Of a stretch of 44,074 nt of DNA, positions 1 to 44,074 are shown in pieces. The translations under genes were made by a program, and so were the position numbers. Origin of the DNA: Planoprotostelium fungivorum (lineage: Eukaryota > Evosea > Variosea > Cavosteliida > Cavosteliaceae); assembly GCA_003024175.1 (NCBI GenBank), contig MDYQ01000222.1:1-44074 (forward strand). The letters run 5' to 3'. The notes under the pieces were generated by a model. It worked only from the letters and a program-made list of their open reading frames with translations, was not told where the DNA came from and did no database searches. Position 1 is the first letter of the stretch, and each line of letters opens with the position of its first letter.

Positions 1-1002
1 GCTAATTCGGCTTCTTTGACTGCTTTCGGTTTCCTCCCTCGTTTACTCTAGAATCAGTTCAGAAGAGGCAACATTGCGGGAGTCAGATTTTACCTTCGGT
101 TTGATGGGTGTGTGGGTGGTGGTGGTCTGATCGGTGGTCCAGATGGTGCACCCGTAATACCTGATTCACCTAGACCAAGGCACATGTGAGGAGTTTACTC
201 TTTACACAATTGGAACATGGTCTATCGAGATCGCAGACCAATTTGTTCTTCTGCGATGTACATGTAAATGCAAAAGAAAAGACTGCATCTAATTGAGATC
301 TCGATAACTCACTGTGCATGAGAAGCAGGGTGCCTCTAATTTTCGTTTTTTAATCATTTCTCTGTGTGCCTCTGTTCGTGTTGATGAGGCGAGGTGTTCT
401 TCGCAACGCGGGAGAATTACGTAAACCGTGTGTGACACCAACGATATCCTGATTATCGTCTAATGTGTCCCATTGTGCAATCGTGGCGCGTGCGATGGAC
501 CATACTATAGAGCAGAGAAAACAAATAAATGAAAAGAGTACTAAGGAAACAAGACGGCAGAATGATCGATTTCTTGAAAGTTAGCATTACGTCAAAACAT
601 GAACAAAATCAGCTTTCTCGGTGGAGTACACCCCATAACCCCCCCGCATTGAAACGATGCCTGAGTTGAGCAAAGTGTAGATTACTCTCATGTACGCTAA
701 AAAATAGCGTACATTGACACTTATCTCTGTTATGAACGTCCGGACGAAAAAATGGAATATACCACCGTGTAGCCCATGTTTTTTTCTATCTGGGTGAAGT
801 CCTCTATGTCTATCTGTTTCGATCGAGAGGGTGTGCTCAACGGCGTTCCTTTTGTTTGTGAATCACACGACAGCCGCAGCCTCCAAGCTCGCGGAAACCA
901 CCATCCTGCGTATGTAAGACCTCTGCCCTACACATCCGACGCGCCTCCACCCGATGGATTCCACTCTTTCTTTTACTCTCCATCTACAACCCGCCCTTCC
1001 TT
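1..1002. other. No gene recognised; likely intergenic
   Basis: I see no convincing coding exon in this kilobase. Reading frames are short and match no family I know. A possible proline-rich minus-strand stretch around 90-170 is too weak to call. The end nearest 1003 should hold the 3' UTR of the minus-strand decarboxylase. The one clear structure is the hairpin at 690-714, listed separately. Confidence 0.5.
690..714. repeat. Perfect 10-bp inverted repeat with A5 loop
   Basis: ATGTACGCTA at 690-699 is followed by five A residues and then the exact reverse complement TAGCGTACAT at 705-714. A similar hairpin sharing the core AAAATAGCG lies near the far end of the window at 44011-44038. Function is unknown; it could be a repeat terminus or an RNA 3'-end structure. 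Confidence 0.6.
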
Positions 1003-1548
1003 TCACTTGCCCACCTTGACATCCTTCAAGTTCAACTCTCTCGCTCGGTCTCTCAGCTGTCTGATGGGCTGGCCCATCTGAATCTTCTGTCCAGATTGTA
1101 CCATGAAGTCATATTCCGGGCTCTCAAAGATCAAGACGATTGTGGAGCCCATGTGGAAGAAGCCAAGGCAGTCACCCTTCTTTGCGTTCACGTCGTCATA
1201 GTGACAATTGTAGTGCTTGTCTTTCAGTTTGGGGCGGACGTTCGTCTTGACGTCCTGATGGAGTGAGACGATGAACGTGACGATGATGATGGTGACAGTG
1301 GATGGAACGCGTCGTGAGATGGAGGACGGTGATGATGATCTCCACATCGTGATGTCCATGATGATGATGATGGTAAAAGACATAACACTCACGTCAAATT
1401 CCAATTTGATTGAACTGACGTTGGTTGCACCGACTGGTGTGTAAGAGAAGAATCCGTGGGGCCATTCTCCGGTAGGAACAACTCTCTCGTTCAATGCAAA
1501 GAGTCCCTGCACTCTTGACACTACGGCAGGGGCCAGCTCCTCATCGGC
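1003..1548 (-). pseudogene. PISD: Phosphatidylserine decarboxylase, C-terminal part only
   Basis: Two exons are clear on the minus strand: 1393-1548 and 1003-1254, separated by a 138-bp intron (GTGAGT donor, CATCAG acceptor). The product carries the family signatures NERVVPTGEW, HGFFSYTPVGATNVSSI and MGSTIVLIFESPEYDF. The last contains the G-S-T tripeptide where the proenzyme cuts itself and forms the pyruvoyl cofactor. The enzyme makes phosphatidylethanolamine from phosphatidylserine, normally in the mitochondrial inner membrane. About 130 residues are visible against roughly 400 in full enzymes. Upstream, a splice acceptor at 1549-1550 points to an earlier exon, but no ATG or family sequence follows before the plus-strand gene that starts at 1797. 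The N-terminal half, including the conserved His/Asp region, is therefore missing. This is a truncated copy, a pseudogene or an assembly join; the family call itself is firm. Confidence 0.75.
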
Positions 1549-1796
1549 CTGGCAGACAGTGGTTATGCGTCCAACAACGAGAAGGACGACAAGAAGGAAT
1601 ACAAGAGTGGAAAAGGCTTCAAGGAAGCTCACATCAAGAAATCCACAAGACAGCGAGGAAGAGTTGATAAACAGAATCGTCTAACGAAGTTTCATGAGCC
1701 ATGTCCATGTCATTTTCTCAACTGATTTTCGCGAAACGTCAAGATCATTTCAATGTCTTGAGATTGAACAAAGAAAGTCATGAAATACAAGAGAAG

Positions 1797-3516
1797 ATGC
1801 GAGCCATCCTCTCTCTTCTCGCTTTGTTCTGCCTGACCAGTGTCAAGTCTTTGAACGTCACCCTTCGAGACTACACTGTCACAGACGACAACAGCCTTCT
1901 GTGTGGAACTGATCTCAACAACAATTTGGTCGTCTTCTCGGCCACAAACGATCTGATCGTTCAGAACCTCACGGCTGATTCTTCTTCGTCCATCATCTCG
2001 GGAGATGGGCAGTGGATTGTTGTCATTCAAAATGAGACCATCAACTTCTACATCCGTCAAGCACAACGATGGACCCTCTTCGTAAGCTCTCCATTTCGAC
2101 CTCTTCTAATCGTACTTTAGACTTCTACACCTTTACTCTTCAATCATAGGTCCCTCTCCTCTATCTTCTTTGACAAGACCGGCTCTCGTCTGGTCTTGGT
2201 TACTGGTGAAGAGACGTATTTCTATTCCAAGTCTTCTACATCGAAAGACTACACCCTTTGGTCACAGAGGACAATAGACAGACAAGCCTCCAGTTTCAAT
2301 GGAGACCTCAGCACTGCATTCGAGTTGATAAACTCTTCTCTCTTCGTATCCACGGTTGATTGGGCCAACCAGAAGATGATCGAGTCGGTGGGCACCGCAT
2401 TTATGGAAATGTCTCATCTTCTTCAGACAGAAATCGGCGAGTCAAAGCAGGGAGGGGAATTTCTGGCCGTCAATTCAGCTGGAACCGCATTCACCTTTGC
2501 AGACCATCAGAGCCATCTCTACAGAAAGATGTGAGAGGAGATGTCCACTCCATTCTCATCCTCTTGCAGTTCAAACGGTTGGACCAGACAAAACATAGGA
2601 GATACTCTCGACGTCTATGGTTTCTCCGGTGACGATCAGTTCCTCTTCCGTCTTTCATCTGGACGACAACTATCTAGATATCTCGTCGGTGACTTGACAA
2701 GAGCTTATCTACCCCAGCAAGTGTGAGTGCTCATCACCTTCCTCTCTAAATCTTTTCAGTTTGCCATCGAACATTCCCAACCGTCATGGTCCTTGGCACG
2801 TCCATTCCAATTATGACGGAAGTCAAGTCATCTACGACCACATCGGAGTGGTAGACGAAGACGATGGAATCAGCCCCACACAGCTCACCATCCCATTCAC
2901 GCTCCACCAGGCTGGAGAGATCTGCCTGAACGACACTTGGTGCCAGTCTGATCTCAAATGTGGTCCCGGTCACTACTGCCACCAACTCAACCGCAGGGCT
3001 CAGCCAGACACGTACACTGCGTTATTCAAGGAATATCTGTGGGGTGAATACCGCGATGGTGAGGAAGATCTCACCTTCATGTGTTGATGAAGATCAGTGC
3101 AGTTAAATTTCGAGAGTCCAGCTCAGGTGACCTGCAACGTCGCAGGCTCGAATCCCATCGGAGTGCAAGGGTCAGTGTCCAACGTGTACAACAACACGAG
3201 AGTGCAAGTGGTGTATCACAACTCGACTGGCCTCTCTCGAGTCGTGGAGGCGGGGTACCTCAAAGCCGCCGCGAATTTCGTTCACGTGGAGCCGCTGCAG
3301 ACGGAGAGCAGGACGATTGAGTTCTGGCTGAGCTGCGTGTGCGTCGATGACTACGTGTCATCTGTTTCGCCCACGAAATTGAGTCTCGAGTTACCTGCGG
3401 CCACAAGCAGCACCTCAAGTGACATCCATACCGCACCGCCTACCCATTCAGAAAGTTCAGCCGCCGTCATCGGTATCACAACAACACTGGTCGTCTGTCT
3501 GTCTATGATGATGTGA
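1797..3516 (+). CDS. Secreted, probably membrane-tethered protein of unknown function
   Basis: Five exons: 1797-2081, 2121-2530, 2588-2722, 2760-3058 and 3098-3516, joined by introns of 37-57 bp. The start at 1797 is chosen because it opens a clean signal peptide (MRAILSLLALFCLTSVKS); an in-frame ATG at 1701 would add a polar leader. The mature part is rich in N-glycosylation sequons and has a cysteine cluster CLNDTWCQSDLKCGPGHYC in exon 4. The last about 45 residues are Ser/Thr-rich and end in a short hydrophobic tail (AAVIGITTTLVVCLSMMM), as in GPI-anchored or tail-anchored surface proteins. The alternating strand-like pattern of the first 300 residues could be a beta-propeller, but I cannot assign a family. 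PIG-Q, encoded in this window, acts in making GPI anchors of the kind this tail might receive. Confidence 0.75.
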
Positions 3517-3536
3517 GAGTGCAGGATCTTCAGTAG

Positions 3537-3542
3537 AATAAA
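3537..3542 (+). terminator. Polyadenylation signal AATAAA
   Basis: AATAAA lies 20 bp after the stop codon of the secreted protein gene, at the expected distance for a 3'-end processing signal. Confidence 0.5.
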
Positions 3543-3685
3543 AGAGCACTGTATACAATGAGTCTCATCTTCAGACTGATCTCTATTTCAACAACTTGAA
3601 CATGTCTGCACCAACAAAGTTGGTGAACTCATCATTCTATTCACACGTGCGCGATCTGTAAAACATAAAACCAACGTAGCTAATT

Positions 3686-6600
3686 TTATTGTATCACTCC
3701 GTAAGCCTCATAGCTTCGAGCATCTTCTCCATCATTCCTCGACTTTTCTCCCCTCTTGGTGGAGACAGATGACGCTTGTCTTCGCATTCTCAGCTTCTTT
3801 GCGATGTCGAGGAATCTTGGTCTGTCCTCTGTTTGTGTGCAGTCAAGCACTAGAGCTTTCACTCCTGTGTCCCAACTTTTAGTCATCATGACGGAGGATT
3901 CTCTTGCCGCCAGGTAACGTCCTGTCTACAAGCGTGCTGAGCAGATTTGTAAAAATATTTGGTTTCACCTTCTCAGATATGTCTTCTTGTTCGACCATCG
4001 ACCACAAAAGCAGTCCATAGCTGTACACGTCTGATGCTTTCTTGTACACTCCTTCTCTCCCTACCTCTGGCGCCTCGCTCTCTGTCAGCTCTCTTCTCGT
4101 CTCTGCTGTCACTCACTGTGTGCGGTCCCATCTGTCGCTGCTCTGCTCTGTCGCCTTCTGTGACAGCGTGACGCATGTTGGCTATCTTGGCTGTCACTTC
4201 TCCGCCGATCGCATTCAGGTACACCTGCATTTCGATTCAAAACTGTGATTCTCCGTCGTGGACTCACACTGTTGGCTGTGAGATGAGTGTGCACGAGACC
4301 TTGTTCATGGATGTACGTCATTCCCTTGGCCACATCTTCTCCTCTATTATCCTTTCAGTATCTGTGATGAGCCTCCTTTTCTCTCACATTTTCAATAGAA
4401 CATGTAAATCTGGCGTCTCTCTTCTGCCATATTCTCGCAGCGTTCCAGCGTTCATCCACTCTGTCACGATGTACCCTTCTGTTCTCTCTCTCAGTCTCTT
4501 CTCTTCTCTCTATCACGTCATCACACCTGCACTGTCTTGTCCCAGATACATCACTATCATCGGATGGTGCTGTCTCTGTCTCTGTCTCAGCTTCTATGTC
4601 CTCCTTCCTCTCTCTTCTCTCTCACCTGCAACATGGCAGCCTCTCTCGTCAGCTCTGCCTTGCCCCTTGCATTGACTGCCTTCATCACACACACTGCAGT
4701 CACGCCGTCACACTCTGCCTTCCATGTCTCTATGCCTTCTTCTTCTCTTTCCTTTCCTTCCATCTTCACTCTTCCTTTCATCTCTTCGCCTCCTGCAGAT
4801 AAATCGAACATAGTTTCACTCTTGGTCTGTTATACTGTCAGGCTTGTTTCTACATATTATCTCTTACCCCTCGTCTCTTCTGAATGATGAAGAGTAGAAT
4901 GATCGCGGATAGAATGACAATAGAGCCACCCGCAGCACAGCAGATGATGATGATCAGTGTCCTCGTTTGTATCCCTCCTTCATTTGCGAGTATGGCTCTG
5001 GTGTTGGCTGTTATCAGCCCAATCGAGAAGTTTGTGAGATGATTGCACTGACACACTGCTAGACGTGCCTCATCTAGGTAGAGATCACACCCTTCACGTG
5101 ACCATATCTTGTCCGCTTCTTTCCACCACTGACACACAGCTGTTCGATCTATCAGTCGTTGTCACAGAGAGTATCTGGATTCACTTTGGTTGGATAATGA
5201 AATATCATCGATATATCCCATAGTGATGTTGATCTTCTCTGTCACTCCTCCTATCTCTATTTCTCTTCCATTGCCATCGTACACTTGCACTCCTATCACT
5301 CTGCCTCTTCTGTTTCTTTGTTAACGTTCTAATTCACAGATATGTATACCCACATAGACTGATCATAGATGGACAGTAGGGGAGTCGAATCTACGGAAGA
5401 GAGTGCTACAGACACTATCTCTCTCAGTCTCTCTCTTTCGCTCATTCCTCTCACCTTGACCATATCCTGTCACTGTCGACACAGGAAGGCTGACAGAGCT
5501 GTTCTGACCCTCGATTATGTTCTCTATCACTGCTGAGACGTTCACACTCAGATTGTACGTCTGCAGGCTGATTGATGCAGAATTGGATGTATAGGTGAAC
5601 GTCTTAGTCGTACGTAACAGCGCTGTCATCACAACCGCTATCACTTCTACGTTCTACATTCATAGGTAAGTCATCCGCATGATATCCATATGAATCTTCA
5701 GGTTGCTCACTTGGTTGGACGAAGAATATCTCTTCAGTATCGACTGCAGCCTCATTCAATCATCATCGATCTTTCCATTCTCACCTGTGCATCATACGAT
5801 GAGATCAACGTCCTTTCATCGTGCAATAGCTCCAACGAACATGTCGTATATTGGGGTATAGAGCATGATGAATGATTGAGAGAGGTGAAACATGAGAGTG
5901 GATTGTCTAGGACAGAGCAAGCAGATGAGAAACCGCTGAGGCCATTCTCATCGATAAGAGTGAATGAGTTGCTGGATAGGTCGATGGATGTGAGAGAGGG
6001 GAAGTTCAGAGCGTTCAGGAAGGAAGGAATGGAGCCGGATAAATCATTGTCGCTGTCGCACCATCAGTACACTTCAACTAACGGTAGATGGAAGGTGAAC
6101 AGAAGATGATGATGAGCACGACATGTCGATTTCATCATGAGACATGATGAAGATTGTGTCATGATGAAAGGTGTTATCATGATGGTGCCGTCACGATGAT
6201 GATGAGATATCACGACCATGAGTATGATGAGATGAAGAGGAGATCACCTTAGATCTAATGTCTGCAGTCGATTGAGACGAACGAAAGAATTCGGAATCGA
6301 CCCTGTGATATTACATCCCTGCCGTCTTTCAGTCCCACGATGCAAATCCGAATGGATAACAACTCACACTGGCACGGATGTAAGTCAGCTGACTGAGAGA
6401 TTCGATGAACGATGGTATCTCCCTCTTCTCTTGATTTGAAGGCCGAAATGCCTTGCGCAGATTTAGATCCCTCAGGTTGACCATCATCTGTAGGAAAGAT
6501 AGATCTCCAGAGAGGGAGTTGAGGGACAGATCCAACAACTGAACATTCGAAGTCTGGCTGATCTGTCCTATGGTGCCGTTGAACCGGTTACGATTCAAGA

Positions 6601-7693
6601 TGAGCTGGACGAGATTCTTCATCCCAAAGAGCATCGGTAGATCTGAAGTGGGGACGAGGTTGGTTCCAAGATCGATGTACGTACAATTCTGCAGTGAAGT
6701 CCCGAAATTGCTCGGCAGCGAGCTGATCTGATTTCCATCCAGGTAGAACTGTTGCAGGTTCGTCAGACGCTGAGCGAGCCAAGAGGGGATGGTGGTGATG
6801 CCCATATCTATCCTCATCAGCTCAGTCGAGAGATGAGGCACCCACTTCGAAGGGATAGAGAGTAGAGATTAGAAGGGCCGGAGAAGAATGGTGGAACGGA
6901 TGGAAAGGTCATCTGAGTGTTCCCCACGTCCACATCGGTCATAGATGAATTGAATAGGGAGGCTGGCATCTCACCGCTCAATGGATTCCAACCCTTCCGA
7001 TCGTGAGCGGATGAGATGGATGAGATGAGATCTCACCACGCGAAACCATTGGATGGCAGAGCATTTATTAATGAACGAGATGTTACCAGTGAACCTATAT
7101 ATCCGTCATCTACTCTTTCTTCTGACGTTCACTCACTGATTGTACTGTATGTTGATCTTGCTCGGTTGAACCTGATCGCACCAGTAAGAGGGGACATCAC
7201 CCGTGAAGCCATTATTTGACAGATCGATCACAGTGAGATTACGAATGGTGCTGAGATCTGGCACAGCCGAATCGATCTGATTGCCCGTTATCGTCAGTTG
7301 TTGTAGACGAGTCAGGAAACGAAGAGAAGCGGGCAAAGGTCCTTTGACAGAGTTCATGATGGTCAAGGAGGTCAGATTGGTCAAGAGACCTGCAGAAATG
7401 AGGTCGACACGGGAGAGACAGAACACACCGATGTCAGAAGAGAGGTTGCCATTGAGCCCTTGCAGAGCCAGAGATGTGACTGTTGTGTTGCTGACATCGC
7501 AGTTTATGGAAAGATATCCCTTCGGATCGATGAAGGTGCAGGGCTGCAGACGATCAGATGAATAGACGGAGATGAGAGGAAGGCGACTTACCTGTGAGAT
7601 CAGAGCAGCCTCAGAAGGGCCTCCACCAGCTATTCTGAGATTGTTTAAGTGAGCACCTATGTTTCTTGAATATACCAGGGATAAATCGATAGC
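3686..7693 (-). CDS. Receptor: LRR, GAIN/GPS, TM, pseudokinase (copy A)
   Basis: Many small exons read from about 7693 down to the stop at 3686. Order: a plant-type LRR cap (PCTFIDPKGYLSINCD); about ten LRRs, for example LTVIDLSNNGFTGDVPS and SDNDLSGSIPSFL; a GAIN-like region (TALLRTTKTFTYTS, EKINITMGYIDDIS); a GPS motif CQWW..W..GCDL...VCQCNHLTNFS at about 5020-5135; one membrane helix (LIIIICCAAGGSIVIL) and basic stop-transfer KRRG; then a kinase-like domain with the beta-3 lysine (VCVMKAV), TEWMNAG, YIHEQGLVHTHLTANS and APEVGREGVYKKASDVYSYG. HRD is replaced by HTH and DFG by ANM, so phosphotransfer is unlikely. The GPS normally cuts itself between His-Leu and Thr, leaving the ectodomain bound non-covalently. 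I found no signal peptide; the first visible exon starts inside an LRR-like segment after an acceptor, so the 5' end is unresolved or lost. One LRR join near 6845-6870 is also unclear. Confidence 0.75.
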
Positions 7694-7729
7694 GATCTAT
7701 CGTATACTAGACGATTTATCAACTCCAAA

Positions 7730-8170
7730 AGCGGCTGGGCCAGTGGTCTTCAAAACGGCCACTTTGAGGGAATGTGTCGACGTTAACGAGACTCAAACTG
7801 CCTACAGGAAACGCATAGAATGCTGAAGAGATAAAGGTAAGACTCTGATGATGGATGTCTCGCATCATCAACCTCGTGGGTATCTGCAGTGAGGAGGTGT
7901 ACGTAATATAATAAATAAGGTGATTAATTTCATTCACTGTCGCACATCCGGACTCCGGTTGTCAAGGGCGGGTTGGATCACTTTACAAAACGCTTAAGTG
8001 GTTGTGGAGGGCTGGATCCATCCCTTCCTCGACTGTAGATTAGATCCACTGCCATCGAATCTGTACATCTGGTCAGTCCATTTTTGTCGATGGAAGTGAA
8101 GGAGATGAAAATTGAGCAAGTTGAGAAAAGAAGGAATCGATCCACTGAGAGCATTAACACTATATGGGTT
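7730..8170 (-). pseudogene. Decayed LRR exons of a receptor copy
   Basis: On the minus strand around 8085-8165 one frame reads NALSGSIPSFLNLLNF, closely matching NDLSGSIPSFLNALNF in copy A at about 6000-6050. The similarity continues in another frame (FTSIDKNGL against SLTSIDLSSNSFTLIDENGL), so the reading frame is broken. A second piece near 7735-7810 (GSLSLVNVDTFPQ) resembles GSLDVLATRFPK of copy B. The pieces are not in the normal domain order with copy A's N-terminus. They look like remnants of a third copy or of a rearranged 5' end. Confidence 0.5.
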
Positions 8171-8515
8171 CGGAGACGATACACTACAAAATCGGGTGAA
8201 AGCGAACAAAACGGATTTAGCCTGCGGAACGTGTTTTCTTCCAATTCTATGACAGTTCGCCACATCGTGTCCATTAGGCCCGGGTGTGACCACTTTTCGC
8301 TGGGCTGTGTAATGACTTCCGCCGTGGTTAATCTCATATTTGATTTATTGAGTAATGGAGCTCACGATATGGCTCGGTGGGGTGTTTCATTTGCCCGTGT
8401 GTGAATCAATCATTTGTCGTGACATGCACAGTTCCAACACGCGTGTGACGTTCAGGTTGTTAGGCGTTTCAGACGCGATAATCATCAGAACACAAACAAC
8501 AGTTGGCGATTCGAG

Positions 8516-11500
8516 ATGCCACACACAAGACTCGCTCTGTGTCTTCTCTGTTTTCTCTTTTGCGCATTTGCACAAGGGACATCTACGCTGGATGTCCTCA
8601 GAAGGATCTGGATTGATGCAAATGGCCCCCTCATTCCTGCAAACATCACCAATGTGAGTGAGGTCTCTGTTCGATCAACTCATTTGAAAAGCCGTGTTCG
8701 ATGCCAAGCACGTGGGTAGGATGGAGATGCGATGCAACGTCAAGTATCGTCACTTCTATTTCACTCAGTACGGAAAGGGCATACAATGGAACCCTCTCTC
8801 CTCTCATCGGTACCTTTTCCCTCTTTTCAATCTGATGCATTTCAGTCTCCTTAACTAATCTCACTTCTCTTTCGATCGGATCTTGGTCTTTCATAACTCC
8901 GCTGGGTGGAGTTAACTTGACTGTGTTGGGTCAGATGGCTCGACTGAATACTCTAACCCTGAATGGCGTCAATCGGGTGATCGGCTCGGTCTCCGACTTG
9001 ACCTCACAGAACCTGAGTAATTTGAATTTGATTCGGTGTAACTTAAGTGGCACCTTTCCGGCCACAGTCTGTAACCTGAGGAATCTGAAGACCCTCAACT
9101 TACAATCTAACCGGTGGGTTTATAGAATCAAACGAAAATTGAACCCGATACAGATTGAATGGGACACTGGATATCGCCCGAAATTGCTCTCTTTGGAATA
9201 CTAACATCAATCTGGTGAGGAGAACGGCGTGTGCTTCTACTGCGATGGATTTTGTGATCGTGACATCGTCAACAGGGGTACAATCAATTCACGGGGGAGA
9301 TACCTTCATTCCTCTTCAGCTCTTCCTTCAAAACCGTCGATCTAAGTAGCAATAAGGGCCTGACGCTCTCTCCTCCCTTTTCTTTCCCTCTGGCATACAA
9401 CCTGACCTCCCTCACTCTCAACAGTGAGCCATCCTTCTATCGCGTGCTAGGTTGAGACGTGACAGGTTTCAACTGGAAGAATCTGAGTGTGACATTCTTC
9501 ACACGGCTACCCAATCTCACATCCCTCTCCATAGATAGCACCTCCCTGCCCTTGTCGGATTACCTCAGCGTGTTGACGAACATCAAGAGTCTCTCTTTTC
9601 AGAAGAATTCCCTCACTACATTGCCATCGATGGTGAACTTGAATCTCTCTATCTTGAACATCAATGGCAACAATTTCAATGCGACCTTACAAGATTTTGT
9701 CGGGTTATTACCCGCATCGCTGACACAGTTATTCATGGATGGTTATCGAGGTGAGAGGAGTGAAGAGGAAAGAGACAAATGTGTACAGGTGTCGGTAGTC
9801 TGGATGTTTTGGCGACTCGTTTCCCCAAGTTGAAGATTTTATCAGCCAATGCGTTTCCATCTTCAAAGAACAACCAGACTTTACCCTCTTCGTTCGACAA
9901 TCTTGGTCTGACTTCGCTTAGTCTCTCGGTGAGATAAATCGGTTCTTGAATGTCAATTGATCGAATACAGAATTGGAATCTTGTGGGAACCATTCCTAGC
10001 ACTTGGTCGAACCTTCGCAACCTCACTCAATTAGATTTAAGGTATGTTCGCTTACGATAAATGAATGACAGAGATGTCAGTAACAACAATCTGACGGGTG
10101 CCATACCTTCTTTCTTCGGTGTCTCAACCATGGGCCAACTCACTTCTCTGAATCTACAGAATAACAATTTTACCTCGGTGGAGGATGGAGCCATCATCGG
10201 GCTGAAGTTGGCCACATGTAATATCACGCAGAATCGTCTGCCCTGCTATTCCAATTTCATTCTCAGAGATACTTGTCTCGTCAATCAGACCCTTTGTGAG
10301 GCAAGAGAGATCATCTCTACGTTGTACGGAAACGTATCGATATCCAGTTCAGACGGAAAGGTGGGACGAGAATGACCGATTATTACTGAGACACGAACAG
10401 AACATTCTCAGCACGTATTCTTCATCGAACGAGGTGGGATGAAGCGATGGACCACGACTGAATGATACTAGATTGTACAAGTCATATCAGCCGTGGTGAC
10501 GGCCCTCTTGCGAACGACATCGACGTTCACGTATTCTACCGTGAATCTAACCGTGGATCTGCAAACCTACGATGGAAAGAGTGCTGCTCTAGTCAATGCG
10601 AACCGTAATTTTTCTGTCGACATTCCTTCGTCGGCTGTTTCATATCAGAAAGGTGAATCGATTTGATTTAAATATGTTCACGGTGAATAGCATCCGTCTG
10701 CCTTTCTTCTGTCGTATCTACGTCCTCACTATCCATCTACAACGAGTCAATGTGAGTCGAAAAGAATCATAGCTTCATCCAAATTAATGAAAATTATACA
10801 GAAGAGGCAGATTAATAGGAGCGCAAGTGTACGATGAGAAGGGAAGAGAGGTAGAGATACAAGGAGTGACAGAGAAGATCAACATCACTATGGGCTACAT
10901 CGATGATATTCCATCCAATCAAAGTAAGTAGAACACAGTCGATTTTTGCCACAGCAGAGACTGAGAGAGAACAGAGGCAGTGTGTCAGTGGTGGAACGAA
11001 GGACAGAGAATATGGTCATGTGACGGGTGTGATCTACACATAGATGAGGTACGTCTGGCAGTGTGTCAGTGTACCCATCTCACAAACTTTTCTATCGCCG
11101 TGGTTGCCACTTCACCGAGCGGAACGAGTACAAGAACAGCGATCATCATCGCTGTATGCTGTGCCGTGGGTGGACTATTTCTGATCTCTCTGGCTTCTGT
11201 TCTCATCTACAGAGCTTACGCTCGACGAAAGGTGAGAAAGAGAAGAAAGAGGGAATACTAAAGAGGGAAACAGTACAGAGCGATGGAAGATATCGGAATG
11301 GGATCGATAGTGACAGGAGTGCAGTATGAAGAGAAGATAGCAGAGAGCAAAGAGAGCCAAGTGTGGAAGGGAACGCACAGAGAGACGACAGCAGTGGCAG
11401 TGAAGAAGATGAAGAGGATGGAAGCGAAGAGATTCGGAGAAGAATGTCAGCTGATGAAGGTGAAAGGACGAACCAAAATACGCCACCGATATCATAACGA

Positions 11501-12284
11501 AGGAAAGAAAGAAAACTGAGTCGACTACAGTCGTTACATCATCCAAATGTAGTGCAGTATCTCGGACACAATATGGCAGGTGAGAAGGTGAGAGGAGACG
11601 AAACTGAAGGAGAGATAGAATTGTACGTGATGACAGAATGGATGACCGAGGGAAGCTTACAGGACTACGAGCGATCCCATTCAATGACCATTCGATCCAT
11701 CTATTCCATGTGGGTCATCATCGACTGGAATGAATTTTTGATGAGAGGAAACAGAGCGAGCGATGTGTGCAAGGCCCTCTCTTACATCTCATCAATGGGT
11801 CAAGTCCACACCGCCGTCGTCGCAAAGAAGGTTCGTACCGTGTCGGGGAGACGAGATTCAATCGAATGCAGATTCTCATTTCTGGGAGGGAAACGGTGAC
11901 GGCCAAGTTGGCTTGCGTCTCTTGCCTTCGATCGGAGGGTGAACCGGTGAGAGAAGGAGAAGTTGGCTGTCACACGGTGAGGATTAGAAGATGATGTCGA
12001 TGATGATGAGGCATCAGGCACCGGAAATCGTAGGGGAAGGGATGTGGAGATCCAGCGGACATGTTTGGAGCGTTGGAATATTGCTGACGGCGATGACGAA
12101 GAAGATGGACCTCTACGGAGGTGTCAATGGAACAGATTCGATGACTTCATCTCTGATAGAAGAATGCACTCAGAAGGAGACGACAAAGAGACCCGCTCTG
12201 TTCGAGATCATGAACAGGATGATGAAAGGGGAGAAGAAGGTCATTTACAGCACCTACCACGAATCAGACAACAACTACCAGTAG
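8516..12284 (+). CDS. Receptor: LRR, GAIN/GPS, TM, pseudokinase (copy B)
   Basis: About 20 exons with introns mostly 36-45 bp (for example 8654-8691, 8810-8845, 11460-11530). It starts with a good signal peptide (MPHTRLALCLLCFLFCAFAQG) and an LRR cap (PCSMPSTWVGWRCD). LRRs follow, such as LTSLSIDSTSLPLSDYL and DLSNNNLTGAIPSFF. The GAIN-like region has TALLRTTSTFTYST and EKINITMGYIDDIP. The GPS is CQWWNEGQRIWSCDGCDLHI...VCQCTHLTNFS at 10980-11096. A membrane helix with AVCCAVGGLFLISLASV and basic ARRK follows. The kinase-like domain has AVAVKKMK (beta-3 Lys), SLHHPNVVQYLGHN (joined over the 71-bp intron), TEWMTEGSL, YISSMGQVHTAVVAKK, HQAPEIVGEG and HVWSVGILL. HRD reads HTA, DFG reads ACV and the glycine loop is absent, so it is a pseudokinase. 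It probably senses an extracellular or surface ligand and signals by scaffolding. Exon phase at the join just before the GPS is my best fit. Confidence 0.82.
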
Positions 12285-12291
12285 AAAATGA

Positions 12292-12297
12292 AATAAA
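12292..12297 (+). terminator. Polyadenylation signal AATAAA
   Basis: AATAAA begins 8 bp after the stop codon of receptor copy B. It is the only such hexamer close to this gene end. Confidence 0.45.
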
Positions 12298-12539
12298 AAG
12301 TGTAGTAATAGACGATCATACATGACACTACAGGCTCAGCGTTTCATAGGAAGGGGTGTTGACTGATCTGAGTACTGAGGGTTTCCATGGAGACGGAGAG
12401 AATACGCATTTCGGAATTGTAAATCACAGCGGTTGAGGAGCATTTATTGTATGGACTATATATCCCTTCGGTTTGGTGTTCCGGCTTGTCGTCTCTGCTC
12501 TCCTCACAGCCGGCCTGAAATGAGAATCGATACAAGTGA

Positions 12540-15519
12540 TCGCATCATCTGTAGAATGTAGTTCATCTGACGCCATCCCAGATGAAAATGGAGGAGAGGG
12601 GCTTTTCAATAAGAAAGGATTCTTATTCTTGCGAACAAAAGTGATGCAGAATTGGAAATGCAGATGGTTCAGCCTGGATGGCATCAATCTCCGATGCTTC
12701 CAGGTGAGGACAAGACTTTTGCGACGGACCTTCTGATTCAGACAGAACGATCGAACGACACAAGCATTGGATGTCATACCTCTGTTTAACCCCAACACCA
12801 ACAAGTATGCCACCATCATATTTATCAAGAAGGATCGGTGATGCCTCGTACACTCTGTGATTCTTCTGATCGAGACAACAGAAAAGACCGAAAGAACATG
12901 TTCGCATTGGCTGTAGATGGTGTAGGTCAACACATCTTCTCTGCCAGTACCCCGACAGAGAGAGAGAATTGGATCAACTCCATCAGTGCCGTTCTAGCTC
13001 AACATCAGAAGACCAACGACTTACCTCCAACACCTGTGAAGGTGACATGTCAACGAGCATCCTTTCTCGCTGACCTCTTTAGCTATCGCCTGCTCTTCTA
13101 TCACCCAAACCAAATCGATCGAAACACAGTGATTACGCACTATTAGATGATGATGGTGATCGAGATGATGAACGACAAAAACTGACGGATATTTGAAGAA
13201 CAAGAAGGGCAGTCGAATCATCAAGAATCGAACAGCAAACTGATGGCAGGGTACAACGACAAGATCAGTCAGATCCTCAATCAAGACAAGTCAGATCTGC
13301 AAGAGAAACAGAAGAAGAAGAAGGAGAGGGAACAGATGGAAGAGGAGAAGAGAAATGATGACGTAGATCGTTACGTTCAGATGGAGAAGAAGAAGATGGA
13401 AGAAGAGAAGAGAGAGGAAGAGAGAAAGAGACAAGAGGAAGAGAGGAGGAGAGAAGAAGAGGAGAAGAAGAGACAAGAGGAAGAGAGGAGGAGAGAAGAA
13501 GAGGAGAAGAAGAGACAAGAAGAAGAGAGAAAGAGACAAGAAGAGAAGAGGAGAATCGAGGAAGAGAAGAAACAAGAGGAGGAGAGGAAAATTCAGGAGG
13601 AGAAGAGGAGAATGAGGAGAATTGTAAGGATTCAGAGTCTATGGAGAGGTACGTGATGGTCTCCATCATTCATCGTTTCTTTCAATAACAACATATCGTA
13701 ACAAAAAGATGGTAATTGAAATCAATGATTCTCCACAGCAAGAATCGTTCGTAAACATTTCCCTCGCCTGATCACCGTCTACAAACGTCGACAGAAGATC
13801 GCCCAAGAATTGATGTCGACCGAACAATCTTATCTATCCTCCCTTCAGACCCTCTCTCAGGTATATCCCCTCCATCCCTCCACCTCTCATCTTCACAGCT
13901 CTACATCGCTCCCCTCTTAGTCAACAACATCATCGATGGAGACACCTGCAGAATCGCATTCTCTAACGCAAATTATCTCGTCTTCTTGCACAAGGAGATA
14001 TCGAAGAAGATCGAAGAGAGAGTCAATTCGTGGTATCCTCAGCAGAAATTCGGAGACATATTTGTAGAAGCGGTGAGTGCTTATTCCGTGTCGTTCTGAA
14101 TCGTACCAGTTGCCTGATCTCAAGAACTTTTATTCACAGTATGTCGTTAATTATAACAAATCCATCGCAACGGTTAAGAATCTGATCAGTACAAATCCAG
14201 CGTTCCAAACGTTCGTGGAGGTGATCATCTGATGATCATTCCTTCTATCTTCTCGTTTCGATTCATCATGTCTTACACATGGATCTGTGGAAAGGAGAGA
14301 ATGAACGGAGATAGGATTGTATGAAAGATCCAAGGGGAAACGATCTACACTTGACGGATTATCTGATCATGCCCGTACAAAGGTTGCCCAGATACGAGAT
14401 GCTCTTAGCCGTACGTTTTTCTTCTCTCTCCACACTGAATCGAACAGGATCTGTTGAGAAATACACCGCAGACGGCAGAGGATAAGACGCTATTGGAATC
14501 GGCTCTATCAGGATTGAGAGAAGTGAACGCATTCGTCAACAATCACACGAGAGAGGTGATCTTCGGATGCATCGATTCGTGTATTCCAATGGGTTTTCGA
14601 TGAAATTTCATTTTTAAATGTGTACAGGTACAATCGATGGAGAGAGTGCTACACGTACAGAACAAACTGAGTGGTGCGAAGAAGAATTCGAATCTGTATC
14701 AACCAGGTGAGATGAATCGATAGGAAGGAGACGAAGAGACTGAAGATGGAAAGGAAGGGAATTGATCAGAGAGGGACTCTTGATCATGATCGGAAAGGCA
14801 GGGGAGAGTGAGAGGACTGTATTCCTCTTCAACGATTCCGTCATGGTTTCCAAGAAGACGTGAGATACACCATCCTATTTCATCCCTTACACCACCTATT
14901 ATGTCTTTCATTGTCAGTCATCTCATCTTGTTGAATGATATATCCATTCTGATTTTGCGACAGATCGACCAACAAGAATGTCACTCTCAAATACGATTTC
15001 AAGGTGAGATGATGTCTCACGTTCGATCCACGCTGAAAGAGTAATCAGGCAAACATTCCTCTAAAGGGTGCGACCGTCGTCATGGACTAGTGAGTGGATG
15101 ATCACTTCATTCAATTGAATGAAACAGCGTACCGAACAAATTGGATTTCGTCAAGAGTCCGAGTTTGACCGACACAACCAAAGCGAAGGGATCACCCAAG
15201 GTGAGCCATCCCAACTTCTAACATCTCATCGCCTCCATCATCCACGAGCGTCTCATCTTCCTTCATCTCAATTGACATGACCTAGTTGGGAAATGGAGAG
15301 AGCCACGTGATCGCACTCATCACAGCTGATGGATCAAAATACGTGTTTCGAGCATCCAATGCCAACGACAAGAAGGGTTGGTATAATGCAATGGACTCTG
15401 CCATAAAGTGAGAGGGAGGAGAAGGTGTGAAGACTGACCCTTACAGAGCTTTACCGAAAGAAGCAGCGTCTGCTTCTGTTCCTAGATTCTCTCTGTCGAG
15501 CTCGAGAGACGGGTTATAA
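12540..15519 (+). CDS. RhoGEF with PH, charged helix, IQ, DH and PH domains
   Basis: An N-terminal PH domain begins GLFNKKGFLFLRTKVMQNWK and ends with the typical helix ERENWINSISAVLAQ. A long helix of Glu/Arg/Lys repeats follows at about 13310-13610, then a calmodulin-binding IQ motif (RIVRIQSLWRGTARIVRKHF). The DH domain starts QELMSTEQSYLSSLQTLSQ, includes ISKKIEERVNSW and the core LTDYLIMPVQRLPRYEMLLA, and ends near NNHTREV. A second PH domain reads REGLLIMIGKAG, TVFLFNDSVMV and ends DKKGWYNAMDSAIKAL. Stop TAA is 15517-15519. DH-PH proteins load GTP onto Rho-family GTPases and steer actin; the IQ motif suggests calcium control. The true first exon is not resolved: the first PH exon opens in frame without an ATG, and a start around 12450-12525 spliced in by a short intron is likely. 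About ten short introns interrupt the gene. Confidence 0.85.
13439..13520 (+). repeat. Tandem 42-bp purine repeat inside the charged helix
   Basis: The block coding for EEERRREEEEKKRQ occurs twice in a row, almost without change, at about 13439-13478 and 13481-13520, with a shorter variant after it. It is pure A/G on the coding strand. Unit number could change by slippage, altering helix length in 14-residue steps. Confidence 0.7.
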
Positions 15520-15986
15520 ATTTTGTGCGAAATTAGGATTTTTATATTCTCACGTTGTATAACAGTTTACAACGAGGCTTCTCGGTTTCCTTTTTCATTC
15601 TCCAGCCGATCTCAGAAGGAGACTCTGCGATGGAAGAGAAGGGATATAGATGAGGTGAGAATCATTTCATACAGGATATACTGTCCCTTCTTCGTGATGA
15701 TCTGAAATTTTTTTGTCACTACCACTGATACTCTGTGATTATTGTTTTCAAACTCTGATAACACATACCTATTACAATTGGACATCTTTGTTGGTCAATT
15801 CTAATAGGTCATAACAGATTTCCTCTTGCATTCGAACCTTCAACTATTTTTGAGCCCAATTCATGCAGGTTTGTATCATCCTTAAACAGGTACCCAGTTA
15901 GATATCAATCCTAGCATGCAAGAGACAGTCCATCCAAAAAATAGTCAAAATAAATCAACCTTCTCATCTGCTTCTTCTAAAGAAAA
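15520..15986. other. Intergenic: 3' flank of RhoGEF gene
   Basis: AT-rich sequence with T-runs (for example near 15708-15715) and no coding frame I can support. It holds the 3' UTR of the RhoGEF gene. Confidence 0.5.
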
Positions 15987-16271
15987 TCATCTTCCACTTG
16001 TACACCTGAGTATCCCCATTCCTCCTCGGCTCGATCGGTGAGTCCGAGACCCGATGAGGAGCAATTCCGTGGCCAACGAGAACCAGCGGGGAACGTTCGT
16101 TCTACCGTACAAACAAAGGATATTCAATATCGTTCCGAATCCTGCGAACACTGTGATCTTGGACTCATGATGTGCCGTGGGGTGTGGTGCTGTGTCGATT
16201 GGCATTAGAACGTTCATTAGAACTGAGGGTGTGGTATTCCCTCGGAGGTAGGAAGCGTATAGAAATCTCAA
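15987..16271 (-). CDS. Possible small hydrophobic protein, unrecognised
   Basis: A minus-strand frame open for about 94 codons contains two hydrophobic stretches (KITVFAGFGTILNILCLYG and VPRWFSLATELLLIG) separated by a polar turn, as in a small two-helix membrane protein. ATG codons are available near 16203, giving a product of roughly 75 residues. An upstream exon could exist because an overlapping frame is open to 16491. It would be divergent from, and close to, the dehydrogenase gene at 16363. I know no family match, so this could be chance. Confidence 0.3.
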   Translation of the reverse strand: MRFLYASYLRGNTTPSVLMNVLMPIDTAPHPTAHHESKITVFAGFGTILNILCLYGRTNVPRWFSLATELLLIGSRTHRSSRGGMGILRCTSGR

Positions 16272-16362
16272 GGGCAGCAGGAGGAAAACTCAAATTGCGG
16301 GCACCGCAGCCGAAAAGAGTCCGAAGGATCGGACCATTCTTCACGGGCACAGTCACAGCAAC

Positions 16363-17502
16363 ATGCATCCGTTCATAGACGCTCTCCTTCAACAGCAGAG
16401 GGCAGCCACACCCGTTCTGAATGTCATCATCATTGGAGGAAGCAGTGGAATTGGAGTGTCTATCGTGAAGAGATTCGCAGAAGCTGGTCACAGAGTACTA
16501 TCAACTTACTATAGCAATATGACCGGTGCCCTGGATGTACATAAAGCCTATCCACATGCAGAATATGTATTCCTGGACCAAGGAGATCTGGAGAGTATAG
16601 AGACCTTTGGTGAGAACGTAATATCATGGCTAGAGAGATTGGAGAAATGTGAGTATCTGAATCATCACATCTCATCTGAACGACCACAGCGCATGGCGGA
16701 ATGCAAAAGGTAGATGTTTTAGTCAATAATGCTGCATTGGGCTCAGCGACGGTAATTAATTACGTCAATGACAAATTGCAAAAATCAGGAGGCGATATCA
16801 AGACGATATCAACTCTGCGACGGAAAGCACTAGAGGATGAGGCATTGATGAAGGTGAATCATATAAATGTGGTAGCATCTCTGAATGAAACAGGTCAATT
16901 CACTGGGCCCACTCTGGATAACAGACGTCATCACACCTCTTCTCAGAGGTCCAGCCACTTCTGAAACAACGCCAACACAACCAGTCCGAAACTATTCTAC
17001 CATCATCTACATGGGCTCCGTTGGAGGCAGCACGGGCGTTTTTCCAGAGTACAGAGCCAGTGATCTCATGTCCAAAGCCGCCGTCACCTATCTATCGAAA
17101 CACATCGCCGCCGAACAGGTACCTCCATCCTCCATCACATGTCTCTGATGACATGTTCGCAGGTCCGAAGCCACGTGGACGTCTTCTGCCTTGCACCAGG
17201 AGCCACCATGACCGAGATGTTCCGTAAATCCACGCTAGAGACGTGCAGTGACCCCAAGTTGTTCACCAGCATGATGCCGAAACAGAGATTGATCGAGACG
17301 AAAGAATTAGCGGATGCCACTTTTGTATTATCCACCGAGCCGTGGGCTAGAATCTTTCACGGTGCTGTATTGGACGCCAGTCTGGGTTTGGGTGAGTGAC
17401 TCTCTTTTCTATCTATGAGAAGGATAACAAGTCTGTGATGATTGACGTACATCAGGCATCAGACCTGGGCTTCAGACAGAGAACACGATGGGAAGAACAT
17501 AA
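16363..17502 (+). CDS. Short-chain dehydrogenase/reductase with altered active-site spacing
   Basis: Exons: 16363-16648, 16690 to about 16853, about 16894-17119, about 17164-17391, and a last exon to 17502 ending GIRPGLQTENTMGRT. The Rossmann nucleotide motif is VIIIGGSSGIG, followed by DVLVNNAALGS, the tetrad Asn in KVNSLGPLW and Ser in YMGSVGG. The catalytic Tyr-Lys pair is unusual. Where family members read YRASKAA, this protein reads YRASDLMSKAAV, with four extra residues between the YRAS block and the lysine. The C-terminal part (LAPGATMTEMF) is the common SDR ending. The enzyme should reduce or oxidise a small carbonyl or alcohol with NAD(P)H; the substrate is unknown. The gene converges on the acetyl-CoA carboxylase gene, with stops about 9 bp apart. 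Confidence 0.85.
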
Positions 17503-17510
17503 AGAGAGAT

Positions 17511-20500
17511 TTATTTCATCTTGTCCATCGTCTCTCTCATCACTTCCATGAAGATCGGATCCTCCCGACTCATCTTCTCTAAATATCTCTTCACCATCTC
17601 CTTCTTCTCCTCCCTCAGTCTCTCTTCCATCGTCACGTCCTGTCCCTCATCAACATCAAATCGACGATGCGATCTCACCTCATCGGCCCATCGAACGAAG
17701 GAGACATCATCGTTCCACGCATCACCCGACCACGATCGAAGTGTGTCGATGAGTTTGGCTCGAGTGGGAAGCTGTGCGGGTGGATGATTCGATGTCATCT
17801 TCTTGTAGATGCTCTCTTCCATCAATCTCCTCTTCAATCGATGATAGAAGTACTTTCTCGATTCGATCCATGGGACTACCTCACGGATGACACCTGTTGA
17901 TGTCATGATCACATCATCGATGCGATCGATCACCTTTGGCCTTCATCCTCCCCGGAGTGTCTTGAAGATCAGCAAAGGAGACGGAGACTCTCTCGTAGAT
18001 GGGTAAGAGGTGTCTCTCTCTCTCCTTGATGCTCCTCTTGATCTCTTCCTTCTCTCCCGTAGATGACATCAACTTGGCATCCAGATCGATGAGCACATCA
18101 TCCAATCGATGCATCGTCCTCAGTAGTTCGGGTGTCTTGTACTGCATCCATCGTCAGACATCACAGAGACATCGAATCTATGATGTCACCTTGATCTCCA
18201 CAATACCCTCGGGCTCCAATATCCCACCCCTGGCAGTGTCATCACTGTACATCTCCATCATCTCTGGATTGATGCTGGGATCCACCACCACCCACGCCCC
18301 TCCCCTCAATTCTCCACCGGGGGGAATGTACACGATGATGGGTTGGTTGTACTCCCTCAGGCTGTCCACGATGTACGATCCAAACTTGAGGATCTCCTGA
18401 TACAAGTCCCTGAGACCACCACTGAAGCCCCTCCAGTTGGCGAACATGATGAGGGGTAGACCCTCTCCCTTGTTGAAGTCGCGAATGGCCTGGGACGTCT
18501 TGTAGGCAGAGTCGGGGAACCACACCTTCTCTCTGTCAATTTCTTTCTCTCTTTCGTTCATCGTTATATCGATCTGTCAAGTATACAACTATGAACGAGG
18601 CAGTGATCGAAAAGATATCTAATCATATCATTTCATGAATAATAAGGTTAGATATCTCGTGCACACCTGACCGGCTTGTTTGATGATTTCCTCGTGGGAA
18701 TCGGGGGAGGCTGGATCTGCAGGCTTGACGAGATCGACCGTCCTCGTTTCCACGGCGACGACACCTACGGGGATACCACCCAATCTGGCTCTACCTGTCA
18801 CCACCGTTCTGGCCCATCCTCCCATGCTCTCCATGAAACTTCCCTTGTCGAAAAATCCAGAGATCCACTCATCTACATCGACGTCAATTTCTCAGATATT
18901 TCTCGGATATCTCTCGGATATCTCTTCACCTTCTTCCGTGAATCTTCCGGCCAGCATGTGTCGTGGATCGTATGGAGATTTCGTGGGAACGAATTGGATG
19001 TTCCTTTCGATGGGATCCACTGTATCGATGATGGGAAGGGGTCCTGTCTACATCAGTCGACGTTGTAGAGAAGAGACCATCACCTCCATTGACTGAAGGA
19101 ACGAAGGAAAGCCAGTTGACAGACTGTACGATGGCTTCCATTGCATCATTGGCCACCAAGTGTGAGATTCCATTGGCGTACATGACTTGGGTTCCTCCCA
19201 ATTGTAGATTCGAAGAGTACACGTTGCGTCCCAAAACTGGAGATTTCAACTTGAATTTTGGGACGTTTCACCTCACCTTTGTTGAGAGCGGAGGCACCAG
19301 TGAGGATGATGGGTCCTCTATCTTGTATCGTTCTCTGTCCCAATCTCACTAGATAAGCTCCGATGCCTACTGTCCTCCCCGTGACAAAGGTCAAGGTGAA
19401 TGTCTCGTTGTAGGCCAACGATGTCTCTCCGGCGATCTATCGTGATGTCATACCCTTCGAATCTCATGATATCTCCGGACGAAGGTATCATGAGACACTC
19501 ACCATGGCCGAACCCTTCAGATTCTCCACACCGAGACCGTCTTGTATGCCAATGATGTCTTTGATCATCCACCTCCCGTTTCCAATGTCCACTGCCTCCA
19601 CCGCCTTTCCCTCTCGGTTGATATCCCTGTACTCTTCATCGTTGAGGTAGAGGTAATTGTATCCCATGTGGGGGAAGAGAGGATCCACCCAATCGACTCT
19701 GAACTTGTTCATGACATCGCTGGCTAAACCAATCCTCGCTCCACTGTTGGCTGCCACGTAGATCCTAGGAATCTTCTCTTCCCTCGCCCTCTCTGTCTCG
19801 ATGTGAGTCGTGATGGAGGACATGTACGATGTCACACCGGATGCCTTCTTGAAGAGGGTGTCCTCGGGTACACCGAAGGAGCCGGATTGGAAGGTGATGT
19901 CGTTGGCGATCACGATGATGTCTCTCCCGGATGGATACTCGGGTGTGTACAGTGTCATCCTCCACGCAATCATACCCACTCTGTTCTTCCCTACCTCCCT
20001 CTCGATGGGCTCGATGACATCCCTCTCTGCGTTGTACTCGAATTCGGTCCATCGAATGAGGGTCTCGGGGATCTTAAGAGCAGTTCCCCTGTCTCTCCTC
20101 TCGTGGATGTACTTCTTCCACTGGGTGAGAATGGCTTGTTCGAGGAGTGTGGGGTAGTCGTAGACGTAGAAGGTGTTGTTCTGTCTCGCCGTGTGTCTCT
20201 TCATCTTCGTCATCGTCAATGGATGATGTTCCACAGGGGAAGTGAAGGATGAAGAGACATGGGACGGATCGTTATGATAGAGTATGGATGGGATGCATCG
20301 ATGAATGTGGATGTGAGATCACCTCCAAACGATCGGGTACAGAATAAGGTTCAGAAGGATCTCTTCCGTTCAAGAGACTACTGCCAAAGATAGATTTCAT
20401 CGAGATCTTCTTCGTCATCGGATCTTGCACTTGCATGTACAGATCGATCTCGAATCGATACCCCGTTGGATTCGTCAACACGAATCGAAGAAGAGGTCCC

Positions 20501-23500
20501 TGCTTTCCTAATCCCAACAGTCTCCCTACCAACTCGATGCTCGATACCTGAAGAGGTCACTCTCCACGTCATCGTGGTGCATCACCTGACACTTGTTCAG
20601 CCTGGCTCGGTACTTGTTCGTCAGGTTTCGAATGATGTTCTGAACGTCTTCGGGTCCACTGAACTTGACCATGTTCAAGAATCTCATGAATATACGATTG
20701 TTCCACGTTTTCTGTTCCATTCAGTCCTCTTCCAACGGATCGTTTCTCTCTTCACCTTGAATTTGGGGTTACCCTGTGCGACTTCGATGGCCGATAGAGA
20801 TTCAGAGATCATGTTCTCTGCCATGGCAATGACATCCATGTCAGTGGCTGACAGATTGTTACCCGCTGCCTTACTCTCTGGATGGGGTGTCTGTGCATCT
20901 CCAGTGTATCCACACCGAATGGCAGCGTGAGCGAAGAAACTCGCGTGACCTTGGATCGATCTACAACGAGTCAGTGGGGTATTGGGAGATCTCACTGACT
21001 TTTCTGAATTCTCCTTGGATTCTCCGTAGTAGATGTGAATCTGTTGATTCTCGTTGGGGACGACTTGTATGTCGTAATTAGAGAACCTTCGCAGCTCTAG
21101 ATTGGATGCCGTTGGGGGGTCGATGTGTCTGTACAAGAGGTGCTCGTTGTAGTTGAATCGATCTCTGAACGTGAAGAATTTCGGGTATTGTCCGTACTAT
21201 CACGTTCAGTGATGTCTTTGGAGATATCATGGAGACGTTACCTTGGTGATCATGAATGTCAATCTTCGCACTCTGGATGTTCTGAGTTTGATGACGTGAT
21301 CTTGAGACAGAGAGGTCAAGGTCTTGCTGATAGATTCGTCTGATTCCATCCACTTCATCTTCCCATCGTCCAAGATACAGATCGTAACGATCTACTTCAT
21401 CATCAATCTCTCATCACACCATCATAGAATGATGACATGAGACATCATGTAATTCATCACCTGACTTCTCACTGGAAGATCATCCAATATCTTGTTGAAA
21501 CGATGATGAGAGAATAGATTCGATGGATCGTTGATGACTCTCATGGAGCCATAAGAGAACTCTTCTTGTTGGTTGTGATTGTGTTGGGGGTGATGCATGG
21601 GAGAGTGTTCCATCTGTGCGAGAGAATCATCCGATACCACACGGGTCATCTGTGATTTGGCAAAGTTGCTCTTCTCTTCTTCTCGGTCTGCCGCCGGATC
21701 GATGGGTTTGTACGTCCAGTGTCCCTGTGATGTGTCATCGAGTTTTCATCCAATTCTAAGAGGATTCGTGTGATGGTGAAAGAACTCACTATGACAGTTC
21801 CGGTTTCGGTTGCGTTGACGGATAAGTCTTTGATTTCGAATGCAGCGTACGATCTCCTCACGTAAACCTATTCACAATCATTCCATTATAAGTCTTTCAA
21901 TATTATATAAGAGTTACAATCGAGATCGATGAGACGAACGTACCTCCACACAAGCACTTCTGACGGCTGGATCAGAGTGCAAGATCATGAGATTGGTCAG
22001 CACATCGAAGATGGCATCTGATGTGGTGCTCAGATTCTCCAAGTTTCCTGGCTTCAAGATCTGATCCTCGATGCTGGCGATTCTTCTCTCGAAGGTGGGC
22101 ATTCGACTCTTGATGAGAATGGATCGACACAAGTGTGTCATCACGTGGTGATCAGTGGCCGTCAGATCAGACAGTTGTTGGATCAACGGAATGTAAGGCT
22201 GTACTGAACATCAGCGATCACCATGGAGATGGTGTGACGTCATCACCTTGAGTATCATCAATTTGTCTGAGATCCTGGATAAGTCTCCAGACTGCCTGAG
22301 AGGAGAAGTGGGATGAGATCGATTGACATGATCGGGAACAGGTGAACCAGATCGAGAGAGGAAACCAGTCTCCTGCTCGTGTTGGTGATGCTGGTGGGAG
22401 ATCTCTTTGAAGAGGTAGGAGATCAATCTACAACGAGTCAGAGGGTGATGGACCATGTCACGTGATCACTTGGCCTTGAGGTGGATGTTGTTGTGAGAGA
22501 ATTCTTGATCGAAGACAATCTCGGGGTTATCCTGACGCAGCTGAAGGATGGACTCTTCACGGTTGATGCCAAAGTTTCTCTCCACATCGAGGATCTTTTG
22601 CAGCATACCATTGATCACATTGTGGTAGTACTGTTCGTTACCATCGGAGAAGTTTTGGCAGATGATGATCAGTGGTTCCAAGGTCACCAGTAGCTGAGAG
22701 AATATCAACAACCTCGTCGTTGAGATATACGTGTACAGTGGATCAGATGTACTCGATGACAGGTGTGTAGAGGATGAGAAGAAAGAATCACCTGTGATCG
22801 AACACTCTCGGGTGCACTTTCCATGTAGTGATGGATCTCATTGAACAATGCACTGCCAGAGAAGGGAGAAGGAACATCCGTCATATCTTCCAATTCAGCC
22901 TATGCAGGACATCAATTCGTGATGACATGACGGTATGATATCGTACCTTGTAACCATCGAGGTAATTGTTGATGGTCTCCACCAATGGTTTCGGTAGCTT
23001 CGATGAGATCCTAGACATCGTCTCCTGGCATTCCAACAGCGGCACCTCTGGATTCTGACATCAATCAGCAAAAACTCACAGAAAATTGTCCATCACCATC
23101 AACTGCTGGAGTAATACGTCGACGGTCTCATTGTGATTGGGAGTGGAATAACCTTGTAAGATCTTATCGATGGTGGATATCGTGTCCCTCAGTATCTGAT
23201 TCGGCTTGTCTCCCTTACTGATCGGTGGTGGCATGTCCGGAATACCTTCCTCACAGATGTTCGTCTTCTGCACTTGCGATGCGTCCTCTGTGAATTTTCA
23301 GCGAGATCTCCTCGAGATTTCGACGTCTCACCCAATTGTAATGTGGCGACGAGTGAGCCAGCGGACAGAACGGAGCCCTCGCTGAGGAGAAAAGTGATGA
23401 TACCTGATTCTTGCGCCAGGAGAGGTAAGTACATCTTCATGACTTCGATTTCAGCGTAAGGTGTTCCCTTCTTGACCAATGCACCGTCTGATACGAGATG

Positions 23501-26094
23501 TCTGACTAATTTTCCCGCCGTGCTCGACTTCAATTTGGTCGGATCGTATTCCGTGGTGAACATGCAAGTCCTTCCGTCCAAGATCAATTTGAGACCTGAA
23601 TCCGTCAATCTACAACGATGTAGATGGGCTCACCGTTGGATGTTTCGGAACCGTAAGCGACGTGGCTCTTACCCCCCAGCATGATCAAGAATCCACCGTC
23701 TCCGAGAGCTCTGATGCCTCCCTCCACTCTCGTTACCGTATCACGCTTGGAAGATAACACCAATGAATTTGGACCTTCATCCATCAGATGACATCACTGA
23801 TATCACTCACCGATGAGGATGGAATCGAAACTGTACTTCGTGTTGAGGTAAATCAACTCGATGACGTCCTCGTTCTTTAAATATTCCTTCGATGGAACTT
23901 GTCCTCGGTCTGTTCATTCTTCAGTTGATGTTCTTCAATCGATGTGTTATGAGGATGGATGTGACTCACTGAGGAGGTTGATGTATTGTTGTCTTCGATT
24001 GGCAAAGTTTCGAAAGGATGAGTAGAAGGCACCACAGAGGACGACCAACCAACTGTCTAGTGTCTGTTCCACTTGGATGTGATCTGCGATCAATCGATCC
24101 AGCCACTGTGTCGTCACTCGATTACTCTGTCTCTCATCAATATCATCCATATCATCCATATCATCCATATCATCCATATCATCCATATCATCCATATCAT
24201 CTTACAATATCTCCACGAAGAGACATCGCTCATCATGATGACATCGATCTCACCTTGAAAGTGTCCGTTTCGATGAGATAAGAGACGTAAGCCACAGGGG
24301 TAGAGATGTCACCACGAATGGACAACTCTTTCAAGGCGATGAACAATTCTCTCCTGGCGGATTCTCTGTCGTCTCCATGGGAGAAAATGTGTCCAAACTG
24401 TGAATCGGCATACTCGTGCAGACCACCCCACGTTCCCACAGAGAAATAGCCCCACACTTTGGCCGTAGATCGGAAGGTCAATTCTTGAATGCCTCCGCTG
24501 GTTGGCTTGAAACCCTCAGCCGGATTCTCTCCCGTAATTCTCGCTGCCACCACGTGACCTTGTACTGTCAGAAGAGTTTCATTCGAACAGAAGCATCACC
24601 CTTTGGTGGTCTCCTCTTGGCATTGGAGAAATCGATCGGAGAATTTCCCTCGGGAGATTCGTTGTACAACCTCCGAATGTCCGATATCCGATGGAGCGGT
24701 ATTCCCATGGCAACGTTCAACTGGGCCGCCGGAAGATTCACGTCCGTGATCAACTCCGTGACGGGATGCTCCACTTGCAGGCGAGGATTTAATTCCAAGA
24801 AATAATATTCGTTCATCTCGGGGGAATAGAGGTACTCTACCGTTCCCACACCGACGTAACTGGACGTAACGTTTCAATCGAATGCGATGAATAACGGCTC
24901 ACCCGACTTCCTTTGTGATTCGTATGGCCGCAGCTTCCATCTCTTCTCGAATGTCTTCTGGAGCGATGATGGCTGGACCCTCCTCTATGATCTTCTGATG
25001 TCTCCTCTGAACGGAACAATCTCTTCCGTACAATGCAATGGCATTTCCTTTCTCATCGGCCAACACCTTCATCGCATGTCAATCATGATGATCATCTCAT
25101 TCGTGATGGAGGAGTAGAATGTGGAGACGAAACACACCTGAACCTCTAGATGACGACAGTTGGATAACATCTTCATGATAAAGATGGGTGAGCCTGGTAC
25201 CTGCACCGAGTTATTTCTAATTCGATCTGTATTCTCTCTCACCTCTCCTTGCACTTGTCTGAAAGAGGATTCGATCTCACTGTCCTTTGTCACCTGTTAT
25301 CGTCAGTCGACATGGCTCGTTGTAGATGGCTGTGGCCGTACCTTTCGGATACCCTTACCACCACCACCTTCGGAAGCCTTGATCATGGCTGGATATCCTA
25401 TCCGTGCGATCGCTTCGAATGCCTCTTCCAGCGTATGTACACATGCCGATCTATACAACTGTCTCTCGTTCATCATCGTCTCAATAGAAATTCATGTGGA
25501 TGAATGAATCTCACCTCTTCTGATATCCCATCTCGGTTATAATTGAGATTGAGATGGGATCCATTCCATCCCACACAATGGACATTGGCCGATTGGGCAA
25601 TAAGAGTGGAAGCAATCTTGTCGCCTAAATCGTGCATCGCCTTCTCTGGTGGACCAATGAATGCAATGTTCGTCTTCGATAATTGTAATGGTAGCCGGGG
25701 GTTTTCTGATGCATGTCCCCAACCCGCCCATACGGCTTGAACCTTCCTCCTCTCTGTCGCGAGTTGATAGGCAACGCATTTCTCGTGATATAATCACACC
25801 TCCGATTTCGACAATCAGGTCGACGTTGGCATAGTTGTTCGCGTTGGATCCACCGGTAACCTCTTCCACCTGGTCGGCCATTCGAATGTATTCCGCATTG
25901 ACTCGCAGGTCTTCCGGTGTGGCCATCACCACAAACTGGATGATTCTCTCATCTCCAAACGTCTCGTATGCCCACTTTCGAATGGATCGAATGGCCTTGA
26001 CAGCGGCGATTCCGTTGTTAGCTATCAGAATGGAGCTTACTACATGATGACCCTCCCTTTCTCTGACATAATCGGATAGAGATGGATAGATCAT
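17511..26094 (-). CDS. ACC1: Acetyl-CoA carboxylase, eukaryotic multidomain
   Basis: Start ATG 26092-26094, stop at 17511; over 20 introns. The biotin carboxylase part opens with [20 protein letters not shown] and [20 protein letters not shown], holds the ATP-binding [19 protein letters not shown] (about 25370-25400) and [18 protein letters not shown] (about 24770-24800). The biotin carrier has EVMKM at about 23435-23455, whose Lys carries biotin. A long central region follows (about 20600-23300). The carboxyltransferase N part (about 18600-20260) includes [14 protein letters not shown] and [12 protein letters not shown]. The C part (about 17900-18560) includes [22 protein letters not shown] and [10 protein letters not shown]. 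The enzyme makes malonyl-CoA for fatty-acid synthesis and elongation. No organelle presequence precedes the conserved start, so it is probably cytosolic. All key motifs are present and the length is normal for the family. Confidence 0.95.
24142..24195. repeat. 9-bp minisatellite, six units, inside an ACC intron
   Basis: ATCATCCAT repeats perfectly six times, with partial units at both edges. On the minus (coding) strand the unit is ATGGATGAT. It lies within the intron at 24127-24253, which is about three times longer than most introns here. The exon before ends IETDTFK and the exon after begins [12 protein letters not shown], matching the continuous family sequence, so the repeat is spliced out. 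Confidence 0.85.
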
Positions 26095-26099
26095 CGAGA

Positions 26100-26499
26100 A
26101 TGAGCTGGATCGCGGTCGCTGATCTGTCTGGCTACGCTTGAGGAGAAGACACTTCTTTTCCGAGGAAGTTGCTGGTTTTCTCGGCTTATTACATAAGTAA
26201 ATCGAAATCTCAGCTCCGGACTACGGGTGGTTTTTCCGTTGTCTCGGATAGATTGATCCGTTACTCCTCTCAGTCGCCCACGTCACATCACACATCATCA
26301 CCCTCCACACAAACGTTGTACAAAATCTCATGTCTATTCCACTCTTCCTCTTCTGTTAAGAATCTGTTGCATTCCGTACTGGTTTCTCTGTGTGGACCTG
26401 TCTGGCATCTTCTGCCTGCAAGTGGCTGACTGGTTTCACGCCCGGTCCTCCCGTGATATAATATTTGAGCGTTCTACCCGGCGAATAGATCTGACACCG
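26100..26499. other. Intergenic: ACC promoter and PIG-Q 3' flank
   Basis: Open frames here are short and lack family features. The stretch separates the ACC start (26094) from the PIG-Q end. It should contain the ACC promoter and 5' UTR; I see no clear TATA element. A further terminal PIG-Q exon cannot be excluded because a GTGAGT donor-like sequence overlaps the last visible codons. Confidence 0.4.
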
Positions 26500-28872
26500 T
26501 CAGTCCTTGTCTCCAGACCGACTCACCGTCATCAGATCAGATATCCTGGCGGACAGCTCTTGGAAGAGGATACCAAAGGGTGCAGTACAAGCCTGTGATG
26601 GTCAAACACTGAACCCCCTCTATCTTTACCTTCAATTTGAGATAGTTGTTGGTTCGAAGCGGAATATTTACGGAAGAATTTTTTCGCCGAATCGGTAGTA
26701 AGACCTCGAAACGGACACCCCCTATGATCGATCCGTTCAGTTTTATTTCATTTTATTCTATTTTATTTCACGTGATATGTGAATGGAGGACGTTGTGACT
26801 CACCCGTTAAGTAATGTCTGTGGGCAAAATGCAGGTGCAGAGCGTAGATGGGGAAGTAATTGAGGATCTCTATGATGGTGCAAAGGAATCCTCTCAGACA
26901 GTATAGACCGAAACGAACGATGACGAACGAGAAGTAATAGACGGCCACCGTGGGGAGTAAGAAACAGATGAGAACGAAGAGAAGTGTCCCCAGCAGGAGT
27001 TGATCGAGGGCGAAATCGCAAGAGTCGATTCTGCCTGTGTCCTTTCAGAGAGACGAAAATCCTTCACTTCACCTCTCAGAGGGTTCAGTTTCTTTCCTCT
27101 GAAGAGCCTCCACAGAGAACCGAGTGTGGTCAGTTGGAGGAAGTATAATCTGGCCGTTACGACGTAGAAACAAGAGACGTGGAAGCTTAGAAAGGAGATG
27201 ACATCGAGGAGAGCGGCCACGGCGAGGGAGGCACCACCGAAGATACCAAAGAGACACACGGTGATCAACACACCTTGTCGGTACATACTCAGTGATTCCG
27301 TGCATCGACTCCACATCTATTCATCATCAGTTGAGAATTCCATGTGATGACATTCTATTACGAAAGACATGAACAGAACGAGAACAAAACGAGATTGTGT
27401 GAATCACCTCGATGTAGAAAGAGAAGGCAGTACCGAGGAAATTGCTGAGATCTTCGTTCAACTTGAATCCTCCTGGCTGGGACATGAACCATTCGATCTG
27501 AGTGGAGAGGAGTTGATTGAGAGATGAGATCATGATCCTCGTCAGTTGGAGTGCTCGATCTCCATTAAAATAGAGAGTGATGCCCAGCAGTATACCAAAG
27601 AATAAATCGAAGAAATACAGCCATATGTGATTGTAGACGCTGAGAATTTTCCGTAAATTTTCAGAGAAATTTCTACGTACCTGATGTGGCGAGAGCGAGT
27701 CTGAACGTCATCCAGTGAGATCGACTTCATCGATTGCATCTCTTCTTGCACCCACTTCATCGTCTTGTACCTCCATCTGACCTGATGATCATCAGATGGA
27801 AGAGTAGAAGGGAAGAAGAGAGAAGAGACGAGGAAGAGGGACTGACCTGCGCGTTGACGGCTGACCACCACATGAGTGGATTCTTCTGTGTCATTCGATG
27901 GTGTATCGGCGTGGGAACGAGACTGAAAGCCAGGGAGAACAAGTATAATGCCGTTGGGTCGGATGACAATAAGTTGTGGCTGTCTTTTCTCTTTCCACCG
28001 CTTAAGCCTGCGTCATCTCAGACATTGCGCATGTGGAGAGGACTGAGAGTGCATCTTCACCTCGATAAGATAGAATGTATTCTTCGACTGCAGCAGATTG
28101 GTTGATCTGAGAGGATGAGTCTAGCTGGGTTATCAATGACTTACTCTATCGAAGTAATTCGTTATCTTTGATTTGTCCTTCGCGGCGGATGCCTCGGCGG
28201 AGCTGAGACTTCTCTGTCGATTTACTTTCACGAGGACACTGTTCATTCCTGAGATAAATTTGAGTCGTGTGGACTTATCGTAGAATCTGATAATGTAGCT
28301 CACCCGTCATATCCTCGACGATTCTCTTCGTCTTAACCTTCCTTGCGCTTACAAAAGAGATAGAGCCCTCTGAGAAGGGACAACGGGGTTTTGGTTGATT
28401 GTATATCACGATCTGTGCTCCTTTTGGTGATCTGAACATGTTAGAGAACATTGTGAAGAAGGGAGAGATCTTACATTGTGATAGGTAGTCCAGTCGAATC
28501 TTCCTTCTGAACAATAATCCAATCTGATGACTCATTTTTCGTCTTCGTGGGACTCTTTTGATGCTGAGGCTCTCTGAACCATTCTCCCACAACTTTTGGT
28601 CTTGCATCTGGTTCTATTGGTTCCTTATAATGATTAATCTCAAACTCTCCATTCACATTGATTGAAATACCTCTGAGCGATAGACACTGAGAATTTTGTT
28701 CAACGTGTCGAGCTGTGGTATGTTAGAGAGGTCAACTACATAGAAGATCTACCTTAATGTCGGCCGCCACGGTAGCAACACACCAGCCATCGTGTTGTTT
28801 CCAACCAATGATATAACCTGACGGCAACCGTGCTGCGTGTTGCGGCCAGAAGAGTCGTTGCTGTTCGCTCAT
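26500..28872 (-). CDS. PIGQ: PIG-Q/Gpi1, subunit of GPI-GlcNAc transferase
   Basis: Start ATG 28870-28872: MSEQQRLFWPQHAARLPSGY, a Gpi1-like N-terminus with GYIIGWKQHDGW. The C-terminal half is a multi-span membrane domain matching PIG-Q: LDQLLLGTLLFVLICFLLPT, AVYYFSFVIVRFGLYCLRG and NYFPIYALHLHFAHRHYLTG, then GVRFEVLLPI and FQELSARISDLMT. PIG-Q stabilises the endoplasmic-reticulum complex that adds GlcNAc to phosphatidylinositol, the first step of GPI-anchor synthesis. About ten short introns are present. The middle part, with helices and QTRSRHIRYVEIS, is less conserved. The stop is taken as 26500-26502. The gene is divergent from the acidic-protein gene, the two ATGs being 51 bp apart. Confidence 0.85.
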
Positions 28873-28923
28873 CCGATGTGATGTGTCAACGAGCTTGGCG
28901 GGAAATCAGAATTCCTCTTCACC
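28873..28923. promoter_or_regulatory. 51-bp bidirectional promoter space
   Basis: Only 51 bp separate the divergent ATGs of PIG-Q and the acidic-protein gene. Core promoter elements and both 5' UTRs must be shared, extremely compact or overlapping. The inference rests on spacing alone; I see no TATA box. Confidence 0.4.
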
Positions 28924-30431
28924 ATGTCGAAACCACCCGACAAGCTGAAACTTCTCAGGGCCTCGAAGGAGAAGAAGGCAGCTGCCTCTACTCCTCTATC
29001 AGCTAAGCCAAAACCATCTGCGAAGTCATCAGTTACAAAGAAGATCGCTTCGTCGAAACAGAAGACACCACCTTCGATTTCTCCCCAAAGTCACAATAAC
29101 GAGAAGGTAGAAGTCATTGGGTTTCGTTTGTCGATCGATGACGATTGCAGTCTCCAGGAGAGCAATATTTATACTATGGTAAGGGCCTCCCTAACGGTTC
29201 ACCTGTACAAACATCCGAATCGTACAGACCAACGCCAACTTCAAATTCCCACACGAAACCACACGGTGAGCGCAGTGGTGCACTCCACTTCTGATATTCA
29301 CACAGAGGTGGTCAAGAACGACGACGAGATTCTTCAGATGATTCGTGAAGCAAGGAGAAGAGCTGAGCTACTGAAACACACTGCCGATATGATGAACCGA
29401 TCACCGTACCATCCTTCATCTTCTCGAACCTCTCCCTCAGATAGCCACAGAGAGGGGCAATCTCTCGACGTTTCCAACGTGTCTATATCGGATGTTCAAC
29501 CACCGAGAATGTACGATCTATCTGCGTCTCTTACATCCATCAACGAGGAGGAAGAGGAAAGAGAGATTCCAGAGGACGATCATCACGACAGTCGCCACGA
29601 TGACCCTCTCGATGACAGTGCCTTTTCAAGACTGGACGTATCGCAACCATCACGTCTAGATACATCATCATTCCAATCGGAGAAAGAGGATTTTTCTACT
29701 ATCTACTCGCCCCACATTTCGCCCTCTTCAAAGGTTCAACCCGTAGGAGAAGAATTCTCACCAATCAAGCAAGACATTACCTTGGACGATGAGAAATCAC
29801 CAGAGAGAGTGATCAACGAGGATGTGGAGGGCACAGAAGAGATGGAAGAGAAAGAGATGGATGTATCGACAGACGTGGGAGAGCTGATCACTATGCTGAG
29901 AAGAGACGAAGTGAATCGAAAGCGACCTCCATTACCTCCAGCAGCCGTTTTAAACAGCCAGGTGAGATGTTTATATTTTCATACATTGATCACAAGTAGT
30001 TGAGAGTCAATGAGGAGTTGACACAGTCAGAAGCCGAAGATTCATATTATGAAGAAGAGGAGATGAGAGAACCAGAGATGTCGGTCGACCTGACCGTCAG
30101 CGACTTATCAGACATATCCCACTTGAACGACCGCTCATTCTTAGACGAGAAGAGTACAGAGTTGATTGATCACAAGAGTACGGAATCTCATCGAGAGGAC
30201 AGCGTCGAATTACCAAGAGAAGAAGAAGTCAAAGAAACGAAAGATGGTTCTGAGACTGATGAGGAGTTTTTGGATGATGAGATTCTACAAGGCCTGATGA
30301 GAAGACGAAGCCGGCTGAGAGAGGAGATAGAGTGGGATGTTGCATGCTTTCCAATGATTGTGACGTCTTCTCAGGAAGTTAGGAAGACAGCTCGAGAGGA
30401 TGATTTGATAAAATGTCTGTTGAAAATGTAG
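28924..30431 (+). CDS. Acidic, Ser-rich, mostly disordered protein
   Basis: ATG at 28924; one intron at about 29960-30000 (GTGAGATG donor, AAGTAG acceptor) joins two long exons, with stop TAG at 30429-30431. The N-terminal 60 residues are Lys/Ser/Pro rich (ASKEKKAAASTPLSAKPK) and may bind nucleic acid, microtubules or acidic surfaces. A predicted helix IREARRRAELLKHTADMM follows at about residues 140-160. The remainder is strongly acidic with repeated Ser-Asp/Glu stretches, and a basic patch MRRRSRLREEIEW sits near the C-terminus. No catalytic domain is visible and I do not recognise a family. Confidence 0.7.
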
Positions 30432-30491
30432 TTGTAGTGCCTAGGGAAACAACAGCCCGCGGCTCATCTTTTCATTCTTTCCTCTCGTAAG

Positions 30492-31677
30492 ATGTCTGTG
30501 CCACAAATTGAGAAGACATTCGGTGAGGCTGTTGTTCAAATTCGTCACGTATCGAAAGGTGAGTTCTTCTCTTCTTGGTCAACGCTGATGAAATAATCAT
30601 CAGAATACAAGATCGAGGGGAGAACAGATGCAGTACGTGCATTAGATGATATTGACCTCTCTGACGATGCGGCGTTCCCCGCCATCAAGAGGTGGGTCAT
30701 CTTGATATGATGTCCCGAAGCCCCGACAATCATTAAAGAAGGATAGGGGAGAATTCATCATGCTCAGAGGTCCTTCTGGTGGTGGTAAAACGACTCTCTT
30801 GAACCTTTTGGGAACCATCGATAAGCCAACAGAAGGAACCCTCGGTACGTTGAACCTTCAGTCACAAGTTCTAATGATTCTCGACATTCCCTAGAAATGC
30901 ATAATTCATCTGTGATTGACATCACACAGAATTATTTGGAACATCGATCGATGCTAAATCGACAGACTCTTTCTTGGCCAACTTGAGATTGACAAAAATC
31001 GGTGAGAGGAGATGCATCATCACATTCTCAACGAATCAGGTTTCGTGTTTCAGACCTTCAATCTTCTGGCAACTATGTCCGCCTTTGAGAACGTAGAACT
31101 TCCCATGACGATTCTAGGAAAGTTGGGCAAGAAGGAGCAGAAAGAAAGAGCCATTGAATTATTAAGACGTGAGTCATCATCATCACATCATCACGATTGA
31201 ATGTCGACCAGTTGTGGGATTGCAAGATCGAATGGGTCATCTGGTGCGTGCATCTTCAACTCTTTTTTGTTCTTCCATTAACTCATGTCCAGCCTTCCGA
31301 ATTATCTGGAGGAGAGCAACAGAGAGTGTGAGTACTCCACAGACCATGTCGGATCCTATTTTATTTGGATTTAATTCTGCATCAGCACCATAGCCAGAGC
31401 TCTATCGAACGATCCAGACCTTCTATTACTGGATGAACCCACGGGAGATCTAGATACAAAGAACACGGTGGAGATCATGGATTTACTGTTGGACATCAAC
31501 AAGAAGAGAAAGACGACGTGCATCATGGTGACTCACAACCCCGACGTGGAATGTTACGCCGACCGTATCATCTACCTCCAAGACGGAGTACTGCAGAGAC
31601 AAGTCTACAACGAGGAACAGACACCCCTGCAGTACGAGCAATACATCCAGTACCTCAACAAATTGGAACAGAATTAA
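30492..31677 (+). CDS. Stand-alone ABC ATPase, MacB/LolD-like
   Basis: About seven short exons encode roughly 240 residues. In order: QIRHVSK start of the ABC fold, Walker [17 protein letters not shown]-loop [13 protein letters not shown] signature [12 protein letters not shown] (split by an intron at about 31325-31385), Walker [14 protein letters not shown], and the H-loop IMVTHN. There is no membrane domain. Sequence style is that of bacterial lipoprotein or macrolide exporter ATPases (LolD, MacB); related soluble ABC proteins are known in some amoebae. A membrane partner encoded elsewhere is likely. The stop lies 27 bp from the stop of the convergent KR-repeat precursor gene. Confidence 0.88.
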
Positions 31678-31704
31678 AGGAGATTGTACAAGTGTGAGAA
31701 TGTA

Positions 31705-33646
31705 TTAATATCTGGGGTACCCGTAGCCGTTGTTACCGTTGTTGTACTGGTGGTCACCGTAGCCCATTTGTCCCATGTATCCATTGTTTCCTCCGTTGTA
31801 TTCATTGTTTCCACCGTTGTATCCATTGTTTCCACCGTAAGAGCCATAGCCTCCTCTGTTGGGTCTGGCCTGAACACCGTTTTTCATGATGCCGAACGAG
31901 CCGGGGAGGTTGGCGGGGTTACCGTAGTTGGGTAAAGAGGGCAGACTGTTCAGAGTTCCTCCCTGAGAATCGATGACCTTGTATGTGTCAGACGAGATGC
32001 AAGGAAAAACGAAGGCTCTCACTCTCTCGAGATCGACGGGGTCTTCGGCACCGTCACCCTTCTGGAAGGGAGAAGAGCCCACGGCAAATGGAGCGTGCTG
32101 GCCCTTGCCGGTCACACCGAGGGGCTGGTTTCCGTCCTCGTTAAAACCGAAACCGATGGGGTTATTGGTTCCCTTGTTGATCGAGTTGACGTCTCTGCGT
32201 CTGTAGGTGTTCTTATCCTTGGGAGCTCCTGTGGGTGGTCAGAGATATGATGAGATGATTTGAATTACCCTCTCGGCTGAAATAGTAAGGGGGGTAGTTG
32301 TTGTTCTGGTTGTTGGGAGGGTAAGGACCAGCGGGGTAGTTGTTGTAGTTGTACTGCGTGTAATCGAAGTAATCAGAGTAGTCGGGGTAGTGAGAGTTGT
32401 AGTCGTTGGTGTAGTACGTGTTGGCACCACCGGCTCCGTTTCCAGAGAAGATGTTCACGGGGGAATTGGACAAGCTGGCTCCGTCTGTCCTTCGCGTCAG
32501 GACGACATCTCCATGACAAATCGAAAACTCACTGAAACGTGCGGGGATGTTGGGCAGGTTGTTGAGACCGAAGATGGGGGGAGCGTCTCTCTTCTGAAAG
32601 TGAGCGGAAGCGAGGGGACCACCGAGAAGGGGGGCATCAGGGCCCAAGAGTCCTCTCTTGTGGGGGTGAACGGGGGGAACGACGTTGAAGGCGGAAGAGG
32701 CAAGATCGAATCCCTGAGAGACGGGGGAGTTATCGAGGAAGCTGGACTGAGCCTCGGCTCTCTTCCTGGCGTTGTCCCTGAAGGCGTTCTGAAGGTGATG
32801 CTTGGGGGGCTCGGAGGTCATAAATCCGTTGCTATCGATTCCGGGAATGTTGGGAAGGGCGGGAAGGGTGGGAGCGGAAACGGGGGAGCTCATTTGAGGC
32901 TGCAGAGGAATCAACGGCATCCTATCGATCGGCATCTCACCTTGTTGCCTCTCTTGCCCAAGCCAGGGACGGGGACGGGGAGACCACCCATAGCTCCAGT
33001 GGCACCTCCGGCACCTCCGGTGAGGCCACCGAGTCCGGACAGGAGTCCGGCCAAGGGAAGACCGTCCAGCTGTCTCTTACCGAAAGAAGGTACGGACTGG
33101 AAGAGTTGATCCAGTTGGGGGAGTTGTCTCTTGTGTGCACCAAAGTTGACACCCTGCAGGAGACCTCCTACGTCTGGTACACCGGGTACGCTGGGGATGT
33201 TTGGAATGCTGGGAATGCTGGGGACGCTGGGGACACCTCTTCTCTGCTGACCGAAGAAGGGAACGGACTGAGTCAGACCACCCAGATCGGGCAGACCGTT
33301 GAATTGTCTCTTACCGAAAGTGGTGCCGCCCACTTTGAATCCGGGGTAGTTGGTCATTCTGCTGTATTGCTCGTCGGTACCTTCAAAGTCTGGACCGAAA
33401 AAGTCATTCATGGGGTCGGTGAAGTCCTGATCGTCTCCCGAAGCGGGAGCTGCGTCGAAGGCCGTGGTGCGAGTTGGGGTGTCCTCATCTTTGGGAGTGT
33501 TCTTTTGTCCTAATAGACCTTCTAATTGTCTCTTTCTAAACGTGTGGGGGTGTTCGGCTGTAGAGGTGAGAGGAGGAGAAGGTGATGGTTTCACCTGCTG
33601 CGAGTGCGAGGATCGCCAATAGGAGGAGAGCTGTGACTCCCTTCAT
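31705..33646 (-). CDS. Secreted multi-KR precursor, possibly processed into peptides
   Basis: Exon 1 (33595-33646) encodes a short hydrophobic signal (MKGVTALLLLAILALAA); a 37-bp intron (33558-33594) follows. The mature chain has regular dibasic sites: RKR-QLEGLL (33523-33534), GKR-QFNGLP (33301-33312), HKR-QLPQLD (33121-33132), GKR-QLDGLP (33067-33078), GKR-G (about 32950), HKR-GLLG (about 32655) and QKR-DAPP (about 32590). Between sites the sequence is Pro/Leu/Gly rich with repeated VPSIPSIP-like units. The layout fits a kexin-cleaved precursor; Gly before Lys-Arg also fits C-terminal amidation, though that enzyme is not shown here. After a Tyr/Asn/Pro-rich segment, the C-terminal 130 residues include NEDGNQPLG and a GGNNGYN-type repeat ending YGYPRY. 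A secreted structural or matrix protein is the main alternative. The introns in the C-terminal half are placed by frame. Confidence 0.75.
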
Positions 33647-33649
33647 ATC

Positions 33650-34345
33650 GATTCTGCGACGATTTGTGGGGATAGACTACCCATTGTCTTTGCGTCCACA
33701 TCCTCCTTCTGGAGGTCACAACAGATACCACGCAGTGGAGGACACTCGACATTTTGGACGCTTCTCCGCCTGACAGCTCAGGAGATCTTCGTTGTAGTCT
33801 AACGCAGTGTGGGTGCTCGCGGAGAAGGTCAGCTGACCGGATGAGGTCCTGTTGCATCATCCCGGGTTGTCCAATTCATCGCTCCTATAATCTAGAGGAT
33901 CTAATACAATAGGCGCGCTAAACCAGAATGAATAAATAGAGCATACAATGTCGATCGATCAATTGAAATGATCTTCAATCGACATCAATGGAAGGAAGAT
34001 CATCGAACTCCTAAGACCTCCTCTAATACCTTTGTCATTAGTGACAAGAGAGAGGTGTGGTCTTCAGCGACTGTGGAATGTGGCAATAAAATCTCTAAAA
34101 TATTTGGGCTTTTTTCTGCGCACAGAAGTTCGAAGAAGGAGAAGACACGGCAGATTGAAACGCTGATTGGAGCGATTAGAGCTAGGGATGACTTCGCACA
34201 AGGAGGATAGTCATGGAGAGGTTCCAACCGCAGGTCTGATCAGAGGAAAACGCGTTGACCAACAGCACTAACGTGCGCAGCTCCTGGAAAATCGCAGGAG
34301 GAGAGGGCTAATAAGCCAATCCGACCGTTAGTTCTCGACGATACT
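33650..34345. other. Intergenic between two divergent genes
   Basis: This holds the promoters of the KR-repeat precursor (left) and the RING1 homologue (right). A plus-strand frame of 80 codons at 33968-34210 is basic and polar (SSKKEKTRQIETLIGAIRA), but has no recognisable domain and no splice partners that I can support. I leave it uncalled. Confidence 0.45.
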
Positions 34346-35508
34346 ATGACCACCATCCAGGTTCGTAGGATCGATCATTTGAAGGGCTGATGAAATAGAT
34401 ACGCTCTCTCAACGTAGAAATCACATGTCCAATCTGTTTGGGAATATTAAGACAAACCCATACCATGATGGAATGTCTTCACCGATTCTGCGCCGAATGC
34501 ATCGAAAAATCTCTCAGACTTGGGTGAGATCTAGACTCACGCCCATCTTCACATGAATGTCCATTTCACATCACTGACACCTTGAAGGAGGAAAGAGTGT
34601 CCGGCATGCAGGGTCAAATGTATATCACGCAGACAACTCAGAGCAGATCCCAGATTCGACAGGATCATCTCAGCCGTCTATTCTGATCTGGACTCCTTCG
34701 AAGCCACACAAGATCAAGCCACAGAAGAGATCGCAAAGAACGCCATCTCGATAGGTGTACCAACACATTTTTGTAACATTGACTCATCTTCCAAATAGGA
34801 AGCAAGAGTATTCTCTTACAGAGCATGGAAGAAGGAAAGAAGAGACAGGCACTGGCGAGAAAACAGGTGATGATGAGAGACGATCGTGTGTCTGAATGCG
34901 AGAACAGTCACAGAAGAGAAAGAGTTTTGAGGATGAAGAATCACCACAGAAGAGAGACAATTCGAGATCGAAGAAGAAAACTACTCCCACGAAGGAAACC
35001 AACAGCAACAGCAACAACCGACCCAATACAACTGCACAGGTGAGATAAGAGATACATAGAAGATAGAAGATGAGATAAAGGAGAAGACATCAGGAACGAT
35101 AGAAGAGAAGAGAGAAAATGATAGAGAGCAGGTGAGTAAGAGACAGAGAGCAGAAGAGAACGAAGAGGCACAGTGCATCTTATTACTCCACCCCAACGAG
35201 AGGGAATTGACACAGATCCAGAACCGGTGAGGATTCACACTCGATCACACTCACCCACAGGTCTCCACAGTATAGACATTGACTCTGACAGGTACATCCG
35301 AACCTCAAAGATGATCACGATGAAACACTTGAGCAAGTTCATGTGCAAAAAGTTCAAAGACAGGGAGAGAGAGTGGAAGGAGATTCACTTCTACTTGGAT
35401 CAAGCGAAGAATAGTGTTCCTCTGGGAGAGGATGTGACGTTGGATGTTGTGGAGAGGGATCTATGGAAGGGAAAGGATGATATCATCCTCTACTACTCTC
35501 AGAATTAA
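34346..35508 (+). CDS. Polycomb-type RING1/RNF2 homologue, RING plus RAWUL
   Basis: Start ATG 34346 (MTTIQ, then a short intron). The C3HC4 RING reads [30 protein letters not shown] and, after an intron, [10 protein letters not shown], followed by [21 protein letters not shown], which is diagnostic of the RING1/RNF2 group rather than generic RING ligases. A conserved helix [16 protein letters not shown] corresponds to the animal RING1 helix after the RING. A basic linker follows. The C-terminal RAWUL ubiquitin-like domain includes [20 protein letters not shown] and ends [10 protein letters not shown]. Such proteins are E3 subunits of Polycomb repressive complex 1, which monoubiquitinates histone H2A in the nucleus. 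All eight zinc ligands are visible. Linker exons at 34800-35230 are uncertain. Confidence 0.88.
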
Positions 35509-35647
35509 CTCTCTCTTTTATCTCCCTTCTCTTCTGTTTCAATCCCTTTGCTCTCTTCCATCTTCTCTTCTTTTCCATTCTCTTCTGTCTTCTCTTCTTT
35601 TCCATTCACTTGGGGGTTCGTTGCATTTGGTTCACTCAGCTCCACTA
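35509..35647. repeat. Pyrimidine-rich spacer with a short direct repeat
   Basis: The space between convergent stops is almost pure C/T. The string TCTTCTCTTCTTTTCCATTC occurs twice about 26 bp apart (near 35562-35610). It lies in the two 3' UTRs and may act in 3'-end formation. Confidence 0.5.
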
Positions 35648-36513
35648 TCATCTGGTGTCAGTCCATCCTCTCTTGTAGAATGAAACGATCAATTCACCTG
35701 TAGCGAGATCTTGCACTGTATCAGGCTCATCGATGTCCCACCATTTGATGGCTCCTAATCCTTGATCTTTGAAGCTCGCCGTGATCATCATCGGTGGTGG
35801 ATCGTTGAATCCAACACCCGTCTGAATATCCATCAGTCCACCATCATCACATGATAGAGATGAAGGACCGATGAGAGACATCACCTCCTGCTGTTTGTTG
35901 CTGGGCCTCCTCGAAACTCTTCCAAAGAAGTGTATGTCCTCTACACGGATCCTGACTCGATCTCCCAACTCGATGGGTAATTCATATGCGTTGTATTGCC
36001 AGAACCAAAGTCCTTCTTCGTTTCGACTGTTGATGCGTCAGAAGATGAAATTGAAGATGGAGCTCACAAGATCATGTTGGGTAACATCATGTGAGATGGA
36101 ACAAAGATGTCGTCGAAGAAACCGAGAGTGACTGAAGAGAGTGAGGGAAGGTATGGATGGAGATGTCACCTGTGATTCCCTCTTCGCTGCTGCGGATGAC
36201 TTGCCCTTGAAGCAGCTCACCCTCAAACGGGCGAAAGACAATGATTCGAAAGACGACTTTCACTTGTGCATATCCCTCTCCGCTCGATATGTATCCATCT
36301 CCAATGGAAGAGATGTCATGTAGGGTGATACATAAACCAACATTATTGATATACTACATTCTATATCAACAGATCCATCTTGTGTATCATCATCCTTACT
36401 TTTCCAGTGTATTTCAGACGGATCTCATTTCTGATTGTCCTTGGAAGATCTTGATCTCTAAAATAGCAGGGCTGTATCACTACAGAATCCTGACATTTGA
36501 CGAGAACAAACAT
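35648..36513 (-). CDS. POLR3H: RNA polymerase III subunit RPC8 (Rpc25)
   Basis: Start ATG 36511-36513 opens with MFVLVKCQDSVVIQP, the conserved RPC8/Rpb7-type N-terminus, then RDQDLPRTIRNEI. A second exon includes CITLHDISSIGDGYISSGEG and VVFRIIVFRPFEGELLQGQV, matching the end of the SHS2/tip domain and the start of the S1-like OB fold. The end includes GLWFWQYNAYELPIELGDRV, RIRVEDIHFFGRVS and the typical DQGLGAIKWWD. RPC8 with RPC9 forms the stalk of pol III and helps start tRNA and 5S transcription. The end has about ten residues beyond the usual stop. The gene is divergent from the release-factor gene, with 117 bp between the ATGs. Confidence 0.88.
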
Positions 36514-36630
36514 TCGTCTTTGTAGACTATTGACCTCGCCTATTGTGGAAATGAGATGAGATGAGATGTTCGGTTGTAGTCACGTGACCAGATCAGCTCG
36601 ACGTGATCCTCAAAAGAGAGGCGGCCCGTC

Positions 36631-38375
36631 ATGCTTCTCAGAGTTGTGGGGAAGAATCATCTATGCTTTAATCGTCTGAATATCGCCCCACCGAAAGTCC
36701 TTCCACAATACAAACCCTTATACATCCACATCGGGTCGAGGAATACCTTCAGGAGAAGTGATGAACGAGATCATTTCTTCTTAGATTGAATGTCTCTCAG
36801 ATTTCAGCAGTGAAGATGATGGGGAAGATGCCCCTCTTGAATACAAGTGGGAGGACCATCGATGTTGAGCTGAACGTGACCAGATGTCGAATCAATTTCA
36901 AACTGCTAGATCGATTGAAACAGAAGCATATGAGATATCAAGAGTTATCAGAGAAGCTCAATTCTTCAGAGGTGAAGACAGACTGCATCTGAAGAACCCT
37001 CTCAAACCTTTAGATATCCAATACGACGGGAGAGTCGATGAAGGCACTGACGAAAGAGTATAATGAATTGTCCGAGGTCAGCAGTGTGTTTGAAACATGG
37101 GAGCAGAAGAGAAAGGTGGCTTTGGAAAGAGTTGAAGAGTTGAAGGTGATCAGGAACTATCTGAGGCAGAGACGGTCCTTCGATTGGAGAAGGACGAAGA
37201 GATTCGTGCTTGGGCGGCTGCTGATGTGACAAAGTGCCACTCCGTACTACAAGAGGTGATTCATCCATTCATCCTCCGTAGAAGATGATGTCGCTGATCG
37301 TCTCGTGTGATGTCATCTTGAACCATCGTGACGAGAGATGAAAGAGTTGACGAGGATTACAGATGGAATCAGATTTGATCTCATCTCTGATACCCAAAGA
37401 TCAAGTGGACGATCGTAATGCCATCTTGGAAGTCCGAGCGGGTACGGGAGGTTTAGAAGCATCTCTCTTTGCCTCCGAGATGTTCGAAATGTATCAACGC
37501 TATGCCGAGAGTAAGGGCTGGGACTTTTCTCCCTTGAACACTGAATCTTCTGATGTCGGTGGTTACAAGGTGTTCATCCATTCTTCTCTCATCTTTATCA
37601 TTCGATTCGATTTGATGCTGAGAGATGTTCAGGAGGCATCAGCGTTGATCAAGGGAAGGGGTGAGTGATCATCTCGAATCACAGAAGATCAGATGAACGT
37701 GAAAGAAGAAAGGAATAATCCACTTTCAGGTGTATTCGGTAGGTTGAAATTCGAGACGGGAGTCCATCGTGTACAACGCGTGCCCGCCACGGAAGCCAAC
37801 GGAAGAGTTCACACATCCACTATGACCGTGGCCATTCTTCCCGAAGCGAAGGAGGTGCGTGACGTCATCACACGAGAGGTAGAAGTATGACGTTCGTAGA
37901 TCGATATCCACCTGGACGAGAAAGATGTGAGAATGGACACGTATCGTAGTTCGGGTGCCGGAGGTCAGCACGTGAACACCACCGATTCAGCCGTTCGATT
38001 GACTCACATTCCCACGGGTATCGTCGTCTGTAACCAAGACGATCGCTCTCAGCTGAGGGTGAGATCCATCTTCATTCTTCAAATGACTCTCTGCAGAACA
38101 AAGACAAGGCCTTCACCATCCTCAGATCTCGATTGTACGAGATGGAGAGACAGAAGATTGTTCAAGAGAGAAACAGTCAGAGGACTTCACAGATCGGAAC
38201 GGGAGGAAGGTCAGAGAGGATTCGAACGTACAATTTCAGTCAGGGAAGAGTCACAGACCACAGAGGACACCTCTCCGTGCATGACATGGAGGGTGTGATG
38301 AACGGTCAGCTCTTGGACAGATTCATCGACGCCGTGATCAACGAGAACAACAATTCGTTATTAAACTCTCTGTAA
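36631..38375 (+). CDS. MTRF1: Mitochondrial peptide chain release factor 1
   Basis: Start at 36631 ([17 protein letters not shown]) gives a basic, acid-free N-terminus typical of mitochondrial import. Helical domain 1 follows over several small exons ([33 protein letters not shown]). Domains 2-4 carry [40 protein letters not shown] with the PAT tripeptide that marks RF1 reading of UAA and UAG, and the GGQ motif [20 protein letters not shown]. The end is [20 protein letters not shown] and DRFIDAVI. The factor hydrolyses peptidyl-tRNA at stop codons in the organelle. Only 7 bp separate its stop from the stop of the convergent exonuclease gene. Confidence 0.93.
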
Positions 38376-38382
38376 CTGTCCT

Positions 38383-41300
38383 TCATTCGAGAGCCTTCCA
38401 CTCGCGCGACATGACTTGATGATAACCCGTGACGCCCATGTCCAACAGTCTCTTCCTCTCTTCGTTCACCTGTTCAAATATCACGATCAAAGTGAAAGAA
38501 TTCGTGAGGTTTCTCACCTGTTCACTTGATATCGGATCAGCGTGAGAGCGAGCTCTCTTCTGTTCGTAGATTTCCATGGCCGACATGAGATCCAACAGCA
38601 CTACGAGGACGTAAGCGTCGAGACTGGCGTACTCCACTTGTGACTCGAACAGGGGTCTTCTGTCCCAATTTGAGCTCTGCTGCGTCTTGTCTAAGATCTG
38701 ATCCATCGTCTGCTCTTCTGTCATCCTCCTGATCGACGAAACGAATGACTGCACCTCGTAGACTAATCGAGCGAGGGAATACAACTTGTGGCCCGACCGG
38801 ACGGCTGTCTCAGGTTTGATATCTTCTTCCTTCTCATCGTCCACATCCTTCACTTCGACCGCTTCCACTCTTCTCCCATTCTTCGTCTACCCTCTTCAGT
38901 TCAAAAGTCCACGGAAAATCTCGCACCTTTGGTTTCCTCGTCTTGCCATTGGTCTGTTGGAAAGAAGCCAAGTTGGAGACGAGAGCTTGTAGGTCCACAA
39001 AGTTGTGAAGGGTGGATCCGTTGATCTCTGGGAAGATGGGATGGATTTGTCTCATGTCACTACCGAAAGAGAAACCGACCTATCTCATTTTGGCATTCAA
39101 ATCGAAGGTTCCTCTCACCTTCCTGACTCTCCTCTCGCGGAACAAATGGATGAGAGAGTGGCAGATGGCCTTGGCATATTCGGGGTCGGGGACTTGTGGT
39201 GCATCGACTGACGTGGTGCAGGGAATGGTATCGATCAAGAAGACCCTCTCCTTGGAAGAAATCTGGATGAGAGACACGGGTCTGGGTGTCCTCCACTCCA
39301 TGTCTAATCCTACGCAAGGACACGTACAGTTCAAATTGAAGGCGGGAGTTCGCTGCGTGTCTGTACATTGATGAGTATCACGAACAGAATCTCATTGGCT
39401 CACCCTCCGAATGAATGGAGCACTTGCATCGTTCGGCTAATTCCGTGATGTGTTGGTTGAGTTTCTCTACGTCTTCTGTCTTGGATACGACAAAGATGTT
39501 CTCTTTCAGTTCGTCTGGAAGTTGAACCACTTGCATGGGAAGCTGAGATGAAATTTAGATGTCAATCGATAGATGACTCCATTCACCTCGGCGGGACCCC
39601 TCTGCTTGTAATTTGCCGCAGAACTCTTTCCCTTGATCAACTTCTTTCTCACTTCAGTCAGTTGCTCTTCAATTCCACCCTTCCTCTCGCTGAACTTTGG
39701 CAGCTTCTCCACGTCGATGTTCAAGGAAGTGAGGGCACCCAACACTCGATTCATCAGATGAGGCTTACCCTCCGAGTATTCCAACGCTGACGGATACTTT
39801 CTCATCGATACAAATTCATCCAACATGGCCATCTCAGTCGCTTCTGATATCTGTCTCTCGTCAGTGAGAGTTGAAATGTTCGTCTCACCTTCTGCCTCAG
39901 ATCTGCTGGCATGGGTACGTGATATCGACCCATCAACTCTTGTGCTCGCTTCAACATCTTGAAGTCGATGGTTCCCTGTCCGAGGGCGTCGTCGCTCTCT
40001 TGATCACTCGATGATTCCGTCGTTCCATTGTTCTTGTCCCTCTTTCCTTCGATCGTGACTACCTCGTTCTCTTCTTCTGAATCTGAATCTCCTCTCTTCT
40101 CGTCTTCTTCTTCTTCTCCCCTCTTCTCTTCTTCTCCATCTCCTCTCTTCTCTTCTTCTTTCGTCTCCTCTTCTCTCTTCTCCTCTTCTTTCTCCTCTTG
40201 ATTTGATGATAAATCATCATCTGTTGCACGTGAGATCATTTCATCATCAAGTACGTCACCGCTTGAGAAAGGATTCTGAGGATCTAAGATGAAATCTACA
40301 AAGCTAGTGCAGATCAATTTCTCCCTGCCCGGCCACCACTTCATCATCGCATCGAGTTGTTGGTTGTCTTTCTTCGGCATACACGCCGCCAATACCTTTT
40401 CGATCGGCGGTATGTCTCTGAATTGTGGTTTACATATCGTGTATAACTTACAGACGGCTAACGGTAATTGCTTCATGATGAGCAACCTTATGGCTTTCTT
40501 CAGCTCCTTATCAAGATTAGAAAGAGAGACGATGTGTGTTCGTCTCACCACTACGGAGGGCTGCCAATTGATCCACAGCCAGGAGTAAGCCTCCTTTGAA
40601 TTCTCCTCGACTCTACCGTCGTTCTCGGGTCTGATGGCATCGAAGGGAAATAATCTCTCGACGAATCCGTGGAAGGCAGAGAATCCAGCTCTGTATCACG
40701 TCACAGAGTGGCGTGAAGAATGAAATTCACCTCAGTAACTGATCGGGTGAGATCTTTGTTCTCTCTAGGAATTCTTCGGGTGTCACGTGATGAACGTTCA
40801 TCAATGTCTTTGGTAGTTCGGATAGAATCGATGTCATCTGTTTACGGGGTGGAGCCATCTGAATGACATGAGCATCGTCATCATCGTGTTCATCATCATC
40901 ATCATCTTCTCACCTCCCTCTCTCCAATTCGAATCCGCTGACGCAAATGTTGTGTGGCGTACATCAATCGACCGAAAAATTCACCAAAGTGTTCGTCGAG
41001 GGGGAGCGTGGAGAAGGAAGATTGAATGTCTTCCACCAATTTCTCCATGGCCGTCTTACGTCCCAAGCCCCACTCGGCGAAGGTGGCGATGGAGGATAGA
41101 AAGAAGAAGTCTATGAAGGTGTCGAATCTCTCTTCCTTCAGTTGGAGGATCTCCACCATCACATCACGTCGGCTCTGATGGATCAATCTATCACTCGATC
41201 AGTCATCGTCGCTTCGTATTGGATGTGACGTGATGAACGGATGACCCACTTGAGATCCCATGGCTTGTTTCTCTTCGCAACGGCCAACATTGCAGCTTCT

Positions 41301-42052
41301 TCTGGTTTCATCCTCATGGTCTCTCCCGCTTTCAACCTTCTCACGGGTACTCGCCTCCACGAATCGTCTTCTGTTTGTACTGTCAAACGTGCGTCCGGAT
41401 GTACCCGATCGATAGATGATGTTCACCAGCGGGGGGCTCTTTTGACAAGACTCGCAGTTGGTAGATCTTCCGAAGGTTGAGGATGATGGATCTTTCCCAA
41501 GGAGTCTGCTCACTCCAATCGACAGTGGCAACTGACATGTTGGGATCGTCGAGCAGTCGATCCATCATGTTGTATCTCTTCTTCCTTTCCCTCTGTTAGT
41601 TCTCCTCTATCACTGTCCTCACCCGATAGCAAAGGTGAGGGCGGTATAACCCTTCCAAGTCATCTTGTTGACGTCCAAGTCGGGCATGGTGTATAACCAG
41701 TCGAATATTTCTGGGATGTCGTGGAACACCGAGTCCATCAGAGGTGAACTACGTGTGAAGATTCTAATATTGATGTCGAAATCAGGCCTCTCTTTCAGCA
41801 TTGCTTTACAGGCATCCAACTGTAATATATTTAGAGAATGCTTTGCTAGCTGGATGGACATGTTTGTACCTGGCGAGACAGAAGGAGAATTCTGAACTCG
41901 TGAGCGATGGCTAAATCTTCTGGTTCAGGAGGAGCAAACCTCCTCTCTTTGCTGGTTGATACATCCGCAGCAGGTGATTCCTCTTCCAAGTCAAGTTCTT
42001 CATTGTGTTTCTCTGACACGGGTCTAGGTGGGTGGTTCCGTCGTCGAGGCAT
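38383..42052 (-). CDS. Ankyrin-like region fused to Mut-7/EXD3-type 3'-5' exonuclease
   Basis: Probable start at 42050-42052 (MPRRRNHPPRPVSEKHNEEL). The N-terminal third has ankyrin-like helices: LDACKAMLKERPDFDINIR, SPLMDSVFHDIPEIFDWLYT, DVNKMTWKGYTALTFAIG. A helical region follows (FDTFIDFFFLSSIATFAEWG). Splicing from GERE over GTGAGAAG to CATTCAG joins it in frame to APPRKQMTSILSEL and VTPEEFLERTKISPDQLLR. After an acidic linker (about 40020-40220) comes the DEDD nuclease: VGLDMEWR (Exo I), FVDLQALVSNLASF (Exo II region) and VEYASLDAYVLVVL (Exo III). Mut-7/EXD3 proteins trim RNA 3' ends and act in small-RNA silencing in nematodes. The nuclease half is firm. Whether the ankyrin part is the same gene rests on in-frame splicing at about 41190-41260 and the lack of a stop or promoter gap; two genes remain possible. 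Confidence 0.7.
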
Positions 42053-42856
42053 TCCTCTGCCCTCGGAGTGTCTGCGTTTTATGATGATCCAACCACGACA
42101 AGTCAAGACACGTGACCGTTCTGCTCGCGGAATCTCAAAACTGGCATAAAGAGAAGATCACCAGGTCAGAAGAAGCCGTCAGCAACACGACGTCTGATCT
42201 CCGATAGAACATCATGATTAAGTCGTGGAGAGAATCTTACGTCCATTGCACATGATTGGTGGTCAGGAACAAAGTAAATCTCTCACCAAGCACAAAAAAG
42301 TGAGGTCATCTCGCAAAAGGTTACTGAACGATAGACCTCTTCGAGCAGATGAAACCCAAAACAAACAAATTGCACATCATCATCACGATTGCGAAAAAGA
42401 TCAGAGAAGCAGACAGAGGCCGTTTGAATAATACCACATCCTGAGGTCACTTTGGCTTTGAAGAATTTGAATGCGAAATGTGGAGATGATTTTCAATGAT
42501 GGCCACAGAGGTGAGAGGTGCTTTGTCTGAAGACGTAACATTCTCTTTGTCAACGACACTGATTTTGTTGAGGGTACTGGTTCTCTTCGACGATGTGGTC
42601 TTCAAATTATGCTCGAGATGAGTTGGTGGGATTCTTTAGTCTCCGTGTCTTTCCCTCTCTGGTCTGGGACGTATCTCTTTGGGCAATAAAGATCCTCTTG
42701 TCTCTGACTATTCCTTCTCTCACAGGGGGTAGTGGTGACAGCATCTCTGTGAGGGGAATCGGCTCAGTCTCCCTTGACCTGGCCAAATTTTGAATTTTCG
42801 CGCCAAAATTGATAATTTATGGGTCTTGCAGCGAGTTTTACGAGTGCATATCGGGC
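42053..42856. other. Gene-poor stretch, no CDS supported
   Basis: Short frames only, with no domain signatures. The left end should be the promoter of the exonuclease gene. T-rich and CT-rich tracts are scattered through the remainder. Confidence 0.45.
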
Positions 42857-42950
42857 GCTCCAATGGCGGAGTGGTAAAGCCCAGCCTCTTGTTTGAGTGT
42901 CTGGCCTTTGCGCTCTCGGTTCGAGTCCGGCGGAAAACCCACCCTTTTTT
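42857..42950 (+). ncRNA. tRNA-like pol III element with A box, B box and T6 stop
   Basis: TGGCGGAGTGG at 42864-42874 fits the A-box consensus TRGYNNARNGG. GGTTCGAGTCC at 42918-42928 is a perfect B box. The start-to-start spacing of 54 bp equals that of long-variable-arm tRNAs (Leu, Ser). A run of six T at 42945-42950 would stop pol III. However, the seven bases before the A box (GCTCCAA) do not pair with those after the T arm (GGAAAAC), and I cannot draw a proper anticodon stem-loop. It is therefore a tRNA pseudogene, a tRNA-derived SINE head or another pol III RNA, rather than a working tRNA. Confidence 0.5.
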
Positions 42951-44074
42951 GCTCTTGAGAAGAAAATTAGGAGGAACAAAGAGAGAAGAAACACCAACGG
43001 CACATGCCGAGAGAACGACGGATTGGACAGTTCAGACTCGCGAGGATGGATTGCCTTGTATCTGAACACGCTGAGGTAAGATTGGATCATATCACAAGTA
43101 TCATATGGCGCGGATGCATCAAAACACATCTAGAACTAATTAAGAATATGACGTTATATGTATTGACGGTGAGAGCGATTCTAAAGGAGGTGGAATGATT
43201 TGTAATATCATTCTTGATTTCAATCTGTGGACAAAGTTTGGAAGGCGCAACACAGAGTTTGTCGCGAACAAACGATCCAACAAATCTGCAGCTGATATTG
43301 AAGTCCGAGTAGTTTGAGATAACATCTCATTTCCATCTCACGTCAATCAATGATCAGCAGATTAGACTTGAACGCTTCATTGCTGAGACAAGGGAAGAGG
43401 TGAGTCTGGCATAGATGTCCATGATTATGAGATGGAAACCTAAACTCCAAAATCACCTCTGATCTTAATGCAGATTGATGATGATTAGTCAACAAGATCT
43501 AAATGCTACATCACTGGATTGAGAAAAGGAAAAAAATGTATCTGATAGTGATGATGTCTAAATAGGGTTGGTCATAACCTCTGATCTCAATCAATATACA
43601 TCTGTATGGAATGGCACCTTACTTAATGTGTAATAAATAGTAGTGGTCACTGGCCATTATCCAGAGTGGCCATTCCAAGCAAAGAATTGATGAAGTCTCC
43701 TAGGAGGGGTTGAGACAAAGGTAGATGGTGTATGCTAAATGAGAATGTGGGCAGTGTCCATGTCAGATGCAGGAGCTAGGCCTGAGGATCAATTATACTG
43801 ACAAAGGGATAGATGATATTTCTGGATTTGTTGAGCAATATGATTGATGCAGCTTTCTGAAAATAATTGTTATCTTTATACAAAAATGCAATAATTGGTA
43901 TTATTATGAATAGAACTCATCTTGGTAAAACCACTCATTGTAAGTGAAACCTGTTAGAATCAGCGCATCTTGGAGAGTCAGAAACAGGTCAGAAAGTAAG
44001 TGGTCATGCGGCGTGCGTTATCTGAAAATAGCGCACGCGAGGCCATAATTCATTTAGGGAGGGTGCCAGGTCTG
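42951..44074. other. AT-rich gene-poor end of window
   Basis: No coding region is supported. Similar short strings recur (AACCTCTGATCTCAATCAAT near 43577 and ATCACCTCTGATCTTAATGC near 43453; GGCCATT near 43651 and 43668), suggesting decayed repeats. The right end has the hairpin listed next. Confidence 0.45.
44011..44038. repeat. 11-bp inverted repeat, near-perfect
   Basis: GCGTGCGTTAT (44011-44021) pairs with ATAGCGCACGC (44028-44038) over a 6-base loop, with one G-T wobble. It shares AAAATAGCG with the hairpin at 690-714. Confidence 0.55.

Follow-up and report, generated by a model that had tools for sequence, protein, structure and literature searches.

The two neighbouring paralogous genes in the window (the whole 44,074-nucleotide stretch of DNA of the fungus-eating amoeba Planoprotostelium fungivorum that was analysed) raise the question of which kind of receptor they encode, and of what a GAIN-GPS region could do between leucine-rich repeats (LRR) and a kinase-like domain. 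Regarding their composition, genes A and B are confirmed to combine LRR, a GPS with a predicted GAIN fold, a single membrane helix and a kinase-like domain (Table 1), and the outer limits given by an earlier, sequence-only reading (3686 and 12284) match the ends of the gene models. Gene B starts with a signal-like N-terminus, followed by the LRR, the GAIN-GPS region, the helix, the pseudokinase and a C-terminal tyrosine. Our model of it has 991 aa in 18 or 19 exons, including a hand-set junction (11710/11756) that is one base off GT-AG, where the NCBI model takes the stretch as coding. Its membrane helix and GPS are located on one exon (10975-11231), and a long helix spans 660-697 in the full-length structure model. 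Gene A has the same order from the LRR to the pseudokinase, with a tyrosine close to the C-terminus (SYEAYGVIQ*).

Table 1. Features of genes A and B, in positions of the window.
Feature	Positions	Strand	Basis and remarks
Gene B (PROFUN_13684)	8516..12284	+	Gene model, Pfam, NCBI model P0001 (950 aa)
Gene B LRR N-cap (PCSMPSTWVGWRCD) and leucine-rich repeats	8692..10250	+	Pfam LRR_8/LRR_4, gene model; approximate ends
Gene B GAIN domain, including GPS 10980-11096	10250..11096	+	AF2 model m30b0a6023558, fold matches; approximate start
Gene B CQCTHLTNF	11064..11090	+	Pattern match; cleavage predicted at Leu/Thr, bases 11081/11082
Gene B single membrane helix	11139..11211	+	Read by eye
Gene B pseudokinase domain	11310..12262	+	Pfam, alignment to Src; approximate ends
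Gene B C-terminal Tyr-Gln and stop (ESDNNYQ*)	12276..12284	+	Sequence, family tails
Gene A (P0007)	3686..7664	-	Gene model, Pfam, NCBI model P0007 (1021 aa); 5' end uncertain
Gene A leucine-rich repeats with N-cap (PCTFIDPKGYLSINCD)	5850..7543	-	Pfam, gene model; approximate ends
Gene A GAIN region, including GPS 5021-5137	5021..5850	-	GPS place, alignment; approximate start
Gene A CQCNHLTNF	5027..5053	-	Pattern match; cleavage predicted at bases 5036/5035
Gene A single membrane helix	4881..4960, about	-	Read by eye
Gene A pseudokinase domain	3700..4826	-	Pfam, alignments; approximate ends

The Pfam models proposed earlier as a check all scored above cut-off in both genes: GPS with 32.3 bits in gene B and 38.5 bits in gene A (cut-off 22.5), LRR_8 with 45.1 and 60.8 (cut-off 27) and PK_Tyr_Ser-Thr with 83.2 and 85.6 (cut-off 23.1). 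The full GPS signature claimed for both paralogues can also be read in the letters, CQWW..WSCDGC..CQCTHLTNFS in gene B and CQWW..WSREGC..CQCNHLTNFS in gene A, and it precedes, as had been proposed, a single membrane helix, after which the PK_Tyr_Ser-Thr match follows. Both genes present the LRR, helix and kinase-fold order of LRR receptor-like kinases. It could be argued that separate genes or GPCR pieces have been fused by prediction, as there are many short introns and the joins rest on gene models; this explanation is already disfavoured and seems very unlikely. The NCBI models P0001 and P0007 join the LRR, GPS and kinase exons likewise, and three paralogues (L029, L033 and L036) carry the GPS, the membrane helix and the kinase N-lobe in one unbroken open frame, in agreement with the proposed joining of LRR/GPS to kinase. 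Moreover, the same domain order is seen at 38 of 41 GPS rows, the other three having no DNA, and at all five further loci. The genome also gave no match to 7tm_2, a weak argument against a fusion, as the search controls gave none either.

Regarding the region before the helix, the AF2 model of gene B and its fold matches present three predicted helices and then 12 strands, the helical part and beta sandwich of a GAIN fold around the GPS. A GAIN subdomain of about 120 residues had been proposed; the fold is retained in the predicted structure, whereas the length is corrected to about 190 residues, including the three helices. Taking the predicted fold and the GPS together, the region is assigned to the GAIN fold, which the searches by sequence did not recognize once the GPS was left out: with the GPS masked, the family profile found no aGPCR match in the PDB, and a profile comparison with the GPS removed gave nothing for one of two aGPCR GAINs and a weak in-register match for the other. 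BAI2, described as uncleaved, is among the structures matching the GAIN model.

In the genome, 127 sites match the exact pattern CxCxHLTxF, compared to one for the reversed-pattern control, so the GPS motif is not due to chance. The cleavage triad is intact in genes A and B, and autoproteolysis at HL/T in the GAIN domain is the most likely outcome suggested by these motifs. Alternatively, the GAIN domain may act as a rigid juxtamembrane spacer that folds without cutting, within an ordinary uncut LRR receptor pseudokinase, which we regard as unlikely but deserving real weight. Some GAIN domains are uncut, and because the BAI2 entry is described as uncleaved, cutting does not follow from an intact GPS; besides, one GPS cysteine is lost (CQS or CQT for CxC) in five sampled members (L013, L025, L031, L036 and L038), and the P6' Leu of the tethered agonist is missing. 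However, these five variants still have HLT, the motif recurs throughout the genome as counted above, and P1' is Thr in 39/39 sampled sites, under a picking pattern that fixed F and T/S in most of them and thus permitted Ser too; a mere spacer would have no need of His-Leu-Thr. Self-cutting is kept as the preferred reading, but the tethered peptide next to the membrane, as previously imagined, is weakened. In all 39 sampled sites P6', left free by the picking pattern, is G, Q, A, S or R and never Leu, within a post-cut consensus T-N/S-F-S/T-hydrophobic-G/Q/A/S/R, compared to the animal consensus TxFAVLM given in a passage of PMC12716839, and neither gene has a 7TM domain after the GPS, but one helix and then PK_Tyr_Ser-Thr.

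The pseudokinase label of the sequence-only reading is borne out by the catalytic motifs: gene B keeps the VAVK Lys and reads HTA for HRD and CVS for DFG, and gene A reads HTH and NMR. HRD is intact in none of 37 sampled family places and DFG in none of 26 readable sites. WNK and some other kinases are active with displaced catalytic residues, and the domains could likewise be active but atypical, an improbable explanation in our view. Judged by eye, most of the 14 aligned domains retain the beta-3 Lys, and gene B has a good alignment score with active Src. The DFG Asp is present in 16/26 readable sites and the HRD-position Asp in 2/37 loops (DID, in two near-identical copies), and on these two counts some members could conceivably have residual activity. 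On the other hand, genes A and B both lack the HRD Asp and the DFG Asp, the catalytic Asn is kept in just three of the 37 loops, and an unsystematic look identified no compensating residue. The kinase part of the full-length structure model had pLDDT under 50 and was unusable. Finally, the family could be a cloud of pseudogenes, decaying receptor kinases after a duplication burst, as the 5' limit of gene A is uncertain, one genome GPS match (C61) contains a stop and several NCBI models are partial. This is also already disfavoured, and the least likely of the explanations considered: kinase dN/dS values of 0.17-0.37, where defined, show purifying selection on the family kinase domains at the level of sequence comparison, the motif is intact in those 127 places, and GAIN-GPS is the best-conserved stretch between genes A and B (62%).

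The domain order, the predicted GAIN fold, the cleavage triad, the single helix, the HRD/DFG loss, the purifying selection, the tyrosine close to most C-termini and the SH2 and PTP repertoire come from sequence or computation. In the mechanism that we somewhat favour, the family is a large one of receptor pseudokinases that span the membrane once and contain a GAIN domain. Their ectodomain (LRR in genes A and B) would bind a ligand or a surface outside the cell. The GAIN domain would fold along the secretory route and most likely cut itself, the ectodomain staying attached without a peptide bond until ligand or pull alters or removes it. This change could be transmitted along a short stalk and the single helix to the kinase-fold domain, acting as an allosteric platform without phosphorylating; most likely, a separate kinase would then phosphorylate the C-terminal Tyr, where an SH2 protein may dock. 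The genome has 79 SH2 matches, with SH2 and PTP repertoires present. A Tyr near the C-terminus is found in most family tails, being absent in 2/15 and in P0013, and also in two of six ordinary-kinase tails of the same table (L046 and L048); it is not specific to the family, and its tie to SH2 is a correlation only.

The family to which genes A and B belong has more than a hundred members in this amoeba; elsewhere in it, the ectodomain combines LRR with TIG or is a head with weak lectin likeness. No family with the LRR, GPS/GAIN, one helix and kinase order appeared among the search results, in line with the earlier reading, and the family is apparently undescribed. It is a possible, though rather doubtful, extension that this repertoire of self-cutting receptor pseudokinases in a predatory amoeba is a third GAIN lineage, outside Holozoa, whose conserved cassette joins freely shuffled ectodomains and pseudokinases, with a C-terminal Tyr signal read by the SH2 set, perhaps in prey recognition.

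Compared to known systems, aGPCRs (ADGR family) share with genes A and B the GAIN fold, the GPS right before the membrane and the HL/T triad, and with the family the exchangeable ectodomains, LRR among those listed in a section of PMC12716839. They differ in having 7TM instead of one helix and a kinase-like domain, and an agonist Leu at the P6' position. The authors of that paper place the GAIN-7TM module in stem holozoans, whereas genes A and B come from an amoebozoan. GAIN/GPS outside the aGPCR family is also present in polycystin-1/PKD1-like and sea urchin REJ proteins, according to an excerpt of PMC13197933, and an excerpt of PMC11697300 calls PKD1/PKD1-like the sole other GAIN-containing family known; the Pfam scan of the gene A and B proteins showed no PKD channel or REJ region. 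LRR receptor-like kinases of plants and protists, reported for Amoebozoa in part of PMC13091385, and their pseudokinase members have the LRR N-cap, one helix and a tyrosine/TKL-type kinase fold in common with genes A and B, but the family carries a GAIN cassette between LRR and membrane and lacks HRD in 37/37 sampled places. The GPCR-kinase fusions of oomycetes, amoebozoans and choanoflagellates, among the kinase-linked membrane sensors described for protists in PMC12716839 (in part), similarly set a kinase-type domain on a membrane sensor, but as 7TM-kinase, compared to one helix, GAIN and pseudokinase here.

In aGPCRs and PKD1-like proteins, the effect of GAIN is hard to separate from that of a tethered agonist on membrane helices, whereas here a predicted GAIN fold with an intact triad and no agonist Leu stands on one helix and a pseudokinase. 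Were these receptors cut, they would reveal what GAIN cutting does in a protein that is no GPCR, and a use of the module in receptors beyond Holozoa. For testing how a dead kinase signals, the family also provides a large natural collection of receptor pseudokinases, in which ectodomain and pseudokinase have been swapped independently. Genes A and B are transmembrane receptors with no second, catalytic kinase domain in the chain by Pfam scan, unlike TYK2, the best PDB match of the gene A kinase, but HG replaces HR both in two paralogues and in the JH2 type of JAK: the second TYK2 stretch in the gene A alignment, which we take to be JH2, reads HGNV, and L029 and L033 read HGN.

Genes A and B had been read, from the sequence alone, as two paralogous receptor genes in which an LRR ectodomain, a GPS, a single membrane helix and a kinase-like domain follow one another, and this order is confirmed by gene models, Pfam and the NCBI models. 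The gene models were produced with a small splice model followed by hand correction. The gene B protein starts with a hydrophobic N-terminus followed by an LRR N-cap, and its junction 11710/11756 was set by hand, one base off the GT-AG border, the same stretch being coding in the uncorrected splice model and in the NCBI model. Regarding the domains, the GPS, several LRR families and PK_Tyr_Ser-Thr are all found above the curated Pfam cut-offs in both paralogues. The NCBI proteins P0001 (gene B, 950 aa) and P0007 (gene A, 1021 aa) differ in a few exons from the splice models and likewise join the LRR/GPS and kinase exons in one gene. In a homologue search with gene B, its own database name is hypothetical protein PROFUN_13684, Planoprotostelium fungivorum, and gene A is annotated as "putative LRR receptor-like serine/threonine-protein kinase".

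Receptor genes and other coding features of the window
Feature	Position	Strand	Remarks
Phosphatidylserine decarboxylase exon	1003-1680	-	
Secreted or membrane protein gene	1701-3516	+	~553 aa splice model, C-terminal hydrophobic end; adjoins receptor genes
Gene A	3686 to ~7664	-	Splice model; first exons uncertain
Gene B	8516-12284	+	Splice model of 991 aa with 19 exons; introns 36-71 bases
PH domain exon	12790-13146	+	
Biotin carboxylase and carboxyl transferase domain exons	19488-26220	-	Probably one acetyl-CoA carboxylase gene
RF-1 release factor exon	37900-38298	+	
3'-5' exonuclease exon	38383-38886	-	

The two genes turn out to belong to a large family. When the genome (471 contigs, 36.9 Mb, the window being contig C172) was searched with PF01825, 150 of 176 first-look candidates were scored and all 150 were above the cut-off, one of them containing an internal stop, and the exact pattern CxCxHLTxF had 127 matches against a single one for the reversed pattern. 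Because near-duplicate contigs (C120 and C5, and parts of C1 and C196) inflate both 150 and 127, the family size is stated as over a hundred predicted GPS sites, with the kinase linkage taken from the fetched genomic loci. Near-identical receptor loci lie on C1 and C196 (L016, L024) and on C120 and C5 (L011, L012), these contigs probably being duplicates or haplotypes.

Of 41 GPS rows at the fetched loci, some of which repeat a place because loci overlap, 38 are followed by same-strand kinase-like exons, and the remaining three have at most 512 bases of DNA left. This test is partly circular, since the kinase profile was built from 14 family members, and eleven of these derive from fetched loci or have their genes there. 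At three loci (L029, L033 and L036) a single stop-free frame runs from the GPS through the helix into the kinase N-lobe, and five additional loci with a variant GPS all have kinase-like exons. In addition, both domains are present in the precomputed Pfam lists of eight of ten relatives from the homologue search, the exceptions being the partial P0009, in which the kinase is missing, and P0010, whose model has no GPS match.

In a phmmer comparison with the PDB, the stretch from the LRR end to beyond the helix matched ADGRG2 (E 3.9e-7, residues 23-217 of the 228-residue query), as well as further aGPCRs. Once the GPS was removed, a profile built from 12 sequences of the region upstream of it matched no aGPCR, and profile comparison of the GPS-less part with two aGPCR GAINs gave nothing for one and a weak, in-register match for the other. 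As the aGPCR match goes, or turns weak, when the GPS is cut away, sequence alone is insufficient as proof of GAIN identity.

Passages of PMC11697300 name PKD1/PKD1-like as the only other family known with GAIN, to which those of PMC13197933 add the sea urchin REJ proteins. As described in parts of PMC12716839, whose proteomes include P. fungivorum, the complex aGPCR N-terminus including GAIN appears to be holozoan-restricted, the GAIN domain itself being older; the portion of PMC10445921 on family-2 GPCRs of amoebozoans, P. fungivorum included, reports no GAIN detected. The sequence-only reading named no described family with this order, and no description of a GAIN-pseudokinase receptor family was found in the literature searched, mostly outside subscription journals; public proteins already show this domain combination in their precomputed Pfam lists. 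The evidence supports the sequence-only reading as far as architecture, fold and pseudokinase state go; beyond these, predicted self-cutting and signalling would be candidate functions. Prey recognition is an idea, based on partial sources presenting the species group as fungivorous predators.

That the kinase-like domain is a pseudokinase was borne out by the alignments, where gene B has HTA at HRD and CVS at DFG (against Src) and gene A has HTH and NMR (against TYK2, EGFR and CTR1). HRD is absent from all 14 domains of the family alignment and from all 37 distinct places with a readable catalytic loop at the fetched loci; an Asp at the HRD Asp position occurs at two of these places, near-identical copies with the loop DID, and the catalytic Asn is retained at three. 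DFG is found at none of 26 readable sites, 16 of which keep its Asp. The control consisted of the ten best PK_Tyr_Ser-Thr matches of the genome, nine with a readable row, and seven of these nine carry HRD. The replacements in the family are diverse, including HGR, HTA, HTH, HGN, DNI and DYR, among others. The catalytic loop of L029 and L033 is HGN, like one of the two TYK2 stretches aligned with the gene A kinase.

The kinase-fold domains appear to be under maintenance, as suggested by codon comparison of the kinase blocks of both genes with six paralogue loci, two of which, L049 and L052, cover overlapping stretches of the genome. For gene B, dN/dS was 0.17-0.28; for gene A, it was 0.28-0.37 in the four comparisons with defined dS, the other two being saturated. 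The least saturated pair, gene A and L052, had a dS of 0.44 and a dN/dS of 0.28.

A Tyr lies within the last nine residues of 13 of the 15 unique locus tails whose last frame covers the kinase profile to its end, with one L027 row possibly running into an intron; the two tails without it are L034 and a further L027 frame. Ordinary-kinase tails in the same table also carry such a Tyr (2/6, L046 and L048), so the C-terminal Tyr is enriched in the family but not specific, which slightly lowers the odds of the best explanation. It is present in 10 of 11 family proteins with an end (P0001, P0003-P0008, P0010, P0012 and P0016); the NCBI model of P0013 lacks it, and the splice model at the same place (L019) ends in SYQA. 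The preceding residue is often acidic or Asn, as in NVYVEQ, SDPYSQIHI, DEYQT and DNNYQ. SH2 proteins are candidate docking partners of these tails. The genome has 79 SH2 and 43 PTP matches, counted exon by exon, and an HRDLAARN loop in at least one kinase (L041). Parts of the respective papers report 22 PTKs and 48 SH2 proteins in Acanthamoeba (PMC4053784) and 4 PTKs and 18 SH2 proteins in Physarum (PMC4758236).

The segment after the predicted cut follows T-[NS]-F-[ST]-[LIVF]-[GQASR] in 39 sampled sites, most of them picked by a pattern with F fixed, T or S at P1' and P6' free. Unlike the animal tethered agonists, given as TxFAVLM in a section of PMC12716839, none of the 39 has Leu at P6', a position that the picking pattern left free. 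This segment is probably the last GAIN strand rather than an agonist, because no 7TM is present for it to act on. Asn occupies P2' in 28 of the 39 sites. In the window (11082-11093) and in many members, TNF[ST] straight after the predicted cut forms an N-glycosylation sequon at P2'. Five loci (L013, L025, L031, L036 and L038) have one GPS cysteine changed, with CQS or CQT for CxC, and retain HLTNF.

Ectodomain and kinase identities do not match among the database proteins: P0003 shares 38% of the kinase and 91% of the sampled ectodomain with P0006, 86% and 44%, respectively, with P0004, and 32% of the kinase and 75% of the GAIN-GPS with P0007. This mismatch suggests exchange, probably around a conserved GAIN cassette with ectodomains and pseudokinases swapped about it. 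Beside or instead of LRR, P0018 carries TIG above the Pfam cut-off, and P0012 and P0013 have a weak B_lectin match under it.
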